In this document: one piece after another, positions 1-64,000 of the stretch | Position numbering within the stretch: position 1 is the stretch's first letter | How the letters are laid out: each line of letters opens with the position of its first letter | IMG/VR virus record: IMGVR_UViG_3300031673_000026 | Location: 1-64,000 of that record | Length of the DNA: 64,000 bases | Strand: one strand, 5' to 3' | Origin: a virus | Program-made: the position numbers and the translations under genes | Notes under the pieces: model-generated | Databases searched by the model: none | What the model saw: the letters and a program-made list of their open reading frames with translations, nothing else | Told to the model about the DNA's origin: nothing

Positions 1-1
1 G

Positions 2-3000
2 CTCGACGAAAACACCATGAAGCTAAGGGAAGTTACCAGAGTGATTAAAGAGAAGAAAGAAGCGGAAGTCGCGGCAATAGCCGTATCGGAAGAACAGAAA
101 AAGACATATGAGGAGACCGCTAAGAGCCTGGGGGTTATCACAAGGGATGGATACGGGAAGCTGATGCAGCAAGTTGGCGCCATGGAGGCTGTATGGAAAA
201 AAGACGGGGATCAAATTTCAAGAAACTACACCCTATCAACAGCACTCAAAAATAAAATAGATGAACTCACGGATAGCTTTAGGACTGCGGGGAAGGATGT
301 ACCGAAGGGCCTGGAGAGGCTAAATAGTGAATTTCGTGATATGTACGCGCTCACGGTCCCGGTGGCACGGGCGATCAGTGATATGGGAATCGACCTGTTC
401 CCGAAGGCAGCGCAAAACGCCGTGAAATTAGAAAGCGGGATTGAGGATATAGGCGACGAGGCGGAAAAGACAGAAAAAGAAGTTGTTTCGCTTAGCACTA
501 AGCTTGAGGACCTATCCGGGTCACTTGGTGGAATAGTTAGCAATCTCGCAGGAATTGGGGCGATTTCAGAGTCTGCGGCGCGGTCGCTTTCCGGTATAAC
601 ATCAGGTATAGGTGGGGTTGGAAGTGGTATAGATCAATTCCAGGATGCCGGGAAGGGGCTGATTGGTACAATCGATAAGATAGGTGGAGTGGTGGGCATT
701 GCCACAAGCGCCATATCCGTACTGCAAAACGTAATTGGGCTATTTGCCGGTGATAGCGGAGAGCTGGAAGCCGCACGGCGCAGGATTGCTGGGTTGCCCG
801 GTGTAACGAGAGACTGGTCCGAAGACATTGAAAAGTTAGCGCAGGAGCTTGGCGGGGCCGGTAGTGCGGCCCGGGCGTTCAATCAAATGCTTCCTGACAT
901 TATTCGGGATAGCAATATCACAATAAATACATTTGATGCGTGGATTGGGAAGGTCCGGGAAATAGTATCAAGCTATGAGCAGGGCACCGCCTCAATATAC
1001 GAGACGCAAAAGAATTTCGGGGCCGCGTTTGACGCTATGAGAGAAAAGGCCGTCGAGCTTGGCGTTGAAGGTGGCAGAGCGATGATCGGGCTTATCCTGG
1101 AAGCGGAAGAGTTCGGGCTCAATGTCAAGGAGATCGCCGAATACACCTCCTCCAATATGGTTGCGGCGACAAAAGGCTGGATGCAGGTCCTGGAGCAAAT
1201 GGGCGGGGTGTCCGTCCCCATCCTGGATGAGCAGGTTAGGCAACTTAAGCTAATAGAATCTATCCCGCCGGGGATAGCGACGCAAATCGAAGGGGCAACC
1301 GCTGCCCTGGTTGGGCTTTCCAATGTGACGGAATTGCTGCCAGAGGATTTCGCCCAATTCGGATTGATCGTTGAAGATGTAAGGGGTAAGCTGGAAGCAC
1401 AGGGTATAACCGGTACTGATACCGCCCTTGCAATGAAACCGCTACTGGAAAGAATCATATATCTATCGCAAGAATACGGTTACGCTATTGACGACGGCAC
1501 GCAGGCGCTAATTGACCAGGGCATCGCGGCCGGGGTACTTGATGCGGACATCCGCAGCGATACGGAAATACAGATTGAACTCCAGGAGAAAATGCTTGGT
1601 GTTCTGGAGCGTATCGAGATTGGTTTTTTTGGAATTTCCGATGCCGTGGGGGAGCTTGGCAGGACAGGAGAAAAGGCATTTTTTCACATGGATGACGCTG
1701 CGACCGGCTGGAAAAAGACCATGCAGGACGTTATCGACACGACGGAAGACGCCACGGATGCCATCGCGGGTATGGGCGGGATGCACGACGATGTAATGTT
1801 CGGGCATTCCATCATCCCGGACATAGACACCTGGATCGGAAAGCTTGGTGATGTCACATCGGACCTTGACGGGGATGTAATTGCCGCTATTTCCAAAATG
1901 GGCAGCGTATACGGTGTCGTTTCCAGCGGAATGTACGCCGACAACGAAGAGCTGCAATCCCAATTGTCCACTATGGTTGATGATATCCGCGATCTGTATT
2001 CCCAGGCTGGTGCAGAGCTATTTTCCCAGAACTACGCGGCCGGGGCATACTCTCAGTACGGGATTAATAATGAAGGGCAAGTTTCCGGGATGTCAATGCA
2101 ATTCGAGGAACTGCAAGACCTCTGGTACAACTTTGGCGGCGACCTGGTACATGATATTGACGGGTTTGGCGCGTACGTTAACGACCTGAAAAACCTGACC
2201 GTTGCCGATGAACTGCAGGATGAATTCACCTGGTTTGTTTCAGAAATGGTTAAGTGGCAGGACCGGCTTGAGGCCGGTGACATATGGGATGTGGACAGCC
2301 AATCGTGGATTGTACCGGAAGCACCTACCAGTTTCGACGTTGACACGGAATCACTTAGCAAGGCTTTTTCTGGCCTGATATCCAAGGCGAAATCGTTCGG
2401 GCTCGAAGGGACCGCGGCGATGATCGATCTAATGAATGCCTCCAAATCGCTGGGGGTCAACGTCAAGGAGATCGAAGCGTACCAAAAGGCACAAATGAAA
2501 TCCGCCGCAGACGGGTGGCGCAAGGTGCTATCGGAGTTTGACGGGGCCGTGCTGCCGTCGCTAAGTCGTATAATCGATATAGAGGACCGGTACGCATCTA
2601 TGCCGGAAGAACTAAGGGGTGAGATAGAGGGGGCCGCGCAGGCGCTAACCGGATTGAGTAATGCCAGAAAGCTAACCACCAATGAATTCGATCAATTCGA
2701 GCTCGTTGGACTCGACATGATACAGAAGCTTTCTGGCCAAGGTGTCGAGGGGAATGCCGCTATCCCCATGATGTCCGATTTCCTGGAGCGGATGAACATG
2801 CTATCACAGGAGTATGGATATGAGCTTGACCCGGCAATACAGGCGCTTATTGACACCGGCCTGGCAAACGGGACATTGTCCGATGACATAAGAACGGACA
2901 CACAGAAGCAGGTTACGTTACAAGAAGAAATGGTATCTCATCTTTCTGATATCGCAGCGGCGTTGGGGGCGGAGGGATATTTCCAGGAAAATGATATTCC

Positions 3001-3304
3001 CGGGTTTGCGTCCGGGACGGTTGGGGCAATACCGATACCCGACAGGTTCATTGTAGGTGAGCAAGGACCGGAATATGTGGAGGTAAGCGGCGGAAAAATG
3101 GACGTCACACCGCTGGGGCAAAGATCGGTATCACCGTATCAATCGCAGGGGGAGGGCGACGTGGCGCGCAGCATAACGATCAATATGCATATAACCGCCG
3201 ATGAGATTAATGACCCCAATAAGCTTGCGGAGAAGATGATATATATTTTTGAATACAATACGGGGAATATAATTGGCGTAATGTCGGAGAAAGTCAATGG
3301 ATGA
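2..3304 (+). CDS. Tail tape measure protein (5' end probably outside window)
   Basis: Tape measure proteins set tail length and are ejected during DNA delivery. The frame is open to the left edge and no ribosome binding site precedes the first ATG (17), so the gene is probably cut by the window; residues here count from that ATG. Gly/Ala-rich helical stretches fill about 150-260. Two long segments, roughly 335-535 and 779-984, are diverged copies of each other, sharing 'NVKEI', 'LSQEYGY' and a 'QALID-G-A-G-L--DIR-DT' signature. The C-terminus has the 'VGEQGPEYV' motif common at tape measure ends. Length (about 1100 residues) and the following tail genes fit this role. Confidence 0.88.
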   Translation, partial: LDENTMKLREVTRVIKEKKEAEVAAIAVSEEQKKTYEETAKSLGVITRDGYGKLMQQVGAMEAVWKKDGDQISRNYTLSTALKNKIDELTDSFRTAGKDVPKGLERLNSEFRDMYALTVPVARAISDMGIDLFPKAAQNAVKLESGIEDIGDEAEKTEKEVVSLSTKLEDLSGSLGGIVSNLAGIGAISESAARSLSGITSGIGGVGSGIDQFQDAGKGLIGTIDKIGGVVGIATSAISVLQNVIGLFAGDSGELEAARRRIAGLPGVTRDWSEDIEKLAQELGGAGSAARAFNQMLPDIIRDSNITINTFDAWIGKVREIVSSYEQGTASIYETQKNFGAAFDAMREKAVELGVEGGRAMIGLILEAEEFGLNVKEIAEYTSSNMVAATKGWMQVLEQMGGVSVPILDEQVRQLKLIESIPPGIATQIEGATAALVGLSNVTELLPEDFAQFGLIVEDVRGKLEAQGITGTDTALAMKPLLERIIYLSQEYGYAIDDGTQALIDQGIAAGVLDADIRSDTEIQIELQEKMLGVLERIEIGFFGISDAVGELGRTGEKAFFHMDDAATGWKKTMQDVIDTTEDATDAIAGMGGMHDDVMFGHSIIPDIDTWIGKLGDVTSDLDGDVIAAISKMGSVYGVVSSGMYADNEELQSQLSTMVDDIRDLYSQAGAELFSQNYAAGAYSQYGINNEGQVSGMSMQFEELQDLWYNFGGDLVHDIDGFGAYVNDLKNLTVADELQDEFTWFVSEMVKWQDRLEAGDIWDVDSQSWIVPEAPTSFDVDTESLSKAFSGLISKAKSFGLEGTAAMIDLMNASKSLGVNVKEIEAYQKAQMKSAADGWRKVLSEFDGAVLPSLSRIIDIEDRYASMPEELRGEIEGAAQALTGLSNARKLTTNEFDQFELVGLDMIQKLSGQGVEGNAAIPMMSDFLERMNMLSQEYGYELDPAIQALIDTGLANGTLSDDIRTDTQKQVTLQEEMVSHLSDIAAALGAEGYFQENDIPGFASGTVGAIPIPDRFIVGEQGPEYVEVSGGKMDVTPLGQRSVSPYQSQGEGDVARSITINMHITADEINDPNKLAEKMIYIFEYNTGNIIGVMSEKVNG

Positions 3305-4085
3305 AGTTTTCTATAACGATATAGCAGGCTCCTTGCAGTTTTCCAGGAGCGTCACGAATTCGGAAACGGATTACGGTGTTGACCGGGCGGTTTCAGATAC
3401 AATCAAGAGCACCTGCCGGTCAACCGGGACAGGAGACTGGCACATAACCTTTAACGGTTCTGGAGCCAATAACATTAAGGGGATAATAATCTGTGGACTT
3501 AATACCGGGACATGGACAACCTTACAGGCTCAGGGCGATGACGCTGATTTTGCCGGTGCCCCGGCCGCGACTTCTAACTTCACTGTAAAAACCAGGACGC
3601 TGTACCGCTATGACGCCGCAAGCCGAATGGTGGTGTCCGCACCTAGGTATGATGCGTATATTAAGGAAACATGGGGATACCAGGATTACCGGATAAAATT
3701 CAACTCCGCCGCGGTCAGTTATTACGATATCGGCAGGGTGTATATATTCACGGGGAACAATGTATGTACGCGCAACCCTAACGCCGGTGCGCCTGGCGGC
3801 ATAATGACAACCTGCAATATAGTATCCGGGGAAGGCGGGCAACTGATAAGCACACCAAAATACCAGCAGTTCATATATGACATGAATTTTTCCCGTACCG
3901 ACCGGACAGAGATTGACTGGATAGAAAAGATACTCCCGCTTAATCCGTCGCTGATATGGGCGGTTGACGGGTTAACGAGCGGGCAATTAATCTTCGGGAA
4001 GGTTACTACCGGCCTGCCAAGCACCATAGGCCTCACGTTCGGCGACGATGCAAATATCAATGTCAAGCTAACGGAGGCGCTGTAA
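3297..4085 (+). CDS. Tail protein of unknown function, downstream of tape measure
   Basis: A 262-residue soluble protein rich in Tyr, Thr, Gly and Asn, consistent with beta structure. It starts at an ATG 8 bases before the end of the tape measure gene, with GGAGA upstream, and its TAA overlaps the ATG of the next gene, so the tail genes are translationally coupled. Position between tape measure and hub is where distal-tail or baseplate proteins normally sit. No family is recognised from the sequence itself; the tail role is inferred from context. Confidence 0.7.
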   Translation: MDEVFYNDIAGSLQFSRSVTNSETDYGVDRAVSDTIKSTCRSTGTGDWHITFNGSGANNIKGIIICGLNTGTWTTLQAQGDDADFAGAPAATSNFTVKTRTLYRYDAASRMVVSAPRYDAYIKETWGYQDYRIKFNSAAVSYYDIGRVYIFTGNNVCTRNPNAGAPGGIMTTCNIVSGEGGQLISTPKYQQFIYDMNFSRTDRTEIDWIEKILPLNPSLIWAVDGLTSGQLIFGKVTTGLPSTIGLTFGDDANINVKLTEAL

Positions 4086-5530
4086 TGAATATACTTCTCG
4101 ACCTGGCGCTTCCCGACGCGACTATTTACGTCGCAAAAATAAAAACAGAATATAACGGCCATCAGTATATCGATGACATAGTAAGCGTTTCGGAAATCGT
4201 GGACAACATGGGCTCTGCGAAAACATACGAATCCGGGGTAATTACAATTGTGATCAATGATATGTATGGAAAGTACCGCGATGTTATGGTATCCGACACC
4301 AATCAGTACATTGCCAATATCACCGCTATACTCAGGAAAGAAGACGGTACGGTACTGGCAACGCAGGGCGTCAACACCTGGTCGTTTCAGGACGGAACCT
4401 GGACCCTGAAATGCAACTCTCAAATCGACATGAATGCCGATATCACGGAAAAAATCAATACCACTACCTGGCCTGATGCTGCCGACGATGCGATTGGCGA
4501 GGTGGTTCCGCAGGCATACAACACGATATTGGGGCTTAAGGCGTGGTTGGTGGACGATGTCGTCAATACTGGCGGGGAATGGCTGTTGAGCAGCAAGGAA
4601 ATCAGCACTATCACCAAGGTTGTCGTCGCCGGAGAGACGATACTTCCCGCATATTATTCCTTACAAAGCGGCGGCGGCTATTGGTGGGTTAAAATGTCTC
4701 ATGGGGTGATTATGGGCAAGGCGGATTTCGCCATCGTGGATGTAACCACTCCCGCCTACACCCCGGTGGAGATAATCACCGCCCAACTGGCAGGGACCGT
4801 CACAGTTGCCACAAACGCAGGGTTCAGCGCCCGGTTGGCCGCGCAGGGGTACACAGCAAGTAATTGTCGCTATTTACTCGACAGAACAATGAGCCCCGCT
4901 GCCGCACTCAAGGCCTTCTGTGAGAGTTTTGAATGTAACTATCGCCTCGATGCTTCCGGGGAAGTGATATTCAACTGGCTCAACCGCAGCACTATCAACC
5001 TGGCGGGGACGCTGCGGGAAGTCGATATCTTGACGGCAAAACAGTCGCAGGACTATAAGCCTGCGCAAATTAAGAACAGAATAAAAATTCACTATGATAG
5101 GAACTACGTTGACGGCGGGTACACGTATTTCGAGACCTACGCAGGCGCAAGCCAATTAACCTGGGGCACCTTTGATGCTGAGATTGAATACGAATACCTG
5201 ACGGAAACAGTCCAGGCTAATGTGAGCGTTACGGAACTCTATTATCTGTGGGCTAACCCTCCGGCGACCTGGGAGATTACGACGACAATCGACACCGGGG
5301 AAGATTACAATAATGGGGATTGGCTCCGGGTAAGTCACCCGCGATTCTTAACCCCGAACTCGTATTTCGTCCAGGTTATCAGGAAGGCAATCCAGGCGGA
5401 CAATGACATCATAACGTTTACCGTCAGGGATTATAATTATTTATCGAAAACGTTCTATCTAATCGATGAGCGGGGTTGGTTCCTGCTCGATGTGGATGGA
5501 TACAGAATCAAGGAGGTATACAATGGGTGA
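4085..5530 (+). CDS. Tail hub / baseplate-like protein
   Basis: A 481-residue protein without membrane segments. The middle ('RTMSPAAALKAFCESF' then 'RLDASGEVIFNWL', about residues 265-305) resembles the hub domains of phage tail-associated proteins that bind beneath the tube. The end ('FYLIDERGWFLLDVDGYRI') is typical of the tail-fibre-proximal tail of such proteins. Coupled to the gene before by a one-base stop/start overlap. Assigned as hub from position and local resemblance; not certain. Confidence 0.6.
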   Translation: MNILLDLALPDATIYVAKIKTEYNGHQYIDDIVSVSEIVDNMGSAKTYESGVITIVINDMYGKYRDVMVSDTNQYIANITAILRKEDGTVLATQGVNTWSFQDGTWTLKCNSQIDMNADITEKINTTTWPDAADDAIGEVVPQAYNTILGLKAWLVDDVVNTGGEWLLSSKEISTITKVVVAGETILPAYYSLQSGGGYWWVKMSHGVIMGKADFAIVDVTTPAYTPVEIITAQLAGTVTVATNAGFSARLAAQGYTASNCRYLLDRTMSPAAALKAFCESFECNYRLDASGEVIFNWLNRSTINLAGTLREVDILTAKQSQDYKPAQIKNRIKIHYDRNYVDGGYTYFETYAGASQLTWGTFDAEIEYEYLTETVQANVSVTELYYLWANPPATWEITTTIDTGEDYNNGDWLRVSHPRFLTPNSYFVQVIRKAIQADNDIITFTVRDYNYLSKTFYLIDERGWFLLDVDGYRIKEVYNG

Positions 5531-6239
5531 GCAATCTGTCCCCGAAAAAACACAACTGGCAAACGCAGACATAACGGACGGAGATTTCTTTTATATCGTT
5601 GACACAAGCGCCGGGGACGACGGCGGCAAGTGCCTAGATGCGAACGGTGTAGTATGGACCGGGGTTGCAAGTCGCGTAGACTGCGGGGTTGCAATCAATT
5701 TTGGAACGGCCCTTAACCCTAATGGACAAATAGTCGAGACGGCGGGCGGAGAGTTCCGGGTTCAGGGCAGGGAAAACGATTTCAAGATCAGGCATGTCGG
5801 GACGGTGGCAGGCAACATATATATCCAGAATTTATCGCACGGAAACAATATTATATGCACAGCCGAAGACGCTGGAGGGGTTGAAAGGGCGCTATTAACC
5901 CTATCCTCAGCGAACAGGACCGCTATAGTTTCCGGCATAGAGCGAACCAAAGCGGCCGCCTCTGCCGATAGCGATGCTTTTAACGTAGCCGGTGTTTCTG
6001 TCCTGGAAGTTGACACGGCCGCCGGAAACGTTACGCTTGGGGGTCTGGCTGGCGGAGTAGCCAACCAGGATTTGAGGATCGTCAAGATCAATACAGCGAA
6101 CAGCCTGATTATAGAGAATGAAGAGGGCACCGGAACCCAGAAGTTTGGGACGGCGGACGGCGCAGACATAACGCTAACGCACCGGGGCGGGGTCGATCTT
6201 CATTTTAATGGTACCCTTTGGCTGGAAGTATCACATTAA
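5523..6239 (+). CDS. Fibre- or decoration-like structural protein
   Basis: A 238-residue Gly/Ala/Asn/Thr-rich protein; the ATG at 5523 follows AAGGAGG and overlaps the hub gene by 8 bases. The C-terminal third ('NQDLRIVKINTANSLIIENE') resembles the beta-rich ends of phage fibre proteins that carry regularly spaced hydrophobics. No enzymatic motif is visible. Likely an appendage or fibre part because it lies between the hub and another fibre-like gene. Confidence 0.6.
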   Translation: MGEQSVPEKTQLANADITDGDFFYIVDTSAGDDGGKCLDANGVVWTGVASRVDCGVAINFGTALNPNGQIVETAGGEFRVQGRENDFKIRHVGTVAGNIYIQNLSHGNNIICTAEDAGGVERALLTLSSANRTAIVSGIERTKAAASADSDAFNVAGVSVLEVDTAAGNVTLGGLAGGVANQDLRIVKINTANSLIIENEEGTGTQKFGTADGADITLTHRGGVDLHFNGTLWLEVSH

Positions 6240-6249
6240 AGGGGAAATT

Positions 6250-7020
6250 ATGGGAAAACGAACAGAACTACCAAACATAAACGCTATCGGTACGGCGGAT
6301 AACCCGGTTACAACAATCCACGTCAAGAATATAGCAGGTGTCGAGAAAATCTACTATACAGCGCCCGTATACACGACATCGCCGGACGCGGAGACGATAG
6401 CAGGGGTGAAATTTAACACCGGAACCGGTAACCTGGAATTTAGCGCGCCGATTGTTTCGGACATTGATGTTACCGGGGACCTGGACGTTACTGGCGACGT
6501 GACCATTATCGGAGCGACCGACATAACCGGAGATACGGACGTTACCGGGGACCTGGTAGTTACTGGAGACATTGGTTGCACCGGGGACTACAATCTAACC
6601 GGAGTCGCAAACAAGGGGTTCAAGCCGAATTCGGCTGGGGATATTACGTTTTATCAGAAGGGGATATTTACGGGGAATATCGAGGCGAATGGGAATATAA
6701 AGCTCCCAGTTGGGAAATACATAAACGATACTGGTGGGAGTACACGAGGCATAAATTTTGACGCCAGCGGGAACACCGTTATACAACAAAATCTTAACGC
6801 AACCGGATACATTAACTCTACCGGGGCCAGTAACGGGCTAAGCTTTACGGGGGAAAACGCTTCATTCACCAAAAACGTAATAATTAACGGTGACTGCTCA
6901 GTCCCTTCCGCTACCGGGGATTACTATCACGGCTCCAATAAGGGAAAAACCGGAACGATAACTCTTGCATCTACAACACAGATACAGGTTAGTGGCGGTG
7001 TTATTTACGGGTGGTCATAA
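6250..7020 (+). CDS. Tail fibre-like protein with VTGD repeats
   Basis: A 256-residue protein whose residues 75-120 contain about eight short tandem units of the form [D/V]-[V/I]-T-G-D, a pattern expected for a beta-solenoid or triple-beta-helix fibre shaft. The C-terminal part is Gly/Asn/Thr-rich, as in fibre heads. The ATG at 6250 has a GGGGAAAT ribosome binding site. It ends 6 bases inside the convergent minus-strand gene, the boundary of the tail module. Confidence 0.65.
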   Translation: MGKRTELPNINAIGTADNPVTTIHVKNIAGVEKIYYTAPVYTTSPDAETIAGVKFNTGTGNLEFSAPIVSDIDVTGDLDVTGDVTIIGATDITGDTDVTGDLVVTGDIGCTGDYNLTGVANKGFKPNSAGDITFYQKGIFTGNIEANGNIKLPVGKYINDTGGSTRGINFDASGNTVIQQNLNATGYINSTGASNGLSFTGENASFTKNVIINGDCSVPSATGDYYHGSNKGKTGTITLASTTQIQVSGGVIYGWS

Positions 7021-7380
7021 ATTAAGGTTGACCACTCCCATAAAATTTACAACTTCCCACTTCCCATCGGAAGAGATGATTGCAAGGCCCTTCATTTTGT
7101 CCATCGCGTCAACGCTGCCCGAAAACCTTTTCTCTCCGATGGTGAAGTATACCGCAACGGTATTGCATGCATCCGATGATACATAATTCCATCCGCCTAC
7201 CCTCTGCCAATCTCCATCCCTTTGCATGTACACGCCGTTATCGTTGAACCAAATCGAATCGATTGCCCCGTTATAGTATATGTCATATTTTTGATCGTGT
7301 ATATATCGAGCGCATAGCGTAACAGTACAAGTCATTATAGTTAAAACCAGAGTAAACGCACCCAATCTATTTATTTTCAT
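7015..7380 (-). CDS. Secreted small protein of unknown function
   Basis: A 121-residue protein beginning with a clear signal peptide: 'MKINR' followed by about 15 hydrophobic residues and a likely cleavage site after 'TLCA' (residue 24). The mature part is Trp/Tyr/Gly-rich with two Cys-poor beta-like blocks. It is the last gene of the leftward operon and converges on the tail fibre gene. Export suggests a role at the cell surface, such as superinfection exclusion, but nothing proves that. Confidence 0.6.
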   Translation of the reverse strand: MKINRLGAFTLVLTIMTCTVTLCARYIHDQKYDIYYNGAIDSIWFNDNGVYMQRDGDWQRVGGWNYVSSDACNTVAVYFTIGEKRFSGSVDAMDKMKGLAIISSDGKWEVVNFMGVVNLNL

Positions 7381-7405
7381 AGTATTCTCCTATAATTTAA
7401 TTCTT

Positions 7406-7651
7406 TCATTGTCCTTCCCCCGGGTATCCAAAGTCGCCTATGCATCGGCTGCATCGCTCGATAATCCATACGCCGGGGTAGGTGACGCCAGGCTCCCTTT
7501 CTAATCTCATGGTTAACAGTATGTCGTATAGCGTGCAACCATAATCGTCTTCATGTGTATCTCCATCATTATACTGACAATCGTCACTGCACCATTCACC
7601 GTTTTCGGTAGTTACTATTCTTACCGGGATCATTTTGGTTATTTCTTTCAT
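7406..7651 (-). CDS. Small Cys-containing protein
   Basis: An 81-residue acidic protein; the ATG at 7651 was chosen because AAGGAG lies 8 bases before it. Cys pairs at 'EWCSDDC' and 'ERCSRC' could bind a metal. The sequence downstream of the gene on the leftward transcript is AT-rich without a clear terminator. Function unknown. Confidence 0.55.
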   Translation of the reverse strand: MKEITKMIPVRIVTTENGEWCSDDCQYNDGDTHEDDYGCTLYDILLTMRLEREPGVTYPGVWIIERCSRCIGDFGYPGEGQ

Positions 7652-7652
7652 T

Positions 7653-7922
7653 TCAATCTCCTTCTTGCTTAGATATATATCCCCTGACAATCCTGGTTGA
7701 TTCCCTAATCCCTTCCAGAAACCCTTCCCGGCGCCCATCCGCGCAGCCCTTCCGGTAGGCCCCGATCACATTGACTACCATCCCACAAAGGATTCCAATC
7801 ACAACGACAATGCTCCTTCCGCCCGCGAGCAAATAGCTGGAAATGGTCATTACCGTAAGTAGTGCCGCGGTGACCGGCAGCAGGAATTCACGGATTGGCG
7901 CTATCATCTTTTCATATTTCAT
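7653..7922 (-). CDS. Small membrane protein, two transmembrane helices
   Basis: An 89-residue protein with two hydrophobic helices (about residues 14-33 and 38-56), followed by a basic tail with 'GRREGFLEGI'. The ATG overlaps the TGA of the upstream truncated gene. The same general plan (two helices plus short charged tail) recurs at 9568-9762. Function unknown; a membrane-modifying accessory role is a guess. Confidence 0.6.
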   Translation of the reverse strand: MKYEKMIAPIREFLLPVTAALLTVMTISSYLLAGGRSIVVVIGILCGMVVNVIGAYRKGCADGRREGFLEGIRESTRIVRGYISKQEGD

Positions 7923-8077
7923 AATTCCTTCCCCCTCTTGTCCAGGCAGCCCGTACAGCCCTGCATTCCGTATTCTGAGAACGTAGTCACCTTATTATAT
8001 TCCACCCAGTTCACCACCGATTCCAGGACTTTGATTACTTCGTTTTCGGTCATTTCGTACCATTGCTGCTTATTCAT
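7919..8077 (-). pseudogene. Truncated copy of the 22157-22600 gene
   Basis: The first 38 residues are almost identical to the start of the 147-residue protein at 22157-22600 on the other strand, including 'MTENEVIKVLESVVNWVEYN'. The DNA matches for about 115 bases with only a few substitutions, then diverges abruptly after 'SEYG' and stops 14 codons later ('...KRGKEL'). It keeps its ribosome binding site and a 4-base overlap with the next gene, so a 52-residue product may still be made. This looks like a partial duplication that moved to the opposite arm. Confidence 0.7.
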
Positions 8078-8078
8078 T

Positions 8079-8297
8079 TTACCACTCCCTTGATTTTTGG
8101 CCGGCATAAGCAATACTAATCAATTCGTCGCCGTTGAAATTTTCTGAAAAATATCTTTGTATATAATCGACCAGCGCACGCGACCCTTCATCTTCTTTTA
8201 TTTTTGTAGTTATTGGCTTGCACCCTAAACTACAATACATATATGCAACACCAAAGCCTTCGTGATTATAAGTGTAAGAAGCCTTATATATTCTCAT
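8079..8297 (-). CDS. Small protein of unknown function
   Basis: A 72-residue soluble protein with Tyr-rich N-terminus ('MRIYKASYTYNHEGFG'). It starts at the ATG at 8297 with GAGGACAC just upstream and ends one base before the next start. No family recognised; the chain of short, tightly spaced neighbours supports it as a real gene. Confidence 0.5.
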   Translation of the reverse strand: MRIYKASYTYNHEGFGVAYMYCSLGCKPITTKIKEDEGSRALVDYIQRYFSENFNGDELISIAYAGQKSREW

Positions 8298-8309
8298 CGT
8301 GTCCTCTTC

Positions 8310-8528
8310 TTAGTTCATGCGGAGGTCTTCATCAAGCAACCCCTCATCGATCAATTGATCGGACACGTCCGAAGCTATCTCGAAAAGCTCTTCGCTTACT
8401 TCGGATCCCGCCACGGCTGCATAATTTTCCGCCATCGTCGTCAGGCATAGGATGCCGTCATCTTCCGTGACGCTATCTAGCCAATTTGCCAACATCCATC
8501 TTTTAGCTTCTATGTTCTTTTGTTTCAT
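8310..8528 (-). CDS. Small acidic protein, paralogue of next gene upstream
   Basis: A 72-residue acidic protein. 'AKRWMLANW' near the start and a later 'F-I-----V-DQLIDEGLL' pattern match the protein encoded at 8553-8774, so the two are tandem paralogues. ATG at 8528 follows GGAGGT. Mostly helical by composition; function unknown. Confidence 0.55.
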   Translation of the reverse strand: MKQKNIEAKRWMLANWLDSVTEDDGILCLTTMAENYAAVAGSEVSEELFEIASDVSDQLIDEGLLDEDLRMN

Positions 8529-8552
8529 TTTAAAACCTCCGTTTTTATGATT

Positions 8553-8774
8553 TCAATTTGCCCAAATATATAAGTCATACGCTATTAACTGTTTATTAAT
8601 CAGTATGTCCGCCACTTCGTTTCCCAGGTTGAACATTTCCTCATCTCTTTCAATGCCCATTACTTCGGCGCACGTGCTGCTTAAGTCATCGGGATTAAGA
8701 TGGTCGGTATAGATGGAACCTTTCCAATTCTTTAACATCCACCTTTTAGCTTTTGCTACGTCTTTCTTTTTCAT
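8553..8774 (-). CDS. Small acidic protein, first gene after an internal promoter
   Basis: A 73-residue protein with 'AKRWMLKNW' shared with its downstream neighbour (8310-8528). The ATG at 8774 follows CGGAGGTTAAT, the leader of the promoter cassette at 8810-8838; an upstream in-frame TTG lies in that leader and is rejected. Function unknown. Confidence 0.6.
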   Translation of the reverse strand: MKKKDVAKAKRWMLKNWKGSIYTDHLNPDDLSSTCAEVMGIERDEEMFNLGNEVADILINKQLIAYDLYIWAN

Positions 8775-8809
8775 ATTAACCTCCGTTTTATTTAATTTCA
8801 ACTATCTAT

Positions 8810-8838
8810 ATAATAGCATCTTTTTTCTATTTTGTCAA
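8810..8838 (-). promoter_or_regulatory. Promoter cassette copy 1 (leftward)
   Basis: On the minus strand TTGACA (8838-8833), a 17-base spacer and TATTAT (8815-8810), followed by the conserved leader that ends in CGGAGG before the ATG at 8774. A T-rich block starts exactly 30 bases upstream of the -35, as in the copies at 14898 and 21187. Drives 8774 and the genes to its left. Confidence 0.85.
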
Positions 8839-9129
8839 CTATTTCCCAAATAAAAATAAAAAAAGTTTTGCTACCCTGCCAAACAGGCGATGGAACAGCC
8901 CGCCCTTGACCCTGCCCCCAGTCCCGAATTGATCGACACATGCCTGGCACCGCCTGGTATATAGCCCGCGTGCCCCTACCGCGACGGCACGCATGTGCTC
9001 TCCGTATAGACCGCACCTTTCCCTGGCATCTATCGTTTGGCTAAAGTGATCACAGTTACACATGTCGCAATTTAACGGGTCATTGTCGGCAACTTCAATG
9101 CTGGCTTCGATTTGTTTTGTGATTCTCAA
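8839..9129 (-). CDS. Cys-rich small protein (CxLY family)
   Basis: A 96-residue protein with Cys spacing 'CDMCNC', 'CGLY' and 'RRCQACVDQFG'. The same order (Cys cluster, C-x-LY, RC-x2-C, then Phe) is found in the proteins at 39237-39452 and 39449-40021, so this is a small family in the phage, probably metal-binding. The TTG at 9129 is preferred because GGAG lies 7 bases upstream; a GTG at 9141 lacks a site. The last codons lie in the T-rich block of the promoter cassette. Confidence 0.55.
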   Translation of the reverse strand: MRITKQIEASIEVADNDPLNCDMCNCDHFSQTIDARERCGLYGEHMRAVAVGARGLYTRRCQACVDQFGTGGRVKGGLFHRLFGRVAKLFLFLFGK

Positions 9130-9176
9130 TTTGCGCTCCACGGGACGGCGGCCGAGTTGCCCCGGCCGCCACCTGG

Positions 9177-9365
9177 CTATACGGAACAGTTACAAGTGTT
9201 CGTCCCACCGCTAACCGTAGTCGGCATGGCACACATCGTATCATCGAACGTTTCCCACAGGCTGCAAAGTTCAAAAAGCGATTTATCATATCCGCCCTTT
9301 GCCTCCTTCATTCCATCGCGACCGATAGTTGCGATGGTCACTTTTCCCAAGCTTAGCTTTTTCAT
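9177..9365 (-). CDS. Small protein of unknown function
   Basis: A 62-residue protein; the ATG at 9365 has GGAGGAGAT upstream and sits one base into the end of the preceding gene. The C-terminus has 'TNTCNCSV', two Cys that could bind metal. No family recognised. Confidence 0.5.
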   Translation of the reverse strand: MKKLSLGKVTIATIGRDGMKEAKGGYDKSLFELCSLWETFDDTMCAMPTTVSGGTNTCNCSV

Positions 9366-9571
9366 TAAATCTCCTCCTTCCTGCACTCGTACCGGGAGCA
9401 TGCGACCTGGTACAGCATCTTATCGCCATTAAACGGGACGGCTACACGCGAATAAATATTCAGGGCGCTCTCGGATACCGTAAAGCCTCTGAGCCCCGGC
9501 GGATTTTTCCGGCATAAAAATGCAACCTGGAATCTGCAATCCTTACAGGTCTCGTTTATCCATCTTTTCAT
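9365..9571 (-). CDS. Small Cys-containing protein
   Basis: A 68-residue basic protein with Cys at 'ETCKDC', 'FLCRKN' and 'VACSRYECRKEE', a plausible four-Cys metal site. The ATG at 9571 overlaps the stop of the upstream gene (ATGA). A GTG at 9583 is possible but has a poor ribosome binding site. Confidence 0.55.
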   Translation of the reverse strand: MKRWINETCKDCRFQVAFLCRKNPPGLRGFTVSESALNIYSRVAVPFNGDKMLYQVACSRYECRKEEI

Positions 9572-9762
9572 GGTCTCTCCCACTTTTCTTCTTTCTGTGC
9601 ATCCGCTAGGTGGGATGCCATAACACCTACCGCAAACCCAAGAATAATTCCCCCGAGTATAAGATATGATAGGTTTTCAAGTATCAGGCCGCACGCGCCG
9701 CATAGCGCCCCGCAAAAGCCAACCAACAGCCAAATCGCTACCGCTATCGCTCTGGATTTCAT
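9568..9762 (-). CDS. Small membrane protein, two transmembrane helices
   Basis: A 64-residue protein with two hydrophobic segments (about 5-26 and 31-52), the first Cys- and Gly-rich ('GFCGALCGACGL'). The start at 9762 is coupled to the TGA of the gene before. The C-terminal tail is charged. Function unknown. Confidence 0.6.
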   Translation of the reverse strand: MKSRAIAVAIWLLVGFCGALCGACGLILENLSYLILGGIILGFAVGVMASHLADAQKEEKWERP

Positions 9763-10079
9763 TCTACACCCCGCAGCGCAGCCCACAGCCGCCCAAAGTA
9801 TCCCCGCTTTTCTTCCTGGACCTCTTCTTCACCAAGGCGACCGATCATAAAGTGGTTAGGCCACTTATCTATCAGGCATGCTTCCGCTATGGCCTTTGAT
9901 TTGTCGATAAGCAATTGAACGGCGGCATGGTCAAATTTAGTAGAATCCGTATGCCATCCTTTCTGAACGCTGGAGACTTCGGGCATTAAGGCTATCATAA
10001 TGCTAAGTGTTTCCGCTACAATCGCATCCGGGATAAAATTATACTCCAGAGCTTCCTGTACCCTTTCTTTTAATGTCAT
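9759..10079 (-). CDS. Protein of unknown function
   Basis: A 106-residue, probably all-helical protein ('MTLKERVQEALEYN' start). It overlaps the gene before by 4 bases (ATGA at 10079-10076) and the gene after by 4. No motif recognised. Confidence 0.55.
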   Translation of the reverse strand: MTLKERVQEALEYNFIPDAIVAETLSIMIALMPEVSSVQKGWHTDSTKFDHAAVQLLIDKSKAIAEACLIDKWPNHFMIGRLGEEEVQEEKRGYFGRLWAALRGVE

Positions 10080-10321
10080 TTCGATTCACCTTCTCCTTCC
10101 TCTTTGTTCGTCCATGCGATAAAGTCTTCCCGGTCCTTCTCCAGGAACCCACGGTGTTGGTTCCCTACTATCAATTCGTAAGTCGGGCCGTTCACGGAAA
10201 AAAAATACCGCATGCTATCATCGGCCTGCTCAAGATGGTATATATGGCGGATGACGTGTATGTGCCCCTTTGCTGCCGCCTTTACTACTGTCCCGTCAAT
10301 AAAAGTATAATCTTCGTTCAT
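10076..10321 (-). CDS. Small protein of unknown function
   Basis: An 81-residue protein with several His residues ('KGHIHVIRHIYHLE') and an acidic-basic tail ('NKEEGEGESK'). ATG at 10321 with AGGAGG upstream. Function unknown. Confidence 0.55.
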   Translation of the reverse strand: MNEDYTFIDGTVVKAAAKGHIHVIRHIYHLEQADDSMRYFFSVNGPTYELIVGNQHRGFLEKDREDFIAWTNKEEGEGESK

Positions 10322-10338
10322 ATTTTCCTCCTTTATTT

Positions 10339-10752
10339 TTACACGACCCTATCCAGGGCCGCTTCCATTTCTTTTCTCGTACAATTATAGGGAACCTTTT
10401 CACCGTAGATAACTATCCAGTGCGGTTGATCAAGGCCCTTTTCGCGGACCCTCTCACCGTTCGGGAGAAACCCGCGTTCCCCAAGCCATTTCTCCGCCGC
10501 TTCCAGGTCGTAGAATACGCGGCCGTCCCTACCAGTTACGGCATGGTATCCGCCTTCCGGACGCATCGTAATCCCGGCGGTGTCGATTTTTTTGCCATCC
10601 GGTGTGAGTCCGCGGCGCTCCATCCACCGTTCCGCCCCGCGACGTGTTTTGAATACTTTCGATTGAGTTGCCGTCAGGGCTAAAAAGCTGCCCCTTTCCT
10701 CAATGATGCCCACTACGTAGCTTTCGCCGTTTCCTAACTCATGCTTGGTCAT
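10339..10752 (-). CDS. Repeat protein, paralogue of 10778-11173
   Basis: A 137-residue protein with two internal units of about 35 residues (pattern 'AxxxWxxxRGxxPxGxxI/V' ending each, 'RGLTPDGKKI' and 'RGFLPNGERV'). The C-terminus 'IVIYGEKVPYNCTR' is nearly identical to that of the adjacent gene. The pair arose by tandem duplication. Function unknown; the regular short beta-alpha units suggest a small binding scaffold. Confidence 0.6.
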   Translation of the reverse strand: MTKHELGNGESYVVGIIEERGSFLALTATQSKVFKTRRGAERWMERRGLTPDGKKIDTAGITMRPEGGYHAVTGRDGRVFYDLEAAEKWLGERGFLPNGERVREKGLDQPHWIVIYGEKVPYNCTRKEMEAALDRVV

Positions 10753-10777
10753 TTCAACTCCTCCTTTATTTTAAAGC

Positions 10778-11173
10778 TTACACAGCTTTATTTAAGGCCG
10801 CGTTAAGCTCTTCTCTCGTACAATTATAGGGTATTTTCTCCCCATAGATAACTATAAAGCATGGCTTGTATGTCCCGCTTTTCACTACCCGCCCGTATCC
10901 ATTATCACCAAGCCATGTCTCTGCCTCTTCAGGGTTCAAAAATGAACACCCGAACATATCGGTCGTGGTGGAATAGCCGCCATCTGCCAGCTTCGTAATC
11001 CCGGCGGTACTGATTTTTTTGCCATGAGCAGCGAACCCCCTACTTAGCAGCCAGGCAGTTGCCCCCTTAAGATCATTGAAACGCTTTGATTCGGTCGGTG
11101 ACAGGGCCATGAATTGCCGCCCTATCTTGGTGATACCGACCGTATAGTATCTATCGGGCTTGTTTTCTTTCAT
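10778..11173 (-). CDS. Repeat protein, first gene after a promoter cassette
   Basis: A 131-residue protein with the same two-unit layout and the same C-terminal 'IVIYGEKIPYNCTR' as 10339-10752. The ATG at 11173 follows CGGAGGTAATT, the leader of the promoter at 11213-11241, so it is the promoter-proximal gene. Function unknown. Confidence 0.62.
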   Translation of the reverse strand: MKENKPDRYYTVGITKIGRQFMALSPTESKRFNDLKGATAWLLSRGFAAHGKKISTAGITKLADGGYSTTTDMFGCSFLNPEEAETWLGDNGYGRVVKSGTYKPCFIVIYGEKIPYNCTREELNAALNKAV

Positions 11174-11212
11174 AATTACCTCCGTTTTTTATTTAATTTC
11201 AACTTCGGTATA

Positions 11213-11241
11213 ATAATAGCATCTTTTTTCTATTTTGTCAA
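11213..11241 (-). promoter_or_regulatory. Promoter cassette copy 2 (leftward, with inverted AT tract)
   Basis: Minus-strand TTGACA (11241-11236), 17-base spacer, TATTAT (11218-11213), then the conserved ACCGAAGTTGAAATTAAAT leader. The upstream 20-base AT block (11252-11271) is present at the same distance as in other copies but in reversed orientation. Confidence 0.85.
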
Positions 11242-11269
11242 CTAATTTCTTAAACTTTTTTTATTTTGT

Positions 11270-11449
11270 TCAAGAATCTACCAGCGGTCGCCGCTGCCTT
11301 ATTAATTCATAATCCGCCGCCTCATCGTGGCCAACATTATTATAGTAATCATCTGATACCGCCTCGTAATCTATCGCGTCCGGGTCACCGCCGGAGCGCC
11401 ACACGTCATAAAATACATCGTTTTCGTAATCCCGCCTACTTTTTCTCAT
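11270..11449 (-). CDS. Small acidic protein
   Basis: A 59-residue Asp/Tyr-rich protein ('DYENDVFYDVW', 'SDDYYNNVGHDEAADYE'). ATG at 11449 with GGAG upstream, overlapping the TGA of the previous gene. Such acidic Tyr-rich phage miniproteins can mimic DNA, but nothing here proves it. Confidence 0.5.
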   Translation of the reverse strand: MRKSRRDYENDVFYDVWRSGGDPDAIDYEAVSDDYYNNVGHDEAADYELIRQRRPLVDS

Positions 11450-12036
11450 TGTTTTTCTCCTTCCGGTGCAGCTAAAACGTTCCGCCACACATTTTCGATT
11501 TTCTTATATGTTTCATCGGCTCCCAATAGCACCGATAGTCTTTCCCTAACAATCTTTATCTGTTTAATAAGAATTAGCAGCCCCTGCCACAGCGGTTCGC
11601 TATATTCAAGGTAATGATCTTTTCCGTGGTGAGACGGGACGGAAAACGTGTCCTGGTTGACTCCATGCGGAGGATAGAAGTTCCGCGCCCACTTCTCCTT
11701 AGCCGCTACCTCCGGCGTTTCCCATGAGCATGCCTTCCAGCAACTCCCGGGGCGAGCAAGATAAAATCTATCAGCCGATACTCCAACGATCGGAGTTTGA
11801 TCACTGCTGTGAGACGCCTCGTATTGCTCAACGTGGATGATCGGCACCCAATCCCATACCTCCTGCGCCTTTTGCGCAACCAATAAGTATAGGTCGTTGC
11901 ATTTTTCCATCATTAACTCTTCACCATACACAGTCGCGATGAAATTATTATCATTGCGGTTGAAGAATATGGGGATTACGACACCGCTGTCCGTCGTGTA
12001 ACTTGAACATTGTTGGGGTTTAAGCTTTCTTGTCAT
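11446..12036 (-). CDS. Protein of unknown function
   Basis: A 196-residue soluble protein, the second longest on the leftward arm. Trp-rich middle ('WDWVPIIHVEQYE', 'SCWKACSWETPE', 'EKWARNFYPP'). Start at 12036 has GGAGG upstream. No domain recognised; it is coupled to the small acidic gene that follows. Confidence 0.6.
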   Translation of the reverse strand: MTRKLKPQQCSSYTTDSGVVIPIFFNRNDNNFIATVYGEELMMEKCNDLYLLVAQKAQEVWDWVPIIHVEQYEASHSSDQTPIVGVSADRFYLARPGSCWKACSWETPEVAAKEKWARNFYPPHGVNQDTFSVPSHHGKDHYLEYSEPLWQGLLILIKQIKIVRERLSVLLGADETYKKIENVWRNVLAAPEGEKQ

Positions 12037-12055
12037 TATTTTCCTCCTTGCATTC

Positions 12056-12316
12056 TCATAATCTCATCTCCCGCATCGCTTCTGCGTCGTAATCCGGTGA
12101 ATCCGGGTCCGCTTGATTATACAAGGCCATCCTGCACATCAATCTGTTAAGTTTCGGGTCGTTGATTTCTGCTGCCCGGTCTGCCACTCGACCTAACAGG
12201 ATGCGAAGAACGTTGAGCGGTACACGAAATACTCCACCGAGACCTCCTGCGCCTGCGATTTCTTCAAGTAAGCACGGCACGTGAACCTTCCATTGTAGCT
12301 TTGCTTTTTCAATCAT
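12056..12316 (-). CDS. Small protein of unknown function
   Basis: An 86-residue protein with a Gly-rich turn ('AGAGGLGGVFRVPLN') followed by helical segments and an acidic tail. ATG at 12316 with GGAGG upstream. Function unknown. Confidence 0.5.
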   Translation of the reverse strand: MIEKAKLQWKVHVPCLLEEIAGAGGLGGVFRVPLNVLRILLGRVADRAAEINDPKLNRLMCRMALYNQADPDSPDYDAEAMREMRL

Positions 12317-12326
12317 TATTTTCCTC

Positions 12327-12524
12327 CTACCAATTAACTATCTTTGCTTCTTCCGTGTAGCCCGGGTCGCTATAATCGTGATAGACTACATTGCCATACG
12401 TGTACATGATAACGCAGCTTTCCTTCTTGTCCCGGTGCGCCGCCCTATGCCTGGCGATTCCAAGATAATGAAAATCCTTCTCGCAGGTATTGCACCGGCA
12501 ATCCTTGTCTTTAGTTGCGTTCAT
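12327..12524 (-). CDS. Small C2H2 zinc-finger-like protein
   Basis: A 65-residue protein with 'CNTCEKDFHYLGIARHRAAH' at about residues 12-31: Cys-x2-Cys, hydrophobics, then His-x3-His, which fits the classical C2H2 finger spacing. Bacterial C2H2 proteins (Ros/MucR type) bind DNA, so a regulatory role is possible. Its ATG overlaps the TGA of the methyltransferase-like gene, so both are made together. Confidence 0.55.
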   Translation of the reverse strand: MNATKDKDCRCNTCEKDFHYLGIARHRAAHRDKKESCVIMYTYGNVVYHDYSDPGYTEEAKIVNW

Positions 12525-13114
12525 GATCTACACGTCCACTGCATAGACATAGCCTTAGCCATCCCCGGAAACGTGCGGCTCCTATCCTTCTGGCTTCTCG
12601 CATCAAGTTGATACCATTTCGACCCGTTACTTTTTCCGTTTTTCCTGAAATACCTTTCTCCCTTATCAACAATTCTGGTTGACATCAGCGGCGGGAGTCC
12701 CTTGAGCCACAAGCAAGTTCGCTTACTGTAGCTGTCTCCAAAATCGAAAGGGTTAACTATCTGGTTGTAGTCAGGTAGCTGAGCGTACCTGTGAGGTACG
12801 GGATTCTCTATGCACACCATGGGCACGTGCCGCAAGTTATAGAAAATACGAAAAAACTTAACCGCCTCTTGCATCTTTCCCCACCTACCGGGGTCCTTAT
12901 GGAGATGCTGCACCCCTACATTCGCCAGGTAGGTACATGGCGGATGAGCTATGACCATATTCCAGCCGTCATGTAAAATATCCATCACATCACCCTGGTA
13001 GTGTTTCCCCTGCCCTTCGGACGGCAGCAAGTCGCAGGATGTCACGTCGTGACCAAGGGCACGAAACTCCCTGCCTACCGTGTCGGTGAACTCACACGCG
13101 ATTAGGATTTTCAA
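12521..13114 (-). CDS. C5-cytosine DNA methyltransferase-like protein
   Basis: A 197-residue protein with methyltransferase landmarks: N-terminal 'ILIACEFTDTVG' (SAM-binding motif I), Asp28 ('SCDLL'), Asp42 ('GD'), the catalytic-type 'PPC' at 58-60, and 'ENP' at 103-105. Typical DNA cytosine C5 enzymes are 300 residues or more with a target-recognition domain; this one lacks most of that, like many short phage homologues. It may protect phage DNA from restriction or modify precursors. TTG start at 13114 overlaps the TGA of the preceding gene and has AAGGA upstream. Confidence 0.75.
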   Translation of the reverse strand: MKILIACEFTDTVGREFRALGHDVTSCDLLPSEGQGKHYQGDVMDILHDGWNMVIAHPPCTYLANVGVQHLHKDPGRWGKMQEAVKFFRIFYNLRHVPMVCIENPVPHRYAQLPDYNQIVNPFDFGDSYSKRTCLWLKGLPPLMSTRIVDKGERYFRKNGKSNGSKWYQLDARSQKDRSRTFPGMAKAMSMQWTCRS

Positions 13115-13365
13115 ATTTCCTTACCTTCATTAAAATCAATAAATGCCGACAGTGCTTCCCTGGCACCTACCATTTCCCACCATTCTTTTGCGTCCGCCAG
13201 GCTGGAGAAAGCATGGGGCATATAATGCTGAACTCCACTCCTTATTACCTGGTATATAACCCAACCTTCACCCCACGTCGTAGCATAGCACACCAATATG
13301 TCGCCCATATATCCATTATATGTATGACTGGACGATTGTTTCCATGTAGTTTTTTTAACTTTCAC
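13111..13365 (-). CDS. Small protein of unknown function
   Basis: An 84-residue Trp/Tyr-rich protein. GTG at 13365 is chosen because AGGAGG lies 6 bases upstream; a GTG at 13386 lies before that site. 'SLADAKEWWE' resembles the single unit of the repeat proteins at 10339-11173. Function unknown. Confidence 0.5.
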   Translation of the reverse strand: MKVKKTTWKQSSSHTYNGYMGDILVCYATTWGEGWVIYQVIRSGVQHYMPHAFSSLADAKEWWEMVGAREALSAFIDFNEGKEI

Positions 13366-13375
13366 CTTTGTCCTC

Positions 13376-13747
13376 CTAAATATCACTCTTCGTTACCCGG
13401 ACCGAAAATGTGCAATTGCATGTCGGGGCCGTTACGATCCCCAGCTCTATCAGGTCTGAGAGCGCTTCGCTTATTTCCACACCGGAAATCGCCCCGGGAA
13501 TCTCAGCCTCCGCAAAATAGTCAAAGACAACAACGCCATCGGCTGGAATCGGTGTCGGGAAATGCTCGATTCCAACCGCGTTACCTCTGAGAATGTGGTA
13601 CGTTACGCCACCGGTGGTAACGGAACAATCGCTGTCATCGTCGTGACCGAGAGCTGACAAGATCGCCTGCTGCCTCCTCCCTGCGGGACTACTCTTGGAT
13701 AGTGGCGTGAATACCACCATTAGTATTAATCCGAATTTCTTTTTCAT
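13376..13747 (-). CDS. Protein of unknown function, possible N-terminal membrane signal
   Basis: A 123-residue protein starting 'MKKKFGLILMVVFTP', short but signal-like. The rest is soluble with 'APTCNCTFSVRV' near the end. ATG at 13747 with AGGAGG upstream, 19 bases after the tRNA on the same strand. Function unknown. Confidence 0.5.
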   Translation of the reverse strand: MKKKFGLILMVVFTPLSKSSPAGRRQQAILSALGHDDDSDCSVTTGGVTYHILRGNAVGIEHFPTPIPADGVVVFDYFAEAEIPGAISGVEISEALSDLIELGIVTAPTCNCTFSVRVTKSDI

Positions 13748-13765
13748 ATTACCTCCTTATAAATT

Positions 13766-13838
13766 TGCCGGCGCAGGGAATCGAACCCCGAATCAATCGG
13801 TTATGAGCCGATAGCCTTAGCCGTTAGGCCACACCGGC
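13766..13838 (-). tRNA. tRNA with CAU anticodon (Met elongator or Ile2)
   Basis: A complete cloverleaf: acceptor GCCGGTG/CGCCGGC (one G-U pair), D stem GCCT/AGGC, anticodon stem ATCGG/CCGAT with loop CTCATAA, T arm CGGGG-TTCGATT-CCCTG and discriminator A. CCA is not encoded. The anticodon stem lacks the three G-C pairs of initiator tRNA. CAU could read Met, or AUA if the host modifies C34 to lysidine; the sequence alone does not separate these. Confidence 0.93.
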
Positions 13839-13844
13839 GGTATA

Positions 13845-14198
13845 TTATATCATGATCTCCTGCCTGTCGATTAGACACTCGATCGCAGCCTTTAGTTCCG
13901 CCATTTTGCGCCTGCCCTTAGCGGACACTTTCATTTTTTCGATATCGGCATCCACATCGGCAAGGAATTTCCTCCAATCCGGCTGCGACAGTATGTACTT
14001 CCCACTTGCATTGAAGGTTCCAGGACACCCGCTATCAAGCCGCGTCAGGCAGCAATATATCGGCTCTTCCCTGTATTCACCGTATCCCACGCCAGGAGTA
14101 TACGAGCCCTTATCGTAACCCTTGTGTAGACACTTGCGATACTTACATAGGCTATCACATTCAGGCGGGAGATTATCGAAATCATTCTTTTTCGGCAT
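13845..14198 (-). CDS. Cys-rich protein of unknown function
   Basis: A 117-residue protein with a Cys cluster in its first half ('ECDSLCKYRKCLH', 'YCC', 'GC') and a helical, Lys-rich C-terminal half. ATG at 14198 with GAGGATATCG upstream. Probably metal-binding; function unknown. Confidence 0.55.
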   Translation of the reverse strand: MPKKNDFDNLPPECDSLCKYRKCLHKGYDKGSYTPGVGYGEYREEPIYCCLTRLDSGCPGTFNASGKYILSQPDWRKFLADVDADIEKMKVSAKGRRKMAELKAAIECLIDRQEIMI

Positions 14199-14370
14199 CG
14201 ATATCCTCCTTCGAGCAATAATCACCTAACCTTACTATCCTCTGGAAAAATGCGTTGATAAGCAGTCCGTATGCTACCATTTCTTGATTAGCGTCCCCGC
14301 TCCTTTCGGCATGGCGGGGCATGGCGCAAACCCCATCTGCCATCTCAGTGGCTATTGTGGTGGTGGTCAT
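14182..14370 (-). CDS. Small protein of unknown function
   Basis: A 62-residue protein between two overlapping neighbours; its ATG at 14370 overlaps the stop of the first leftward gene by 4 bases. 'CAMPRHAERSGD' includes a short Cys/His cluster. Weak coding signals apart from its coupled position. Confidence 0.4.
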   Translation of the reverse strand: MTTTTIATEMADGVCAMPRHAERSGDANQEMVAYGLLINAFFQRIVRLGDYCSKEDIDAEKE

Positions 14371-14579
14371 GATTCCATCAGCTTTATCCCGGAATCCAAC
14401 TCGAATTCTGCCTTTCGATCAAATGCGAAAAGCATCATTTTTCTGGAAATTACTGCAACCGGAAACTGCTGTTCCAGCTCGATAATATACGCTGCCAACT
14501 CTTGCAATCGCTTGTTCTCTGCCTTGTTCCTTACGTTACCCAGGAGCGTGGCAATTTTCTTAAATCTCGAATCTGTCAT
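14367..14579 (-). CDS. First gene of the leftward operon
   Basis: A 70-residue helical protein ('DSRFKKIATLLGNVRNKAEN'). The ATG at 14579 has TTGGAGGC upstream; longer in-frame starts lie inside the leader and are rejected. It is promoter-proximal to the leftward promoter at 14677-14705. Function unknown. Confidence 0.55.
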   Translation of the reverse strand: MTDSRFKKIATLLGNVRNKAENKRLQELAAYIIELEQQFPVAVISRKMMLFAFDRKAEFELDSGIKLMES

Positions 14580-14593
14580 TTTGCCTCCAACAA

Positions 14594-14656
14594 AACGGCC
14601 GGTCAAGGCGGAAAAACCAAGGGAGGAGATCCCAAAAAACCGGCTCTCCCGGCCGC
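14594..14656 (-). promoter_or_regulatory. Structured leader of the leftward operon, possible attenuator
   Basis: The ~95-base leader holds a CCGG-GAGAG-CCGG hairpin directly followed by six T (14652-14634), plus a competing longer-range pairing of CCGGCCG with CGGCCGG (14655-14649 with 14602-14596) that would use the same bases. A GGGA/TCCC mini-hairpin lies between. The layout resembles a terminator with an alternative anti-terminator; inference only. Confidence 0.4.
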
Positions 14657-14676
14657 TAAGTAATTTGAACGTATAC

Positions 14677-14705
14677 AATATAGTATAAATTTGTTTAAAT
14701 GTCAA
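14677..14705 (-). promoter_or_regulatory. Main leftward promoter
   Basis: Minus-strand TTGACA (14705-14700), 17-base spacer and TATATT (14682-14677). Directly upstream is a T-rich run like those before the other strong promoters. It faces away from the rightward promoter at 14898. Confidence 0.8.
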
Positions 14706-14897
14706 CAAAAAAATAAAAAAAGATTCCAGGGGGCCGATTGGGGCAAGTGGGTAAAAAAGGAAGGCGGGGCCCGTTAGGACCCCATGGAGTTGAAATCATA
14801 TAAATTTGGAGGATTTGTATGATGCTTATATTATACATCCATTTTCGGGCTTTTTCAACCGGGGCGGAAACTTTTTTTATTTTGTTTGAAAGAATAG
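14706..14897. other. Divergent intergenic control region
   Basis: Between the two diverging promoters. It contains a GGGGCCCGTTAGGACCCC hairpin (about 14766-14783), no recognised operator repeat and no repressor gene nearby. A 43-codon frame (14819-14950) with a GGAGG site reads across the rightward promoter; it is mostly the translated promoter cassette and is not called as a gene. The last 30 bases are the T-rich block of the cassette. Confidence 0.5.
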
Positions 14898-14926
14898 TTG
14901 ACAAAATAGAAAAGTTATGCTATTAT
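14898..14926 (+). promoter_or_regulatory. Promoter cassette copy 3 (rightward)
   Basis: TTGACA (14898-14903), 17-base spacer, TATTAT (14921-14926), then the conserved leader to CGGAGG and the ATG at 14964. The T-rich block begins 30 bases before the -35 (14868). Nearly identical to the copy at 21187 over more than 70 bases. Confidence 0.88.
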
Positions 14927-14963
14927 TATACCGAAGTTGAAATTAAATAAAACGGAGGTAATT

Positions 14964-15719
14964 ATGAATAAAGAAACGTTGACAGTAAGGACGATGGATG
15001 GGCAAGAGGCGACCGTTCTTTTCGACGAATACAGGGACAGGGTCTTGCAAAAGAGGGGGCTCAAATGGTACGTGGAATTCAAGTACGATGAGGCCATCAA
15101 GCTGTTCACCGGGATTTCCGAAGCCTTTAAGGGAAAAGAAACCGCTGTCTTAATAGTAGAGCAAGATAAGGCTGCCCGGCTTGTCCGCGCCGAAAGGGAA
15201 AGGAAGGAAAGGGTCGTTGCCGAACTGGTTGAGGCCGGGCGGGTAGTTGGGTTTCACTATGAAATTGGCTGCGACTGCGGTGACAAGATTTACTTTGTCT
15301 ATCACGATGAAGAGGATGTCAGCTTTGACATTCTCTCTAAACGGTACAGAAGGGATGAGGGTTTAGCCGCTATGGTCGCCGACAAGTTACGCGCTGGCTG
15401 CGGAATCGAAATGAATATCAACCCCGACCTGGGGAGCTACGGCGGATGGAAACTTACCGAAGCGCAGACCGCCTTGCTCATGGAAGCGGCCACCGAAGGC
15501 TTACAGGAAGAAGCTGAAATAAAAGAAAAAGAAAAGACCGAAGGAGAAGCGGCCACCGCCGCTATCTACCAGAAAGCCCAGGACACTGGTAAGCCGCAAG
15601 TATTGTCAATGTACTCCGAAGATTGCAATCGCCCTGACTATGCCTGCGACGTTGACAATATCGTTACTTACGCGATGCCGGATGGAAGCACATTCACGGA
15701 AAGAATTCACTGCCATTGA
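14964..15719 (+). CDS. First gene of the rightward operon, unknown function
   Basis: A 251-residue protein with long charged helices (about 55-90 and 165-195). The middle ('CGDKIYFVYHDEEDVSF' ... 'LAAMVADKLRAGCG') matches the protein at 15927-16358 ('RNFFFQYHDKDYAEI' ... 'LAAMIMDAVSGTG'), so the two share a domain. The ATG follows CGGAGGTAATT. Function unknown. Confidence 0.65.
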   Translation: MNKETLTVRTMDGQEATVLFDEYRDRVLQKRGLKWYVEFKYDEAIKLFTGISEAFKGKETAVLIVEQDKAARLVRAERERKERVVAELVEAGRVVGFHYEIGCDCGDKIYFVYHDEEDVSFDILSKRYRRDEGLAAMVADKLRAGCGIEMNINPDLGSYGGWKLTEAQTALLMEAATEGLQEEAEIKEKEKTEGEAATAAIYQKAQDTGKPQVLSMYSEDCNRPDYACDVDNIVTYAMPDGSTFTERIHCH

Positions 15720-15729
15720 GGAGAAAACA

Positions 15730-15930
15730 ATGAACTTAACAGGACTCAAAGTAAAAACCGACAGTGGGCTTGGCGGAGTTTTTGATTGTGTGATAGTCAA
15801 GGCGGACAGAGATCAATGCGAGCTTAAGGTAACGTCTGGCGGATGGACGAATCTCAAGCTGACGGTAGATGTCAAGGACATTCAGGTGAATCTAAAGTAT
15901 GTCCTGGGTAGAATAGGAGGGGCAAGATGA
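15730..15930 (+). CDS. Small beta-rich protein
   Basis: A 66-residue protein starting at the ATG at 15730 (GAGGAG upstream). 'GVFDCVIVKADRDQCELKV' suggests a small beta barrel. It overlaps the next start by 4 bases. Function unknown. Confidence 0.55.
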   Translation: MNLTGLKVKTDSGLGGVFDCVIVKADRDQCELKVTSGGWTNLKLTVDVKDIQVNLKYVLGRIGGAR

Positions 15931-16358
15931 ACCCGAAAATAGAAGCGAAAATAGAAAAATCCGGTGAGTATACACGGCGAATACACATCTTAATTACCGG
16001 AACGCTTTCCATGTACGATGTTGGCGGTGCATTCAAGGAAATTTCTAGAGTAATATTAATGGCGATTAGGTGCAACGGCGCCATGTCTGACAGCTATACG
16101 TTCAAGGAGATATGGGAGGAAGCAATAGAAGATGAAAACGTTACTTGCCAGGTCTGTGACAGCGGTCAAGACCATAACCTATTCCTTTCATACCAGACCG
16201 TTAGCGGACGAAATTTCTTTTTCCAGTATCACGACAAGGATTATGCGGAAATCAATTGTTACTTCCACCCAGAATCTAAGAATTTAGCTGCGATGATAAT
16301 GGATGCGGTTAGTGGAACTGGATTATATGTCGATATTGAAGATGGAGGTAAAAAATGA
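15927..16358 (+). CDS. Protein sharing a domain with 14964-15719
   Basis: A 143-residue protein with 'CQVCDSGQDHN' in the middle and a C-terminal domain shared with the first gene of the operon. Coupled to both neighbours by ATGA overlaps. Function unknown. Confidence 0.6.
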   Translation: MNPKIEAKIEKSGEYTRRIHILITGTLSMYDVGGAFKEISRVILMAIRCNGAMSDSYTFKEIWEEAIEDENVTCQVCDSGQDHNLFLSYQTVSGRNFFFQYHDKDYAEINCYFHPESKNLAAMIMDAVSGTGLYVDIEDGGKK

Positions 16359-16732
16359 GAAAAACAGTCGAAACGTTAAAAAAGGATTTCGAGGGAAAAT
16401 ACGGGGAACTACCAATAGTCGAAATAATAGAGCTGCTCGACTATTCCCTCTATGAGCAAACATACGAGAACGAAAAAATTAAACAAGCGTTTAATGGAGT
16501 GGCGCTGGCATTATTCTGGCCCCGGATTAAAGCAATAATCGAGGATTCGAGATGGCGGACCTTTGATGAGGAGCCAAAGCCGGGACACATCGCGATAGCC
16601 AATACTGTCGGCTCCGTTTATTCGTTTGTAGTAAAGGAGGAGGTGCGATACAATTGGAGAAGCGAAAAGAAAAGCGGTGCAATGTGGAAGCCGGTCGGGC
16701 CGCTGCCGAAAAATAAGGAAACTAAAATATAA
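16355..16732 (+). CDS. DUF551-like small protein
   Basis: A 125-residue protein. The second half ('WRTFDEEPKPGHIAIA' ... 'MWKPVGPLPKNKE') resembles the short phage DUF551 module, whose usual form is W-x-P near both ends with beta strands between. Similar modules end the proteins at 42448-42768 and 43430-43801. Role unknown. Confidence 0.55.
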   Translation: MRKTVETLKKDFEGKYGELPIVEIIELLDYSLYEQTYENEKIKQAFNGVALALFWPRIKAIIEDSRWRTFDEEPKPGHIAIANTVGSVYSFVVKEEVRYNWRSEKKSGAMWKPVGPLPKNKETKI

Positions 16733-16744
16733 AAGGAGGAAACC

Positions 16745-16969
16745 ATGGGTAAGGCAGTAAGGGTGATCTACAATCACAGCAGGCAGGGAATTATAATTAA
16801 CGGCGAAAGGCACTGGGATGCGCACTGGGATGAGTATACAGTCGGGGACGGCATAAAGGAAATAACAGATTGCAGTGGAGATGGTGGCTCTACATCTGTA
16901 CGTGTCGTTCGCAGCGACGGCACTTATTCGATTGTATACAATGCTGTTGAAGTGTTCTATGAAAAGTAA
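16745..16969 (+). CDS. Small protein, last gene before terminator
   Basis: A 74-residue beta-rich protein with 'HWDAHWDEY' and 'SVRVVRSDGTYSIVYN'. AAAGGAGG precedes the ATG at 16745. It is directly followed by the strong terminator at 16983. Function unknown. Confidence 0.58.
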   Translation: MGKAVRVIYNHSRQGIIINGERHWDAHWDEYTVGDGIKEITDCSGDGGSTSVRVVRSDGTYSIVYNAVEVFYEK

Positions 16970-16982
16970 AACAAGCTAATCG

Positions 16983-17030
16983 ATGCCCGGCAGGCCGTGA
17001 TTCATTACCACTCCTGCCGGGCATTTTTTT
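16983..17030 (+). terminator. Strong intrinsic terminator
   Basis: A perfect 12-base-pair stem (ATGCCCGGCAGG at 16983-16994 with CCTGCCGGGCAT at 17013-17024), an 18-base loop and a run of seven T. It ends the first rightward operon just before the leaderless promoter at 17035. Confidence 0.93.
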
Positions 17031-17034
17031 ATTG

Positions 17035-17063
17035 TTGACAATTATGGGGGATTGATACATAAT
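17035..17063 (+). promoter_or_regulatory. Leaderless promoter L1
   Basis: TTGACA (17035-17040), 17-base spacer, CATAAT (17058-17063), six bases, then ATG at 17070. Preceded by TATTG as at 43793 and 56281. The ATG lies where transcription should start. Confidence 0.82.
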
Positions 17064-17069
17064 AGTGTC

Positions 17070-17387
17070 ATGATTATCAGACTGAAAAATGAAAAAATAT
17101 ATGATGGACTCGATTACCCTTACGTTGCAATCGGCAGCACCCTTGACCGGGGCGGCGGAAAACTGGTAATCGTTACCGATGAGGTAACGGACATGGAGAC
17201 CGGGGAAAGGACATTAACGGTCGAGTCCTACAGCAAGGCCCTAAAAAAGAAATACTCCCGGCGACGCGGGGTTAACGTATTCTTTTGGGGGTACAATAAG
17301 AACGTAACTGGGAAAGGCGACATTTCCATATTTAACAGAAATAAAGCCATACCAGAATTAAAGGAGATCAAATGCCAGACAAAATAA
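17070..17387 (+). CDS. Small protein, head of glycosidase/lysis unit, leaderless
   Basis: A 105-residue basic protein ('KKKYSRRRGVNVFFWG'). The ATG at 17070 has no ribosome binding site and lies 35 bases from the first base of the -35. It overlaps the next gene by 16 bases. No family recognised; its position makes it the first product of the glycosidase and membrane-protein unit. Confidence 0.6.
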   Translation: MIIRLKNEKIYDGLDYPYVAIGSTLDRGGGKLVIVTDEVTDMETGERTLTVESYSKALKKKYSRRRGVNVFFWGYNKNVTGKGDISIFNRNKAIPELKEIKCQTK

Positions 17388-18730
17388 AACTGATTTGCAG
17401 CCCGCTGGGTGGGTATTCGCTTTTGTCACGCGATAAGTGGCATATATCGTACATGAACCCGGACGGCAGCCTTGACATGCCGCGCCTGGAAGAAATCCTG
17501 CGGAGGATAGCCAACGCTGGAGCGAACGCCATCAGGGAATTTCCCTGGTGGATACAGAATGAAGGGGAAATGGCGGTGCTTAGTGGCTTTACTGTAGACA
17601 AGTCTCTGCCTGCTCACAATGACATGATTATGAATCCTAACTATTTCAATAATCAACGTACGATAGCAGAGACAGCGAAGAAATATAACCTGGAATATAT
17701 CTTTTGTCTCTACAACAACAGCGAAACGGTCCCTAATAAGGACGGCGTTTTCTCCCCATGGTCACAATGGAACGGCGATAAGGAATTTTTCTATAAGAAT
17801 GAAGCCGGTCCCTACCGAAAGCAGTGGATAGAAAAAATACTAGAGACGTTCACCGGCATGGAAAACGTTTCTTATGATCTGGTCAATGAAGGGTCACACA
17901 AATACCCGGTAGAAATAGCGCAAATGTACCTGGGGATGCTAAGTTACGGGGTGCCGGTAAACAGGCTCAGTATCGGGATAAATTACGGTGAAAAGAAGAT
18001 AAATACCGATCTTATCGGCAGTTACAAAAAGTTTTCAGATAGGATCATATTCCTTCGCGGTGAGCAATTCTATATCGACAATGTTAAACGGCCCAGCGGG
18101 TCCTGGAGCCCGTTCCACGCCATCGATGATAAGAGATTGGCGGTATTCTGGACCGACGGGCTGGAGCCAGGCCAGGGAGTTCCAAAAGGCGGGCACCGGC
18201 CGACAAAATACAGCACCGACGGAACACGAATTGACGGCCTGCGCCCGAATCTCATGCAGACATACGATATGGCCAAGCGCGTCATGAGCACGAAATCAAG
18301 GGCGGTAGATAAGGGTATCGTTGCTATAGAGGTACTATTCGGAAAAGAAATGAATATTGTTGACCCCACGGCAGCCATGACAGGACTAACGCTGGCATAC
18401 CAGGAACATACCGGTGAATTTCCGGAAAATTACGGAAAATTCCCTGCCGAAGAAGTGCCGCCGGAGGATACAGATATCGATGAAGCGGTGGATTTGCTTT
18501 CGGGAATGATAGGGGAGCGGCTACAGATTATCGAGAAAACAGAGAAAGCCCTCAAGTTAATCGATAGATTCGTCGCGGAAGCTACAGCGTTAGAGCCCAC
18601 GGCGGCCTCACAATTAGGAAAGGCCGGCCGGGCCGTGTTCGCCGCAAAGGAAATGAGTACCGGCCCGATAGAACAAATAGTAAGCGCCCTGAAATTTATC
18701 GATGAATATAATGGACAGGTGGCAAAATGA
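17372..18730 (+). CDS. Clan-A-like glycoside hydrolase (cellulase-type TIM barrel)
   Basis: A 452-residue protein. Residues 1-340 look like a (beta/alpha)8 glycosidase: 'GANAIREFPWW' (strand 2 region), 'YDLVNEGSH' with Glu173 as likely acid/base, and 'FLRGEQFYI' further on. A canonical nucleophile motif is not obvious, so the enzyme may be atypical or binding-only. Residues 360-452 form a charged helical tail. No signal peptide. Likely acts on host surface polysaccharide, alone or as part of the virion. Confidence 0.6.
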   Translation: MPDKIKLICSPLGGYSLLSRDKWHISYMNPDGSLDMPRLEEILRRIANAGANAIREFPWWIQNEGEMAVLSGFTVDKSLPAHNDMIMNPNYFNNQRTIAETAKKYNLEYIFCLYNNSETVPNKDGVFSPWSQWNGDKEFFYKNEAGPYRKQWIEKILETFTGMENVSYDLVNEGSHKYPVEIAQMYLGMLSYGVPVNRLSIGINYGEKKINTDLIGSYKKFSDRIIFLRGEQFYIDNVKRPSGSWSPFHAIDDKRLAVFWTDGLEPGQGVPKGGHRPTKYSTDGTRIDGLRPNLMQTYDMAKRVMSTKSRAVDKGIVAIEVLFGKEMNIVDPTAAMTGLTLAYQEHTGEFPENYGKFPAEEVPPEDTDIDEAVDLLSGMIGERLQIIEKTEKALKLIDRFVAEATALEPTAASQLGKAGRAVFAAKEMSTGPIEQIVSALKFIDEYNGQVAK

Positions 18731-19641
18731 TACTTGGAATCAATCTACACAACCCACACCCTGACTCCTTGGGGGTTCTCAAGGAATTTGGTTTTAAGCA
18801 CGTCCGGTTGGATTTTTCATGGGATATCCTGGAGCCGGAAAGAGATGCTCATAACAATGAGCAAATGGACTACGCTGTCGAATGGGCGAAGGAAAACGAT
18901 ATCGATGTCCTGGGGATACTGGCATATACCCCCGGATGGGCTAATGGCGGGAATAGCAGGAATTATCCGCCCTTGGAAGTAGAAATCAGGTACTGGCAAC
19001 GATTTGTTCATCTAACGATACAGCGTTACCACTGGGTGAAATATTGGGAAATATGGAACGAGCCCAATCTCGATCAATTTTTTCATGGCGACGTTGCGGA
19101 GTACATGAGCAAGGTTTACGTGCCTGCGAAAGATGTCATCCGGGGGCACGCAAGCCGTCAAATAACGATGAATTATAGCGGGCCCTATGTATGCGGACCG
19201 GCGCTTGCACACCTGGAGGGGGCTAATTGGTCGCGGTGGATGAGGGATATCCTTGGTGGACATCCCTATTCCGATGATATTGCCGTTGTGACGCACCATA
19301 ATTACCCGGAAGACCCAAACGAATTTTGGCAACGCATGGAGAAGGTTCGTAAAATACAGGCCGGGGAAGGGCACGCTGATAAGCCGCTGTGGATAACCGA
19401 GTTCGGGCGGAAGGTAGGTAGGTATATAACGGAAGCCGAACAGGCAGAGTGGTTCCGGGCGCAACTTTCCGTATTTAACGGTCACGATGAAATTGATAGG
19501 GCATACATATACGTACAATACGATGACTCGGACCCGAAATATGCAGGTTTTGGCCTTACCGGCCCGCCCCCTGAGTTTCGGATGAAACCGGCCGGGGAAG
19601 TGGTGAAAGAATATTTACGAAAACAAGGAGAAATAACATGA
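18727..19641 (+). CDS. Glycoside hydrolase, GH39/GH5-like
   Basis: A 304-residue TIM-barrel glycosidase. 'EIWNEPN' gives the acid/base Glu112 and 'WITEFG' the nucleophile Glu225; the order and ~113-residue spacing fit clan-A retaining enzymes (GH39, GH5, GH53 relatives). 'GFKHVRLDFSWDILEPE' is the usual strand-2 region. It overlaps the previous gene by 4 bases, making a tandem glycosidase pair. Probably a polysaccharide depolymerase; no secretion signal, so virion attachment or release by lysis is needed. Confidence 0.78.
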   Translation: MILGINLHNPHPDSLGVLKEFGFKHVRLDFSWDILEPERDAHNNEQMDYAVEWAKENDIDVLGILAYTPGWANGGNSRNYPPLEVEIRYWQRFVHLTIQRYHWVKYWEIWNEPNLDQFFHGDVAEYMSKVYVPAKDVIRGHASRQITMNYSGPYVCGPALAHLEGANWSRWMRDILGGHPYSDDIAVVTHHNYPEDPNEFWQRMEKVRKIQAGEGHADKPLWITEFGRKVGRYITEAEQAEWFRAQLSVFNGHDEIDRAYIYVQYDDSDPKYAGFGLTGPPPEFRMKPAGEVVKEYLRKQGEIT

Positions 19642-20030
19642 GTAGAAAAACGATATTAATGGTCGTGGGAGCAGTTGCGTCCGGGATCATTTTGTTAGGA
19701 AAAAAATGGGGTATCGATTACGACCCGGTGCAAGTAGAAGGCGTTTTGGCGTCCATCATCATATTCCTTTTCGGAGTACAGAAACTGGACAAGATAAGAT
19801 TGTCATCCTTCCAGGGGATCAAGGACAAATTCAAAACCATCGAATTCCGAACGGTGATTATCGGTATAGCCGTTCACCTCCTATTGCCGGCGCTTAAAAA
19901 GTTCGCGGGTCTCTCAATAGACCCGGGCACGGTCACAATGATAATGACCGTAATCCTTACCGGAACCCTTGGCATCAAATACGCGAAGCAAACCCAAAAG
20001 AACAGGATTGATGGGAGCATAACGAAATGA
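19638..20030 (+). CDS. Holin-like membrane protein
   Basis: A 130-residue protein with four hydrophobic segments (about 5-21, 36-51, 73-90, 99-115) and a charged C-terminus. Position before a spanin-like protein suggests a holin, which would open the inner membrane for the endolysin. Holins share little sequence, so this rests on topology and context. AAGGAG upstream; ATGA overlap with the glycosidase. Confidence 0.5.
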   Translation: MSRKTILMVVGAVASGIILLGKKWGIDYDPVQVEGVLASIIIFLFGVQKLDKIRLSSFQGIKDKFKTIEFRTVIIGIAVHLLLPALKKFAGLSIDPGTVTMIMTVILTGTLGIKYAKQTQKNRIDGSITK

Positions 20031-20734
20031 CTATCAAGGGCTTAGGGGTGCTAATCGGCATCAAAAAAATCGGCAAATGGGCAGCCATCGTCGCCGGTGC
20101 AATCGCCATTGTTATCGTAATGCCGCACTACATCGGCAATTGCAACGCGGAGAAGATGGACGCAAGGATTGAGAGCCTGAAAGCGGCAGCGGGAATGGAA
20201 AAGATAAAGACTGATAGTGAGATAGCGGCCGCAAAAGAAAAAGCTAAAACCGGACATGAAAAAACAGACGAATTATTTATGCAGGCAGCGGAAGTACCAC
20301 AGGGGCTCGTGACAGCCAAAATAAAGCCGAAACCCCAAAGCATAGATAAAGGGAAGAGCGACGTAACAAGAGCGGAATATGACCGGTTGCAGGCAGAATA
20401 CCTGCTCCTTAGCGATGCATACAACCATCTTATAGTTACTAATCAGGAAATCCAAAGAGAATGGATTAAGAAAATATCAGAATTAAGCAGAGCCATGAGA
20501 GCAGAGCGTGATCTAAGCGAAGAAGTCCAGGCGAAAATGAAAGAAAAATATGACAGTCTTGAAAGGCTTACTAAAGAACTGCGAATAGGGTACAATAAAT
20601 TGTACAGTACGCGGCATAGAAGTCCGTTCCGTTTGGGGCTTGGCCTGCTCGTAGGGAAAAGCCTTTTTCCGAAAGGAGGGGCGGTGCTTGCTGGCGGAGT
20701 GACGCTGACATTTGACACAAATATAATAAAATAG
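20027..20734 (+). CDS. Membrane-anchored coiled-coil protein, spanin-like
   Basis: A 235-residue protein with one N-terminal transmembrane helix (about 17-36), then two long coiled coils (about 40-80 and 110-190) and a Gly-rich hydrophobic end ('GLGLLVGKSLFPKGG'). Inner-membrane spanins have this N-in anchored coiled-coil plan, but are usually shorter. No lipobox partner was found overlapping it. Coupled to the holin-like gene. Confidence 0.5.
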   Translation: MTIKGLGVLIGIKKIGKWAAIVAGAIAIVIVMPHYIGNCNAEKMDARIESLKAAAGMEKIKTDSEIAAAKEKAKTGHEKTDELFMQAAEVPQGLVTAKIKPKPQSIDKGKSDVTRAEYDRLQAEYLLLSDAYNHLIVTNQEIQREWIKKISELSRAMRAERDLSEEVQAKMKEKYDSLERLTKELRIGYNKLYSTRHRSPFRLGLGLLVGKSLFPKGGAVLAGGVTLTFDTNIIK

Positions 20735-20768
20735 TGACGCTTCCATGCCACCGGGAGCAGGAGGGCGA

Positions 20769-21098
20769 GTGGCAGAACCAGCGGTTGAAATAGCGACCAA
20801 TATAGGAATGATAGGGGGATGCATTGGGTTCCTTATAAGTGTTGTTAGGGGCTCTTACAGGAAGCGCGTCGAGACTGTGTCAACAGAAGTAAAGGTATTG
20901 AAGGAAAGGGTTGGCGCGGCGGAACGTGACATTGTGACCGTTCGCAGCGATGTGGATGTACTACAATGTGACACCGGGGAGCTGAAAGTTAAGGCGGCGA
21001 CGGTTGCCGGTAGGCTTGAGGCGACCACCGAAAAACTCAGCGAAATATCCGAAACATTGACCAAGCTTGTCGATAGACTGATTGACAAGAGCAACTAA
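20769..21098 (+). CDS. Membrane-anchored coiled-coil protein
   Basis: A 109-residue protein with one transmembrane helix (about 10-28, 'IGMIGGCIGFLISVV') and a heptad-rich coiled coil to the end. GTG at 20769 is chosen because GGAGG lies 5 bases upstream; an ATG at 20745 has none. Could be a second lysis accessory or a haemolysin-XhlA-like protein, which has coiled coil plus helix in the opposite order. Confidence 0.55.
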   Translation: MAEPAVEIATNIGMIGGCIGFLISVVRGSYRKRVETVSTEVKVLKERVGAAERDIVTVRSDVDVLQCDTGELKVKAATVAGRLEATTEKLSEISETLTKLVDRLIDKSN

Positions 21099-21186
21099 TA
21101 TCAAGTAATTTCACCGTTCGACCGGGCGATGGAAACGTAGGTCACCACTCCGCGCAAAACTTTTTTTATTTTGTTTAAGAAATTAG

Positions 21187-21215
21187 TTGACAAAATAGAA
21201 AAGTTATGCTATTAT
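21187..21215 (+). promoter_or_regulatory. Promoter cassette copy 4 (rightward)
   Basis: TTGACA (21187-21192), 17-base spacer, TATTAT (21210-21215), conserved leader, then TTGGAGG and ATG at 21255. The T-rich block starts at 21157. Starts the second rightward accessory operon. Confidence 0.88.
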
Positions 21216-21254
21216 TATACCGAAGTTGAAATTAAATAAAAATTGGAGGATAAA

Positions 21255-21548
21255 ATGACTTTAAAGAGGAAGCTGTACAAGAAGGACGGAACGTTTGTCA
21301 AGCTGGAAACACCACTCAATCTCATCAGCATAGACAAGATGAGCGACTGCAAGAACGTCGATGCCCCTATATTCGGTGACATCGATGAAAATACCGAAAT
21401 CGCTATCTACAAAATCGACGGGACGAATGATTACCTCGTTTCCATTGATTTTTACGGTGATGACGTTGACTATACAGACGATTCGATTGTGAGCGCTGAC
21501 GAAAGAACGGTGCTCATCGAAAAGTACAATTTAGGGAGGAAAAAATGA
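21255..21548 (+). CDS. Small acidic protein, promoter-proximal
   Basis: A 97-residue protein with an Asp-rich second half ('DFYGDDVDYTDDSIVSADE'). The ATG at 21255 follows TTGGAGGATAAA. Overlaps the next gene by 4 bases. Function unknown. Confidence 0.6.
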   Translation: MTLKRKLYKKDGTFVKLETPLNLISIDKMSDCKNVDAPIFGDIDENTEIAIYKIDGTNDYLVSIDFYGDDVDYTDDSIVSADERTVLIEKYNLGRKK

Positions 21549-21817
21549 ACGTATATTTTAAGTTAGAAGAAAAAAAGGAAGGCCAGGAAATCTTTTGGTG
21601 CGGCATTGATGCCGAAACGGCATGGGAGTACGATGATTATTGTGACGAAGTGGGGCGCTATGGAGACGAAGGCACCTACACCATGACAGGGCATGAGTTT
21701 CGGAATAGCGATATTCACAGTGATTTTAACCGGGCCTACAACTTGCTCCCGGTAGGCGTTGAGATGGCGGACATTAGGTGTCTGCCCACCACAAGACACG
21801 GAGGACAAAATGAATGA
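21545..21817 (+). CDS. Small protein of unknown function
   Basis: A 90-residue acidic protein ('AWEYDDYCDEVGRYGDEGTY') with a more basic tail. Coupled at both ends. No family recognised. Confidence 0.58.
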   Translation: MNVYFKLEEKKEGQEIFWCGIDAETAWEYDDYCDEVGRYGDEGTYTMTGHEFRNSDIHSDFNRAYNLLPVGVEMADIRCLPTTRHGGQNE

Positions 21818-22145
21818 AGTAAAATTTAGAGAAAGAACAACCATGGTGGTCGATAACAATCCAAACGGTAATTATGAAGAAAGTATCGGCGACCACACGC
21901 TTTTAGTATCCGATACTGTAATTTGTGAGTGGGACTCCGATGACAGCGAATACGGCTACCAGGCGAACGCTATTTACCCGGCGTATTGGGATGGAAAAAA
22001 ATCATGGTTGCACACCACAAGCTGGATTCCAGGTAGTGGGTATTGTGCAGACGGCGGCGGAGACAATATCCTATCATGGGAAGATGGGGTCGATCTCTTG
22101 CTAAGGCGAGGGGCCTACGAGCAAGCTTTTGAAAATAGCAAATAA
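21810..22145 (+). CDS. Small protein of unknown function
   Basis: A 111-residue protein; the ATG at 21810 has GGAGGACAAA upstream and overlaps the preceding gene by 8 bases. Trp-rich centre ('YPAYWDGKKSWLHTTSWIPG'). Function unknown. Confidence 0.58.
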   Translation: MNEVKFRERTTMVVDNNPNGNYEESIGDHTLLVSDTVICEWDSDDSEYGYQANAIYPAYWDGKKSWLHTTSWIPGSGYCADGGGDNILSWEDGVDLLLRRGAYEQAFENSK

Positions 22146-22156
22146 CGGAGGATAAA

Positions 22157-22600
22157 ATGAGTAAGCAACAATGGTACAAGATGACCGAAAACGAAGTAAT
22201 CAAAGTCCTGGAATCGGTGGTGAACTGGGTGGAATATAATAAGGTAACTACGTTCTCGGAATACGGAACGCAGGTAATTATCGAGACGGACGGAAGCGTC
22301 GAAACAATGGGCTCCAATACCCGCCCGACGGATGATTACGCCGGTGATATCCTATATATGACCGACGTTATCGGGTACGGAAATATCGACCAGGATTACT
22401 ACCTGGACGGCTGGGGCGAAGTCATAGAGGATGGAGACTTTTTCTTAACCGACGATGGGAGAAAACTGGAGATAAAAGAGGCCATAGAAGAAGCCATCGA
22501 GGATGGAGATTTTACCGACGATATTCAGAAGGTAAAAGACCAGGCGCTTTTCGTCTGGAGCGAAGCTATGAGAAACTATCGCGAAGGCTTCGGGGAATAA
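22157..22600 (+). CDS. Acidic protein; intact parent of the 7919-8077 fragment
   Basis: A 147-residue protein. The first ~38 residues are duplicated on the minus strand at 8077-7963. The rest is acidic, with two similar blocks ('EVIEDGDFFLTDD' and 'EAIEDGDFTDD'). GGAGG precedes the ATG. Function unknown. Confidence 0.6.
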   Translation: MSKQQWYKMTENEVIKVLESVVNWVEYNKVTTFSEYGTQVIIETDGSVETMGSNTRPTDDYAGDILYMTDVIGYGNIDQDYYLDGWGEVIEDGDFFLTDDGRKLEIKEAIEEAIEDGDFTDDIQKVKDQALFVWSEAMRNYREGFGE

Positions 22601-22654
22601 TCAACCAACTTATATGTCCGATCGGCTCCCGGTCGGGCGGCACAAGTTGATTGA
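22598..22654 (+). promoter_or_regulatory. Strong intergenic RNA hairpin
   Basis: Two nested stems: outer ATCAACCAACTT with AAGTTGATTGAT (11 of 12 paired) and inner CCGATCGG with CCGGTCGG around a CTC loop. There is no following T run, so it is not an intrinsic terminator; the ribosome binding site for 22676 follows directly. It could be an mRNA processing or stability element or a translation switch. Confidence 0.6.
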
Positions 22655-22675
22655 TAGAAAAAATTGGAGGAAAAA

Positions 22676-22846
22676 ATGAAACAAAAAACAGAAGGAAAGT
22701 TATTAACGCGGAGCCTGTGTCCGTGTGGAAACAAGATAGATGACATCTATCTTAATGCAGGCGGGTATCCCATCTGCGAAAAGTGTGCGGGAATCGAATA
22801 CTCATCCCCGGCTTACGGGGAAAAAAAGGAGGCGTGCTATGAATGA
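22676..22846 (+). CDS. Zinc-ribbon miniprotein
   Basis: A 56-residue protein with 'CPCGNKIDD' and 'CEKCAG', two CxxC-type knuckles about 18 residues apart. ATG at 22676 with GGAGG upstream. Likely binds one zinc; role unknown. Confidence 0.6.
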   Translation: MKQKTEGKLLTRSLCPCGNKIDDIYLNAGGYPICEKCAGIEYSSPAYGEKKEACYE

Positions 22847-23135
22847 AATGACACATATAATTGAAGGCGGGAACGTACTGGAAGTTATAGTTTTGAGAAG
22901 CGACGAAATTGTGAAGGCATTGCAATTAGCCGCTTATCCAAAATTATATATACTGCCAAACGGAATAATGATGGAGACAATTACTTTCCACTGGCACTAC
23001 AACGAAATGACAGGACAGACATTTTTTCATAGCAATGGCCGACCGGTCAAAGAAAATTCAGTAATTTCTTCCCTGCGGTATTGCATGGGGCGAATTGAAA
23101 TGACTTTAAAAGGAGGAAAAAACAATGACAATTGA
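22839..23135 (+). CDS. Small protein upstream of the Acr candidate
   Basis: A 98-residue protein; the ATG at 22839 follows AAGGAGGCG. 'FHWHYNEMTGQTFFHSNG' is His-rich. Its end overlaps the next gene by 11 bases, so it is co-translated with the DUF1874 protein. Function unknown. Confidence 0.58.
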   Translation: MNEMTHIIEGGNVLEVIVLRSDEIVKALQLAAYPKLYILPNGIMMETITFHWHYNEMTGQTFFHSNGRPVKENSVISSLRYCMGRIEMTLKGGKNNDN

Positions 23136-23529
23136 CAAATATATCAGAAGCGCAAACGCAGAGTACAGTCGCATAACCGCACTTAACGTTGCGGTATTAA
23201 CGGCACCGGGGCGATTCCGGTTAATTTCAGTCACACCGGAGGATGCAAGAAAAATATGGAAGGAAACCCCAATCAGGGAATCTGCCATAGGGCACGAGGC
23301 GACCGCGAAGGTAATGTCAACATTACTGGACGATGATATCCCCGTCAATCGGGTTAAATTCGTGCAGGAAGCCGGGGAAATAGTCATGGTGTTACAAATG
23401 CGGGAACGCATCCCCGAAGGAACCGTATTGACAACCGTAGAAGAAATGGACGCCATCGGTTATGATTTTTTTCTCCTGTATATGGGGAAGGCAGATGGTC
23501 AAGCGGGTTGGCTGGAAAGGCACTGTTAA
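23125..23529 (+). CDS. DUF1874 / AcrIII-1-like ring nuclease (anti-CRISPR candidate)
   Basis: A 134-residue protein. From residue 19 it follows the DUF1874 (B116, AcrIII-1) pattern: 'ALNVAVLT' first strand, 'SAIGHEATAKVMSTLL' with His57 at the position of the catalytic His, 'IPVNRVKF', then 'VMVLQMRERIPEGTVLT'. Known members (SIRV1 gp29 type) degrade cyclic tetra-adenylate and so block type III CRISPR immunity. Residues 1-18 are an extra N-terminal segment; the ATG has GGAGG upstream so the extension looks real. It sits in the early operon, where anti-host genes are expected. Family assignment is strong; activity is inferred. Confidence 0.83.
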   Translation: MTIDKYIRSANAEYSRITALNVAVLTAPGRFRLISVTPEDARKIWKETPIRESAIGHEATAKVMSTLLDDDIPVNRVKFVQEAGEIVMVLQMRERIPEGTVLTTVEEMDAIGYDFFLLYMGKADGQAGWLERHC

Positions 23530-23552
23530 TAACAGGCGGAAGGAGAAAAACA

Positions 23553-23933
23553 ATGAATAGCAAAACAAAAGCCCTGCTCTCCGGAGAAGTCCTAACCGAC
23601 TTCGCCCCGCGAGAAAGTAAGTTCTACGCCTTCGCAACCGGCGGAACAATGTACAGATGGGAAGGGGATGTCTTTATGAGCCGGACAATCGTATTCTACT
23701 ACAATAGCAAGTACAAGATTGTCGTAGCGGGAACAGTTACCTACCGAATAGATGGAGTCGCTGCAGCCTACTCCCCGGCGAGATTTGCGGAGCACATCAG
23801 CAACGCAAAAACCGAAACCCACGAACTATGCCCCCCGGAAAAATTAGCAGAACACATGGCTCTGGAAAGCTTTCGGGTCATGGACCCGGAAATAATGAAG
23901 GAAGTAAACGAAAGAAAAGGAGAAATAAAATGA
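23553..23933 (+). CDS. Protein of unknown function next to Acr candidate
   Basis: A 126-residue protein, ATG at 23553 with GGAGGAG-type site upstream. N-terminal half beta-rich ('YAFATGGTMYRWEGDVFM'), C-terminal half helical. Neighbours of anti-CRISPR genes are often also anti-defence, but nothing specific is seen here. Confidence 0.58.
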   Translation: MNSKTKALLSGEVLTDFAPRESKFYAFATGGTMYRWEGDVFMSRTIVFYYNSKYKIVVAGTVTYRIDGVAAAYSPARFAEHISNAKTETHELCPPEKLAEHMALESFRVMDPEIMKEVNERKGEIK

Positions 23934-24298
23934 AAAAAGAAAACCAATACAGGAAAATCGTGATCAAGTTGCACCCGGATGGGAAAAACTATGAGATCGG
24001 CATGTACCTATCAAAAAACAAGAAAGAAGACATGAAACTTTACCGGCGGCTATTATCCATGACTGTGAATAGCGGAAGACAAATCGGTCGAGAAACAATC
24101 TACCATCTCTACCGCAACCAGGGTCTTGTTATAAGGAGCTTTCATAACGATAGCGTACTGATAGTGCGTATCAAAGAAATATCGGAAAGAATGTACGGGA
24201 AACGTGACCGGGGAAAGTACGGGGATGTCTGCCGGAGGATGCTGTTAGAAGAAACCGGCATCGACAGCCGCGCCACACGCAAGGTAACAGTGCAATGA
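23930..24298 (+). CDS. Basic protein of unknown function
   Basis: A 122-residue basic protein (many Lys/Arg, 'KKNKKEDMKLYRRLL', 'RMYGKRDRGKYGD'). Could bind nucleic acid. Coupled to both neighbours by 4-base overlaps. Confidence 0.58.
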   Translation: MKKENQYRKIVIKLHPDGKNYEIGMYLSKNKKEDMKLYRRLLSMTVNSGRQIGRETIYHLYRNQGLVIRSFHNDSVLIVRIKEISERMYGKRDRGKYGDVCRRMLLEETGIDSRATRKVTVQ

Positions 24299-25266
24299 AA
24301 CGCGGAATGATCCCCACTTCCCTGGCGATAGGTGCCACGGCGATAAGCCTCTATGCCGGGTGGGGATTTTACATTAATTATGTCGCCTGGGAAACCGCCG
24401 CTCTAATCGTTGTAGTTCTGGAGTCCGGGCGGCTTTCTACCGGGTACTATTGCATATACCGTAAGAAGCGGCCGCTTTGGTTCGCATATGCCATTATCGC
24501 CCTTATGTGTGCAGTTCCAGCCTGGGTCTCAATAACCGCTGAGATGATACACGCGGAGCGGGAAGCTAACCGGCAATATGAGCCCGCCATCTATAGCATT
24601 AAGCGGGCGGCGGTGAAATTCTACAGCGAAGAAATAGCGACGTTACAGCGGGAATTAGCGGAAGCGGAGCAGGGCAAAGGGGATGCAATCGCTGGGGTAG
24701 AAAGGAATAGCGGGAACCGATACGAGCGAAGCTGGAAAGGAAAATCGAAGCGATACTCGGCAGCGGCGGAGCGGATAAAAAGCGAAATTGCAGCGGTGCA
24801 GAGTAAGAGCGCCGCGGCGACAAGCCATATCCCGGATAACCCCCGGGAATGGTGCGAGATTAACTCCGCCCGGTACGGGGTAACAGTAGGCCTGCCGATC
24901 AATAAGACCTCGGTTGTATCATCCGTGATAATTGATATCATTGGTGTACCGGAACGGACAGTTAAGGCGATACTCGCCGGGTGCCTGGTAGGCGTCGTGG
25001 AACTTTGTATAATTTTGTTTTCTTTTCTGGCTAACGGGAAGAAGGAAGAAGGGAGCGGGCCGGTAGCGGAAAAGAGCGAAGCGGTAGCGGAAAATGGCGG
25101 GCCGGTAGCGGACAAACTTAAAGGTATGCGACCCGGTAAAAAGGAAGATTTTCTCTATTACTGCGACAGGCATAAGGTAGGGACCAACAATGCAAAAGTA
25201 TACAACGGGCATTGCAGCAAGGACGCCCGGGAAGATAAAGAAATAAAGAAAAAGGAGGAAAAATGA
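24295..25266 (+). CDS. Multi-pass membrane protein with central coiled coil
   Basis: A 323-residue protein with three N-terminal hydrophobic helices (about 7-27, 34-50, 61-81), a long Glu/Arg coiled coil (95-175), and a further hydrophobic stretch (about 205-250). A degenerate repeat 'GPVAEKSEAVAENGGPVADK' (about 258-277) precedes a charged tail. This resembles phage and plasmid DUF-type membrane sensors in layout only. Function unknown. Confidence 0.6.
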   Translation: MKRGMIPTSLAIGATAISLYAGWGFYINYVAWETAALIVVVLESGRLSTGYYCIYRKKRPLWFAYAIIALMCAVPAWVSITAEMIHAEREANRQYEPAIYSIKRAAVKFYSEEIATLQRELAEAEQGKGDAIAGVERNSGNRYERSWKGKSKRYSAAAERIKSEIAAVQSKSAAATSHIPDNPREWCEINSARYGVTVGLPINKTSVVSSVIIDIIGVPERTVKAILAGCLVGVVELCIILFSFLANGKKEEGSGPVAEKSEAVAENGGPVADKLKGMRPGKKEDFLYYCDRHKVGTNNAKVYNGHCSKDAREDKEIKKKEEK

Positions 25267-25466
25267 ATCTCACGGAAATCACAAGTATAGTGAACAGGGC
25301 GATAGTCATCATAATCGACCTAATAGACGAAGATGATTGTTACTTCGATCATCACGGCTATTGCCAGGCCCACGGATGGCCCGATAAAGGCTTCACCTGC
25401 CCACATGCACGAGGCAAAATGCTACTGAAAGAACTAAAGGAGGATTACGGTGAAAACAAATTATGA
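25263..25466 (+). CDS. Small His/Cys protein
   Basis: A 67-residue protein with 'DHHGYCQAHGWPDKGFTCPHARGKMLL', given here as Cys/His positions 27-50 (C-x5-HH... pattern): His, Cys, His, Cys, His in close order. This motif occurs in small phage proteins of unknown role and could bind zinc. Start coupled to the membrane protein gene. Confidence 0.55.
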   Translation: MNLTEITSIVNRAIVIIIDLIDEDDCYFDHHGYCQAHGWPDKGFTCPHARGKMLLKELKEDYGENKL

Positions 25467-26067
25467 CAAGGAGGTGCAGCCCGGAAGAGATCGGGACAAG
25501 TATGGCATCAGCGTGCCGTCAACGATTGCGAAGCAAGACGTAAAGGCGGTGGCAGTAGAGATAGCTGCGGTTCTTTTGCGATACGGAAACGATGGGTGGC
25601 ACGTTGCCACCGATAAGGAGATTCTAAAAAAGCATACGAGTGCTAACGAAATATGGGTTGAAAAAATACAGGCATGGGAATACTGGTGTGGCGTCCCCGT
25701 TGAAAAGTGGGTAGAAAAGAAAGAAATAAGGGAGGCTAAAGAGAAGACATACAAGGTAATACGTCACCAGGATACGGGCATACTGGAATCGGTATCGGGT
25801 CACAGGTACGGCCGCGTAAATTACCAAGTCGGAAAATTTGTTACGGCTCCCGAAGAAAATAGGGAAATCGGACACCACCTTCTTGCATTCAATAGTCTGG
25901 AGTCCGCCACAAAATTCATGAAAGGCGGCTATTGCCTGGAATTGTGGGAGTGCGAAGTTTCAGAGCCGTTACTTCCGCTTTTTGGATTGCCCTTCGGGAG
26001 CTTCCCGTGGCAAAATGGCACTATCCATGCCGAGAAAGTGAAATTAATAAAAAAATTATATAGTTGA
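25450..26067 (+). CDS. Protein of unknown function
   Basis: A 205-residue soluble protein; GTG at 25450 has AAAGGAGG six bases upstream. Its last bases contain the -35 of the promoter at 26064. No domain recognised. Confidence 0.58.
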   Translation: MKTNYDKEVQPGRDRDKYGISVPSTIAKQDVKAVAVEIAAVLLRYGNDGWHVATDKEILKKHTSANEIWVEKIQAWEYWCGVPVEKWVEKKEIREAKEKTYKVIRHQDTGILESVSGHRYGRVNYQVGKFVTAPEENREIGHHLLAFNSLESATKFMKGGYCLELWECEVSEPLLPLFGLPFGSFPWQNGTIHAEKVKLIKKLYS

Positions 26068-26092
26068 AAATATCAAAAATATATACTATATA
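26064..26092 (+). promoter_or_regulatory. Probable promoter of the recombination operon
   Basis: TTGAAA (26064-26069), 17-base spacer, TATATA (26087-26092), in a very AT-rich stretch (26066-26110). A short leader with AGGAGG leads to the ATG at 26118. The AT-richness makes the -10 placement less certain. Confidence 0.5.
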
Positions 26093-26117
26093 TAATATAT
26101 ATCAAATAGGAGGTATA

Positions 26118-26297
26118 ATGAAAAAAAGTAACAGTATTTACGTCACGTTAAGTGGCAAAGACGGCGCCGCGTTATTAAGGATAATCGATACATGGGCAAT
26201 CAAAAAAAAATGGTCAAGAGCGCAAGTGGCACGGGAACTAATGACGGCCGGAGTTGCCGCCTTTACCAGGACAGAAAATGAAACCAAAACAGCATAA
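26118..26297 (+). CDS. Small ribbon-helix-helix-like DNA-binding protein
   Basis: A 59-residue protein: N-terminal strand 'SIYVTLSGKDGA', helix 'ALLRIIDTWAIKKK' and helix 'SRAQVARELMTAGVAAF', the usual strand-helix-helix order of RHH repressors. As first gene of its operon it may regulate the promoter just upstream. Assigned from pattern only. Confidence 0.6.
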   Translation: MKKSNSIYVTLSGKDGAALLRIIDTWAIKKKWSRAQVARELMTAGVAAFTRTENETKTA

Positions 26298-26409
26298 CCA
26301 ATCTGATGCCGCAGGTAACAACTCATGGTTCCTGCAATTAAGGGAAGACATATCGCAGGCGGAGAAGGACAACGAAATTAAAGAAAAAAAGGATAAGAAA
26401 AATGACTAA
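26278..26409 (+). CDS. 43-residue charged protein
   Basis: A small frame from ATG 26278, overlapping the RHH gene by 20 bases and the next start by 8. It is Gln/Asn-rich at first, then almost purely Lys/Glu/Asp ('EIKEKKDKKND'). It fills what would otherwise be a 100-base gap in a gapless operon. Confidence 0.4.
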   Translation: MKPKQHNQSDAAGNNSWFLQLREDISQAEKDNEIKEKKDKKND

Positions 26410-26719
26410 AACAAAAATTAAGGCTGGGTACAAAGATGAATATCTCGTCATTAAAGGCGACGGGAACCCATCGGACCCGGAAGCATGGTTTTGGGTGGCG
26501 AGGATTGATACAGGCGGAGACCCACACGCCCTGGAAGCATTTCAGCATTACGCATATGGGATAAGTGAAATAGACCCACAGGCATCATTAGAAATGCTCA
26601 TGGTATACAGGTTGATAAAAATGGGTTACGCCAAAAAAAGTATCGAAGACATGATGAGAAATTTCAGCTATGACATTGAAAGGTTAGATGAAAGGATGGG
26701 CGGCGAGGGTAAAAAATGA
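26402..26719 (+). CDS. Small protein of unknown function
   Basis: A 105-residue protein ('EAWFWVARIDTGGD'), coupled to neighbours by overlaps at both ends. Helical second half. Function unknown. Confidence 0.55.
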   Translation: MTKTKIKAGYKDEYLVIKGDGNPSDPEAWFWVARIDTGGDPHALEAFQHYAYGISEIDPQASLEMLMVYRLIKMGYAKKSIEDMMRNFSYDIERLDERMGGEGKK

Positions 26720-26952
26720 AACCGGCGGAGCTTGAAAAAATCAAAGAAACCAGGGAAAGCCTATTAGTATTCCTTGACGGCGTTTTCATCGATGGCTTCC
26801 TGCGCCTGGACGAACCAGGGTGGGGAAGCAGTGGCATGGAGTTTGACGGCAGTGACCCGGAACACTTACAGAAACTATACGAAAGAATAGAGAGTTTCTA
26901 TGCGACCAGGACACCCCTGTACATCAGGGGACAAGAAAAGGAGGAAAAATGA
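26716..26952 (+). CDS. Small protein of unknown function
   Basis: A 78-residue acidic protein with 'VFIDGFLRLDEPGWGSSG' in the middle. 4-base overlaps on both sides. Function unknown. Confidence 0.52.
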   Translation: MKPAELEKIKETRESLLVFLDGVFIDGFLRLDEPGWGSSGMEFDGSDPEHLQKLYERIESFYATRTPLYIRGQEKEEK

Positions 26953-27230
26953 GGCAAAACGCAGTTAGTATTAAAGAGGTAAAGGAGCTCATGGGAATAG
27001 CATGTGGGCTCGGAATCGAAGTTATTTACAGCGAAAAAAAGTTAGACCGGTGCTACCTCGGAAGTAGTGAATCCGTAATAATCAATGTAGACAGTAGGTT
27101 GCCTGAAATTTACAACGACCTGTATGAAAAAATTGAAGCGGCCGGGGGCAACCCACTGGAAGACCAAAACGGTTCGCTTTATGGATATTGGTTACTATTG
27201 AAAGAAGAAGAAAAAGAGGAGGAAAAATGA
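26949..27230 (+). CDS. Small protein upstream of RecT
   Basis: A 93-residue protein ending in a Glu/Lys run. It overlaps the RecT start by 4 bases, so is made with it. Function unknown. Confidence 0.55.
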   Translation: MRQNAVSIKEVKELMGIACGLGIEVIYSEKKLDRCYLGSSESVIINVDSRLPEIYNDLYEKIEAAGGNPLEDQNGSLYGYWLLLKEEEKEEEK

Positions 27231-28030
27231 CAAAAACTAAGAATGCAGTGGTGAAAGCCACAGAAAACGGAGATAACGGAAACGGAATACTTCCGATGTG
27301 GCAGGCCGATTTTCTAGCCAAAACACGGAAGCTGTTCGCCCCGACCCTAAGTGAAACCGAATTCCTGTTCTTCGTGTCTTTGGGAAAGAAATACGGAGCG
27401 GACCCAAGGGCCGGGGAAATATGGCCGGTCAAGTATGGCGATGCTCCAGCCGCTATATTTCTGGGGAAAAACTTCTACCTCAAAAAGGCCCAAGAGCAAC
27501 CGGACTACAATGGGCATAGGTCGGCATGCGTATACGAGAACGATATATACAAGCCAGCCTTTGACGGCACCGGCAAGATAACAATGATTCACGAACCCGC
27601 AAGAAAGAAAGATCGTGGCAAATTGGAGTCGGCTTACTGCATTGTACACAGAAAGGGAATAGACACCCCGTTTTTTGTTACGGTTGACATCGATGAGTGT
27701 AATAAGGACGCGAAAGGAAACCCGAAAGGGGCAAAGTGGAAAACAGAACCCGCGGTAATGTTAGAAAAAGTAGCATTGTCGCGGTGCCTGCGACTTGCAT
27801 TCTATAGCTATTTCAAAGGAACATATGCTGGAGAAGAGCAATCGATAATCGAGGCATCCGCCGGCGAAGAACCCAGCGAATTTGCGGAAAACGGAACCAA
27901 CTACCCCGACGAACCCCCTGCAATAGAAGAAGAGCATGAAGAAATCATTGAAACGGAAGTAGAAGAGGTGTCGCAGCCGGTTGAGTCGCAAGCAAAACCA
28001 CCAGCCAATGGTAACGGGAAACTGTTCTAA
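27227..28030 (+). CDS. recT: RecT/Bet family single-strand annealing protein
   Basis: A 267-residue annealase. Family features: 'LSETEFLFFVSLGKKYGADPRAGEIWPVKYG', here residues about 40-70 (the L-x-F---G---L-P---EIY-like block), Gly/Lys-rich 'KNFYLKKAQEQPDY', and 'EPAVMLEKVALSRCLRLAF', the Bet/RecT helix that binds DNA. The C-terminus is a long acidic tail, common in these proteins. ATG at 27227 with GAGGAGG. Works with the nuclease encoded next in phage recombination and replication. Confidence 0.88.
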   Translation: MTKTKNAVVKATENGDNGNGILPMWQADFLAKTRKLFAPTLSETEFLFFVSLGKKYGADPRAGEIWPVKYGDAPAAIFLGKNFYLKKAQEQPDYNGHRSACVYENDIYKPAFDGTGKITMIHEPARKKDRGKLESAYCIVHRKGIDTPFFVTVDIDECNKDAKGNPKGAKWKTEPAVMLEKVALSRCLRLAFYSYFKGTYAGEEQSIIEASAGEEPSEFAENGTNYPDEPPAIEEEHEEIIETEVEEVSQPVESQAKPPANGNGKLF

Positions 28031-28040
28031 AGGTACTATA

Positions 28041-28625
28041 ATGATAATCTACGACTGGAAAACCGGAGCGGAAAACAAGAAGCGCGACCACCTACAGCTA
28101 TGTGCTTACGCGAAGCTGTGTAGCGTCAACCCCTCACTCTGCACACCCGGACTGGAGTTCAGCAAAGAAGAGCATATGTATACCTTTAACGGCAATACCC
28201 TTTCGAGCGTTAGCGCGCTACTCGATCAATTCTATGGCAACCAGTTCTATAAGGATGATTCAGCCGCGAAGCGTGGCACGTTTGTCCACAGCCTATGCCA
28301 ACAGTACGTTGAGCACGGGGCTATTAACTGGCGGGTCATATCGACCAAGTACCCGGAAATCTTGCCCTATATGGAAGCCTTCCGCGACTTCTACGATGCT
28401 GAAAATATCAAGGAAAAAAACGCTGTCTGCGAGGTAATGTTGGGCTCTTTTTCCCTGGGAATTGCCGGTAGAATCGACATGATCGTGAAGGACGCGACCC
28501 CGGTCAAGGCTTTTAATGTTTATCTTAAGTCAACCGGGAAGTACCGTCTTATCAACAGGGCGTTAAACAAGAGTGATTGGAACAGGTTTCTATCATACAT
28601 TAACGTTTACAACGATATGAAATAG
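28041..28625 (+). CDS. PD-(D/E)XK exonuclease with rearranged motifs
   Basis: A 194-residue protein partnered with RecT. Residues 2-27 carry the D-x-KTG and QL-x-AYA motifs (Asp5, Lys7, 'LQLCAYAKL') that normally come last in RecB/Cas4-like phage nucleases. Residues 40-150 then show the usual N-terminal half ('LSSVSALLDQF', 'RGTFVHSLCQQYVEHG', 'GRIDMI'). Where the last motifs should recur there is only 'VYLKSTGK' and 'FLSYINVYN', lacking the first Asp and Gln. So the functional motif may have moved to the front. Start at 28041, AAAGG upstream. Confidence 0.7.
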   Translation: MIIYDWKTGAENKKRDHLQLCAYAKLCSVNPSLCTPGLEFSKEEHMYTFNGNTLSSVSALLDQFYGNQFYKDDSAAKRGTFVHSLCQQYVEHGAINWRVISTKYPEILPYMEAFRDFYDAENIKEKNAVCEVMLGSFSLGIAGRIDMIVKDATPVKAFNVYLKSTGKYRLINRALNKSDWNRFLSYINVYNDMK

Positions 28626-28633
28626 GAGGATTT

Positions 28634-28867
28634 ATGAGCAGCGTTATACACAAGAAGTCAATTAGCTCCCTGCGTGCCCTTGAGATAGCCGCTATCAACA
28701 GGAAGGCCGTCGTGTGCGTCGTAGGGACTTATTGCAGCAAGCCATTACCGGCAGCCTTTGTTATACAGTTCCAGGGGTCGGCAATACTCAGGATGATAAA
28801 GGAAGGACTATATTTATATGAAAAAATTGGAGGAAAAAATGAAGGAAAATGGTATAGTTATCAATAA
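28634..28867 (+). CDS. Small protein of unknown function
   Basis: A 77-residue basic protein, ATG at 28634 after TAGGAGG. Its last 29 bases overlap the next gene. 'RALEIAAINRKAVVCVVGTY' is moderately hydrophobic. Function unknown. Confidence 0.5.
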   Translation: MSSVIHKKSISSLRALEIAAINRKAVVCVVGTYCSKPLPAAFVIQFQGSAILRMIKEGLYLYEKIGGKNEGKWYSYQ

Positions 28868-29609
28868 AAGCAGCCTGGCGCCTTTCGACGACGTAAAGAC
28901 GCTGACTGCGCGGATTGAAAACGAAATACTCAAGATCAGAGAGGTGCAAGAAGCTATCAGCGAACTGCAAACTGAGTATGAAAAAGCGGGAAGCCTTAAG
29001 ATTATTTCGGAGAAGGATTACGCGGCAGCCGGAGCGTCACTAACAGTGATATCTAACAACATAAAGCGGCTAAGGGACGGGATAAAAGTAACCCCATCCG
29101 GCAACAGGATGAAAGAACTAAAGTCAGCCCTGCATGCTTTACACAAGGGTGTCAAGGCCATCGAAGACGATCTGATATCCAAGGGTATCAAGGCGGAAAT
29201 CATTCTAAAAGAAAAATCCCGCGCCTACCTTAACGAGCAGCAGCGAAAACAGGACCTCCTGGAAGCGGAAGCATTAGCGAAAGCTGAAAAAAAGCGGGCA
29301 GAGTTGTTCAAAAAAGCGGAAGTGGCCAAACGAGACCAAACAAGAGAGCGGCTAATAGAGGAAGCGAGGCAGACGGTAGCGGCGACACCCGATGTTATGC
29401 CCAACAAAACAGATGGCATCAAAAAGGTAAAGGTATGGAATGCCGATATAACTGATAAACGGACGCTAATATTGTGGTTGCTTGACAACCGCCTTACAGG
29501 GTTCGTGACGATAAAAGAAAGTGACATTAGCCAGCACGCAAAAGACAATAATTTAGAAATAATTCCAGGGGTGAAAATTACCACATCCTGGGATGTCTAC
29601 AGGAAGTAA
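28839..29609 (+). CDS. RecT-associated coiled-coil phage protein
   Basis: A 256-residue protein: coiled coil over about 20-190, then a compact C-terminal domain ('LILWLLDNRLTGFVTIKESD' and 'IIPGVKI'). That domain is the usual ending of DUF1351-like proteins encoded beside recT in many phages. ATG at 28839 (GGAGG upstream) is preferred over one at 28818. Probably acts in the same recombination/replication pathway. Confidence 0.65.
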   Translation: MKENGIVINKSSLAPFDDVKTLTARIENEILKIREVQEAISELQTEYEKAGSLKIISEKDYAAAGASLTVISNNIKRLRDGIKVTPSGNRMKELKSALHALHKGVKAIEDDLISKGIKAEIILKEKSRAYLNEQQRKQDLLEAEALAKAEKKRAELFKKAEVAKRDQTRERLIEEARQTVAATPDVMPNKTDGIKKVKVWNADITDKRTLILWLLDNRLTGFVTIKESDISQHAKDNNLEIIPGVKITTSWDVYRK

Positions 29610-29614
29610 AGACC

Positions 29615-29734
29615 ATGACTGCGACCGAGCTCCTAAGAATGCGTTTCCAGGAAATCCTGAAATACATTAACGATCTTGAAAAGGAGCTCGCGTCGCGGGC
29701 TGTGGAAGAGCTGGAAATAACTTATACTGACTGA
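29615..29734 (+). CDS. 39-residue helical miniprotein
   Basis: An open frame from ATG 29615, five bases after the coiled-coil gene. 'LLRMRFQEILKYINDLEKEL' reads as one amphipathic helix. No good ribosome binding site, so it depends on coupling to the gene before. Moderate support. Confidence 0.4.
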   Translation: MTATELLRMRFQEILKYINDLEKELASRAVEELEITYTD

Positions 29735-29759
29735 GATTAACGAAAAAAAGGAGAAAAAT

Positions 29760-29909
29760 ATGAAACATTTAAATTTTAGAAAAGTAACGATTGCCAACCT
29801 TAACCGCTTGTATACCCCTGGGTATGATGATGAAACCAGAAGAACAGATTGCGGGTCCTATTGTGTTTGTCAGGAAGGCGATATCACCGATACCTATGGT
29901 GACAGGTAG
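29760..29909 (+). CDS. 49-residue protein
   Basis: ATG at 29760 with AAGGAG upstream. 'YDDETRRTDCGSYCVCQEGD' has three Cys near the end. The gene is followed by a GC-rich hairpin. Function unknown. Confidence 0.5.
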   Translation: MKHLNFRKVTIANLNRLYTPGYDDETRRTDCGSYCVCQEGDITDTYGDR

Positions 29910-29922
29910 ACTTATTGTGGTC

Positions 29923-29941
29923 GCGGCCCCCATAGGGCCGC
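29923..29941 (+). promoter_or_regulatory. GC-rich intercistronic hairpin
   Basis: GCGGCCC, five-base loop, GGGCCGC: a perfect 7-pair GC stem between 29909 and the next gene. The following bases lack a T run, so termination is unlikely; a pause, processing or stability site is more plausible. Confidence 0.5.
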
Positions 29942-29974
29942 ACCTATCAGTATAAACATAAAAACGGAGAAAAA

Positions 29975-30400
29975 ATGAATATTCCACGCTTACTTGAAAG
30001 ATACTGGTTGCCGCACCTGGTCGGAATTAGCCAGGTAATTAGATTCGACGATGATCGTGTTGAAAGAAATATCGGCGACCCGGTGAAATTAATCGGGCTA
30101 AATCCGAAGCTTTGTCGTTGCTGCAACGAAGGCGAGCCGTGCTTAGATTACGATGTCCTTCAATGGGAAAAAAATATGCTAATCGTAACGACCGCGACGA
30201 AATGCTTGCTTTGCAATATGCAGGGAAGCGACTCGTTTGCAATTCACTTTTGTGAGAATTGCCATGCACCAATCGAACCCAGGGGTAAGAAATTTATGTA
30301 TAGTAGTCAATATCGAGAGCTTGACGATATGGAAGTATGCGAAAAATGCTTCGATGATTTAGGCGGGGAAGAAGCAACGGGAAGTATTTTTGGTAAATAA
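29975..30400 (+). CDS. Zinc-ribbon protein
   Basis: A 141-residue protein with three CxxC-type pairs: 'LCRCCNEGEPC', 'KCLLCN', 'CENCHAP' and a final 'VCEKCFDD'. The last two form a FYVE/ribbon-like Zn site. ACGGAG precedes the ATG. Function unknown. Confidence 0.58.
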   Translation: MNIPRLLERYWLPHLVGISQVIRFDDDRVERNIGDPVKLIGLNPKLCRCCNEGEPCLDYDVLQWEKNMLIVTTATKCLLCNMQGSDSFAIHFCENCHAPIEPRGKKFMYSSQYRELDDMEVCEKCFDDLGGEEATGSIFGK

Positions 30401-30426
30401 AGTTAAAAAATATATAGGAGGAAAAC

Positions 30427-30552
30427 ATGGCACACGACGATATACCAGAAGACGACTACCAAAGTTTCCCCTGCAACTGTGGCGGGGAAATAAAGAAAAA
30501 TGCGTACGGGTATTGGGAATGCGATACTTGCGATTTTCGCAAGGAAGTGTAA
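30427..30552 (+). CDS. 41-residue zinc-ribbon miniprotein
   Basis: ATG at 30427 with AGGAGG upstream. 'CNCGGEIKKNAYGYWECDTC' is a complete minimal zinc ribbon (C-x-C, then C-x2-C about 15 residues later). The stop is one base before the next ATG. Confidence 0.6.
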   Translation: MAHDDIPEDDYQSFPCNCGGEIKKNAYGYWECDTCDFRKEV

Positions 30553-30553
30553 T

Positions 30554-30877
30554 ATGCCCATGACATACGATGAAGCATTTGAATTTTTCGATAAGCACTA
30601 TAGGGGCGAATGGCACTTCCCTTACCCAATAAAGAAGTGCGGAGGTGGCTGGAGCATGCTTTGCCACTCTAAAGAAAATCTATCAACATACGACAACAAC
30701 AACCTGACAAGGCTTGTTCTTAGGGCACATCACGAGGCTTACCGGTTACACATTGAAAGCGCGGGAAATAAGATGAAAATTGTTATCTACAAGCGCGTCA
30801 GGGACCCGGAGGAGAGGTATTACAGAAGGCACCCGTCGATAGAAGAGGCGATTGAACACTGGCTGGAGTGCGGATAA
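30554..30877 (+). CDS. Protein of unknown function
   Basis: A 107-residue protein, ATG at 30554 directly after the previous stop. Mixed alpha/beta ('MKIVIYKRVRDPEERYYRRH'). Function unknown. Confidence 0.55.
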   Translation: MPMTYDEAFEFFDKHYRGEWHFPYPIKKCGGGWSMLCHSKENLSTYDNNNLTRLVLRAHHEAYRLHIESAGNKMKIVIYKRVRDPEERYYRRHPSIEEAIEHWLECG

Positions 30878-30878
30878 T

Positions 30879-31157
30879 ATGAAACGCAGTGAAAGAAAGC
30901 TCATGAATAGAATCGCAAAAATAGGTGACCTAAAAGAAGAAATAGAAGGCTTCCTTTGGAAAACCAATTATGACTTATGGAAAATATTAGATGATAACGA
31001 CCTGTATGTTCCTAACATTTATGAATACAGGGTTGACTTTAACAGCATGGTTGTGTATTTTGTGGATGTAGGAAGCGGCGATGTAGTAACCAATAAGTAC
31101 GGTGAAAGATTCGAGATCGATATATTGGGAATGTTAATGAAAAAATACGGAGGATGA
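30879..31157 (+). CDS. Protein of unknown function
   Basis: A 92-residue protein starting at 30879, immediately after the previous stop. Helical start rich in Lys/Arg, then 'YRVDFNSMVVYFVDVGSGD'. Function unknown. Confidence 0.55.
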   Translation: MKRSERKLMNRIAKIGDLKEEIEGFLWKTNYDLWKILDDNDLYVPNIYEYRVDFNSMVVYFVDVGSGDVVTNKYGERFEIDILGMLMKKYGG

Positions 31158-31158
31158 C

Positions 31159-31395
31159 ATGAAGTATATACTGACAGAAAAAGAGTTAAGGCGATATGAA
31201 AAAAGGATTGAGGAAAAGCAAAGCATAATTAACGGCCTATGTCAGCGCGTCTGCGATAGCGAGCCAATCAGCATAGAGGGCTGTTATAAAAACACCTGGG
31301 GATGTATCTATAGTAGCGACCATAAAAACGAATGGTACTGCGATGAATGCCCTGTCCTAAATATATGCGGGAAGATAAAACATTTTTCAAAATAA
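31159..31395 (+). CDS. Cys-rich protein, last gene before the structured RNA
   Basis: A 78-residue protein: N-terminal charged helix, then seven Cys ('CQRVC', 'GCYKNTWGC', 'CDECPVLNIC'), probably two metal sites. GGAGG lies five bases upstream of the ATG. Its stop lies three bases before the -35 box at 31399. Confidence 0.58.
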   Translation: MKYILTEKELRRYEKRIEEKQSIINGLCQRVCDSEPISIEGCYKNTWGCIYSSDHKNEWYCDECPVLNICGKIKHFSK

Positions 31396-31398
31396 AAG

Positions 31399-31427
31399 TT
31401 GAAAAAATAGCAAAAATGTATTATAAT
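31399..31427 (+). promoter_or_regulatory. Promoter of the structured RNA (leaderless class, L2)
   Basis: TTGAAA (31399-31404), 17-base spacer, consensus TATAAT (31422-31427), then six bases and an ATG at 31434. This is the best -10 in the window, with the same 35-base geometry as the other L promoters. Confidence 0.85.
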
Positions 31428-31444
31428 AGTAATATGAAAAACAA

Positions 31445-31533
31445 AATGATTGTCCAGGCAAATGCACTTATAAAATTCACGGATTCCCTCAGTTGCCGAT
31501 CTGGACAATCATTGCTGAGGGAGTCCCGTGAAT
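31445..31533 (+). promoter_or_regulatory. Mutually exclusive helices at the 5' end of the structured RNA
   Basis: Helix A pairs 31445-31457 with 31501-31513 (13 perfect pairs). Helix B pairs 31475-31492 with 31515-31533 (18 pairs, one bulged C and one G-U). The arms are interleaved A-B-A'-B', and only one base separates A' from B', too short to bridge a 13-pair helix. So the full helices should exclude each other, as in a switch. A 33-codon frame (31434-31535) spans exactly this segment. Confidence 0.75.
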
Positions 31534-32090
31534 AAGCAATCACTATCTTATGGCGTGGTTATTCCTTATGGAATAAGTTATCGGGTTCATGGCCGGGACG
31601 CAAGGTTATACCTTGCCCACGTCAACACCCAAAAAAAGAATAAGCAATCATACCATCTACAATCCAGAAATGGTCTCCCGGGAGGCGTAACATCAGACCT
31701 ATTGCTGTCCCGGCGGACACCGTTAGTGCGAAACGGCTGTAGCGGCTTATTATTCTTACGTCTTCCAATAGGGGGCGTAGGGTTGCACTCTCAGGCCCGT
31801 ACAAGTTACGATGTGGATGGTTACTTAAAGGAAGAGGCGGTAACGTCGAGACGACAGGTTGCAGGCTTGGCAACCTGCAACGGTCGGAGTAGGCACGTTT
31901 TAAGAAAGCCAATCGTAGTGCAGTTCTCTTTTCTCATTCCGGGGTGGAAGTCCCCGGGCTTCCTTTTAGTACTAATAATGGCGGAAGTTGTAGAATGCAT
32001 TTCCTTAGCCGTGCGCGTGCCAGGTGGCAGGCATGGTCAACGGCGACATCAAGTAAGGAGTGTTCCACGGCAGCAAGGGTGGTTCCCGGT

Positions 32091-32139
32091 GGCGATTCTT
32101 TCGCTGCTGACGGTTCAATTCCGTCGCAGCCGCCTTTTT
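32091..32139 (+). terminator. Terminator of the structured RNA with T-arm-like tip
   Basis: GGCG (32091), 8-base bulge, GCTGC, one-base bulge, GACGG, loop TTCAATT, CCGTC, GCAGC, CGCC, then five T. The tip GACGG-TTCAATT-CCGTC matches a tRNA T arm exactly (5-pair stem and TTCRANY loop). It can act as an intrinsic terminator and at the same time mimic a T loop. Confidence 0.8.
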
Positions 32140-32162
32140 ATGAAATTTAACGGTAAGATATC

Positions 32163-32459
32163 ATGACTAAAGAACTACTTAGAAAAGCACGGAAAGCACA
32201 CATGTGCTATCGGTGCGAGTTTCCGATTATAAAAGGCAGCAGGTATTACGAGACTGTCGGCAGGTTCCCGTTGTACGATAAGGAAGAAGAGCAAATCGGC
32301 ATTGAGTATTACCGTGAAAAGTGCTGTACTTTTTGTCACGACTTACCATCAGAAAAGCATGAGTGTGAGTGGATAACGGAAATCGATTATCAGGACTACG
32401 GGGCACCCACAGGTTTTGAGTATTGCACGGTATGTTATACGAAAAGGGAAATACAATAA
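32163..32459 (+). CDS. Zinc-ribbon protein
   Basis: A 98-residue protein with 'HMCYRCEFPIIKGSRYYE' , 'KCCTFCHD' and a final 'YCTVCYT'. The first block resembles PARP-type or 'treble' fingers of small phage proteins. It starts just after the terminator of the structured RNA, with a weak GGTAAG site. Confidence 0.58.
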   Translation: MTKELLRKARKAHMCYRCEFPIIKGSRYYETVGRFPLYDKEEEQIGIEYYREKCCTFCHDLPSEKHECEWITEIDYQDYGAPTGFEYCTVCYTKREIQ

Positions 32460-32474
32460 TACAGGAGTAAAATA

Positions 32475-33341
32475 ATGGCAAATAGATTCATCGATACAAG
32501 TACATTTGACTCGCCGTCAATCCGGCGATTACCAACAAAATTTAAATTATTTTGGTTTTACCTCATATCCACGTGCGATCATGCCGGGATATGGTCCGTT
32601 GATTATGAAATTGCCAGCATTCTTTGCGGTGGAAAAATAACAGAAAAAGACGCAAAGGAAAAAATGCATGGCAAATTCATTGAGATCGATAATGGGAAGC
32701 GTTGGTTTTTACCTGGATTTATTTTATTCCAGTACAAAACTTTCAGTTTAAAGCCCAGCATCGCCCCCCACTTATCAACAATAAATATCTTATCCCGTTA
32801 TGGCTTATGGGATGAGGATTCTCTAACTGTTAGGCAGGGGTTAGTTAACGGTTACCCTACCGTTACGGTAAGGGATAAGGATAAAGATAAAGATAAAGAT
32901 AAAGATAAAGATAAAGATAAGAACTATTCTCAAGAAGTAAAAGAAGTTGTAAGTTATTATTTTTCCACTCTGGATGCCGGGCAGCGGGAAAGATTCGAGA
33001 AAAATAGGGATAAATACCACGATGAAGCTGCAAAATTAATAAAAAATGGATTCACCGCCATTGCTATCAAGGCCGCCGTCCGGTTTGCCCGCGAGGATGT
33101 TTTCTGGAGGCCTAATTTCTTAAGCTTTTCTAAGCTAATGGCCAAAAATAAAGACGGGGTATTGTATATCGATGTTTTCCTGGAAAAGGCTAACTGTGAG
33201 ACCAAGACCCCAGGGACAAACAAAGTTACTCCAGGGCTAAGCCAAGCGGAAATCGACTATAATTACGGGCCGGAATACATCGAAGGGATGAACTACCAGC
33301 AATTCAAAATAATGAAGGAAAAGGAGGGGGGGGTAAAATAA
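32475..33341 (+). CDS. Replication initiator, O-like
   Basis: A 288-residue protein. The N-terminal ~110 residues ('RFIDTSTFDSPSIRRLPTKF' start, 'FWFYLISTCDHAGIW') form the winged-helix domain found in phage replication proteins of the lambda O / DnaD-like group. Residues 134-149 are eight Asp-Lys pairs from a DNA hexamer repeat. The C-terminal part is helical and probably contacts the helicase loader. The AAA+ loader follows five genes later. Confidence 0.72.
   Translation: MANRFIDTSTFDSPSIRRLPTKFKLFWFYLISTCDHAGIWSVDYEIASILCGGKITEKDAKEKMHGKFIEIDNGKRWFLPGFILFQYKTFSLKPSIAPHLSTINILSRYGLWDEDSLTVRQGLVNGYPTVTVRDKDKDKDKDKDKDKDKNYSQEVKEVVSYYFSTLDAGQRERFEKNRDKYHDEAAKLIKNGFTAIAIKAAVRFAREDVFWRPNFLSFSKLMAKNKDGVLYIDVFLEKANCETKTPGTNKVTPGLSQAEIDYNYGPEYIEGMNYQQFKIMKEKEGGVK
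32874..32921 (+). repeat. Eight tandem GATAAR hexamers inside the initiator gene
   Basis: Eight head-to-tail six-base units (GATAAG, six GATAAA, GATAAG) coding for Asp-Lys repeats. The tract is very AT-rich and, like lambda's iterons within O, lies inside the initiator gene, so it could be part of the replication origin. Copy number could change by slippage without breaking the frame. Confidence 0.9.
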
Positions 33342-33568
33342 TGGCAAAACTAAAAAAATGGCAAACCCAAAGGGCGCTATCGGCACTCCTCATGGATATA
33401 GAAAAAGATTTGCGGGAAGCGATCTGTGACTGCAATAAGTACCGGAACTATTGGGGGTCAATGTACCCGGAGGGCGATAAGGAAAAATATGACCAGGCAA
33501 TGAATCATCTACTGTACGAGGCGGAAACTATCGTCAGTCAAATAGAGAGAACGTTGGGTAAGGTATAG
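33341..33568 (+). CDS. Small helical protein
   Basis: A 75-residue protein that starts on the last base of the initiator's stop. 'EKDLREAICDCNKYRNYW' then further helix. Function unknown; next to replication genes. Confidence 0.55.
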   Translation: MAKLKKWQTQRALSALLMDIEKDLREAICDCNKYRNYWGSMYPEGDKEKYDQAMNHLLYEAETIVSQIERTLGKV

Positions 33569-33594
33569 GGCGATGAAGGAAAAAGGAGAAAACA

Positions 33595-33867
33595 ATGTGT
33601 CATGAATGTGAAAACTGCGGCAACTGCGTCAGTAGGGATGGTGATACTTGTGGGGTGCTCGGAATTAAGATTGGGGCTAATAGGCGGGACTATGATAGTG
33701 GCTATGAACGTTACGAATACAGTGTTAAATGTAATCTGTATGAGCATGATGGCGGAATACGACCTTTAGTTTGCCCGGAAGCGTGGAAAAGCGCGCAAGG
33801 CTATATTGACGAACTATTAGATGAGGTAATAGGCGAAATGGAAGGAGGAAGCCATGAAAGCAAGTGA
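33595..33867 (+). CDS. Cys-rich protein
   Basis: A 90-residue protein opening with 'MCHECENCGNCVSRDGDTC', six Cys in 19 residues, then 'KCNLYEHDGG' and 'LVCPEAW'. The C-x-LY element recalls the CxLY family of 8839, 39237 and 39449. Likely binds zinc or an iron-sulfur cluster. Confidence 0.58.
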   Translation: MCHECENCGNCVSRDGDTCGVLGIKIGANRRDYDSGYERYEYSVKCNLYEHDGGIRPLVCPEAWKSAQGYIDELLDEVIGEMEGGSHESK

Positions 33868-34045
33868 TGGGTCTAAATTAATCAAAAGAAGCATATTTAT
33901 ATGCGAAGATTGCTATGAGCTAAAAGGGGAAATGTGCTGTACCCCTGAATGCGTATTCTGCTGGCATCCGATGAGTGAAGCGGCAGAGATTCTTGATATA
34001 CTAAAGATTCGCCCGGTCGTTAATGATGAGAGATTAAGGCTATAG
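33854..34045 (+). CDS. Cys-rich miniprotein
   Basis: A 63-residue protein with 'ICEDCYELKGEMCCTPECVFC', seven Cys within about 20 residues (positions 17-37). Start overlaps the previous gene by 14 bases with GGAGG upstream. Probably metal-binding; role unknown. Confidence 0.55.
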   Translation: MKASDGSKLIKRSIFICEDCYELKGEMCCTPECVFCWHPMSEAAEILDILKIRPVVNDERLRL

Positions 34046-34055
34046 GAGTAAAATA

Positions 34056-34328
34056 ATGGAATTAAAAGAAAAAAGAAGCCATATAGTTGCTATAGATCGC
34101 GGCAACGGTAAGTATTCAGGACTAGAAAAGAGATATCACCCGATACTGTCTGGCCGTGATCGCTGGGTGGATGGGTATGGAGATAATAGAATGTGGGAAA
34201 GCCCGGACATAGCAATTGATGAGATGAAGAAATTGTTAAGGTCCATATTGGTTGACGATACGCTGGCTAATAATAATTTCAGCGGTATCATAAAAGCAAT
34301 AATAAGAAATATTGAAGGGGTCGTATAA
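34056..34328 (+). CDS. Protein of unknown function upstream of helicase loader
   Basis: A 90-residue protein ('HIVAIDRGNGKYSG' start). TAGGAG upstream; its TAA overlaps the loader's ATG. Function unknown. Confidence 0.55.
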   Translation: MELKEKRSHIVAIDRGNGKYSGLEKRYHPILSGRDRWVDGYGDNRMWESPDIAIDEMKKLLRSILVDDTLANNNFSGIIKAIIRNIEGVV

Positions 34329-35020
34329 TGCAAGCCGATAATAGCCCAACAACATGCCGCGACTGCGTGATTGAAGGTTGCTGGATAGTCAATGATGAAG
34401 GTATGGCGCGCCGCTGCGTGCTTTTCCTCGAAAAATTGGCAAAGCGAAAGATCGGGGATATGGTAGGTGCGGCGTCCAATTACGATGTAAAGATACCATC
34501 ATTTTCTGATTTAGAGTACGACATTAACGATATACGGTCGATTGTCGAGGCTGTAAAAAGCTTCCCGGATAGCCAGGGCAACTTCCTTTTTCTCTCCTCC
34601 CCCAATGGTACCGGAAAAACCCATCTTATGTTATCGCTCCTCTACCAGGTACTGGCGGCCGGAGAAACAGCCTACTATATCCGGGCGATAGCACTTAAGG
34701 AATTATGGGTTAAGCAAGCCAGGGGGGGGCTGAGTCAAGAAGACAGCGCAGAGCTTTACGGGTTTATCAGCTCTCAATGGAAATTCATCGATGAGCTTGG
34801 CGGTGAAGATAACCCCAATCACTTCGAGGGAAAATTAACCGAGCTATTAGATCGCCGCTACGATAGGTTTGTAATGGCGTCTAACCTTGACCCGGAAAGA
34901 GGGGTGACGAAATTTTCATACACAGATAATAGGTTATTGTCCAGGCTATCAGGGGCTACAGTTTTGCGGTGGCCTGGGGAGAGTTATCGGAAAATTAAAA
35001 AAAATGGAGGGTTGAAATGA
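34328..35020 (+). CDS. DnaC/IstB-like AAA+ helicase loader
   Basis: A 230-residue ATPase. An N-terminal Cys pair region ('CRDCVIEGCW') precedes the core; Walker A 'SPNGTGKTH' at about 90-98, Walker B-like 'FIDELGGED' near 155, 'VMASNLDP' sensor I and an arginine-finger-type 'DNRLLSRLSG'. DnaC-type proteins load the replicative helicase. No DnaB-like helicase is seen in the window, so it probably recruits the host's. Confidence 0.82.
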   Translation: MQADNSPTTCRDCVIEGCWIVNDEGMARRCVLFLEKLAKRKIGDMVGAASNYDVKIPSFSDLEYDINDIRSIVEAVKSFPDSQGNFLFLSSPNGTGKTHLMLSLLYQVLAAGETAYYIRAIALKELWVKQARGGLSQEDSAELYGFISSQWKFIDELGGEDNPNHFEGKLTELLDRRYDRFVMASNLDPERGVTKFSYTDNRLLSRLSGATVLRWPGESYRKIKKNGGLK

Positions 35021-35337
35021 AACCTATAAAGCGCGGACAAGTAGTAACCGTAAAAAGTATATGTGAAGACACGTACCGTTACGCACTTGAATGCTATAGC
35101 GTCGCCAGGCAATTTGAATATATTACGGATGATATGTACCGGTTGTCTGATGGGATTTATGGCAATAATGGAATCGTCGTAAATGTTGCACCTGGTAGAT
35201 TCGAGGTAATGTTAGAAAAGAAAACTTCCGATTTGAAAGATGATTTTAGGAAGCTTCGGATAGACGGAAGGTTGACAATATTTCAGCGTGGCGGTCACTG
35301 GTGGACGGGTGATCAATTTGAGTTACTGGAGGACTAA
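35017..35337 (+). CDS. Protein of unknown function
   Basis: A 106-residue protein coupled to the loader gene by a 4-base overlap. 'MKPIKRGQVVTVKSI' suggests a small beta barrel, and the end ('RGGHWWTGDQFELLED') is Trp-rich. Function unknown. Confidence 0.55.
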   Translation: MKPIKRGQVVTVKSICEDTYRYALECYSVARQFEYITDDMYRLSDGIYGNNGIVVNVAPGRFEVMLEKKTSDLKDDFRKLRIDGRLTIFQRGGHWWTGDQFELLED

Positions 35338-35338
35338 G

Positions 35339-35554
35339 ATGAAATACGTGTATGATTATTTTGTTGGTAGCGTTGCCGAATTGGGCAGTATGATAACCGA
35401 AGGTGCGAAAGGCGGATGGGAGCCCGACGGGCCAATGGTTGCCTATAGATGGAAAAAACGCGAGTATGATGTCCAGGTAATTAATTTCGTGCAGAGAATA
35501 AGGATGGAAGCTATGGCAGACCCATTTCCGGGTGGCAGTGGTAAGGAGGAATAA
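35339..35554 (+). CDS. Small protein of unknown function
   Basis: A 71-residue protein; ATG at 35339 one base after the previous stop, GGAGG upstream. The C-terminus has 'DPFPGGSGKEE'. Function unknown. Confidence 0.5.
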   Translation: MKYVYDYFVGSVAELGSMITEGAKGGWEPDGPMVAYRWKKREYDVQVINFVQRIRMEAMADPFPGGSGKEE

Positions 35555-35555
35555 G

Positions 35556-35741
35556 ATGGGTGACCAGAAAGATTATACAGCAATTAACGAAGGGAATTAC
35601 TACACGGTGGGCGAAGACCGAAACCCCCGAACAAATAAAAGGTACGAGTGCGAAAAATGTGGACACGATACGATAAGGCGCGGGCTAAAGACATGCCCGG
35701 AATGCGGAAGAAAGATTATATGGGTCCGCAAGGAGAACTAA
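35556..35741 (+). CDS. Zinc-ribbon miniprotein
   Basis: A 61-residue protein: basic/aromatic N-terminus, then 'CEKCGHDTIRRGLKTCPECG', a classic rubredoxin-like zinc ribbon. AAGGAGG upstream. Confidence 0.62.
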   Translation: MGDQKDYTAINEGNYYTVGEDRNPRTNKRYECEKCGHDTIRRGLKTCPECGRKIIWVRKEN

Positions 35742-35742
35742 A

Positions 35743-35958
35743 ATGAGCGAAGCTTTTTCGGTAAGAATTAAGCATAACGGCAAGTGGTCAAGTTGGTCCA
35801 CGCCGGAAGTGGAAGAGGTAGAGTTTGTGTCTGGAGGATTGGGTGTGCTGAATATTAAGCTCGGCCAGAACGGAGAACAAAAATGTTTCGATGTAACGAT
35901 GGCTGAAGGCGAGATGTTAATCGAAGCCGCCTATGATAGTAAAATAAAAATATCGTGA
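35743..35958 (+). CDS. Small beta-rich protein
   Basis: A 71-residue protein ('FSVRIKHNGKWSSWSTPEVE'), with strand-turn-strand composition. ATG follows the preceding stop closely, with AAGGAG upstream. Function unknown. Confidence 0.52.
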   Translation: MSEAFSVRIKHNGKWSSWSTPEVEEVEFVSGGLGVLNIKLGQNGEQKCFDVTMAEGEMLIEAAYDSKIKIS

Positions 35959-35967
35959 GGAGGAAAT

Positions 35968-36462
35968 ATGATTAGAGAAATCAAAAATTTCGACTTGACC
36001 GCCGAACTCGTTATTAACGGATTTATCGATACGGACCCGGTTGACCGTAACATTGTTATGTCAATTCATCCGAAATACGCGGATGCTATTTTATCCGGCA
36101 GGAAGAAAGTGGAATTAAGAAGGGTTTTTCTGGCAACCGGGGTGAAACATGCATATATCTATGCGACGGAACCGGTTGGATTGGTTATTGGCAAATTTAC
36201 AATAGTGAATGCGGTATCATATATACCGGAGACATATGGTATGCTATGGCATTACTGCCGTATGGGAATCGCGATAGAAAAAACGGAATATGATCTGTAT
36301 GTAAGCGGAGCGAACATGATAAGGGCTATCAGTATTGCAAGCCCCATCCGCTGCACACCGTTCCCGATTGGAAGATTCCTTGGAGCTGACGGAAAGCCGA
36401 TAAGGACGCCGCCGAAAAATTACCGGTATGTTACCGGGTATAGGAGGACTGATAATGTATAA
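35968..36462 (+). CDS. ASCH-domain protein
   Basis: A 164-residue protein. 'VMSIHPKYADAILSGRKKVELRR' region (about residues 29-51) is the ASCH signature: the S-I-x-P-x-Y-----I--G-K---E-R pattern that forms the putative RNA- or base-binding groove. 'AYIYATEPVGLVIGKF' completes the barrel. ASCH proteins act in RNA metabolism or modified-nucleotide handling. GAGGAGG upstream. Confidence 0.78.
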   Translation: MIREIKNFDLTAELVINGFIDTDPVDRNIVMSIHPKYADAILSGRKKVELRRVFLATGVKHAYIYATEPVGLVIGKFTIVNAVSYIPETYGMLWHYCRMGIAIEKTEYDLYVSGANMIRAISIASPIRCTPFPIGRFLGADGKPIRTPPKNYRYVTGYRRTDNV

Positions 36463-36856
36463 GCCAAGACAGGGATGCAAGAGGTTGTATCGGTATTGGG
36501 ATACCGATGCAAACGAAATGTATTATAAGGGTGATTTTGATGGAAGCATTGGTAGACTTATATGCGCGGCGGAAACATTTCCGAAATCAATTACCCTGAT
36601 GGAGGGTGTTGAGGTAAGCGGGCGCAACGTCTATTGTGGAGACATACTGGTCGACTGCAACCAGGGCGGGATATACGTTTGCGAACAAAATGAGTTCGGG
36701 GAATTGTCGCTCGGACTATGCCTGCCGGTTGGCTTACAATATATTATGACCAGCACACTAATTAGCAAGTTTTGTTTTACCAGCGTTTATATCGCCGGCA
36801 ATATTTATCAGAACCCGGAGCTTTTGGAAACAGGAGGTGAAAAATGTACAAGCTAA
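36455..36856 (+). CDS. YopX-like protein 1
   Basis: A 133-residue protein. 'YRYWDTDANEMYY' start, 'LMEGVEVSGRNVYCGDILVD' and the ending 'GNIYQNPELLE' are the YopX family landmarks (F/Y-R-W-D..., LMQ.TG..D--G--IY-GDI, GNI-ENPEL). YopX is common in phages; function unknown. ATG at 36455 with TAGGAGG; paralogue of the next gene. Confidence 0.75.
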   Translation: MYKPRQGCKRLYRYWDTDANEMYYKGDFDGSIGRLICAAETFPKSITLMEGVEVSGRNVYCGDILVDCNQGGIYVCEQNEFGELSLGLCLPVGLQYIMTSTLISKFCFTSVYIAGNIYQNPELLETGGEKCTS

Positions 36857-37242
36857 AGAAAGGGTGCAAGAGGTTGTACCGTTGCTATGACACCGAGATA
36901 GAAAGCATGCAGTATACTCACGATTATTATAGTGCTGGCGTAATGATGGATAACTGTGAATTCTATGACCATATATTCCTAATGGAGGGCATCGAAATTG
37001 GCAAGCTCAAGTTATATGAGGGCGATATTTTTAGGAACATCCCGGGCAGTGGAGACGCAAAAGCATATGATTATTCATTGTGGGTGTTAAGTCAAGATAA
37101 ATTTGGAAGGTTCACCTTTAGCCCGATTAGAGAGGATTGTGCTCAGTTGGGGTATTTCAATTTGACCGATTTTAAGAAATTCAAAAAAGTCGGCAATGTT
37201 TTCGAGAATCCCGAACTGCTGCAAGGTGGGGGCAAATCATGA
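36844..37242 (+). CDS. YopX-like protein 2
   Basis: A 132-residue tandem paralogue of 36455-36856: 'KKGCKRLYRCYDTEIESMQY', 'LMEGIEIGKLKLYEGDIF', 'GNVFENPELLQ'. Overlaps its paralogue by 13 bases. Two adjacent copies suggest recent duplication or use as a pair. Confidence 0.75.
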   Translation: MYKLKKGCKRLYRCYDTEIESMQYTHDYYSAGVMMDNCEFYDHIFLMEGIEIGKLKLYEGDIFRNIPGSGDAKAYDYSLWVLSQDKFGRFTFSPIREDCAQLGYFNLTDFKKFKKVGNVFENPELLQGGGKS

Positions 37243-37472
37243 AATGCAAGAACTGTGGAGGCACGGAGATTGTCGAGAGGCTTGACATTAATGGTTACCA
37301 ATGCCTTACATGTGGTAGAGCCTGGCAGGTAATATTCCCAACGTTTGACGCGGCCCGGGGCGATAGCGAGCACTTTTGCCCGGAGTGCCAGAAAGACATA
37401 GAAATGGTGTCAACCCCTGCGGGCTGGGAATGCACGGGGTGCTATCGGCTATGGGAAGACGGGAAATTTTAA
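37239..37472 (+). CDS. Double zinc-ribbon protein
   Basis: A 77-residue protein with two ribbons: 'CKNCGG' / 'CLTCGR' and 'CPECQK' / 'CTGCYR'. Arranged like small transposon or transcription-factor ribbons. 4-base overlap with YopX-like 2. Confidence 0.62.
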   Translation: MKCKNCGGTEIVERLDINGYQCLTCGRAWQVIFPTFDAARGDSEHFCPECQKDIEMVSTPAGWECTGCYRLWEDGKF

Positions 37473-37487
37473 AGAAAAGGAGGAAAT

Positions 37488-37640
37488 ATGATTTATGAAT
37501 ACAACGGATGCACGGTTGTGTATAATTCCACTGAAAGGGAGGATGTCAGGGCGTTGCAGTCAATGACCTATCTCTTGAAAGGAATACTGGAGGTAACAAA
37601 AGATGAAAGAATTGACAAAATTACAGCAAGAAATAATTGA
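37488..37640 (+). CDS. 50-residue protein
   Basis: ATG at 37488 with AAGGAGG upstream. It reads 38 bases into the next gene, and the frame carries that gene's ribosome binding site. 'REDVRALQSMTYLLKGILEV' is helical. Function unknown. Confidence 0.5.
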   Translation: MIYEYNGCTVVYNSTEREDVRALQSMTYLLKGILEVTKDERIDKITARNN

Positions 37641-37803
37641 GACCGTAAGGGCTGCCGGGAGCATTAGAAAGCGGGAGCTAACGGTGGGCGGACAATGCGT
37701 TGACCGGTTCCTCATGTCACTTAGCCGGTTGGTAAGGGCCGGCCACATCGAGGAGGTGAACACTTACGAAGGTGTGGTCTTGACAATTGGAGATGGAAAA
37801 TGA
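37603..37803 (+). CDS. Winged-helix-like small protein
   Basis: A 66-residue protein: 'QQEIIETVRAAGSIRKREL' and 'VDRFLMSLSRLVRAGHIEEV' form a helix-turn-helix with wing ('TYEGVVLTIGDGK'), a phage-size DNA-binding domain. Could regulate transcription of this operon. Confidence 0.6.
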   Translation: MKELTKLQQEIIETVRAAGSIRKRELTVGGQCVDRFLMSLSRLVRAGHIEEVNTYEGVVLTIGDGK

Positions 37804-38069
37804 AAAGAACATTAAATGTTGAAGTCGAGCGATATCCGCCGGGGCTAAGGGGTATCGTAGAAGCTATGGGCGACATGAATGCATATAAGGCGATTTACGT
37901 GTTGGTCTATGCCTTTTTAGGAATCCCATTCCTTTCTGTTATATCCGTTGCATGCGACAGGGAAATATATGTGATAGTCGCTTCCTGGTATCAGGGCGGG
38001 TCCTTATGTTTCGCCTATTATTGTTGGCAGGCGATAAGGTATTTTCACCGGGCTGGAGCGGAAAAATGA
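37800..38069 (+). CDS. Small membrane protein
   Basis: An 89-residue protein with two hydrophobic segments (about 32-48 and 55-75). Coupled by overlaps on both sides. Function unknown. Confidence 0.55.
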   Translation: MKRTLNVEVERYPPGLRGIVEAMGDMNAYKAIYVLVYAFLGIPFLSVISVACDREIYVIVASWYQGGSLCFAYYCWQAIRYFHRAGAEK

Positions 38070-38449
38070 AAAAAGGCAATAATCCAGAGCAAATTCTAAG
38101 ATATATGGCGCTTAAGGAAGTATGTATCGTAATCAACGCAAGTGATGTTGAAGAAGAAATGACCACGAAAGATTTTCTTAGCGACATTGAGGATCATTGC
38201 TATGAGTCCGATCTGCTGGCGCCATCCCTGGATCATGTGGAGTGCGTTGAATTATTCGACAATGATGGCAATTGGCTGGAGAATCTTAAGTGTTGTCCTA
38301 ATTGTGGGGCGCAAAGTCTGCACGTTTCCCTGTCATACCTTAGTATCGCAAGGGGGTCAGTCGCAGTGGAGATAGAGTGTCCTAATGGTAGTTGTCGAAA
38401 GAAATGGAAGGCAGAGCTCTTACCAGGTGAATTCGAGGTGGTGAAATGA
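38066..38449 (+). CDS. Zinc-ribbon protein
   Basis: A 127-residue protein: acidic helical N-terminal half, then 'CCPNCGAQ' and 'ECPNGSCRKKW', a four-Cys ribbon. ATG at 38066 overlaps the upstream stop. Confidence 0.58.
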   Translation: MKKGNNPEQILRYMALKEVCIVINASDVEEEMTTKDFLSDIEDHCYESDLLAPSLDHVECVELFDNDGNWLENLKCCPNCGAQSLHVSLSYLSIARGSVAVEIECPNGSCRKKWKAELLPGEFEVVK

Positions 38450-38640
38450 GATACACAAATTACATTACAGAGATACGTGGAAGCTCTAATTGTGTTTGCG
38501 GGCGAAGTTATTTCGAGGTGCGAGTCGAACTTACTGGCACCCGCAAAAAACACTTAGGTGTGGACGGGGTTGAATTGTCCGTAAGGTGCCCCGGCTGCAA
38601 TAGGGAACGGAGAGCTATAATCGAGATTGGAAAAATATAA
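38446..38640 (+). CDS. Zinc-ribbon miniprotein
   Basis: A 64-residue protein: 'NCVCGRSYF' and later 'RCPGCNRERRA', a C-x-C ... C-x2-C ribbon. Overlaps the previous gene by 4 bases. Confidence 0.57.
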   Translation: MRYTNYITEIRGSSNCVCGRSYFEVRVELTGTRKKHLGVDGVELSVRCPGCNRERRAIIEIGKI

Positions 38641-38649
38641 GGTGACAAA

Positions 38650-39240
38650 ATGAAATATAGCAGGAAGGATTACAAAAAACTGGCAAAAAAACCAAAGCCA
38701 CCAAAGCACCGAAACGTGAAGGTTCATGCGTGCCCGGTGTGCTGGACGGAGTTAACGCCGGACAGTATGAGGTGCCGTTACGGGCATAGATTTGTTGGAA
38801 AAGAAATAAAGATTTTTGATTCCAGGGCCGAGCATGCTTACGGGCTTACACTTAAGAATCTAAGGAGGATTTCCGGCCTACAGCATCACAAAAAGTGGGT
38901 GGTTAGGCCGGCGGAATACCTTAACATGCATCCGCCGATTACATTGGGCTCGCTTACGTTTCGTTCGGCCAGCTATATTACCAAGCAGAAACACAAAAAG
39001 ATAGCCCCGGCGCAAACCTACGAGGCTGACTATAGTTATCGCGATGCAACGGGCCGTGAAGTAGTAATTGACGTTAAGGGCCTTGATAGAAAGACCGGGA
39101 TGCCGCGGCTAATAGGCACTGGATTTAAGAAGAAATGCAGGCGGATGAAATTGATCTATAGTATAGATGTCCAGGTCTACGCCGGTGGCATGCTGTGGCA
39201 ATGGGATGAGAAGTTTAGGAAATTGGAGGTGAAAAAGTGA
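38650..39240 (+). CDS. DUF1064-like nuclease with zinc-ribbon insertion
   Basis: A 196-residue protein. After a basic tail and a ribbon ('HACPVCWTEL' with 'CRYGH') comes 'FDSRAEHAYGLTLKNL', the E-containing helix of DUF1064, then 'YEADYSYRDATGREVVIDVKG' (Asp-x-Lys motif at about 140-150). Together these give a PD-(D/E)XK active site (Glu, Asp, Asp/Lys). DUF1064 proteins are phage endonucleases thought to replace Holliday-junction resolvases. Fits the recombination genes upstream. Confidence 0.7.
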   Translation: MKYSRKDYKKLAKKPKPPKHRNVKVHACPVCWTELTPDSMRCRYGHRFVGKEIKIFDSRAEHAYGLTLKNLRRISGLQHHKKWVVRPAEYLNMHPPITLGSLTFRSASYITKQKHKKIAPAQTYEADYSYRDATGREVVIDVKGLDRKTGMPRLIGTGFKKKCRRMKLIYSIDVQVYAGGMLWQWDEKFRKLEVKK

Positions 39241-39452
39241 AAGGTATATCAAGAGATGTCATGGCAGAAATCGAGATATCCGAAAATGAGGAATACTGTG
39301 GAGCGGGATGCGGGTTCCTGCGTAATATAGTCGGCGGTCCGGCCTGGGAGTGCGTGTTGTATAACAGGATACTCACTGTTAGCTGCATAAGGGGCCATAA
39401 GATCGACAGGTGTTTGGCGTGCGTGGTTAATTTCGAGGGGGCAGCAAAATGA
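39237..39452 (+). CDS. CxLY-family Cys-rich protein
   Basis: A 71-residue protein: 'YCGAGCGFL', 'CVLYNRIL', 'RCLACVVNFEG'. Same Cys order as 8839-9129 and the N-terminal half of the next gene. GTG start overlaps the nuclease stop. Confidence 0.58.
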   Translation: MKGISRDVMAEIEISENEEYCGAGCGFLRNIVGGPAWECVLYNRILTVSCIRGHKIDRCLACVVNFEGAAK

Positions 39453-40021
39453 AAGTGCTAAGACGCATCGAGCCGCTGGAAGTCCAGGTAAGCGATTGTG
39501 GAAAATATTGCAACACTGCCTGCGGAGACTTTCTGTTCATCAAAGAGAAGTTCAATAAGTGTGGGCTCTACGATTGGAAACTCGACGTGAATTACACGAA
39601 AGGAAAAAGGAATTATAGGTGCCGTCCATGCATAGAGGATTTCGGTATGCCCTCTCAGGAGAAAAGCAGGCAGGAAGGGAGAGATGTGATTAGGGTTATT
39701 GCTGAAATTATCACCTTTATGCTGGATTGCTATGATGACACCACTGATCGGGCGGTAAATGAGCGATTCAAAGAAATGATAAGAATTGCAAAAGAGCACG
39801 GCATTGAAGGGTGCATCGAGATTACTGAGACCATAAGGGAGATTGAAGGCTGTGGCCTTGAAATTCCAGCCGTCAATGAGTACGTAGAAGAAAACATGAA
39901 GGCGGCAATGGAAGGTTTTAAGAAACTGGGGACATATTTAGACAGGTCGCTATTTCCACTTTATGTCATGGGAACATGGGGAAAAGATTCGGAGGCAAAA
40001 AATGAAAGACGGACTAAATGA
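39449..40021 (+). CDS. CxLY-family protein with helical extension
   Basis: A 190-residue protein. Residues 14-70 repeat the CxLY pattern ('YCNTACGDF', 'CGLYDWKL', 'RCRPCIEDFG'); residues 85-190 are helical and unrelated to the shorter relatives. Overlaps the next gene by 20 bases. Confidence 0.57.
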   Translation: MKVLRRIEPLEVQVSDCGKYCNTACGDFLFIKEKFNKCGLYDWKLDVNYTKGKRNYRCRPCIEDFGMPSQEKSRQEGRDVIRVIAEIITFMLDCYDDTTDRAVNERFKEMIRIAKEHGIEGCIEITETIREIEGCGLEIPAVNEYVEENMKAAMEGFKKLGTYLDRSLFPLYVMGTWGKDSEAKNERRTK

Positions 40022-40229
40022 GTGGAACCACGTCGCTGGCGGCGCCCCTGATTATGAGGCGATGTTGGCTGACGGCGAACACTGGATGGAGCGTGGCAAA
40101 TGTATAGGCTGCGGCGGCATGGCATGGCTCGACTGGAGAGGGATTTGTTACAATTGTGACCCAGGCCCCTGCAAGTGCGGAAACATGCTGGAATTAGGGC
40201 AAGAAAAGTGCTTCGAGTGTAGAAATTAA
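40002..40229 (+). CDS. Zinc-binding miniprotein
   Basis: A 75-residue protein: 'KCIGCGG', 'ICYNCDPGPCKCGNM', 'KCFECRN', eight Cys in CxxC-type pairs, probably two zinc sites. ATG at 40002 with GGAGG upstream. Confidence 0.57.
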   Translation: MKDGLNEWNHVAGGAPDYEAMLADGEHWMERGKCIGCGGMAWLDWRGICYNCDPGPCKCGNMLELGQEKCFECRN

Positions 40230-40246
40230 AAATAAAGGAGGAAAAT

Positions 40247-41077
40247 ATGAGTGGACTAACAAGAAGTAGAATATTCCAGGGCGACGGCAAAATAAACGAG
40301 GTAAAGGTGTACCAGTGGTCACCCGTGAAGGGGTGCGACTTCTTTCATAAGGAGTGCCCGGTAAACGATTGTTGGGCAGCCAAAGCCGCCCGATTACATG
40401 CGAAGCCATGGGCGGAATCCGAAAATCTTTACCGCGTAAACAAACTGGTAATGCCGGAAAGTAAGGATGCCTATGAAAATTTCAGAAGCTTCACCCCCCA
40501 GTTCCTTGAAAGTATGTTTGATAAAGATTTCCCGTCCGGGTCAATTATCCTGGTTGGTTGGCAATCGGATTTCGCCTGCTGGAAACCGGAATGGAAAAAG
40601 AGGGTGATCCAAAGAATTAAAGATGATAATATAGATGCAGCTATGCCCGGGGAAAAGCAAAACGTTTTCCTTTTCCTCTCTAAGTTCCCCGGGAAAGCTT
40701 ACGATATTGATATGCCGTCGAATTGCTGGAAGGGGTGGACGATTACCAGCCCTACCGATTATTGGTCAAATTTAGACCATAATTACTATAAGGGCGGTAA
40801 TAAAACCTTCATGTTTTTAGAGCCATTGATAAAAAATTTCTTTTTTGAATGTAGGGGTAAATTAACAGATTGGGTAATTGTTGGAGGGGAAACTGGCAAC
40901 AATGCGAGACCGCTAAAACCGGAAGGGATAGAAAGGATTGTCCATAATGCAAAGTCGCAAGGAATACCCTTATGGTTCAAGGGTTGGGGAAAACGTTTAC
41001 CGGCCGGTCAAGACTTTTCCGGCGACACTATTGACGGTAAGATTTACCACGAAACCCCGGATTGGTGGAAAAAATGA
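40247..41077 (+). CDS. DUF5131 (phage Gp37/Gp68) family protein
   Basis: A 276-residue protein matching DUF5131: 'YQWSPVKGC' then Cys-x6-Cys-x4-Cys-Trp-Ala ('CDFFHKECPVNDCWA'), 'FLFLSKFPG', 'MFLEPLIKNF', 'DWVIVGGETGNNARP' and 'PLWFKGWG'. The fold is radical-SAM-like, but the usual CxxxCxxC is absent and the chemistry is unknown. Common in phages near modification and replication genes. Confidence 0.85.
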   Translation: MSGLTRSRIFQGDGKINEVKVYQWSPVKGCDFFHKECPVNDCWAAKAARLHAKPWAESENLYRVNKLVMPESKDAYENFRSFTPQFLESMFDKDFPSGSIILVGWQSDFACWKPEWKKRVIQRIKDDNIDAAMPGEKQNVFLFLSKFPGKAYDIDMPSNCWKGWTITSPTDYWSNLDHNYYKGGNKTFMFLEPLIKNFFFECRGKLTDWVIVGGETGNNARPLKPEGIERIVHNAKSQGIPLWFKGWGKRLPAGQDFSGDTIDGKIYHETPDWWKK

Positions 41078-41412
41078 ACCACATCAAATTGCTGAAAAAT
41101 AACGACAAGCGTAACCTGGACGATGTCGAGTGGATTGGGGGGCTTGTAGAATTTTTGCTCGGAAATTGCCCGGATTCAATTCACCTCCCCAGGGGGCATC
41201 AGCCGAAAATGTCACTGAAAAAAGCAGAGGCAATCGTGTGGTATCTCCAGGAGCATTTCCCGGTATTGCCGGATAATATCGAATTTTGCCACAACTGTGG
41301 CGACCCGTACGACAGTTATGGAGACGGCCTGTATTGGGAGACCAAGGGAAGGCATTACTGTGGTTCTTGTATGTACCTGGTCCCTGAGAACTATGATCGC
41401 GGAAAAAGATAG
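41074..41412 (+). CDS. Protein with C-terminal zinc ribbon
   Basis: A 112-residue protein; the second half has 'CHNCGDPYDSYGDG' and 'HYCGSCMY'. ATG at 41074 overlaps the DUF5131 stop, so they are co-translated. Confidence 0.57.
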   Translation: MNHIKLLKNNDKRNLDDVEWIGGLVEFLLGNCPDSIHLPRGHQPKMSLKKAEAIVWYLQEHFPVLPDNIEFCHNCGDPYDSYGDGLYWETKGRHYCGSCMYLVPENYDRGKR

Positions 41413-41423
41413 AAGGAGAAAAC

Positions 41424-41681
41424 ATGTTAAGGATTACAAAAAACACGTTCCCGGTATACCCGGGCGTTGCACATGGCGAGCCAGGAGACCTTGTCCAATG
41501 GGAACAGGTTCGGGCAAACGATAGGGGCCTGGTAAGAAAAAAAGACGGCAGGTCCGTCTGGGGGCAATCAAGAAAAAGCCAACACGTAGACTTTCCGCCT
41601 GGAGTTGGGGTAATCGCGGAAAATAAAAAGCGCGGCTGGATAATGATATTAGAAAATGCTGGAAATGGAGAAGAAAAATGA
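41424..41681 (+). CDS. Small beta-rich protein
   Basis: An 85-residue protein ('YPGVAHGEPGDLVQWEQVRA'), beta-barrel-like composition. AAGGAG upstream. Function unknown. Confidence 0.52.
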   Translation: MLRITKNTFPVYPGVAHGEPGDLVQWEQVRANDRGLVRKKDGRSVWGQSRKSQHVDFPPGVGVIAENKKRGWIMILENAGNGEEK

Positions 41682-42451
41682 GACTGTCAAAAGAAAAAAA
41701 AGAGTTATTAAGGGAAATGGTTTATCATGGAAAGCGACTGTACAATGATAATCGCTGGTGGTGGATAGCTGATGAATTCAGTAAGGAAGGCGAATTCGAT
41801 AGGGAAAAGGACAAATTATACGTCACCATTAAGATGGCAAGGTACTTGTTGGAAAACAGCCTTGTCGAGTACGTGCATTACGCGGAAAACTATAAGGTCA
41901 CGATGTACGGGATAGAAGCTGTAGCAAACAAGAAGCTCGTTGCCCGGGCGGAACGGCTGCTAAAGAAAAAAAGTGAATCATTTCACCCGAAACGCCGCGT
42001 TTATTATCTTGTGTACGAAGATGAAGATGGCAGTGAAGTCGAAGAAGTGGAGCCGATAGAAGGGAGCGAGTTTTGCGAAGATTGCATTGATAAGGCCGAA
42101 GAGAAATACAAAGCAGAATATGCAAAAGAAAGCATAGTGCCGGATGATACAGATGCGTGTGATATCGACTACAGGCGGGATGACGGCGAAAGCGATAGAT
42201 TCATTTACTGCGCAGACTGCGGAAAGCTAATAATGCACCCCTTGCTGTTGAGCGACGATGAAATAAAATACTGGCTAAACGAAAGGGGTAAGGGGCCGGA
42301 CGGGGAACTTTTGCCACAAACGAAATATGACAGCCAGGACGCCTATATGCTTACCGAGATGCTGTATGATCACCCATGCGAAGAGTATACCCCGCTGTTA
42401 GAGGAGTTGGCCGCGAAAATAATCGAAGTAGAAAAAGGAAGTGGGAAATGA
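41678..42451 (+). CDS. Protein with two CxxC pairs, unknown function
   Basis: A 257-residue protein, the longest unknown in this operon. 'FCEDCIDKAEEKY' and 'IYCADCGKL' could form one ribbon; the N-terminal 80 residues look like a winged helix ('KKELLREMVYHG...', 'ARYLLENSLVEYVH'). 4-base overlaps with both neighbours. Confidence 0.57.
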   Translation: MRLSKEKKELLREMVYHGKRLYNDNRWWWIADEFSKEGEFDREKDKLYVTIKMARYLLENSLVEYVHYAENYKVTMYGIEAVANKKLVARAERLLKKKSESFHPKRRVYYLVYEDEDGSEVEEVEPIEGSEFCEDCIDKAEEKYKAEYAKESIVPDDTDACDIDYRRDDGESDRFIYCADCGKLIMHPLLLSDDEIKYWLNERGKGPDGELLPQTKYDSQDAYMLTEMLYDHPCEEYTPLLEELAAKIIEVEKGSGK

Positions 42452-42768
42452 TAGATAAGGAGTGCCCGAAGTGCAAATGGGAAAACATGGAATATATTGT
42501 AGTCGCAAACAATAAGGTGCTGCGCCGCTGCCGATGGTGCGGAACCATACAGTACTACGGCTCAGATTACAGTGAGGCCGGCAGGCTACCTCATTGCCAC
42601 ATATGGAAAGAATTCACAACTCCTCCTCCGGCACTTTCCACAATTCTGATCGTCTATCCGAATAACAGGGTAATTCTGGCGGCGAAAATTCATCCTGGCG
42701 CGACATGGGAACCTGAAATAAGGGCCGGGGTCAAGTGGCGGGAGGTTGCGTTTTTGCCGGAGTGGTGA
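42448..42768 (+). CDS. Zinc ribbon plus DUF551-like module
   Basis: A 106-residue protein: 'ECPKCKWEN' and 'RCRWCGT' form a ribbon; the second half ('TTPPPALSTILIVY' ... 'REVAFLPEW') resembles the DUF551 module. ATG at 42448 overlaps the previous stop. Confidence 0.57.
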   Translation: MIDKECPKCKWENMEYIVVANNKVLRRCRWCGTIQYYGSDYSEAGRLPHCHIWKEFTTPPPALSTILIVYPNNRVILAAKIHPGATWEPEIRAGVKWREVAFLPEW

Positions 42769-42783
42769 AAGGAGGAAATTTAA

Positions 42784-43038
42784 ATGAATCTAAAAAAAAT
42801 AGAGTGGGTTGCAGATGAGGAGGGAGCGGACGGATATATCGGGCCCCGTGAGCCTTGGAAGCACTTAAGGGTATGCCAAATCGTAAAAGAATACGGATGT
42901 TATAGCATAGTGCAGAAAATTACCTATTTGACTGAAAGGAAGGTCAAGGGGATATGCTTTAGTGAATTGGAAAATGCCAAAGAGCATTTTGAAAAAACGG
43001 TAATGAAGGATATCTTTGATATGTTTTTTGAGGAGTAG
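42784..43038 (+). CDS. Small protein of unknown function
   Basis: An 84-residue protein with AAGGAGG upstream; mixed alpha/beta, ends in a helix ('AKEHFEKTVMKDIFDMFFEE'). Function unknown. Confidence 0.53.
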   Translation: MNLKKIEWVADEEGADGYIGPREPWKHLRVCQIVKEYGCYSIVQKITYLTERKVKGICFSELENAKEHFEKTVMKDIFDMFFEE

Positions 43039-43053
43039 GAAAAGGAGGGTTAA

Positions 43054-43305
43054 ATGTGGATTCGTAAAATTTTTGAATGGGTAGTTTTGTTGTTTTGTGG
43101 AAACACCTACCGAAAAGATTGGAGGTACAAAACATGTGAAAGCTGTAATTTCAGGATGGGTGATTGCTGTCACTACGGACCGCCTGCGATGGTGGCGTAC
43201 GGCGGGGAAGTGGCATGGCCAGTATATCCGAAAGCAAACTTTAATAACGTCAATGGTTTTTTGGTTTATGTGAGCTCCTGCTCAAAGTGGAAGGAAAGAA
43301 AGTGA
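43054..43305 (+). CDS. Cys-rich small protein
   Basis: An 83-residue protein: a short hydrophobic start ('FEWVVLLFCG') and then 'TCESCNFRMGDCCHYGPP' and 'CSKW'. Resembles the phage proteins with C-x2-C ... CCHYGPP ... C spacing, of unknown role and possibly Fe-S binding. Confidence 0.55.
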   Translation: MWIRKIFEWVVLLFCGNTYRKDWRYKTCESCNFRMGDCCHYGPPAMVAYGGEVAWPVYPKANFNNVNGFLVYVSSCSKWKERK

Positions 43306-43433
43306 AATGCCCGTATTGTGATTCCGTACATGCTTATGCCTACATTATAGGTCAAGGACAGGAGTGCATTCTTTATCGATGCCCAATATGCTTGGAAGTT
43401 TTTAGGTGGGTGGAAAGGAAGGAGAAAAAATGA
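43302..43433 (+). CDS. 43-residue zinc-ribbon miniprotein
   Basis: GTG at 43302 overlaps the previous stop (GTGA) and the TGA overlaps the next ATG. 'CPYCDS' and 'RCPICLE' form a complete ribbon. Coupling on both sides supports it as a gene despite its size. Confidence 0.58.
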   Translation: MKCPYCDSVHAYAYIIGQGQECILYRCPICLEVFRWVERKEKK

Positions 43434-43801
43434 AATGCCCAACGTGCGAAAGTGAAAGGATTAACTTAAGGGTTGTTTGTGGGGCGATTAATCAACAGGC
43501 TTGCAAGATGTGTGGCACCATGTATACCATAAGGGAGGGGGAGGTAATCGATAGCGATATCCCCGATTATATGAGATGGCGGAATGCAGAGAGAGAGCCT
43601 TCCGTATCGGAAACGGAAATAATCGCAACTTCAAAACTTGCTGGGTCCGGGGAATATTGCACGGATATAGCGTGGTACAACGTGCATTCTAGTAATTTCG
43701 AGCGAGATACCTATGTGGGTGTGGCAATCGAATGGTGGCGGCCGTTAGGACCGATGCCGGAGAAAGGAGAAGAAAGTGGCAAGAAAAACGAATATTGTTG
43801 A
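43430..43801 (+). CDS. Zinc ribbon plus DUF551-like module
   Basis: A 123-residue protein: 'CPTCES' and 'ACKMCGT' ribbon, then 'EWWRPLGPMPEKGEE' typical of DUF551 ends. Its stop codon is part of the -35 box of the next promoter. Confidence 0.58.
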   Translation: MKCPTCESERINLRVVCGAINQQACKMCGTMYTIREGEVIDSDIPDYMRWRNAEREPSVSETEIIATSKLAGSGEYCTDIAWYNVHSSNFERDTYVGVAIEWWRPLGPMPEKGEESGKKNEYC

Positions 43802-43826
43802 CAAAAGCGAAAAATTGTTCTAACAT
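43798..43826 (+). promoter_or_regulatory. Leaderless promoter L3
   Basis: TTGACA (43798-43803), 17-base spacer, TAACAT (43821-43826), six bases, ATG at 43833. Preceded by TATTG. Heads the HTH / ParB / ABC-GNAT / TerS unit. Confidence 0.83.
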
Positions 43827-43832
43827 TACTAT

Positions 43833-44084
43833 ATGGAAGAAGAAATAACAGCACGCGACGGCACCAAGATAATCCCTGAAAGAGTTTATTATAAGCATGA
43901 GATAGCCGATATGTTTTGCGTCGGCAAGAGAACAGTCGAGCTGTGGATACGTGGCGCCGGACTTAGAGACTGGGATAACGGTGTACAGCGATATCTGAAG
44001 ACTACCTGGTTGGGCGGGAGTGTGGCCGTCAGGGGTAGGGATATAATAAATTTCGCAAGGGCAACGACGCGGAGAGAGCAATGA
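43833..44084 (+). CDS. Helix-turn-helix protein, leaderless, head of packaging unit
   Basis: An 83-residue protein. 'YYKHEIADMFCVGKRTVELWIRGAGL' (about 18-43) has the spacing of an excisionase/MerR-like helix-turn-helix. The ATG lies six bases after the -10, with no ribosome binding site. It overlaps the ParB-like gene by 4 bases. Could be a TerS-like DNA-binding factor or a regulator of its own promoter. Confidence 0.62.
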   Translation: MEEEITARDGTKIIPERVYYKHEIADMFCVGKRTVELWIRGAGLRDWDNGVQRYLKTTWLGGSVAVRGRDIINFARATTRREQ

Positions 44085-44713
44085 TAATTACAAATAGAGT
44101 TAACGGCCTGGAGCTTGTATACTGGAAAAAGCTAACCTGGCTCCAGATTAAAGGGGCTGAAGGCGGGGATACGGGACTCAAGGAGCTATATGAAAGGGAA
44201 GCAAAGCAATTAATGAAGTCCCTTGGTAAGCACAGCTTCGTGGACCCGTTCAAGGTTTGGAAGGACCCGAAAGGCAAAATGTGGATACTTGACGGACACC
44301 ATAGGCAGGCCATATTGGAAGAGGTATTGAAGCAAAACGGAACCGTACCGGACCTATTGCCCGCGGTATTTATCGATTGCCGGGACAGAAAGGAAGCCGG
44401 GGAATTGGTGTTGACGTTCACGGCGATTTATGCGAAGCCCACCGGGCAGGGTGTTACCAGGCATATGGAGGAGTTCGGATTGGAGCTAAGTGATATCGAC
44501 GACCTGTCATTGCCGGGAATAAATTTTGATGATTTCAAGAGTGAGTTTTTTGATGAGACGGGATTGCTGGGGGGGGCACCATCAGGTATCGACCAAAACA
44601 AGTTAAAAACAGAATTTGAAATTGTGGTGGAATGCCGGGATGAAGAAGAACAAGAAAGTATTTACAATAAATTGAAAGGGGACGGATATACATGCCGAAT
44701 TTTAACATTGTAA
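44081..44713 (+). CDS. ParB/Srx-like protein
   Basis: A 210-residue protein with 'ILDGHHRQAILEE' (DGHHR at 71-75), the ParB-type CTP/ATP-binding or nuclease motif. The C-terminal 60 residues are acidic and Gln/Glu-rich. It is joined to the ABC-GNAT gene by a 22-base overlap. ParB/Srx domains next to ABC ATPases with acetyltransferase domains have been proposed as phage DNA-modification systems. Confidence 0.72.
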   Translation: MIITNRVNGLELVYWKKLTWLQIKGAEGGDTGLKELYEREAKQLMKSLGKHSFVDPFKVWKDPKGKMWILDGHHRQAILEEVLKQNGTVPDLLPAVFIDCRDRKEAGELVLTFTAIYAKPTGQGVTRHMEEFGLELSDIDDLSLPGINFDDFKSEFFDETGLLGGAPSGIDQNKLKTEFEIVVECRDEEEQESIYNKLKGDGYTCRILTL

Positions 44714-45753
44714 GGAGAATTAAGCCAAGTGATTCGTTCCGGGTGAATTCGATAAAAGGGCAGTTTGATCTCAGTCTGGATGAGGTGGAAGAAAGGTTTA
44801 CCGGAGATATTGACATAGACGGTGCGGATTGGAATATTGGCCTTATATATGGAGCGAGCGGAACCGGAAAAACCACAATAGCAACGGAATTGTTTGGGGA
44901 GGGGTGCGTGTCTGAGTACGAATACAAGGAAAAGTCCATAATAGATGATATGCCGAAAAGCGTATCAACCGAGGACATAAGCAAATCTTTCAATTCTGTG
45001 GGCTTTTCGACTGTGTGGAGTTGGCTGAAGCCATACAGCGTCCTCTCAACCGGGGAAAAAATGAGGGTTAATTTATCCCGCGCTCTACTCAGCGATGCCG
45101 CCCTGATTGTTTTCGATGAATTCACAAGCGTTGTGAATCGTGAGGTGGCGAAGGCCGGGAGTTACGCCATATCCAAAGCAATAAGGAAACAAAAAAAGAA
45201 ATTCATCGCCGTTTCCTGTCATGATGACATCGTTGAGTGGTTAGGGCCGGACTGGACCCTATGCACGGACAATATGGAATTTTCAAGGAGGTCGGTTCGG
45301 CGACCTGAAATCAAGCTCGACATCTACCCGTCCGCCTACCGAAGATGGGCAACTTATAGGAAGTATCATTATATGAGCGAAAAACTGAATAAAGCGGCAA
45401 GGTGCTATGTGGCGAAAATAGGTAAGGTGGCGGTGGCGTTTGCTGCGGTGCTGCATTTGCCACACTGGAAAAGCAAAAATTTAAAGCGGCTCCACCGGAT
45501 GGTGGTGTTGCCCGATTACCAGGGATTGGGGATCGGGCATAAGTTCAATACTTTTTTGGCGGGGCATTACAAAGGGCTTGGATTTAGGTATGTGTTCACG
45601 TCTTCGAGCAAAGCGATGTTGAATTCAATAATCGGGGACAGAAACTGGGTGGTCAGGTCTAAGAAAAGGGGAATGGCCGGTGCGGTAAGCACTGTGGTAA
45701 TAAATAAAACGGCATCGAAAAGGTACACCTTTTCTTATGAGTACGTTGGTTAG
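44692..45753 (+). CDS. ABC ATPase fused to a GNAT acetyltransferase
   Basis: A 353-residue fusion. Residues 1-200 are a soluble ABC ATPase: Walker A 'GASGTGKTT' (54-62), signature 'LSTGEKMR' (118-125), Walker B 'ALIVFDE' (137-143), switch His177 ('SCHDD'). Residues 205-353 are a GNAT domain with the acetyl-CoA loop 'QGLGIG' (277-282). No transmembrane part, so not a transporter. Coupled to ParB-like and TerS genes. Substrate unknown; DNA base modification or a packaging-linked protein acetylation are the two main ideas. Confidence 0.82.
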   Translation: MPNFNIVRRIKPSDSFRVNSIKGQFDLSLDEVEERFTGDIDIDGADWNIGLIYGASGTGKTTIATELFGEGCVSEYEYKEKSIIDDMPKSVSTEDISKSFNSVGFSTVWSWLKPYSVLSTGEKMRVNLSRALLSDAALIVFDEFTSVVNREVAKAGSYAISKAIRKQKKKFIAVSCHDDIVEWLGPDWTLCTDNMEFSRRSVRRPEIKLDIYPSAYRRWATYRKYHYMSEKLNKAARCYVAKIGKVAVAFAAVLHLPHWKSKNLKRLHRMVVLPDYQGLGIGHKFNTFLAGHYKGLGFRYVFTSSSKAMLNSIIGDRNWVVRSKKRGMAGAVSTVVINKTASKRYTFSYEYVG

Positions 45754-45757
45754 TGTG

Positions 45758-46300
45758 ATGGCGACAAAGAAAAAAGCGGTTGAGGAAAAACAGAAAGCTG
45801 GAAAGCATACGAAATATAATGATGACTTCCCACTCCTCGCCGAACACTATGCCAGGCAGGACCTTAACGATGTTCAGATAGCGGAGAAGCTGGGGATTAA
45901 GAAAACTTCACTGTACCTATACCAAAGAAAGTACCCGGAATTTGCGGCGGCATTAAAGAGGGGAAAGGCCCCGGTGGACGCTGAAATCGTTAATGCGTTT
46001 TTCAAGAGGGCCAAGGGATACAAGTATACAGAGAAAAAAATAATTCGGCTTACGACTCCGGGTGAAATCAAGAAAGCGAAAGAAGCCGGACTAGAAGTAA
46101 AGGGTATTGTCATAAGGGTAGAGGAAACCGTTAAGGAGGTCGCACCGGATGTGTATGCCGGATGGAAACTGTTGTGTAACCGAATGCCGGGGTGGTTCCG
46201 CGATAAGGTCGAGCTGGAGCATAAAATTGAGAAAGAAACCCTCGCCGCTCTACTCCAGAGGGACCCGTTCGAGAATAAGGAGGATGGTAAAGATGAGTAA
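45758..46300 (+). CDS. terS: Terminase small subunit
   Basis: A 180-residue protein. N-terminal HTH ('NDVQIAEKLGIKKTSLYLYQ') then the typical TerS middle ('FFKRAKGYKYTEKKI') and C-terminal oligomer part. TerS binds the packaging start site and feeds TerL. The ATG at 45758 follows the previous stop by five bases (stop/restart); an ATG at 45737 is also possible. Unusual in being coupled to the ABC-GNAT gene. Confidence 0.8.
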   Translation: MATKKKAVEEKQKAGKHTKYNDDFPLLAEHYARQDLNDVQIAEKLGIKKTSLYLYQRKYPEFAAALKRGKAPVDAEIVNAFFKRAKGYKYTEKKIIRLTTPGEIKKAKEAGLEVKGIVIRVEETVKEVAPDVYAGWKLLCNRMPGWFRDKVELEHKIEKETLAALLQRDPFENKEDGKDE

Positions 46301-46490
46301 TGATGAAGGAAGAAAGAAGCGGTGTGACAATGAGTTGTATAAGTTTGAGGCAGGCGAAGAGCAACGCGATAAGATCATAGCCAATGAAAAGAAGTGGATG
46401 AAGCGAAATATCCCGCCGTATATGGCGAAGGTTTCCGGCAAATTCGTTGATGCAGGCCCCGGACCATTCTGGCTAAAAAACAGGGATTAA
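46293..46490 (+). CDS. Small basic protein
   Basis: A 65-residue Lys-rich protein; ATG at 46293 overlaps the TerS stop, with GGAGG upstream. 'WMKRNIPPYMAKVSG' is the most conserved-looking part. Function unknown. Confidence 0.52.
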   Translation: MSNDEGRKKRCDNELYKFEAGEEQRDKIIANEKKWMKRNIPPYMAKVSGKFVDAGPGPFWLKNRD

Positions 46491-46606
46491 GTGATATGAA
46501 AGCGATTACAGAACACGAAGCTGAATATAGTTTTGCCGGTATTGATTTTGCCGATGGTGAAGCGAAGACAGTGTTTTGTATAATCTCCCGCATAAAGGAG
46601 GGGGCC

Positions 46607-47422
46607 ATGAAAATAAATGAAGCTGGCGTCAAAGCTATAAGCCAACTGAAAGCAATCGCGGTACATGCGAGGCCAGAGGATATAGACAAGTATTGCTTCC
46701 CGCTAAACTTAGCGATGAGAAAATTCGGCATTGATACCCCGTTAAGAAAGGCCCATTTCCTTGCACAGGTGATTCATGAAAGCGGGCACTTCCGGTATGT
46801 CGAAGAAAATCTTAATTATAGCGCAGGGGCTCTTCGCATGGTATTTCGGAAGTATTTTCCTGTGGATGCGATGGCGGAGAAATATGCCGGGCAACCGGAA
46901 GCAATCGCTAACAGGGTGTACGCGAACCGGATGGAGAACGGGGATGAGAGGAGTGGTGATGGCTGGAGGTATAGGGGGCGGGGATTGATACAGTTGACCG
47001 GGAGGAGGAACTATCGAAGGTGCGGCAATGGTATAGGCGCTAATTTAGAAGATTACCCGGACGTGGTCGCAGAGAACACGTTTTATGCGGTCACAGCGTC
47101 AGCCTGGTATTGGAGAGATAATAACCTGAACTGGTTCGCCGACAAGGACGATATCGAGGAGGTAACCAGGGCTATAAATGGCGGGCTTAATGGGTTACGG
47201 GGCAGGCATGTACTGTTGGAAAAGGCAAAGAAAGTAATCGTAGAAGAGCAAAGGGAAATAATACGGGAGATGTTAGGCGCCGTGGGCAATATAGGTATAA
47301 CTGTCGAAGATTTAGAAAAAAAGCAACGGGAGCTAAACACGGAATGGAACAAGGTGCGTGGGTATGAGGAAAGCGCAACGATGAGGATGGGAAAAGCGGC
47401 GCAAGGATGGCGGAAAGCATGA
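46607..47422 (+). CDS. GH19-type endolysin
   Basis: A 271-residue muralytic enzyme. 'LAQVIHESGHFRYVEENLNYS' region gives Glu58 (acid) and the EEN element; 'GRGLIQLTGRRNY' is the substrate groove. Both are hallmarks of phage GH19 lysozymes. A C-terminal ~70-residue charged coiled coil is extra. ATG at 46607 follows AAGGAGGGGG; an in-frame ATG at 46496 has no such site. Sits between TerS and TerL, away from the holin-like gene. Confidence 0.82.
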   Translation: MKINEAGVKAISQLKAIAVHARPEDIDKYCFPLNLAMRKFGIDTPLRKAHFLAQVIHESGHFRYVEENLNYSAGALRMVFRKYFPVDAMAEKYAGQPEAIANRVYANRMENGDERSGDGWRYRGRGLIQLTGRRNYRRCGNGIGANLEDYPDVVAENTFYAVTASAWYWRDNNLNWFADKDDIEEVTRAINGGLNGLRGRHVLLEKAKKVIVEEQREIIREMLGAVGNIGITVEDLEKKQRELNTEWNKVRGYEESATMRMGKAAQGWRKA

Positions 47423-47508
47423 GGGGCGATGGGCGGCTCGCTAATGGTGGAGATTTTTTTATTTGCAAGAGCCAAGAAAGCAATCATAGAGGAGTAAGAG
47501 GAAACAAA

Positions 47509-47682
47509 ATGAAAACATATGAACAGCAAAAAGAAGAGAACGCGGCGGAAATAATGCGGCAAATGAGCGGTGAGTACGTGCAATTTGAATACGTTACCGA
47601 GGATACGAGAAAGAAGAAACGGGAACTCGATGCCTTGTGGGAAGCGATACAAAGGCATAGGGAAAGGAATGGCCTTGTTTAG
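47509..47682 (+). CDS. 57-residue charged protein
   Basis: ATG at 47509 with GAGGAAAC upstream. Almost entirely charged and helical ('KKRELDALWEAIQRHRERNG'). Its relation to packaging is only positional. Confidence 0.48.
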   Translation: MKTYEQQKEENAAEIMRQMSGEYVQFEYVTEDTRKKKRELDALWEAIQRHRERNGLV

Positions 47683-47697
47683 CAGTGTCAATGGCGT

Positions 47698-49125
47698 ATG
47701 AACCTCTCCGATGAAGAACAAAAGAATCTGTTCGCAAATCGACACCGTTACCGGACGCACCGGGACGGCATTATCATGTTTGCCCGGGAAGTCATGCAGT
47801 GCAACCCGGACAGGCAGCAACGAAAGGCATTAAGGGCATACCGAAAAACCGGTAGAATCGCGGTAAAATCAGGGCACGGGACCGGAAAGACCGTGTTTCT
47901 TGTAATCCTTCTTTTTCATCACCTGTTTTGCTACACCAATTCAATGATAATACCGACCGCGCCTACGGAGAGGCAAATTTACGGGGTGCTATGGAGAGAA
48001 GCGAAACGGTGGATGGTTAAATCGCCTATCCTGGAGAGCCTGTTTGCGTGGACCAAGACCACCATCCACGCACGCGACCCGCTGTACGCGGATATATGGA
48101 TTGCAGAGGGGGCCGTTTCATCAAACCCGGATAGTTTGCCCGGTCGGCATGAAAAGAACATGCTTTTCCTCCTGGATGAGGCTCCTTCGATTAAAGAGGC
48201 GGCCTTTCCTATCATCATGGGGGCAATCACGCAACCGGGGAATAAGGTCGCCATGGTTGGCAACCCTACCAAGATAACCGGGTTCTTCCGCAGCGTATTC
48301 ATGAAGCCGCAGGGGTGGGAAACGATGACGTTTTCATGCCTGGAATCAGACCAAGTGGACCCGTCCTATGCTGTGTCCATGGCCGCCCGCTTTGGTGTTG
48401 ATTCCAATATCTACCGGGTCCGCGTCCTGGGGCAGTTCCCCACCGGCGAAGATAATACGATATTGCCGTTCGATCTGGTTGAGGGTGCGCAAAACCGTAT
48501 CGAAAGCGGTATGACTGACAATCTGCGATGGGGCGGCATGGACGTTGCCAATACCGGGAAAAACAAAACCGTGATATACGCACGGCACGGATACCAGATT
48601 AAGGGCTCTCTGGAATTGGACTGTGCAAGCTCTGACGACGATGTGACGGCAATGAACATTAACGCTGCTATCCGTATGATAAGAAAATACGATCTCGAGG
48701 GTATCAATATCGATAAGGGCGGCTATGGGAAAGCGATATTCGATGGCGTACGGTCGGCAGTGGCGCGATTGAGGATAGACTGCCAGGTGATAGGGGTCGA
48801 TAACGGTGGGGCGGCGAACGATAGCGGTATATACTATAACGCGGGAACCGAGATGTATTTCAATCTCCAGCAATTCCTCAAGGATGCGGTCATCCCGGAT
48901 AACGAGGACCTTTTCCTTGGCCTGGTATGCCGGAAGTACGAAGAGAAAGATGGTAAGCTGTGGATGATCGGCAAGAAAGCCATGATGGAAGCGGCAAAGA
49001 AAGAAGATGTCCCGACGTTCAAGTACCTGGATTATGCTGATGCCCTGGCGCTGTGCTGCTGGGTTATGGGGAGGGAAGTAATTAAGCAGAAAATTAAAGT
49101 TATCCAGAGCCGGAGCGATTGGTGA
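47698..49125 (+). CDS. terL: Terminase large subunit
   Basis: A 475-residue packaging motor. Walker A 'SGHGTGKT' (58-65), Walker B 'MLFLLDEA' (about 155-162), coupling 'GNPTK', and the C-terminal nuclease with 'GGMDVANTGKNKT' (first Asp) and 'KYLDYADALALC' (late Asp). ATP drives DNA into the prohead at the portal. The ribosome binding site is weak. Confidence 0.9.
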   Translation: MNLSDEEQKNLFANRHRYRTHRDGIIMFAREVMQCNPDRQQRKALRAYRKTGRIAVKSGHGTGKTVFLVILLFHHLFCYTNSMIIPTAPTERQIYGVLWREAKRWMVKSPILESLFAWTKTTIHARDPLYADIWIAEGAVSSNPDSLPGRHEKNMLFLLDEAPSIKEAAFPIIMGAITQPGNKVAMVGNPTKITGFFRSVFMKPQGWETMTFSCLESDQVDPSYAVSMAARFGVDSNIYRVRVLGQFPTGEDNTILPFDLVEGAQNRIESGMTDNLRWGGMDVANTGKNKTVIYARHGYQIKGSLELDCASSDDDVTAMNINAAIRMIRKYDLEGINIDKGGYGKAIFDGVRSAVARLRIDCQVIGVDNGGAANDSGIYYNAGTEMYFNLQQFLKDAVIPDNEDLFLGLVCRKYEEKDGKLWMIGKKAMMEAAKKEDVPTFKYLDYADALALCCWVMGREVIKQKIKVIQSRSDW

Positions 49126-49142
49126 CAAAATGATTGAGAAAG

Positions 49143-49171
49143 TTGACAAAACAGGGAGAAGGAAGCATAAT
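49143..49171 (+). promoter_or_regulatory. Leaderless promoter L4
   Basis: TTGACA (49143-49148), 17-base spacer, CATAAT (49166-49171), six bases, ATG at 49178. 12 of the 15 bases from -10 to ATG match the L1 promoter at 17058. Confidence 0.8.
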
Positions 49172-49177
49172 AGTGGT

Positions 49178-49354
49178 ATGAATAAAGCATGTAAAATCAC
49201 AAGATGGTATCTGTGGCATTTCTGGATAAATGCCAGGGTGTCGTTATGGTCTATAGTATATTTCGTATCCCACCTGCTACATGCGATTGTACCAATCAAG
49301 TATACGTCGCATGAGTGGTGGGAAGCAAGAAAGGAGCGAAAGAATGGGAGATAA
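49178..49354 (+). CDS. Small membrane-associated protein, leaderless
   Basis: A 58-residue Trp/aromatic-rich protein with one hydrophobic helix (about 12-35) flanked by basic residues. An ATG at 49130 lies upstream of the promoter and is rejected. Function unknown; it opens the TerL-portal insert. Confidence 0.55.
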   Translation: MNKACKITRWYLWHFWINARVSLWSIVYFVSHLLHAIVPIKYTSHEWWEARKERKNGR

Positions 49355-50027
49355 TAAAGGATTGACGGTTGTAGAAAAATACATTTCAGGCTTAAGCAAA
49401 GATAGCGTAGAATACCTGGGAAGGCAAATTGAGAGGAGGTCGCTCGCTCATTGGGCGCAGGGTTACTTGATGCGACCTAAATGGCTTGTAGATAAAATCG
49501 AAGCGGCGAAACGCCAGACGCAAATTGATCGCATCGCAAAAAGTAATGAAGAGTTAGAGGTGGAGTCTAGAAAAGAGCCATTGCCCGAAAATATCGTGCA
49601 ACTAATACCCCGCATGAAAGAAAACAAAGGGCATATTGAAAGGGTTATCGAGTATATAAGGGGGCGAGTTAGTGCATGTAGCGGTTTTTCTCTAAAAAAA
49701 ATAACGCTTACGTGCCAGCGGGAAGAGACCCCGTACAATTGCATTGGTAGGGGGCCGGGCGGGCGTGGAGTGTATTGGCATGAACCGGACTACAAGCTTC
49801 AGTGTTTTATTCATTTCAACGTTGAGGGCCGCTCATTCGGCGGGGATGGGGAGGACGGCGATTGGTTTTGTTTGTCGTTTACCCAATCCCATAACTGGTA
49901 TGCCGATATCACATTTGGGAGCCCGAAGGAGGCGTTGAAGTGCATGTTTAGTAGGCTAAACCCGGATGCGAAAGGGGCTTTCTTGGAATTGGCTGGAGTT
50001 GGTGGTGTGGATGAGATTGACATGTAA
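49344..50027 (+). CDS. Protein of unknown function between TerL and portal
   Basis: A 227-residue protein; ATG at 49344 with AAGGAGCG upstream. N-terminal helical half, then a Trp/Gly/Asp-rich beta half ('GEDGDWFCLSFTQSHNWYAD'). No motif recognised. Not a usual part of Mu-like head modules. Confidence 0.57.
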   Translation: MGDNKGLTVVEKYISGLSKDSVEYLGRQIERRSLAHWAQGYLMRPKWLVDKIEAAKRQTQIDRIAKSNEELEVESRKEPLPENIVQLIPRMKENKGHIERVIEYIRGRVSACSGFSLKKITLTCQREETPYNCIGRGPGGRGVYWHEPDYKLQCFIHFNVEGRSFGGDGEDGDWFCLSFTQSHNWYADITFGSPKEALKCMFSRLNPDAKGAFLELAGVGGVDEIDM

Positions 50028-50036
50028 GGAGGGAAA

Positions 50037-50738
50037 ATGAAAATATATTTATTCGCCACGACTTCGCTATTCATCATGTTCTTAGTTACGGTGATAAGTT
50101 ATAAGCGGATGCGGCGCAACGATATCTCTGTCAAGGCTACATTGCTCGAGTATCAAAATACAATAGTTATAGCGTCAATTACAGCGGCCTGCGCCTCCGT
50201 GTTCTTCTCTTCGGTATGGCTGGTTGCGAATATACAGTATAGCCCGGATGTCAATATGGCCAAGCTGGAAGAACAATTCTATAGCGGGGTGGCGAGCAAA
50301 GTAGCAAAGCAAAAGAAAATATTATCCGCCCTGAACATCGAACTTAAATCATCCAGAAGTGAATATGCGAATCTTAAAAAATGGAATAAGGACCTGGAAA
50401 AACAACACCGGGAACTATTGGCGAAAGTGGAAAAACCTACAAAAGATACCGTCACCCTAAAAGAACAATGGGAAGGATGCGAGGAGCTACCTACATTATA
50501 CATTACCAAGATAAAATATTATACTTTCAGCAGTCATGAGTGCTGGAGATTTTATGTTAAAAAAGTTGAGCATGGTTATATCGGCGTCTGGTGGAATACC
50601 CAGAATAGAAAAATAACTGATTATTATGAGCTTAGAACCGGGCGCATTCTAAATAAGGATTATTATAGCGATAGTGACTATCATGAGGAGTTGCTTTTCC
50701 TATTCAGCGCCCCTATGAAAAATGTATACGATAAATAA
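50037..50738 (+). CDS. Membrane protein with coiled coil
   Basis: A 233-residue protein with two N-terminal transmembrane helices (about 3-22 and 39-60), a coiled coil (85-130) and a C-terminal beta-rich domain. Could be membrane-anchored with its bulk in the cytoplasm or periplasm. Insert between TerL and portal; possibly superinfection exclusion. AAGGAGG upstream. Confidence 0.57.
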   Translation: MKIYLFATTSLFIMFLVTVISYKRMRRNDISVKATLLEYQNTIVIASITAACASVFFSSVWLVANIQYSPDVNMAKLEEQFYSGVASKVAKQKKILSALNIELKSSRSEYANLKKWNKDLEKQHRELLAKVEKPTKDTVTLKEQWEGCEELPTLYITKIKYYTFSSHECWRFYVKKVEHGYIGVWWNTQNRKITDYYELRTGRILNKDYYSDSDYHEELLFLFSAPMKNVYDK

Positions 50739-50750
50739 GTGAGCTAAAGA

Positions 50751-50969
50751 ATGATCACTAAAACTATCCACGAACGCATACAACGCGCCATACTTAGACG
50801 CAAGCTCCCCGGTAGGTTCTACAGCCTAAGATTGTTTTTCTCCGGCCTGCGGTACTTCTGGAATACATGCGGGGCCTATAGGCTGGACTTCGGTCGGGCG
50901 ACTTCATTCTGGCATACGATTAGATGGTTTTGCGTTCTGTTAGGAAAACCAAAACGGAGCAAAAAATGA
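50751..50969 (+). CDS. Small basic protein
   Basis: A 72-residue Arg/Phe/Trp-rich protein ('RFYSLRLFFSGLRYFWNTCG'). Its stop overlaps the next ATG. Function unknown. Confidence 0.48.
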   Translation: MITKTIHERIQRAILRRKLPGRFYSLRLFFSGLRYFWNTCGAYRLDFGRATSFWHTIRWFCVLLGKPKRSKK

Positions 50970-51175
50970 AACATGTTGCCGGTCCGGCAAAGGGTAGCCG
51001 TGAATATATATACGACAGAATTAGATGTTATGTCCCCGATGAAATACTAGATAGCACCAATATAAAAGAAAGTCCAATCGATATACTCGAGTCGATACAT
51101 TGGCGATTAAGTCACGGCTATGAAGCAATGGCGGTGCTGAATCCATTTTTTAGCGGTGGGCCCATATGTCGATAG
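50966..51175 (+). CDS. Small protein of unknown function
   Basis: A 69-residue protein; ATG at 50966 overlaps the previous TGA, with CGGAGC upstream. Function unknown. Confidence 0.5.
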   Translation: MKHVAGPAKGSREYIYDRIRCYVPDEILDSTNIKESPIDILESIHWRLSHGYEAMAVLNPFFSGGPICR

Positions 51176-51186
51176 ATATGATAAAG

Positions 51187-51215
51187 TTGAAATAATGCCG
51201 AATCTATGCGATAAT
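51187..51215 (+). promoter_or_regulatory. Promoter of the portal gene
   Basis: TTGAAA (51187-51192), 17-base spacer, GATAAT (51210-51215). Unlike the leaderless class there are 19 bases from -10 to the ATG at 51235, with AGAGG in between, so this one makes a normal short leader. Confidence 0.65.
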
Positions 51216-51234
51216 CCCGCAGAGGTATAAAAAC

Positions 51235-52575
51235 ATGAAAGATAATAACGATAACATCGACCTTATGCAAGTCAAGGAGATGTACGGAAAGGAATTCGCG
51301 GAGCTAACCGAACGGGTAAGTCTGGCAGAGGCAGCGGTTGCGGCAGCAAAGAAACCGAAACCCGGAGAGGTAAAGGTCGCACGGGACTATGAAAATTGGG
51401 AAGATGATCTTAATTCCAACCTGGGTGAGGGGCAGGATAAGGTTGATGCGATTAAGGCAATGGACGTGGGGGATATCAGGCTATCAGGCATCACAAGTGA
51501 CAGGATACTTGCGATAACCGGCACCAAGCGACAAATTGTGGGGGAAGGCGCCGAAGCGGACGCGACACGGGAAATGTTCGGAAGGTTCAATAATTTTTCT
51601 GATATCCTCACGCAGGTAATAACACCGGCATTGAAGGGCGGAGCAGGCCATATAGAGCAGGTATGGGGCCTGGTAGATGGGAAATTTATATACGAAAATT
51701 TAATCCCCCGGTCCCCGGCAAAATTTAAATTTGATAAAGATAATAATACCTTACTCGTTACTGAGGATAACAGTGATGGGGCGAAGGTTGCCGATAATAA
51801 ATTTCAGACACTAACTTACCGGTCCGAATTCGGAAACAAGTACGGCTTTGGGCTGTACGAGCAGGTGTACAAAATGTACGCTATGAAAAAGATTGTTTTC
51901 CCGTTCTGGGGTCAGGCGTGCGAGAAGAAATCAACCGGGGTAACGACCGTCGGGCTACCAGAAGGTGGTGTTAGTTCCGAAAACATGGGATTGCTCGAAG
52001 CGTTCATCAAAGGAACTCGCGTCAATACAGGGGTTATACTCCCTTTCGGGATGACCGTCGATATCAAGCATATGACCGGAGACTTTTCAAGGGACTTTGA
52101 AATGTTTATTTCCGCTATTGATAAGGCATACGCCATCTTGATTTTAGGGCAAACACTCACTTCCGACATTGGAAACGTAGGCTCTAAGGCGGCCGCGACT
52201 GTTCACAATAAGGTAAGACAGGACATACTAGCCGCGGACACCCTTTGGGTAGAAAACTATATCAACGATGGACTTATCATGCCTTACATTAATTTTAATT
52301 TTCCGAACGTCAAGGAATATCCTAAGTGGCGGCTATCCGCGGAAGAAGGCGAAGACCTCGAAGCCCTGGCCAAGGTCCTGGATATCCTCACGAAATTGGG
52401 ATTCAAGACGGTTCCCACTGAGTGGATACACGAAAAGTTTTCGATCCCTATCCCGGCAGACGGTTCGCCTGTTCTGGAATTACCCGGGGCGGGGGCCGCG
52501 CAGCCTGGAGAAAGTGGTACGAATCTGTGGGAAAACAGGGCGAAGTGGGTTAAGGCGCTTTATGAGATTGTTTAA
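51235..52575 (+). CDS. DUF935 (Mu gp29-like) portal protein
   Basis: A 446-residue portal, the dodecameric ring through which DNA enters and leaves. The C-terminal core 'ILGQTLTSDIGNVGSKAAAT' followed by 'HNKVRQDILAAD' is the DUF935 signature; 'GSPVLELPGAGA' begins the disordered tail. Somewhat short for the family (about 500). Own promoter upstream. Confidence 0.9.
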   Translation: MKDNNDNIDLMQVKEMYGKEFAELTERVSLAEAAVAAAKKPKPGEVKVARDYENWEDDLNSNLGEGQDKVDAIKAMDVGDIRLSGITSDRILAITGTKRQIVGEGAEADATREMFGRFNNFSDILTQVITPALKGGAGHIEQVWGLVDGKFIYENLIPRSPAKFKFDKDNNTLLVTEDNSDGAKVADNKFQTLTYRSEFGNKYGFGLYEQVYKMYAMKKIVFPFWGQACEKKSTGVTTVGLPEGGVSSENMGLLEAFIKGTRVNTGVILPFGMTVDIKHMTGDFSRDFEMFISAIDKAYAILILGQTLTSDIGNVGSKAAATVHNKVRQDILAADTLWVENYINDGLIMPYINFNFPNVKEYPKWRLSAEEGEDLEALAKVLDILTKLGFKTVPTEWIHEKFSIPIPADGSPVLELPGAGAAQPGESGTNLWENRAKWVKALYEIV

Positions 52576-52586
52576 GGAGGAAAGAA

Positions 52587-52748
52587 ATGGTCACACATTT
52601 AATTTGGATTTTAGTTTGCCTGGCATACGGGTTTGTGAGTTACCGCTTAGGTAGGCTAAGGAGCTACCGCGAAATGAGTGCGGATATAGGCAAGGCCACA
52701 GAAGCGGTGAGAGGTCTGTTTGATAATGGTGGTGAAATAAAGAAATGA
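52587..52748 (+). CDS. 53-residue membrane miniprotein
   Basis: ATG at 52587 with TAAGGAGG upstream. One N-terminal hydrophobic helix ('LIWILVCLAYGFV') then a charged tail. Sits between portal and head maturation genes; function unknown. Confidence 0.5.
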   Translation: MVTHLIWILVCLAYGFVSYRLGRLRSYREMSADIGKATEAVRGLFDNGGEIKK

Positions 52749-52794
52749 AATATTTAAGCGGGAGTTGGACCGCCACTTAAAATAAGGAGAAAAG

Positions 52795-53121
52795 ATGAAA
52801 AATTATCAAGAGCTAAGGGACATAGTCGAGGCGGCAGGCAAGATTGGCTATGCGGTTAGGTGCCGCTGTTGTGAATACGCCGGCAGTGCAGGCTCGTATA
52901 TAACGAGTTCCCTTGACAAAGATTCGGGGGATATGGAAGTGTGGCTTAACTGCCCCAAATGCAATCATGGCAGCGTAGAAATAGCCGAAGACATTGGGTT
53001 GAGTAGCACGGAAATACTTGATTTGCAAAGCGGGAAAAAGAATATGGGTTTCGACTTTAGCAGGCTTGAGGCGTTCACTGAGAAATGCCAGGGAGAAAAC
53101 AATGTACACAATAAATTATGA
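52795..53121 (+). CDS. Zinc-ribbon protein in the head region
   Basis: A 108-residue protein: 'RCRCCEYAGS' and 'NCPKCNHGS' form a ribbon in the middle. Overlaps the first ClpP-like gene by 20 bases. Not a usual head component. Confidence 0.55.
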   Translation: MKNYQELRDIVEAAGKIGYAVRCRCCEYAGSAGSYITSSLDKDSGDMEVWLNCPKCNHGSVEIAEDIGLSSTEILDLQSGKKNMGFDFSRLEAFTEKCQGENNVHNKL

Positions 53122-53680
53122 AGGTGACGTCGATGAAGAAATGGTGGTTTTCTTTGTGAAGGAACTGAATTCGGCGACCGGTGATGAGGACATGACGATA
53201 TACCTGTCCTCCGATGGTGGTACCATGGCGTGCGCGGAAGTAATAATCGATGTGATAAGCAGGGCCGCAGTCAATAGGAACGTAACACTAGTCGCCAATT
53301 GGTCGGTGTCAAGTTGCGGCGCCTTGATATTCTTAGAAAGCATATGCAATAAATGCGTACTGCCGTCAGCGCACGGGGTACTTCACGAATTGTCAAGCTA
53401 TGACAACTCATTGATGATGAAGAGAGAAGACCCGCTACACGTAGGTCTTGAAAAAAGTCATGCGAAGTTACAAGAAAGTAAGATGAAACTATTCCGAATT
53501 ATCGGACTAAGCGAAAAGGAATTATCCGATATCAAGAAAGGCAAGGATATTTATTTTGATGCCGAAAGGTTGCGGGAATTTGTCGCTAACGTCGAAGCTG
53601 CCCGGGCCGAAAATTTAAAAGATTTACAAAAAGGTCTTATCGATCATTTCAGTGGGGAAACGGACGGTGACAGAAAATGA
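53102..53680 (+). CDS. ClpP-like serine protease 1
   Basis: A 192-residue ClpP/crotonase-fold protein. 'IYLSSDGGTMACAEVIID' matches the ClpP N-S-P-G-G oxyanion strand, 'SVSSCGALIF' aligns Ser71 with the catalytic Ser, and 'HGVLHE' places His95, 24 residues later as in ClpP. Gly73 of the elbow is kept. In many phages such proteins process head proteins, but this genome also has a Mu gpI-type protease, so another role is possible. Confidence 0.72.
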   Translation: MYTINYEGDVDEEMVVFFVKELNSATGDEDMTIYLSSDGGTMACAEVIIDVISRAAVNRNVTLVANWSVSSCGALIFLESICNKCVLPSAHGVLHELSSYDNSLMMKREDPLHVGLEKSHAKLQESKMKLFRIIGLSEKELSDIKKGKDIYFDAERLREFVANVEAARAENLKDLQKGLIDHFSGETDGDRK

Positions 53681-54204
53681 AAGCAATAGGATGGCGTGGC
53701 GATATCGACGCGGAAGCGTTGGGATTTTTTATAGATCAACTTAACGATACGGAGCCGGAGGAATCGGTATGCATATATATCGATTCGTCTGGCGGGCAGC
53801 CGGACTGTAGCGATGCGATTATCGATGTTATAGACCGATTCTCTGAGGACAGAAATTTGACACTTGCTGCCTACTGGGAAATATCGAGTGCCGCGTTTCA
53901 GATATTCATGAAGAGTAGGTGCGAAAAGGTGGTCCTCCCGGGCGCCCATGCGATAGTCCATAAGACAACACACCGAAATAACACACTGATGATGGACCGT
54001 GGCGACCCTTTGCACGTAGGCGTCGCATGCCAAAACGAAATGTTGCAGGTTGAAAAGTTGTCCTGGTTCTCTTCGATTGAGCTAACTGAAAGCGAAATGA
54101 GTGTAATAAAAAATAACGGAGACGTGTACCTCAATGCTAAAAGGTTGCGGGAAATCGTTAACAACATCGATACCGGTAAGCTCACCAACCAAAACAATAA
54201 ATGA
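53677..54204 (+). CDS. ClpP-like serine protease 2 (paralogue)
   Basis: A 175-residue tandem paralogue: 'IYIDSSGGQPDCSDAIIDVI', Ser71 ('EISSAAFQIF') and His95 ('HAIVHK') sit at the same numbers as in protein 1, but the Gly after Ser-x is Ala here. 4-base overlap. Could form mixed rings with protein 1 or be a weakened copy. Confidence 0.7.
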   Translation: MKAIGWRGDIDAEALGFFIDQLNDTEPEESVCIYIDSSGGQPDCSDAIIDVIDRFSEDRNLTLAAYWEISSAAFQIFMKSRCEKVVLPGAHAIVHKTTHRNNTLMMDRGDPLHVGVACQNEMLQVEKLSWFSSIELTESEMSVIKNNGDVYLNAKRLREIVNNIDTGKLTNQNNK

Positions 54205-55913
54205 CCATCGAACAAATAATCATTAAGTCTATCGAAATAGCCCGCGAGAAAATATACGCGAAACAGGTACTTGTCTGGATTAAGGAAATCCAGGAGATGA
54301 AAACTTTCATGTCACCGGTCAAGATATCGGAGATGAACCACTCCCTTGCTGTGCTGCTAGAAAAATCAATGATGTTAGCCTATGCGCTGGGGACCTTTGA
54401 GGAGACAGAAGTTATTAATCGGCAAATCGAACCGCAGCTAAAGGATTATATATCGAAAGAAGTCTGGCAAACGATAGGTTACGATGAGGCGTTGCAGTTC
54501 CTGAACAGCAAGAAGATCATATCGCCGCAGGCCTTTAAAGAGGCGTCCGCACAAATCAAGGCGATAGCGTTCTCGGTACAGCATATCGAAACACAAAACG
54601 CATTACTTGCAACGAAAATCCACCTGAAAGATACTATCGACCAGGGGCTTTCGCTGTCCGATTTTAAGAAGACGATGGGCGGTGTATACACGAAATACGG
54701 TATCACCCCGTTGAGTGACCGCCATATCGAGACGGTATTTCGCACCAACATTCAAAGTACCTACAACCAGGCCCATTGGGATACCGCGCAAGGTAGCAAA
54801 TATGTGGTAATGCTGGAGTTCCTGGGTATAGAAGACGATAGACAATCGGATATTTGCGCGCCGTTTAACGGATTTATTGCCCTAAAGACAGACCCAATTT
54901 GGAACACCATCCGGCCGGTGAACCATTACCAATGTAGGACCGGGATAGGGTCGATAACTAAGGCGCGGGCGGACCGGGAGGGGCTAAAGCCTTCGCCGCG
55001 TCCATCAAAAGACGATATCGGCAGGATACATGGAGATTTCAATAGTATGCCCCGGACGTTGAAGGGGCAGAGGGTCAGGATCGATAGGCTTTATGAAAGA
55101 AAGGTAAAGGCGAACGGGGCATTGGCAAGAGAAATCTTAAACCCGAATGATGTGGTTGTTGAGAGGATGAAAAAGAACCTCGGTATTGAAACCGTAGATG
55201 TGAGAAGGATAAAGGACGCCAGAATACTAAGTGATGTAGAAGCTCAGCTAAACAAGTTGATATTAGACGACAAGTACAAGCGAAAATTAAAATCGCTAAC
55301 CGAACGAGTCAACGGCGCGTTGATGTGGGGCGGCAACGGCAAGATAAAACTAAACCCCAACATGCTCGGAGACTACGACGATGTTATCCAGAGAATATAT
55401 GATAGTGTAAAGCGGGGGTGGTCGCCGGGCGGGGTAAGTAGTGCGGATGGGATAAAATCCGTTATATCGCACGAATTTGCACACCACCTAACCCTCACGG
55501 AGATAAATAGCGGCACTGGGCTATTTAATGATTTCAGGAAGATTCAAAGCGCGTATAAAGACAAGCTTTCAAGGTTGCTAAATAACAAGGCGGCTAAAAA
55601 TAGGGCTATAAAAAAAGAAATAAGCGATACCGTCAATAGAATAAATGCAAAAATAAAGGCCGGCGACATAACGAAAAAGAACGGGAATATGGTAATCGAA
55701 TCCAGGGTCAATCAGTTACAGGCAAAGATCGATGCGATAAATAAAGCATACCGTGAAGAAAAGGCAAAAATATACGTAAGCGACTATGCCAGAACGAATC
55801 TCAACGAATTCGTCGCGGAATCGTTTCGGATGTATAAGCACTCCAATAGCCCATCGCCTTACGCGACGCAGGTGGGGAAGCTTATCGATAAAAAATACAA
55901 GACAGGGGGATAA
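54201..55913 (+). CDS. Mu gpF/SPP1 gp7-like head protein fused to a metallopeptidase
   Basis: A 570-residue two-part protein. Residues 1-270 are a minor head protein: the signature 'DDRQSDICAPFNG' and 'PVNHYQCRTG' is the conserved D-R-T---C---dG ... H--CRC of the gpF/gp7 family. Residues 330-570 contain 'SHEFAHHLTLTE' (HExxH zinc motif) and a later 'NEFVAESFRMY' supplying the third ligand Glu. These peptidase domains are often fused to toxins or head proteins delivered into cells, so it may be packaged and ejected. Active-site residues are intact. Confidence 0.78.
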   Translation: MTIEQIIIKSIEIAREKIYAKQVLVWIKEIQEMKTFMSPVKISEMNHSLAVLLEKSMMLAYALGTFEETEVINRQIEPQLKDYISKEVWQTIGYDEALQFLNSKKIISPQAFKEASAQIKAIAFSVQHIETQNALLATKIHLKDTIDQGLSLSDFKKTMGGVYTKYGITPLSDRHIETVFRTNIQSTYNQAHWDTAQGSKYVVMLEFLGIEDDRQSDICAPFNGFIALKTDPIWNTIRPVNHYQCRTGIGSITKARADREGLKPSPRPSKDDIGRIHGDFNSMPRTLKGQRVRIDRLYERKVKANGALAREILNPNDVVVERMKKNLGIETVDVRRIKDARILSDVEAQLNKLILDDKYKRKLKSLTERVNGALMWGGNGKIKLNPNMLGDYDDVIQRIYDSVKRGWSPGGVSSADGIKSVISHEFAHHLTLTEINSGTGLFNDFRKIQSAYKDKLSRLLNNKAAKNRAIKKEISDTVNRINAKIKAGDITKKNGNMVIESRVNQLQAKIDAINKAYREEKAKIYVSDYARTNLNEFVAESFRMYKHSNSPSPYATQVGKLIDKKYKTGG

Positions 55914-55914
55914 G

Positions 55915-56109
55915 GTGACAGTATATATGCCAATATGCAAAGACTGTGAATATCTTCATAGTGATAATGACCAGGGGTTAACCTGTGATGCGTTCCCGTC
56001 CGGCATACCGATGAAGGTCGTAACGGGAGACGATAAACACGAATCACCCCTACCAGGCCAAAAAAACAATATAGTGTTTAAGCGCGATGGAAAAAAGGAT
56101 TCAAAATGA
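55915..56109 (+). CDS. Small Cys-containing protein
   Basis: A 64-residue protein; GTG at 55915 with GGGGGAT upstream. 'ICKDCEYLHSDNDQGLTCDAFPSGIP' region has C-x2-C and a further Cys, the pattern of small phage proteins found next to gpF-like head genes. Function unknown. Confidence 0.55.
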   Translation: MTVYMPICKDCEYLHSDNDQGLTCDAFPSGIPMKVVTGDDKHESPLPGQKNNIVFKRDGKKDSK

Positions 56110-56267
56110 AAATAATAGTAATCACACTAACACGCGGCGATGATAAAGGGGTTATCGGGAAACAATTCTGGATGCATCAGGGTGAGGACGCGGAAAAATA
56201 TTACCTGGAGCGGTTACAAGAAAATTATCCGGGGCAATCTACTTCAATTCATATCATAAAATCGTAG
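56106..56267 (+). CDS. 53-residue protein
   Basis: ATG at 56106 overlaps the previous stop (ATGA). A strand-helix-strand miniprotein ('IIVITLTRGDD' then 'AEKYYLERLQENY'). Function unknown. Confidence 0.5.
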   Translation: MKIIVITLTRGDDKGVIGKQFWMHQGEDAEKYYLERLQENYPGQSTSIHIIKS

Positions 56268-56284
56268 AAAAATAAAAAATATTG

Positions 56285-56313
56285 TTGACAAATCGAAATT
56301 AAGCATATATAAT
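56285..56313 (+). promoter_or_regulatory. Leaderless promoter L5
   Basis: TTGACA (56285-56290), 17-base spacer, TATAAT (56308-56313), six bases, ATG at 56320. The ATG opens a 26-codon frame, not the long downstream gene, which starts 40 bases later in another frame. Confidence 0.82.
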
Positions 56314-56319
56314 TACAGC

Positions 56320-56400
56320 ATGGCGAACAAAAATGGAACGTTTAGAAATGGGGGTGACCATGCCGAAGGGAAAACAAGATATAAAGAACACGGGGTATAA
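56320..56400 (+). CDS. 26-codon leaderless upstream frame
   Basis: An ATG exactly at the predicted transcript start opens a 26-codon frame that ends 40 bases inside the next gene, in a different frame. It may be a leader peptide whose translation opens the start of 56360, or only a transcript that happens to begin AUG. The geometry matches the other leaderless starts. Confidence 0.4.
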   Translation: MANKNGTFRNGGDHAEGKTRYKEHGV

Positions 56401-56722
56401 GTTCGATAATATCACCTATAACGTTGGAGCCTGGTATCTACATGCGAATTTGCCACAGCGTGGCATGATAGAAATATCCAATAATGGGATCAACCACGTG
56501 CTGACCACGTCCGGGTACATATACTATGATATCAATATGACCGGGGCGGTATCCACCAAGGATATACTCGATGCCAGCGTTGGCGTCCTGGCGGTAGGCG
56601 ATAGCCAATCGCTTAACCTAACGGCCGATAGCTACATAAGTATCCGGGCATCCGTTGTCGATCTTGATTGCAATATATTTGAAACTGATGACGTTCATCT
56701 TGACAGCAACCTTGATACATAA
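56360..56722 (+). CDS. Structural-type protein of unknown function
   Basis: A 120-residue beta-rich protein (Asn/Tyr/Asp/Thr-rich, 'TSGYIYYDINMTGAVS'). ATG at 56360 is preferred because GGGGGT precedes it; ATG at 56333 lacks a site. Composition like a head decoration or fibre protein. Confidence 0.52.
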   Translation: MPKGKQDIKNTGYKFDNITYNVGAWYLHANLPQRGMIEISNNGINHVLTTSGYIYYDINMTGAVSTKDILDASVGVLAVGDSQSLNLTADSYISIRASVVDLDCNIFETDDVHLDSNLDT

Positions 56723-56732
56723 GGGGGACAAA

Positions 56733-57263
56733 ATGCCATTAAGTAGACTTATAGATCAGACGCCGGTATTAGAAGAGGTCCACGAGCTTTCTTGCCATTG
56801 GCATAATTGGGAGCTTTTCGGCGGATTGGCGGTAGTTCCTGACGGCGAGACGCATAGATGTGATTGGGACTCCATGGAACCGTTTCGGATGGTGCCGGGC
56901 AATGACACATATGGGGATTGGGTGCAAGTGCTAGGTTCAGAAGATACTCCCGTACGCAGCGGTGCACTAGAATATGACATGGACCGCATAATGATACACG
57001 ATGTTTCTAGTGACAGGGTATTGACCAGAATGCAATTTGGGTTCGGCCCTAACATTCAACAAATTTTCCTACAACAATCTTTCACAAATTACGGATATAG
57101 ACCATATAAGGAAACACAACCGAACACTTTCAAGATAAGGGTGAGTCAAGTGGATTCGGGACAAAAGGCATGGGCAAGATGCTGGGTCAAAGGTGTTTCG
57201 GGCGGATATATTGATTTTTATGTGTACGTTCACGAATACCCTTGTTTACCGATGCAGGTTTGA
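56733..57263 (+). CDS. Structural-type protein of unknown function
   Basis: A 176-residue protein; ATG at 56733 with GGGGGAC upstream. Trp/His-rich start ('SCHWHNWELFGGLAVVPDG') and a beta-rich end. It overlaps the convergent moron-like gene by 34 bases. Confidence 0.52.
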   Translation: MPLSRLIDQTPVLEEVHELSCHWHNWELFGGLAVVPDGETHRCDWDSMEPFRMVPGNDTYGDWVQVLGSEDTPVRSGALEYDMDRIMIHDVSSDRVLTRMQFGFGPNIQQIFLQQSFTNYGYRPYKETQPNTFKIRVSQVDSGQKAWARCWVKGVSGGYIDFYVYVHEYPCLPMQV

Positions 57264-57835
57264 TAGCGACACTCATTTTCAGCCTCGGCATTTTTTCGGT
57301 ATTCCTCCATGCTCCTAAGTTGCATCTCTAATGATGCGTGCGACCTTCTTGGGTACGGCATGACATGAATCGTGTGTTTGTATGCTCTGTCTGATTGGCA
57401 GTTGCGGCCCATGCTCCATTTATATTCAATGGAACGCCTAACGAATAGGTAATCAGAAAGGCGCGCTACAAAGTATTCCCGGATATAGTCACCGCTTGCA
57501 TACTCATCGCTACCATATGCAACCAATATAGATGCGTGAATAGGATTGAAATCAAATGCATCTTCACGGATACGGGTGGACGCACTGACATGGTAACATC
57601 TGTCATCAGAAAAATCAACACTATATAGCGTTAGCCCGCGATTGGCTATGTAGTGGGCTATGGAATGAGCGACGGCGCGCCTCATCCGCGTAATCGCATC
57701 CGGGTTGCGCGGCAGACTATCGACACTTATGGTATAATCGGTGCTGAGTGTAACGATACCCTTGTCCACCCTGGCGTCAACCTCAAGGGCGGGGTTACCG
57801 TAAAAAATATCACAATGTATTTCTTTTGATTTCAT
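57230..57835 (-). CDS. Opposite-strand cassette protein 2
   Basis: A 201-residue protein. Shares its layout with 57810-58433 ('VTLSTDYTISVDSL' here, 'VTLCVDYPVDKLRL' there, then 'MRRAVAHSIAHYI' vs 'MKRDVARIMMDHI'), so the two are paralogues. It is on the minus strand inside the plus-strand head module. ATG at 57835 with GAGGTG upstream. Function unknown. Confidence 0.62.
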   Translation of the reverse strand: MKSKEIHCDIFYGNPALEVDARVDKGIVTLSTDYTISVDSLPRNPDAITRMRRAVAHSIAHYIANRGLTLYSVDFSDDRCYHVSASTRIREDAFDFNPIHASILVAYGSDEYASGDYIREYFVARLSDYLFVRRSIEYKWSMGRNCQSDRAYKHTIHVMPYPRRSHASLEMQLRSMEEYRKNAEAENECRYQTCIGKQGYS

Positions 57836-58433
57836 AAAACACCTCAATGTCTCTCATGCTCTGTTCCAGCGATGTGTACCTGAGTGGCTCAATTTTCTTA
57901 ATACGCATCACCCCCCTGAATATAGCCCATAACCGCTCGTTTCTATATTGAAAATAGTTTACCAGTGGCTCACCGGATAGCAGATCGGTGAATGAATTTT
58001 TGAACTTTTCCGCCAGGATATCAATTGTCGCCGGTCCGGCTTCCGAAAAGGGCAGTTGCGCGCCTATGCCCCATTTAACGGTGCGACCGAATGGCTGTCT
58101 CCGCAGCCCTGATATCAAGTACCTCGTTTCAAAATCGACGTTAATCCGCTTATCGATCGGCAACCTTTCTTCCATGATGGCCTTGTCAACACTTATGGTA
58201 GCATGAATAGCATGCGACGCGCCATCTCCTTGAGAGGCACGGATAGTCATAAGCGTCCTATCCCTTGCGATATGGTCCATCATTATACGCGCCACATCGC
58301 GTTTCATGTCTACAAAGGCATTTTTATTATATAGTCGCAGTTTATCGACAGGATAATCTACACACAGGGTTACCTTGTCATCCCAATCGGGCTTACTTTC
58401 TGTGACCTTCATTATATCAGGATCATCATGCAT
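57810..58433 (-). CDS. Opposite-strand cassette protein 1
   Basis: A 207-residue protein, promoter-proximal member of the cassette; GGAGG precedes the ATG at 58433. No enzymatic motif. Separately promoted two-gene insertions in head modules are typical morons, often expressed in the prophage or early to change the host. Confidence 0.62.
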   Translation of the reverse strand: MHDDPDIMKVTESKPDWDDKVTLCVDYPVDKLRLYNKNAFVDMKRDVARIMMDHIARDRTLMTIRASQGDGASHAIHATISVDKAIMEERLPIDKRINVDFETRYLISGLRRQPFGRTVKWGIGAQLPFSEAGPATIDILAEKFKNSFTDLLSGEPLVNYFQYRNERLWAIFRGVMRIKKIEPLRYTSLEQSMRDIEVFYEIKRNTL

Positions 58434-58450
58434 AATTTACCTCCACCAAT

Positions 58451-58479
58451 ATTATAACGTAAATTAACGTAGAAAACAA
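58451..58479 (-). promoter_or_regulatory. Promoter of the opposite-strand cassette with palindrome
   Basis: Minus-strand TTGTTT (58479-58474), 17-base spacer, TATAAT (58456-58451). The spacer contains ACGTTAATTTACGT, a near-perfect 14-base palindrome, placed where a repressor would block polymerase. Likely a regulated promoter. Confidence 0.6.
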
Positions 58480-58520
58480 CAGGAAGACACAAAATAAGCT
58501 AAATCAGCGCAAAAAGCGCG

Positions 58521-58549
58521 TTGAAAAGTAGGTGCAAACGAAATAACAT
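58521..58549 (+). promoter_or_regulatory. Leaderless promoter L6
   Basis: TTGAAA (58521-58526), 17-base spacer, TAACAT (58544-58549), six bases, ATG at 58556. Back-to-back with the cassette promoter. Drives the protease-capsid operon. Confidence 0.8.
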
Positions 58550-58555
58550 AACTGC

Positions 58556-59578
58556 ATGATCGCAGAAATCTATCAAGATATAGCCGATGTAATGATCGGG
58601 AAACCTCATGAGCTGTTGTCCGAACAGGATATCGATGAAATCATAGGGAACTTCGATCCTCAAAGATTCGAGCCGCCCGTCGTATTAGAGCATGATGAGG
58701 ATGGGACAGCGAAAACGTTTCCGTTCAATCTAGGAAAAATCATGAAGCTGTACAAGGAAGGGCGCGCCCTATGGGCAAGGGTCGGGATGCATACAGCATT
58801 GGCGCAACTGATAAAAGATGGACTGGTCAAAGGTAGGAGTATTCAGTTTTTCAGGAACTATGAAAATACGGGAAAGGCCGGGATGAGGCATTTATCGTTC
58901 TTGGGAAAATCGCCCCCACAAATCAAGGGAATGCCGGCAGTGGCGCTAAGTGAAAATTATAACGATAACAATAAGGAATCCGTTACTATCGAATTCCAGG
59001 AAGAGGAGAAAAGATGCAAATTAGAACCGATAAATTTACGGGAGGGAGAGAAGATGCCTGATGTAAAAGAAAGTGTATTCACCCTTTCGCAGCATGAGGC
59101 GCTGCTTGACGCCGCTGTCGAAAAGGCGAAGAGCGACGCTGCGGTCATGCTTAGCGAAAAAGAAGCGGGGCTCAGCGGGGAAATAGAGAAGCTGAGCGAA
59201 ACCGTATCCGCTAAGGACGCTGAGATAACGACGCTGAGAGAAAGTATCGTCGCTCTTAGTGAAGAGAAAAAGAAAATTCAGATCGTTTCTTTTCTTAATG
59301 AAAACCAACTGAAATTCCTTCCCGCTCACAGGGAATCGATCGAAGCGGAGCTGATGGAACTGTCTGATAAGACAAGGGCGGTAAAAATGAAGAACATGGC
59401 GGAGTTGCCTGACATCATTGAGCTCGGAGAGCGCAGCGGAGCGAGTACAGCCGCTCCTATATCCTCCGCTGGGGGTGTAACGGCGGTGGAACGAGCCATG
59501 TTCGGACTCACGGAAGACGACATGCGAAAATACGGCGGGATGGCAGAGCGGGCACTTAACGCCGGGAGGCAAAAATGA
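58556..59578 (+). CDS. Mu gpI-like head protease and scaffold, leaderless
   Basis: A 340-residue protein. The first 150 residues are the protease ('HLSFLGKSPPQIKGMP' is the gpI signature; 'VVLEHDEDGTAKTFPFNLG' the active-site strand). Residues 200-275 form a scaffold coiled coil, and the C-terminus ends 'MRKYGGMAERALNAGRQK' style. In Mu, an internal start gives the scaffold gpZ; ATG 59054 after GGAGGGAGAG could do so here. Confidence 0.82.
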   Translation: MIAEIYQDIADVMIGKPHELLSEQDIDEIIGNFDPQRFEPPVVLEHDEDGTAKTFPFNLGKIMKLYKEGRALWARVGMHTALAQLIKDGLVKGRSIQFFRNYENTGKAGMRHLSFLGKSPPQIKGMPAVALSENYNDNNKESVTIEFQEEEKRCKLEPINLREGEKMPDVKESVFTLSQHEALLDAAVEKAKSDAAVMLSEKEAGLSGEIEKLSETVSAKDAEITTLRESIVALSEEKKKIQIVSFLNENQLKFLPAHRESIEAELMELSDKTRAVKMKNMAELPDIIELGERSGASTAAPISSAGGVTAVERAMFGLTEDDMRKYGGMAERALNAGRQK

Positions 59579-60657
59579 CGGCACTGGCAGCAGCAAATGA
59601 AGTATATGAGTTCGCTGAAGTCGGGCGACACGAAATCGAAGTCGCCGCTTCGACAACTATATATAAGGGGGCCGGTGTGTGTCTCGATACATCGACCGGT
59701 TACGGTGTTCCCGCATCCGATGCAAGCGGGTATATAAGCAAGGGCGTCAACCTGGCGGCAACCGTTGACAATAGTTCAGGTTCCAATGGGGACAAGAAGG
59801 TTGGCACGTTTACAAATAAGTACTTTCTCCTGACAGCGTCGGGCGCAAGCCAAACCTGGGAAGGGCAAATGTTATACTGGGTAGACGATGCAACGGTCGC
59901 CCTGGCGGCTTCGGTGACATACAATATCGCGGCGGGCCGCTGCGTAGAATACAGGAGTTCCACGAGGGTATGGGTAAACCTCATGGATACCGGGATCGAC
60001 ACGTTAACGGCCGGTACTGTAACGGCTTCTATGCCTGTTGTGGCGGATGAGAATAAGGATGTTGGGGATTTCAGGAACCTGGATGCTGTTAATATCGATG
60101 CCGGTTCCTCCGGTGTCGCCGGGTCGGTGGATGTATTCCCCACCACGGCGGCAAGCGGGAAGCTTGTGCTGACATGTGATGATCAGGCCGGAGATACCGC
60201 CGTTACGATCAGTGCTAACGCCATGGGGCAGGCGACTGCAATCGGCGTACCTGACCCCGGAGCCGCGTCAGCCTACTTCGTCCTTTCATCGGTTGCACTG
60301 ACAACAGAAGAGGCTACGACCCGATATCTCACCGTCGATATACCTGACATCTCAACGGCTAATTCCACCGGCCTAATATACTGCCCATACGCTGGCACGA
60401 TCACAAGTATCAAGTCCGTCCTGCACGGGGCGATTACTGTAGGGGATGCCGCGATAACCACCTACATCGGCAGCACGGCAATCACCGGCGGCGGCCTGAC
60501 AATTGCAACCGCGGGGTCCGCGAAAGGTGATATCGATACCGCGTCGCCATCCGGTCTCTATACGGTGGCAGTAGGCGATTACCTGGAAGCAATTTCAGAC
60601 GGCGGAAGTACTGACGCGGCAAGAGCGACCGTGACATTTGTGATCACGCTCACCTAA
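59575..60657 (+). CDS. Head decoration-like protein
   Basis: A 360-residue Ala/Gly/Thr-rich beta protein between scaffold and capsid, the usual place for the head decoration protein (gpD/Mu-like). Residues 1-150 resemble a DUF2190-type capsid stabiliser ('STGYGVPASDASGYISKGV'); the rest is an added beta domain. Overlaps the protease gene by 4 bases. Confidence 0.65.
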   Translation: MTALAAANEVYEFAEVGRHEIEVAASTTIYKGAGVCLDTSTGYGVPASDASGYISKGVNLAATVDNSSGSNGDKKVGTFTNKYFLLTASGASQTWEGQMLYWVDDATVALAASVTYNIAAGRCVEYRSSTRVWVNLMDTGIDTLTAGTVTASMPVVADENKDVGDFRNLDAVNIDAGSSGVAGSVDVFPTTAASGKLVLTCDDQAGDTAVTISANAMGQATAIGVPDPGAASAYFVLSSVALTTEEATTRYLTVDIPDISTANSTGLIYCPYAGTITSIKSVLHGAITVGDAAITTYIGSTAITGGGLTIATAGSAKGDIDTASPSGLYTVAVGDYLEAISDGGSTDAARATVTFVITLT

Positions 60658-60670
60658 TAGGAGGGAAAAG

Positions 60671-61561
60671 ATGGCAATAGGAGCAATAAGTGGCGGTACA
60701 CAAAAGGCCGCAATCACGGGAATATTTAAGCAGGTAGAGCAAATACAGGGCGGGGAGTACGTGGGGGAACTGATTATGGAAGTTCCTTCTAACGCGGCTT
60801 CCAATCTATATCAATGGTTTCTTAACGGAGTAATTGTCCGCGAGTGGATCGGCGCGAGGAAATACCGTCAAGGAAAAATGGCGGAATTCACTATTATCAA
60901 CAGAAAGTGGGAAATTTCCGAAGCGTGGGAACTGGATATGGTGGATGACAATCCGGAGATCATAGCTCAGGTGGTCAATCCGGTGGCACGGGCCATTGTC
61001 GAGCACAAATATCAATTGGCACTGGAAGCCCTAATCAATAATAACACGTGTTACGATGGGGGCGTGTTCTTCCGTACCAGTCACCCGTCATATCAGGAAG
61101 GTGTCACATTTTCCAACCTCCAGACCGGAACCGGAACGTCGGCAGCAAATATCCTGGCGGACTATAACACCTGTATGCTGAAATATCGCAGCATGAAAAA
61201 GGAAAACGGATACTCCCTATTCCCCGGCAATTTTACCGTTGGATGCCTGTATCCCCCGGCCCTGGACTCCGTAATGAGAACCAATTTCGCGGTCGCTAAG
61301 CAAGCTGGCGGTGGCGATAACCAATATCTGAACGCAGTCGCATTGAGGTCGTGTGGGGAGCTTTCCGATGCCAACGACTATTATTTCTACATTAAGGACG
61401 GCACCTATATGAAGCCTGTTGTTATTCAACTCCGAAAAAGCTTCGCCATGAAGTTCAAGGAAGATCGTGACGAAGAAAACCTTCTAAAATTACTTGGCGA
61501 CGCCAGGTATGAGGCCGCCGTGGGCTCGCCATATGTAATAACAAAAGTGACAAATACTTAA
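60671..61561 (+). CDS. Mu gpT-like major capsid protein
   Basis: A 296-residue HK97-fold capsid protein of the Mu gpT type: N-terminal 'WIGARKYRQGKMAEFTIINR' (E-loop), 'TSHPSYQEG', 'PPALDSVMRTNF' and 'VIQLRKSF'. TAGGAGG precedes the ATG. The order protease, decoration, capsid is the standard Mu head order. Confidence 0.9.
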   Translation: MAIGAISGGTQKAAITGIFKQVEQIQGGEYVGELIMEVPSNAASNLYQWFLNGVIVREWIGARKYRQGKMAEFTIINRKWEISEAWELDMVDDNPEIIAQVVNPVARAIVEHKYQLALEALINNNTCYDGGVFFRTSHPSYQEGVTFSNLQTGTGTSAANILADYNTCMLKYRSMKKENGYSLFPGNFTVGCLYPPALDSVMRTNFAVAKQAGGGDNQYLNAVALRSCGELSDANDYYFYIKDGTYMKPVVIQLRKSFAMKFKEDRDEENLLKLLGDARYEAAVGSPYVITKVTNT

Positions 61562-61579
61562 TCCAGGGAGAGACGGAAA

Positions 61580-62281
61580 ATGTACATAAAAAAATCTGTA
61601 CCTGAAATAGGCAGGATATACCTTAAGACTGCCGGTATCGAGGTGTCCGATGACTGGCAGGAAATTGGGGGGAGAACTGAACAAATCGCCTACCACGAAA
61701 GAAACGGCGAAGTGGTAGTAGTCGATGAAATCCCTGTTGAACCGGATATTATGCCCGACGGCAAGCTGGAAGGTGAAAGGCCAATTGAGAAAGGAATAAA
61801 GATAAGAAAGCTCCCGGGTATCGGAAAGATACTCCTGTCAAGGCCGAATAAAATCGAAGTAACGGAAACCTGGAAGGTACTTGATATCATAGAGCCTACC
61901 CCTGAGATCGCTATGAAAAAATGCAACGGTGAAATCGAGTGGGTGCCCTACGTTATCGGGGATGTAATTAATGAAGCGCGCAGGATAATGCCGGTCCCGG
62001 AATTTGAAAAAGTGAAAGAGGAAACGGAAGTGGTAGAGCCTGAACCGGAACCGATGAAAAGTGAAATCGAAGAAGAGGTATGGCCCATACCGGAAGTCAC
62101 GGAAGAAAAAACGATTCGAGACGTGCCGGGGATTGGCCCGGCCTATGCGGAAAAACTGTCACGGACTAAGATAAGGACTATTGAAGATATGATAGAAGCT
62201 GGCGCGAGCATGCTGGCGGAAATTTTAGGTTGCAAAGAAAGCAAGGCGGAAAATATTATCGCCGCCGCAAAAGAGGTATAA
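61580..62281 (+). CDS. Head protein with C-terminal helix-hairpin-helix
   Basis: A 233-residue protein with two 'LPGIGK'/'VPGIGP' elements. Residues about 178-233 ('IRDVPGIGPAYAEKLSRTKI' onward) form tandem helix-hairpin-helix motifs that bind DNA. Central part is Glu/Pro-rich. A DNA-binding domain here could help with DNA gripping or connector assembly. Confidence 0.65.
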   Translation: MYIKKSVPEIGRIYLKTAGIEVSDDWQEIGGRTEQIAYHERNGEVVVVDEIPVEPDIMPDGKLEGERPIEKGIKIRKLPGIGKILLSRPNKIEVTETWKVLDIIEPTPEIAMKKCNGEIEWVPYVIGDVINEARRIMPVPEFEKVKEETEVVEPEPEPMKSEIEEEVWPIPEVTEEKTIRDVPGIGPAYAEKLSRTKIRTIEDMIEAGASMLAEILGCKESKAENIIAAAKEV

Positions 62282-62284
62282 ATA

Positions 62285-62707
62285 GTGGCATATTGCACGC
62301 AGGCCGATATCGTCCTGGCAAAAAATGACGCACTGCTTAAGCAGTTGGCCCCGGATGGGGCTGGCGGTATCAGTGCGTCCATTATCACCGGGGCGATTAC
62401 TAACGCAGACGCTATAATCGACGGGTACATGTTATCTGGCGAATATACCGTGCCACTAACATCGCCACCCGGTATTATTAAGGAAATATCCGTCGGCCTG
62501 GCAATATGCTTCTTGTATGGGAGAAGCGACAATACTCCGGAACAAGAGGCCGTTGAGTGCGCACGGTGGCATGGTATACTCGACAAGTACGCGAAAGGAA
62601 CTATGTCTCTGGGTGCTGCCGATGTAACGAGTAATGTTGAGACGGTAACCCTTGTCAACTTCTACGATGAAGACCAGATCAGCAGCGACGCATTGGATTA
62701 CCCATGA
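62285..62707 (+). CDS. Gp36/DUF1320 head-tail adaptor
   Basis: A 140-residue protein: 'YCTQADIVLAKNDALLKQL' opening, 'ADAIIDGYMLSGEYTVPL', typical DUF1320 (Mu gp36) head completion. GTG start at 62285 after GAGGTATAAATA. Confidence 0.85.
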   Translation: MAYCTQADIVLAKNDALLKQLAPDGAGGISASIITGAITNADAIIDGYMLSGEYTVPLTSPPGIIKEISVGLAICFLYGRSDNTPEQEAVECARWHGILDKYAKGTMSLGAADVTSNVETVTLVNFYDEDQISSDALDYP

Positions 62708-63177
62708 TTGTCAATCTCAACTTAAAGAACATCTTCCGCGTGAAGAAAAACATGACAAAAATGGACCTCTCTCATATCGGGATTGAAGGTGTGGCGGATG
62801 TAAGAAAAAACTTCACCACGCAGGGCGGGAATATTGGTCTGACATGGGAACCGCTAAAAGTCCGGGCCGGGGATGCGTTACGCAATGTAGGAATCATGAT
62901 GAACTCAACCAGTTGGGTACAGAAGGGCGGTGTGATATATGTATTGGTGAGGCGGGTGCGGAGATGGAAAGGGAAAGTTATCAATATCGCGCAAATCCAA
63001 AACGATGGCTGCGTAATTAACGTAACCGCTAAGATGAGGAATTTCTTACATACAATTGGGATACACCTAAAGAAATCGACAACGAAAATCGTAATCCCCC
63101 CGCGAAAATTCATGGCGTTCTCCTGGTTTTTCAAACGTGAAGTTCTCCGCTGGATAAAAAAGGAAGTGATGTCATGA
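62704..63177 (+). CDS. Virion morphogenesis / tail completion protein (gpG-like)
   Basis: A 157-residue basic protein (many Arg/Lys, 'VLVRRVRRWKGKVINIA'). Position between DUF1320 and gp37-like proteins and the basic beta composition match Mu gpG/HK97 gp10-type proteins. 4-base overlaps both sides. Confidence 0.68.
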   Translation: MIVNLNLKNIFRVKKNMTKMDLSHIGIEGVADVRKNFTTQGGNIGLTWEPLKVRAGDALRNVGIMMNSTSWVQKGGVIYVLVRRVRRWKGKVINIAQIQNDGCVINVTAKMRNFLHTIGIHLKKSTTKIVIPPRKFMAFSWFFKREVLRWIKKEVMS

Positions 63178-63632
63178 GCGGACTCCATGAAATTCAAAAC
63201 GCACTAAAATCAAGGATATCAGGGAGTTTCACCGCTGCGAAAAGTGTCAATATCGTACCGGTTCGCGGGGCAAGCCAATTGCATTCGTACATAACGCCAT
63301 TAGTGGAAATTGTTTTTGCCGGCGGACCTTACAGCCCATCAAAAGGAAGCTCCGGCGGGATGAATCGATTCGACTTCCAGGTATTCATTGTGCAGGTCAA
63401 TTGGGCCGGTACAGATGTTACTACGGGCGGTGGCGGGGCAACGGGGCTTGCTGAAATGATCGACACGCTATTGCCGATCCTGGATGACTACCGGCTTACC
63501 GATGAGTTAGGCGGCATAATATCGGCCGCAACCATAGAGTCTTACATCGGAACCGGACTGCATCCCGTCGGTGACGGTTCTAATTACGCGGCTTCGATCG
63601 GGCTGCAAATATCGTATTATTATCACGTATGA
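63174..63632 (+). CDS. Mu gp37-like tail terminator
   Basis: A 152-residue protein resembling DUF1834 (Mu gp37): 'LVEIVFAGGPYSPSKGSSGG' and 'RFDFQVFIVQVNW'. Tail terminators cap the tail tube and join it to the head. Confidence 0.68.
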   Translation: MSGLHEIQNALKSRISGSFTAAKSVNIVPVRGASQLHSYITPLVEIVFAGGPYSPSKGSSGGMNRFDFQVFIVQVNWAGTDVTTGGGGATGLAEMIDTLLPILDDYRLTDELGGIISAATIESYIGTGLHPVGDGSNYAASIGLQISYYYHV

Positions 63633-63640
63633 GGAAGGAT

Positions 63641-63988
63641 ATGAAAAAGAAATTAAAAGAAGTAAAAGTTAAATACGTAGGACCTCACCCAAAAGTAAGG
63701 GTTATGGGATTGAGCGATTTCATCAATGGCAAGGAGATCATGTTTACCGTGCCTGGAAAAGTAACGATCGAAGCCGTCCCGGGAAAAACCTTGAAATTTG
63801 TAACGCTCGATTTCCCTGGTGGATATTGGTTGGAAACGTGGCGGGCTATTAGCGGCCTTCGGACGGACGATGGCTTTTCCATAGAGGAAATATATCATGA
63901 AGAAGCCGTGATCGAAGAGACCGCGATTGGAGAGGCTAAAACAAAAGAAATTAAAGCCAAAGAAGCTAAGAAAAACGAGGTAAAGTAA
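63641..63988 (+). CDS. Small tail-region protein
   Basis: A 115-residue protein with a charged Lys/Glu-rich C-terminus ('AKTKEIKAKEAKKNEVK'). ATG at 63641 follows GAGGAAGG; ATG at 63629 overlaps the previous stop but lacks a site. Between terminator and the next tail gene. Confidence 0.55.
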   Translation: MKKKLKEVKVKYVGPHPKVRVMGLSDFINGKEIMFTVPGKVTIEAVPGKTLKFVTLDFPGGYWLETWRAISGLRTDDGFSIEEIYHEEAVIEETAIGEAKTKEIKAKEAKKNEVK

Positions 63989-63989
63989 A

Positions 63990-64000
63990 ATGGCACTACC
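63990..64000 (+). CDS. Start of next tail gene, cut by window
   Basis: The last 11 bases open with ATG-GCA-CTA-CC, after GAGGTAAAGTAAA. By order this would be the tail sheath or tube protein. Confidence 0.5.

Follow-up and report, generated by a model that had tools for sequence, protein, structure and literature searches.

AcrIII-1 is reported to outnumber every other phage ring nuclease by a wide margin, occurring in 36 of 28,114 genomes, with the family present in 7 prokaryotic genomes (PMC12409355). In AFV3-109, His45, Arg64, Arg83, and Glu86 were described as lying in or at a conserved dimer cavity (PMC1796864). The H47A variant of SIRV1 gp29 is reported to be catalytically inactive and still binds cyclic tetra-adenylate (cA4) (PMC7213978), the H495A substitution in Csx1-Crn2 abolishes cA4 degradation (PMC7293037), and H47 has been taken as the model for a general-acid histidine (PMC12830947). 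The anti-CRISPR (Acr) role of AcrIII-1 is disputed, even for the SIRV protein, in a Nature 2025 exchange (640:E8, E15) to which PMC12751052 and PMC13131331 refer. According to PMC11065993, archaeal virus early genes have a common promoter, acrIII-1 genes rarely carry the early motif (0.13), and SIRV2 acrIII-1 is a middle gene whose product did not act as an Acr when expressed from the native promoter; the same paper linked the absence of an early promoter to this lack of activity under native expression.

The AcrIII-1-type gene studied here is encoded by a phage. The window, the 64,000-nt stretch of DNA that was analysed, comprises positions 1 to 64,000 of a virus record of 68,006 bases. The record is that of a tailed phage with Mu-type head genes (portal, gpF, and gpT) and a large-terminase-like protein, and it also carries RecT, PD-(D/E)XK nuclease, DnaD-like loader, and methyltransferase families. 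Other products include a single protein that fuses an ABC-type ATPase part with a GNAT acetyltransferase part (44692-45753), 5′ of the terminase region; glycosyl hydrolase domains at 18727-19641 and 46496-47422 (GH5/39-like and GH19); and two neighbouring Clp-protease-like proteins (53018-53680 and 53677-54204) that share 43% identity and lie near the portal gene. Searches of IMG/VR with the AcrIII-1-type protein, the portal, a 323-aa neighbour, a 360-aa product (59575-60657), and a promoter module found no relative of the phage, and neither did a megablast comparison of 24 kb with 50,697 phage records. In tblastn searches, five other proteins of the window gave distant matches only, with less than 60% identity per record. 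Because these hits span phages of very different hosts, the host is not assignable from them. Csm1 and Cmr2, both of which were matched in control genomes, had no match in the phage record, so the gene looks unlike a cellular Crn2 from a CRISPR locus. The gene is virus encoded, as AcrIII-1 is defined, and is not located near a type III CRISPR locus, as Crn2 is.

The gene at 23125-23529 (+) begins with ATG, encodes 134 aa, and is preceded by the ribosome-binding site AGGAGG (23111-23116, +), 8 nt ahead of the ATG, and by an in-frame stop 5 codons upstream. These features bear out the open reading frame (ORF) proposed from the sequence-only reading, with exactly the same boundaries. From codon 1 to codon 64 there is no alternative ATG, GTG, or TTG start. 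Therefore, any translation of the gene has to include the N-terminal extension described below, and a mis-called start as its source is ruled out. The family assignment of that reading, DUF1874/AcrIII-1, also holds. Residues 20 to 114 match positions 4 to 100 of the 101 in PF08960 with 79.2 bits (cut-off 26; E = 2.9e-22), and this is the single PF08960 match in the phage record. The protein further matches PHROG 5063 (unknown function; 67.9 bits) and a PADLOC model named Csx16 (66.3 bits), and an NCBIfam scan gave no family at E ≤ 1. A search for Csx16 (VVA1548) with TIGR02620 gave no match in the phage record and likewise none in the control genomes. Among PDB sequences, phmmer found AFV3-109 (E = 3.6e-15) and Csx1-Crn2 (E = 1.6e-5) as well as the entries for STIV B116 and SIRV1 ORF114/gp29.

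The SAIGHEATA motif with His57 is present as first noted, and the position of this histidine is of the catalytic type, since it aligns with the catalytic histidines of SIRV1 gp29 and Csx1-Crn2. In the alignments the His57 codon (23293-23295, +) is the equivalent of SIRV1 gp29 His47, AFV3-109 His45, and Csx1-Crn2 His495; the last shares its phmmer alignment column and is Ala in the H495A mutant structure 8y7g. The whole set expected of the site, namely the catalytic His in an SA[IV]GH motif together with the dimer-cavity Asn, two Arg, and Glu, is present (N21, G56, H57, R76, R95, and E98). These six residues are invariant among 15 sequences (the 134-aa protein, 13 tblastn hits, and SIRV1 gp29), and AFV3-109 His45, Arg64, Arg83, and Glu86 are the equivalents of H57, R76, R95, and E98. 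In a larger set of 55 sequences, G56, H57, R76, and R95 were found in 55 of 55, N21 in 52, and E98 in 51. Part of this set comes from 61 viral relatives found with the pattern SA[IV]GH[ED][ASV]TA, so that these relatives necessarily share that stretch; only R76, R95, E98, and N21 count as independent in the viral-contig part because the search motif surrounds the His. Start codons of the relatives were picked by a script with a simple Shine-Dalgarno (SD) rule, and 60 of the 61 gave an ORF with a start. Alignment A3 took in 44 of them; the 17 left out were L055, which gave no such ORF, and others judged to be duplicate, near-duplicate, truncated, or of doubtful start. The 55-sequence set omits a further four (L028, L033, L036, and L052).

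The predicted structure agrees with the sequence matches. An AlphaFold2 monomer model of the 134-aa protein, built on 45 sequences, had a mean pLDDT of 86.7 and a pTM of 0.80, and the first 17 rows of a Foldseek search of the PDB were all DUF1874 proteins or Csx1-Crn2. VIA-align superposed the model on 2j6b (AFV3-109) with a Z score of 15.4 (2.1 Å over 105 residues), on 8y7g_B (Csx1-Crn2 H495A with cA4) with 14.0 (2.6 Å over 122), and on 6scf_E (SIRV1 gp29) with 13.1 (2.4 Å over 105). The last is the overlay that had been proposed as a check of the fold, and the predicted model matches. Across 2j6b, 8y7g, 8y7f, 6scf, 2x4i, and 2j85 the Z scores ranged from 12.2 to 15.4, with 2x4i and 2j85 both at 12.2; 8y6z followed at 9.4, and the next entry reached only 2.6.

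Three features set the protein apart from most of its relatives. First, there are 20 residues before the conserved N21 compared to a median of 6 among the 55 sequences. The sequence-only reading had placed 18 extra residues outside the known core. The extension is real, but its length is about 14 to 15 residues rather than 18, as judged by the N21 spacing and by structural alignment to stand-alone viral proteins, in which the family fold begins at residue 15 or 16. Codons 1 to 15 (23125-23169, +) make up the extension, with a predicted helix at residues 3 to 13 (model pLDDT about 66 to 83). It is a minor variation and not unique to this protein. At least 16 residues precede the conserved Asn in 7 of the 55 sequences, namely the 134-aa protein, phiBB, phiKSUM, L034, L037, L048, and L059, the IMG/VR starts among these being set by the simple rule. 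Extensions evidently come and go, since the cores of phiBB and phiFN37 are near-identical and only phiBB is extended. Kinship with the phiBB and phiKSUM extensions was considered and set aside; those two resemble each other, and no likeness to the extension studied here was seen by eye. A limited literature search found no N-terminal extensions of AcrIII-1 in print and one paper that describes extensions of Crn4 relatives (PMC12830947). Second, the C-terminal tail runs to 16 residues past residue 118, compared to a median of 4 in the 55 sequences. Third, positions 22 to 24 in the β1-β2 loop (V22-A23-V24) are without Ser or Thr, which is the case in only 3 of the 55 sequences, this one included.

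The closest relative shares 46% identity, and 36 of 50,697 phage records match the protein, each at less than 60% identity. In the tree the protein sits on a long branch in a clade with a support of 77 (inner nodes 46 to 72). All named bacterial phage members apart from Hydrogenobaculum phage 1 and THSA-485A fall within this clade, and none of the archaeal virus sequences in the set does. The sole locus from genome contigs (L002) was rejected as a relative; its match covers query residues 15 to 50 and lies inside a 792-aa ORF that looks penicillin-binding-protein-like by eye. Several relatives were of interest in themselves. In Fusobacterium phage phiKSUM (L007, 2692-3312) the AcrIII-1 domain is preceded by about 100 aa that had no Pfam match over the cut-off, and the first 23 residues resemble the short phiBB (L003) extension. 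In Vibrio phage Rostov 7 (L008, 602-928), an SD-preceded ATG at 602 gives a complete DUF1874 protein; because the annotated coding sequence begins at 761, the deposited gene is without its first half, His motif included. A YddF/DUF1874 gene on Bacillus velezensis plasmid pVTX9_1 (L013, 2995-3321) lies in the same run of genes as one for conjugal transfer, and therefore conjugation-type elements carry the family too. Finally, Foldseek hits in BFVD from Erwinia phages Kwan (A0A1B2IEC3 and A0A1B2IEJ3) and phiEaH2 (J7KCD4) have the same predicted fold (probability 1.00) at 7 to 11% identity. These proteins, two of them in one phage, may be a divergent branch.

What is new here, and the most useful point of this report, is that a repeated promoter lies upstream of the AcrIII-1 gene. 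The phage has four copies of a 29-nt module (TTGACA-17-TATTAT, extended −10 with TG), each free of mismatches at the specified bases, where 0 copies are expected. The copy nearest upstream of the AcrIII-1 gene lies on the same strand at 21187-21215 (+), about 1.9 kb away and within the repeat 21151-21260. The others head a cluster from about 14964 on the + strand (14898-14926, +), a cluster from 11173 downwards (11213-11241, −), and a cluster from about 8774 downwards (8810-8838, −). They sit in repeats of 77 to 106 nt with 83 to 95% identity to the 21151-21260 copy. The repeats take in the leader and partly the ribosome-binding site, and each precedes the first gene of a small-gene cluster. 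As promoter-plus-leader modules, the copies span 8771-8871 (−), 11179-11255 (−), 14868-14952 (+), and 21151-21260 (+). An AT-rich upstream stretch of 25 nt (11252-11276) is inverted at the 11-kb copy. Behind one promoter copy lie tandem paralogues at 10339-10752 and 10778-11173 (−) with 48% identity; the former matches DUF1391 (PF07151; 60 bits at 10609-10746), a family that among the 14 control genomes was matched only in Escherichia coli.

The AcrIII-1 gene is ORF 7 of a same-strand run in which neighbours overlap or are separated by short gaps, the largest being 75 nt, before the ORF at 22676. The first gene after the promoter (21255-21548, 97 aa) is followed by genes for 90 aa (21545-21817), 111 aa (21810-22145), and 147 aa (22157-22600), none of the four with a PHROG match. 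The start of the last is covered by an inverted duplication of 137 bp with 92% identity (7960-8096 and 22140-22274), the other copy of which lies in a short ORF at 7919-8113 (−). Next come a 56-aa ORF (22676-22846) with CxxC pairs that look zinc-ribbon-like by eye, whose SD and start region resembles the promoter-repeat leader, and a 98-aa gene (22839-23135) whose last 11 nt are shared with the start of the AcrIII-1 gene. Directly 3′ of the AcrIII-1 gene are genes for 126 aa (23553-23933), 122 aa (23930-24298), and 323 aa (24295-25266). All of these are on the + strand, and the 98-aa gene and the three downstream genes likewise had no PHROG match. Between 20900 and 25552 no terminator-like site was found on the + strand, the counts of promoter-like and terminator-like sites in this region being not above those in shuffles. 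The strong sigma-70-type promoter at 21187-21215 probably drives the AcrIII-1 gene, and we infer that the run containing it is one operon. A weaker promoter-like site at 22129-22158 (10/12) could serve the gene instead. The four promoter-headed units are probably early, to judge from the sequence.

Taken together, these results make it quite probable that the gene encodes a homodimeric AcrIII-1 (DUF1874) ring nuclease that cuts cA4 and keeps type III effectors off, and that it is driven by the repeated promoter. Starting from the directly computed ORF, family, predicted fold, conserved catalytic-site residues, and promoter repeat, this explanation would add a dimer, cA4 cleavage, an operon, early timing, and an anti-CRISPR role. 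By analogy with characterised members, the dimer would close over cA4, with His57 acting as the general acid positioned by Arg76 and Glu98 of the partner subunit and with Arg95 at the dimer contact. The cA4 ring would be cut to A2>P halves, and with the loss of cA4 the cA4-activated type III CRISPR effectors would stay off during phage replication. The 15-residue N-terminal helix would lie outside the catalytic core as an added piece, probably dispensable for catalysis.

Other explanations were weighed. A ring nuclease with some other natural role than anti-CRISPR, for instance one directed at another defence system's cyclic nucleotide or one used in regulation, is unlikely, although it would fit the native failure of SIRV2 AcrIII-1 as an Acr and the early motif on only 0.13 of archaeal acrIII-1 genes (PMC11065993). 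Bacillus subtilis also speaks for it. Of the 14 control genomes, B. subtilis alone matched PF08960, and it belongs neither to the seven that matched Csm1 nor to the four that matched Cmr2. Carriage of the family by a mobile element therefore does not prove that its present host has type III CRISPR, and the prediction of the sequence-only reading that the host lineage uses such signalling does not follow from the presence of the family. However, the phage gene lies in a same-strand run behind a strong repeated promoter, which is the opposite of the SIRV2 arrangement. Under the preferred reading of a cA4 ring nuclease that serves as an anti-CRISPR, a more speculative extension, possible but doubtful, is that AcrIII-1 belongs to a regulon of four units, all driven by copies of one strong promoter, and is an early, true anti-CRISPR, that the other small genes behind these copies are candidate inhibitors of further defence systems, and that the helix may adjust docking or the stability of the dimer. 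Set against the middle-expressed archaeal copies, a phage AcrIII-1 copy behind a strong shared promoter is a natural contrasting case, which makes the disputed question of timing in AcrIII-1 function easier to test. The three other promoter-sharing clusters provide a short list of unknown genes for anti-defence screening.

Because the protein is divergent, lies on a long branch, and has no Ser or Thr at positions 22 to 24, its substrate handling could differ. With V22-A23-V24 where nearly all relatives have Ser or Thr (3 of 55 sequences are without) and with extra segments at both termini, it might bind cA4 and cut it poorly or not at all, serving as a sponge; this is quite unlikely, as the cavity residues H57, R76, R95, and E98 are all retained. 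A DNA-binding or transcription-regulating protein, as suggested by the GenBank label "DNA binding protein" on crenarchaeal homologues (AFV8, SIFV, and other records) and by a proposed resemblance to viral DNA-binding modules (PMC1796864), is highly improbable, given that this 2007 proposal is older than the enzymology, that two family members lose cA4 cleavage when the equivalent His is mutated (PMC7293037, PMC7213978), and that solved relatives contain cA4 (8y7g title). By comparison with characterised relatives, the 134-aa protein is probably an active, divergent cA4 ring nuclease of the known family.

Comparison with described systems shows where this ring nuclease candidate stands. It shares with SIRV1 gp29 (AcrIII-1, 6SCF) the fold (Z = 13.1), the catalytic-type histidine (His47/His57), the Asn, the Gly, both Arg, and the Glu. 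The two have 21% identity, and the phage protein differs in its N-terminal helix and in the loop V-A-V (A-F-S in gp29); its gene comes from a tailed phage and lies behind a repeated bacterial-type promoter. AFV3-109 (2J6B) is the best PDB match by both structure and sequence, but it has 109 aa and no extension and comes from an archaeal filamentous virus. The Crn2 domain of Marinitoga Csx1-Crn2 (8Y7G) has the same fold (Z = 14.0), with His495 equivalent to His57, whereas in Csx1-Crn2 that domain is fused to the Csx1 ribonuclease in a cellular protein encoded at a CRISPR locus (PMC7293037) and the phage protein is stand-alone. Csx16, reported to be a cA4-specific ring nuclease (PMC12409355), is linked to the 134-aa protein by the PADLOC Csx16 model, but Pfam places the protein in the STIV_B116-like family, NCBIfam gives it no family, and Csx16 itself is reported to align to 2J6B with a DALI Z score of only 4.8 (PMC12409355). 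The DUF1874 proteins of Fusobacterium phages phiBB, phiFN37, FNU3, Fnu1, and phiKSUM have 40 to 42% identity to the 134-aa protein; phiBB and phiKSUM also have long N-termini, which by eye are unlike that of the 134-aa protein, whereas phiFN37 has the family core without an extension.

Follow-up and report, generated by a model that had tools for sequence, protein, structure and literature searches.

A candidate non-circular permutation of a RecB-like nuclease core in a phage RecT recombination module

In the core of PD-(D/E)XK nucleases, strands 1, 2 and 3 form a meander, helix 2 returns the chain, and strand 4 lies beside strand 3. The nuclease domains of MGME1, AddA, AdnA, Dna2 and RecE follow this ordinary strand order. 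In the RecET and Red pairs, the exonuclease makes single strands for its annealing partner, which is an established pathway. Enzymes with altered motif order include the circularly permuted DNA methyltransferases, of which functional members are known.

Here we describe a RecT-linked nuclease gene from a 64,000-nt stretch of viral DNA (hereafter the window), which comprises bases 1-64000 of a 68,006-base IMG/VR virus record. Its sequence places the product among the RecB-like PD-(D/E)XK phage exonucleases of phrog_298. Exonucleases of this family, such as that of Faecalibacterium phage FP_Brigit (AUV56626.1), are homologous to the window nuclease over all three of its pieces, share the same conserved residues and have recT nearby. 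In these relatives the pieces run in the order N-X-C, where X is the block that carries the catalytic strand and helix, whereas in the window nuclease they run X-N-C.

Two kinds of re-ordered protein are useful for comparison. As with the window nuclease, the order of catalytic motifs has changed between related enzymes among the circularly permuted DNA methyltransferases, and jumbo-phage examples of which are mentioned in the literature (PMC7824862). The methyltransferases, however, represent a circular permutation with many members, whereas the permutation described here is non-circular and is found in a single gene. The major capsid protein of phage BPP-1 has an HK97 fold with non-circularly swapped elements, as confirmed by cryoEM (PMC3863775). 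It resembles the window nuclease as a phage protein in which internal elements have been swapped naturally and without circularity, but it is a capsid protein and not an enzyme, it exchanges the last two of three elements, and its arrangement was seen by cryoEM while that of the window nuclease is known from sequence (PMC3863775). Our search of the open literature, which stopped short of two main superfamily papers, found no permuted PD-(D/E)XK enzyme, and we make no claim to a first report.

The nuclease gene and its neighborhood

The nuclease is encoded by an intact open reading frame with its ATG at 28041 and its stop codon at 28623-28625. A gene for a single-strand annealing protein, recT, lies directly upstream, and 10 nt separate the recT stop from the nuclease ATG. 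The features of the module are as follows.

27227..28030, + strand: RecT/Bet single-strand annealing protein (PF03837, E 2e-27; phrog_10056, E 1.3e-30)
28041..28625, + strand: permuted RecB-like PD-(D/E)XK exonuclease gene, 194 aa plus stop (phrog_298, PF12705 and family-profile matches)
28041..28142, + strand: moved block X, residues 1-34, with catalytic strand IIYDWKTG and helix HLQLCAYAKL; key residues D5 (28053-28055), K7 (28059-28061), Q19 (28095-28097) and Y23 (28107-28109)
28146..28490, + strand: N block, residues 36-150, with N-terminal hairpin, RGTFVH helix and strands; key residues H83 of RGTFVH (28287-28289), E131 (28431-28433) and D146 of GRID (28476-28478)
28488..28517, + strand: junction KD-ATPVKAFN, the site of block X in all ordinary relatives; here strand 2 is linked directly to strand 4
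28518..28622, + strand: C block, residues 160-194, with strand VYLKSTGKYRL and the last helix, in its ordinary place (profile positions 159-192)
28818..29609, + strand: 263-aa protein of the same recombination module (phrog_10477, E 3.4e-10)

The neighbors of the nuclease are typical of phage recombination modules. The 263-aa protein shares 27% identity across 161 columns (E 1e-6) with the neighbor of the FP_Brigit nuclease, and a RecT match was found in 8 of the 19 searched records of nuclease relatives. Farther along, a DnaD-like replication protein at 32475-33341 contains a run of DK repeats in its middle.

Several other features of the window were recorded in passing. An open reading frame at 44692-45753 joins ABC-ATPase-type and GNAT acetyltransferase matches (PF00005, PF00583), directly preceded by a 210-aa frame without a Pfam match (44081-44713). 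A glycoside hydrolase-like protein, which is unusual phage cargo, is encoded at 18727-19641 (PF11790, PF00150) and adjoins an unmatched 452-aa frame at 17372-18730. On the minus strand, two adjoining, paralogue-like frames (10339-10752 and 10778-11173) each seem, by eye, to contain one motif twice. The same strand carries a tRNA-Met(CAT) gene at 13766-13838, and no other tRNA gene was found in the window.

Order of the conserved blocks

Pfam PF12705 (PDDEXK_1) covers only residues 2-29 of the window protein (profile positions 139-171 of 247; 23.3 bits, cut-off 22), and phrog_298 (exonuclease) covers only residues 38-150 (E 6.2e-14; profile positions 49-175 of 293). Pfam and PHROGs thus each match one separate piece, and the two pieces are seen in reversed order. 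This bears out the original prediction, made from the sequence, that a catalytic block (D5-W-K7-T-G with Q19-L-C-A-Y23-A) stands at the front, ahead of the usual N-terminal half. Assignment to Cas4 was rejected, as NCBIfam TIGR00372 gives 16.7 bits against a cut-off of 65 and matches residues 2-27 only.

A family profile built from 24 ordinary relatives of the window nuclease scores the window protein at 74.6 bits over three separate stretches. Residues 2-28, the catalytic strand DWKTG and helix QLCAYA, correspond to profile positions 121-148 and score 14.6 bits as a piece alone; residues 36-150 correspond to positions 4-115 and contribute 55.1 bits in the full protein; and residues 160-192 correspond to positions 159-192, which in relatives hold the strand and helix downstream of the catalytic helix. 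The three matches tile the ordinary protein once in the order middle-front-end, and since each part of the enzyme is present exactly once, the catalytic block has been moved and not duplicated. When residues 1-34 were shuffled, none of 20,000 shuffles, of which hmmsearch listed 13,246, reached the real 14.6 bits (best shuffle 14.5). None of 20,000 shuffles of the C-terminal piece (14,877 listed) reached the real score either. In alignment A2, the window protein has a gap of about 40 columns right after GRIDMIVK, where relatives have strand 3 and helix 2; in alignment A11, this donor-site gap of about 40 columns is broken into two. The ordinary order of core elements, in which strands 2 and 4 flank strand 3 and helix 2, is therefore absent, and the X-N-C order places the nuclease as a permuted descendant of the phrog_298 family, not as an ordinary member. 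The rearrangement is clearly visible in the assembled sequence.

Other parts of the original prediction fared differently. VYLKSTGK had been read as a degraded C-terminal equivalent of the catalytic motif, but it belongs to the intact strand after the catalytic helix that is matched in order by the profile, and it is no decayed D-x-K site; its counterparts in relatives are ALHLQRAGKYSANHF in L014 (given also as ALHLQRAGKYS) and YGLQLLNTGKYRF in L173. Nor do the catalytic motifs come last in relatives, where about 35-45 residues follow them. The proposal of a decayed enzyme rescued by a duplicated tail is not supported, as nothing is duplicated: a six-frame profile scan of the 64,000-nt window found no second or decayed copy of the catalytic block, and the full nuclease protein, searched against all 68,006 bp of the record, finds only itself. 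A circular-permutation-like rearrangement had also been suggested. The permutation is well supported by sequence; it is not circular over the whole domain, for X-N-C is no rotation of N-X-C. Because the C piece kept its place and still comes last, only N-X has been rotated to X-N, and the permutation is a non-circular one.

Conservation was assessed at the 19 columns that are identical in at least 85% of the 24 relatives. The window nuclease keeps 16 of these, and relatives keep 17 to 19 by leave-one-out. Block X retains all four of its conserved columns, the C block both of its two, and the N block 10 of the 12 that could be placed, one further column being gapped; the three losses are a T replaced by S, a P replaced by Q and the gapped L. 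The active-site signature is complete, consisting of H83, E131, G143-D146 (GxxD), D5-K7 (DxK) and Q19-Y23 (QxxxY), residues whose individual roles in this protein we take to be those of the RecB family.

The reading frame is preserved across both inner junctions. In their own frame, blocks X, N and C show a codon signal of 0.05, 0.23 and 0.22 bits per codon, which is weak in the moved block, and the other two frames are negative. Furthermore, neither ATG nor GTG nor TTG occurs anywhere between codons 2 and 45, which leaves the N half without an independent start at the place usual in relatives. Together, the own-frame signal in each piece and the missing N-half start argue for a single fused, translated product from 28041-28625.

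Relatives and the search for a second permuted gene

A tblastn search of 50,697 phage records matched one phage, FP_Brigit, under two accessions; its 28.6% identity over residues 36-148 is the best obtained with a phage record. Relatives were gathered from phages, from IMG/VR (7, 12 and 36 loci in successive searches) and, in a single case, from a bacterial MAG. All open reading frames of at least 90 codons in the gathered loci were surveyed for block order, which yielded 87 distinct frames with a family match. The comparison with homologues that had been proposed at the outset sets the window gene apart: 69 of the 87 have the ordinary order and the window gene alone is permuted, in a survey whose profile was built from the surveyed sequences and so favors ordinary matches. 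As the window gene was itself detected, the permuted order is still visible to that profile. The remaining 17 frames are partial matches of undecidable order, none of them with the block in front.

Pattern searches likewise returned no second case. A pattern of ribosome site, ATG and D-x-KTG run over viral contigs gave at least 120 listed stretches, among which the 40 in-frame cases included no permuted gene. A DNA pattern written to capture the permuted order detects the window gene a single time and has no matches in 100 shuffles. Its sole IMG/VR match, L199, was rejected because the pattern there hits a nuclease gene of ordinary order in a frame other than its own, and it matched none of 391 genomes; the pattern requires a W-K-T-G core and narrow spacing and therefore misses DYKT-type relatives. 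The permuted order is thus represented by one gene in one assembled virus record, with no second permuted gene or independent contig found.

Searched against genomes, the window nuclease gave partial matches to its N half in 3 of 394 and 1 of 398. The genes of L033, L035 and L036 have the ordinary order. One of these, the family nuclease of L033 (2417-3088), lies on an Oscillospiraceae MAG contig and has an in-frame TGA after MKPL, which may reflect a pseudogene, recoding or an error. No relative of the window nuclease protein was found in viral contigs, genome contigs, plasmids or PDB sequences, none of the RecT or terminase among the viral contigs searched, and none of the region 26500-34000 by blastn against phages.

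A locus at the end of another contig, L168 (~1864-1929), is a chimera that is near-identical to L170 through strand 2 and continues into a G-run and unrelated sequence. Because both L168 and L170 end at strand 2, a hot spot was considered there and rejected: the endings are those of a contig and of a short excerpt, and G396, the complete record, has the ordinary order.

Predicted fold, alternative explanations and implications

With alignment A11, which has 18 full-length rows, AlphaFold2 modeled the window protein at a mean pLDDT of 64.8. Residues 81-130 were modeled well (block means 74-91). Residues 1-28 remained below 50 and near 30 for most positions; here the model forms a helix at 18-29, has no strand over 2-9 and does not place the block. 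Block X has no family rows in A11, so low pLDDT is expected there, though this does not amount to support. A second run supplied separate family rows for each piece, using fragments of relatives picked by trial with local MAFFT until the pieces matched the profile placement; it gave a mean pLDDT of 47.0, again did not place the block, and is excluded as evidence. The best structural matches of the better-modeled part were MGME1 (Z 5.0, rmsd 4.0, 101 aligned), AdnA (Z 4.6) and AddA (Z 4.2), followed by Cas4-like ACE1 (Z 3.9), Dna2 (Z 3.8) and RecE (Z 3.0). Values of 3.0-5.0 are low on the tool's own scale, yet every one of the 12 best rows is a nuclease or helicase-nuclease of the RecB-like kind. 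The matches to MGME1, AddA, AdnA, Dna2 and RecE are weak and exclude residues 1-68; the RecB-like PD-(D/E)XK fold of these domains is the one predicted for the window nuclease.

Taken together, the gene probably encodes a RecB-like exonuclease partner of RecT in which strand 3 and the following helix have moved to the gene start and which is predicted to fold into one active site. Together, as a unit of ~32 codons, the D-x-K strand and QxxxY helix would have left their place between strands 2 and 4 for the front. In the folded protein, the N-terminal block would slot back between strands 2 and 4, and a single metal-dependent active site would unite D5 and K7 with D146, E131 and H83. Residues 29-35 would tie the moved helix 2 to the old N-terminus, while the link DATPVKAFN (residues 151-159) would hop from strand 2 to strand 4; only one strand is skipped, about 10 angstroms, for which nine residues should suffice. 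Such a nuclease would resect double-stranded phage DNA ends and expose the single strand for RecT loading. As to its origin, we can only guess at a tandem duplication of N-X after which the first N and the second X were lost, or at a direct transposition of X.

As the arrangement comes from a single IMG/VR record, an assembly artefact must be weighed, in which the viral nuclease is of the ordinary kind and ~100 bases were misplaced during metagenome assembly. Contig-end chimeras do occur in the collection, such as L168, which diverges after strand 2 at a G-run where its near-identical sister in G396 (L170) is ordinary. In the window, however, the break lies inside the contig and away from its ends, frame is maintained at the two inner junctions, the block fits precisely into the space from the recT stop to the nuclease body and supplies the start codon, and no leftover or second copy of it is present, all of which makes misassembly unlikely. 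A perfect 10-nt direct repeat, AAGGACGCGA, is found in recT (27704-27713) and exactly at the donor junction (28488-28497). It might be taken as a trace of misassembly, and it could have taken part in a genuine rearrangement; by our estimate ~0.7 such repeats are expected by chance in 1.2 kb, about as many as are seen, so it means little and we draw no conclusion from it.

A real rearrangement may instead have broken the enzyme and left a dying gene that is drifting to loss. AlphaFold2's inability to place the block is consistent with this, as is Q87, at a position where all 8 relatives of alignment A1 have Glu. In the BPP-1 study, an engineered swap of the capsid protein to HK97 order gave an expressed, non-functional protein (PMC3863775), so such re-ordering can break proteins. 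Decay is nevertheless improbable for a gene whose 194 codons are open with no stop, whose catalytic positions are kept in all three pieces and whose block has neat edges. The block might also act in trans, with the N-terminal strand and helix filling the gap of a neighboring subunit in a swapped oligomer and not that of its own chain. Residues 29-35 are a short tether and some phage exonucleases of the superfamily are oligomeric, lambda exonuclease being a trimer; we nonetheless give this arrangement very little chance.

Having weighed these explanations, we regard it as probable that the permuted gene truly exists in a living phage and that its predicted enzyme is active. Most likely, it encodes a predicted re-wired but working resection nuclease that partners RecT. 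We incline slightly toward the fuller reading, that in this phage RecT-exonuclease module the PD-(D/E)XK core has been permuted naturally and non-circularly and still works, with the strand and helix that supply half of the active site at the N-terminus.

Annotation with ordered profiles sees such an enzyme in pieces: here PHROGs stopped at the N half, Pfam at the catalytic block, and neither recognized the whole. The closest phage precedent that we found for non-circular re-ordering is a capsid protein, that of BPP-1. If the window nuclease is active, it would mean that a central strand of a very widespread nuclease fold can come from the N-terminus, and the protein would offer a small natural system in which to study how a protein core withstands being re-ordered non-circularly.

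Follow-up and report, generated by a model that had tools for sequence, protein, structure and literature searches.

A probably non-coding gap in the replication region of a phage

A gap at 31399-32141, flanked by the ORFs 31159-31395 and 32163-32459, raises the question of what a phage encodes between two neighbouring genes of its rightward replication region. The window analysed here comprises the first 64,000 bases (1-64000) of a virus record 68,006 bases long, and the genes around the gap include those for RecT, an exonuclease, a DnaD-like protein (32475) and a DnaC-like protein; no relatives were found for the protein of ORF 32163-32459. The TerL of this phage is about 27-30% identical to relatives in known phages and 29-39% identical to relatives in viral contigs by alignment, a search for TerL relatives by exact peptides found none, and the portal protein has relatives in Mu-like phages. 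Elsewhere in the window, 44692-45753 encodes an ABC-ATPase-like/GNAT protein (phrog_11143) whose relatives in Lactococcus, Streptococcus, Oenococcus and Pseudoalteromonas phages are 42-47% identical, and 18727-19641 encodes a glycosyl hydrolase-like protein with Pfam matches to Glyco_hydro_cc and Cellulase. An earlier note on this DNA had placed the interval between two genes, as the flanking ORFs confirm, and had read it as an autonomous structured RNA without a family. That reading is the best supported one, while the kinship with GOLLD and ROOL RNAs that was suggested along with it finds no support in Rfam or in the ROOL model RF03087.

A 212-codon open frame on the plus strand (31528-32166, GTG start) crosses the predicted RNA. 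The earlier note does not mention this frame, which might suggest a protein gene that by chance also folds as a stable RNA. Open frames of at least 212 codons appeared in 0.02% of shuffles, about 2 in 10,000, and the stop of this frame overlaps the ATG of the next gene as ATGA, both in favour of a protein. However, its codon score of -0.15 lay below those of all 64 control genes (33 short and 31 long; -0.035 to +0.49) and inside the range of shadow frames, and aspartate and glutamate together made up 3.8% of its translation against 13.5% in the proteins of the phage. The translation had no Pfam or PHROG match and no relative by tblastn, and its single-sequence AlphaFold model reached a pLDDT of 30.8, which alone says little for an orphan. 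Based on the codon score, the depletion of acidic residues, the absence of family or tblastn matches and the low pLDDT, we take the interval to be non-coding and the frame to be an unexplained oddity, and we consider a protein gene here improbable.

The interval folds more stably than shuffled sequence

On the plus strand, which carries all features of the interval described below, 710 nt of the interval folded with an MFE of -257 kcal/mol (z -4.33, 20 shuffles). With the 5′ domain removed, the remaining 597 nt of the RNA still gave a z of -3.42 on the plus strand versus -2.18 on the minus strand, and eight coding controls of 597 nt each fell between +0.5 and -1.5. When the 64-kb window was scanned with 25 shuffles per 200-nt strand-window, 31401-31600 had the strongest z of all 638 strand-windows (minus -4.7, plus -4.05). 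The stretch ranking second on both strands, with z of about -4.3 and -4.2, was 32601-32800 inside the DnaD-like gene. By domain, the z values were -5.31 (31436-31545), -3.54 (31545-31632), -1.7 (31633-31757), 0.0 (31758-31817), -3.49 (31818-31975) and -2.24 (31978-32141), somewhat favoured by the fact that the domain borders came from the predicted fold. The interval is structured beyond chance, but unevenly, in agreement with the many stable hairpins drawn in the earlier note. The fold programs ignore pseudoknots, and since no homologue was found, the helices and the RNA gene proposed below rest on single-sequence prediction.

Predicted promoter, transcript and 3′ terminus

The promoter that had been claimed for the interval, a sigma-70-type TTGAAA-17-TATAAT, is present at 31399-31427. 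In a consensus scan it matched at 11 of 12 positions and was the best among 10 sites in 5.5 kb, a region in which the count of promoter-like sites was not above that of shuffles. It predicts a start site at about 31434-31436, and the folding z, the codon score and the absence of an Rfam match together support a predicted structured non-coding transcript of about 705 nt at 31435-32139, which would be transcribed from this promoter together with the replication genes. A terminator had also been claimed, but no canonical intrinsic terminator was found at the 3′ end of the RNA. There is just a TTTTT (32135-32139) straight after CCGCC, non-canonical as a terminator, which we regard from the sequence as the probable 3′ end.

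The location among the RecT, exonuclease, DnaD-like and DnaC-like genes would also suit a replication-primer or origin RNA beside the replisome organiser. The DnaD-like gene holds a tandem GATAAA array of 7.8 copies (32874-32920), about 0.7 kb downstream of the RNA, which encodes an Asp-Lys repeat and is possibly an iteron-like feature. As this array encodes a repetitive linker, is at most a putative origin and begins well beyond the apparent end of the RNA, we hold a primer or origin RNA to be a rather remote explanation.

Two predicted interleaved helices of the 5′ domain, and a repeat

The predicted transcript begins with two long helices. Helix A joins 31445-31457 with 31501-31513 through 13 Watson-Crick pairs, a length reached in none of 1000 shuffles. 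Helix B joins 31475-31493 with 31514-31533 through 19 pairs and one bulge, within the domain of z -5.31. The helices interleave in the order A-B-A′-B′, which is not expected from a simple inverted duplication and implies either a pseudoknot topology or two mutually exclusive folds. More likely, helices A and B would alternate, or exchange between molecules, as both at full length in one molecule would need the threading of long helices.

The 5′ strand of helix A has further partners. An exact 13-base repeat, GAATAAGCAATCA, lies at 31530-31542 and 31638-31650, as the earlier note had claimed; such a repeat was seen in 0.25% of shuffles, and both copies are able to pair with this strand. In the full-length RNA the second copy forms helix P1 with it (31446-31453 with 31644-31651, probability 0.78). 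When growing transcripts were folded by partition function, helix A had a probability of 0.97 with the transcript ending at 31520, 0.37 at 31525 and 0.00 at 31530, while P1 formed with the first copy of the repeat at 0.82 by 31545 and with the second at 0.95 by 31660. These values describe equilibrium without pseudoknots rather than kinetics, and the choice of copy shifts with the end point. In these calculations the fold moves from helix A to helix B and on to P1, which suggests a possible role for the 13-base repeat.

Abutting modules form the predicted body of the RNA

Enclosed by P1 is a branched domain at 31551-31624 (z -3.54), which an 8-pair helix closes and which contains three hairpins, two of 7 pairs and one shorter. 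The P4 domain (31652-31821) has a 10-pair closing helix of probability 0.95 and a weakly supported interior (z -1.7 and 0.0). The P5 domain (31822-31971, z -3.49) has a 12-pair closing helix, visible as an inverted repeat, with one internal mismatch. Inside it are two hairpins, one of 8 pairs and one of 7 pairs whose loop is UGGAAGU. P1 (to 31651), P4 and P5 abut with no linkers. The palindrome CTCCCGGGAG at 31675-31684, formerly proposed as a signal for assembly like that of ROOL and GOLLD, whose homo-oligomeric cages are joined by intermolecular kissing loops, carries no weight, because 10-base palindromes are expected by chance and at least one was present in 54% of shuffles.

A possible tRNA-like fold at the 3′ end

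The 3′ domain, P6 (31980-32134, z -2.24), is predicted to be closed with a probability of 0.85 by GGCGG/CCGCC beside the T-run. An alternative, tRNA-like fold is predicted at 32068-32132. Its acceptor pairs CGGCAGC (32068) with GCAGCCG at 6 of 7 positions, its interior consists of GGG-UGGUU-CCC followed by an 8-pair hairpin, and its T arm, GACGG-UUCAAUU-CCGUC, is perfect with a 5-pair stem. After the T arm come GCAGCCG, CC and TTTTT, with no CCA. The T core GGTTCRANTCC has two occurrences in the 64-kb window, this one and that in the true tRNA-Met gene; the core alone arose in 0.26% of shuffles, and here it is accompanied by the 5-pair T stem and the acceptor. The 3′ strand of this fold has rival partners (CGGCAGC, GCCGUGCG and GGCGG), and the GGCGG/CCGCC helix that closes P6 (31980/32134) competes with the acceptor.

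The resemblance to tRNA and tmRNA lies in the T arm with a consensus T loop and in the acceptor-like helix. Unlike those RNAs, the element has no CCA and no normal anticodon arm, ARAGORN called no tRNA or tmRNA in the interval, and the best Rfam match of the 3′ domain, to tRNA-Sec, scored 21.5 of 47 bits (E 0.029 over 176 bases), far under the threshold. We rejected the idea of a tRNA split by a group I intron, as Rfam matched no intron and no clear 5′ half was seen.

A different account of the locus is that there is no separate RNA and that the replication genes from 32163, among them the DnaD-like gene, are preceded by a long regulatory 5′ leader, in which 5′ refolding and 3′ structure would control read-through or translation. 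The promoter and RNA directly upstream of these genes, the lack of a strong terminator at the RNA end and the interleaved alternative helices of the 5′ region are all consistent with it. However, a leader of about 700 nt would be a long one, the T-run follows the tRNA-like end, and neither riboswitch nor T-box models of Rfam matched at E up to 10. A leader, together with this manner of control, is in our estimate unlikely, though more credible than a protein gene or a primer RNA. Resemblance to a T-box riboswitch is limited to AAGGGUGGUUCC in the phage RNA, which resembles the T-box sequence AGGGUGGNACC and serves as a lead only; no aminoacyl-tRNA-related gene was recognised by Pfam or PHROG directly downstream of the RNA.

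Comparison with known ornate RNAs and the search for relatives

ROOL RNA (RF03087) is phage- or prophage-encoded, several hundred nt long, with predicted pseudoknots and an unknown function, and GOLLD RNA also occurs in a phage setting, with a linker that can carry tRNAs (PMC12286853). The phage RNA shares with ROOL its setting, a length of several hundred nt and predicted pseudoknots, and with GOLLD its setting and similar size. Nevertheless, the region matched no family in Rfam at the gathering threshold or at E up to 10, GOLLD included, which bears out the earlier statement that it belongs to no recognised family. The ROOL covariance model (574 positions) likewise had no match on the record at E up to 10, although the control genomes also gave none. 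No tRNA island lies near the interval, the one tRNA gene in the 64-kb window (tRNA-Met, ARAGORN) being about 18 kb away; such islands are common for ROOL and GOLLD but not obligatory. Further differences are the tRNA-like 3′ end, which sets the phage RNA apart from ROOL, and the degenerate, 3′-terminal nature of this element, unrecognisable as a tRNA, which sets it apart from GOLLD. The likeness to GOLLD and ROOL put forward previously thus comes down to size and phage setting, the palindrome being at chance level, and it is very improbable that the RNA is a diverged member of GOLLD, ROOL or another known ornate family.

Searches for relatives of the RNA in phages, plasmids and viral contigs and in some 1,050 sampled genomes, collections from which very near records may be absent, yielded none. 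Against phages and plasmids, blastn returned one chance match of 33 bases that is common to mycobacteriophages, and the RNA was absent by blastn from 48 records with a related TerL (29-39%; best E 0.002 over 23 bases). In viral contigs, a search for ATAAGCAAT as a repeated DNA pattern yielded loci that on inspection contained no relative, and one for GCAAGGGTGGTTCCCGG yielded a single match, by chance, within what appears to be a coding region. R1, a covariance model built on the single sequence of the 3′ domain, was run on the loci and on 1,042 sampled genomes and gave nothing convincing; with E of 0.001 and 0.004 per genome, its two matches are what chance would give across so many genomes. 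A phage tRNA-like RNA family built on GGGTGGNNCC and the T arm pattern in viral contigs was dropped, because the motif stood in differing registers across the matches (acceptor, hairpin, ordinary tRNA arms); a stricter version of the pattern gave 5 viral and 13 genomic matches, near a rough chance estimate.

Short tRNA-like structures, composed of an acceptor helix, a short hairpin or loop and a T arm, were observed in viral contigs and one Chlorobiaceae contig, and are not called tRNAs by Rfam and/or ARAGORN. They are located at L327 (minus strand, near 2172-2201), L296 (12788-12836), L339 (minus strand, 675-717) and L213 (minus strand, 8661-8696), and L327 and L296 seem to hold several of them in one stretch.

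A model for a stand-alone phage RNA

The promoter sequence, the non-coding codon statistics, the modular folding of the plus strand, the interleaved 5′ helices and the tRNA-like 3′ end form the computed basis on which we would put at about even chances that the interval is the gene of a structured, non-coding phage RNA, autonomous and about 705 nt long, with the predicted anatomy. What is new here is the predicted pair of interleaved 5′ helices and the candidate tRNA-like T arm and acceptor at the 3′ end.

We infer the expression, refolding, end formation and function of such an RNA as follows. Transcription would start at the promoter at 31399-31427, alongside the replication genes, and the 5′ end would fold first as helix A. 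Once 31514-31533 has been transcribed, helix A would refold into helix B, and the freed A strand would pair with one copy of the 13-base repeat to close P1. Together, the modules P1, P4 and P5, which abut, would make up an extended body. At the 3′ end, the tRNA-like fold against the T-run may mark and protect the terminus, possibly via host tRNA-handling factors such as RNase P, and the mature RNA would then work on its own as a structural RNA, as is thought for ornate RNAs. The 5′ refolding and 3′ end-protection steps are put forward tentatively, as a speculative part of the model.

There is perhaps one chance among several that the phage RNA belongs to a class of its own among the large ornate phage RNAs, separate from both GOLLD and ROOL, with abutting modules, a switching 5′ domain and a tRNA-mimicking 3′ end; taken jointly with this, and at the same modest likelihood, the 5′ domain of that class would switch its interleaved helices or swap them between molecules for assembly. 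To our knowledge, few phage RNAs longer than 500 nt are known, and the best studied are RNA-only assemblies whose purpose is unknown. If the reading is true, a further large RNA unrelated to these would point to structural RNAs of this size as a wider strategy of phages. Its tRNA-like end and its refolding 5′ domain, which can be tested, would then make it a new system for learning what such RNAs do.
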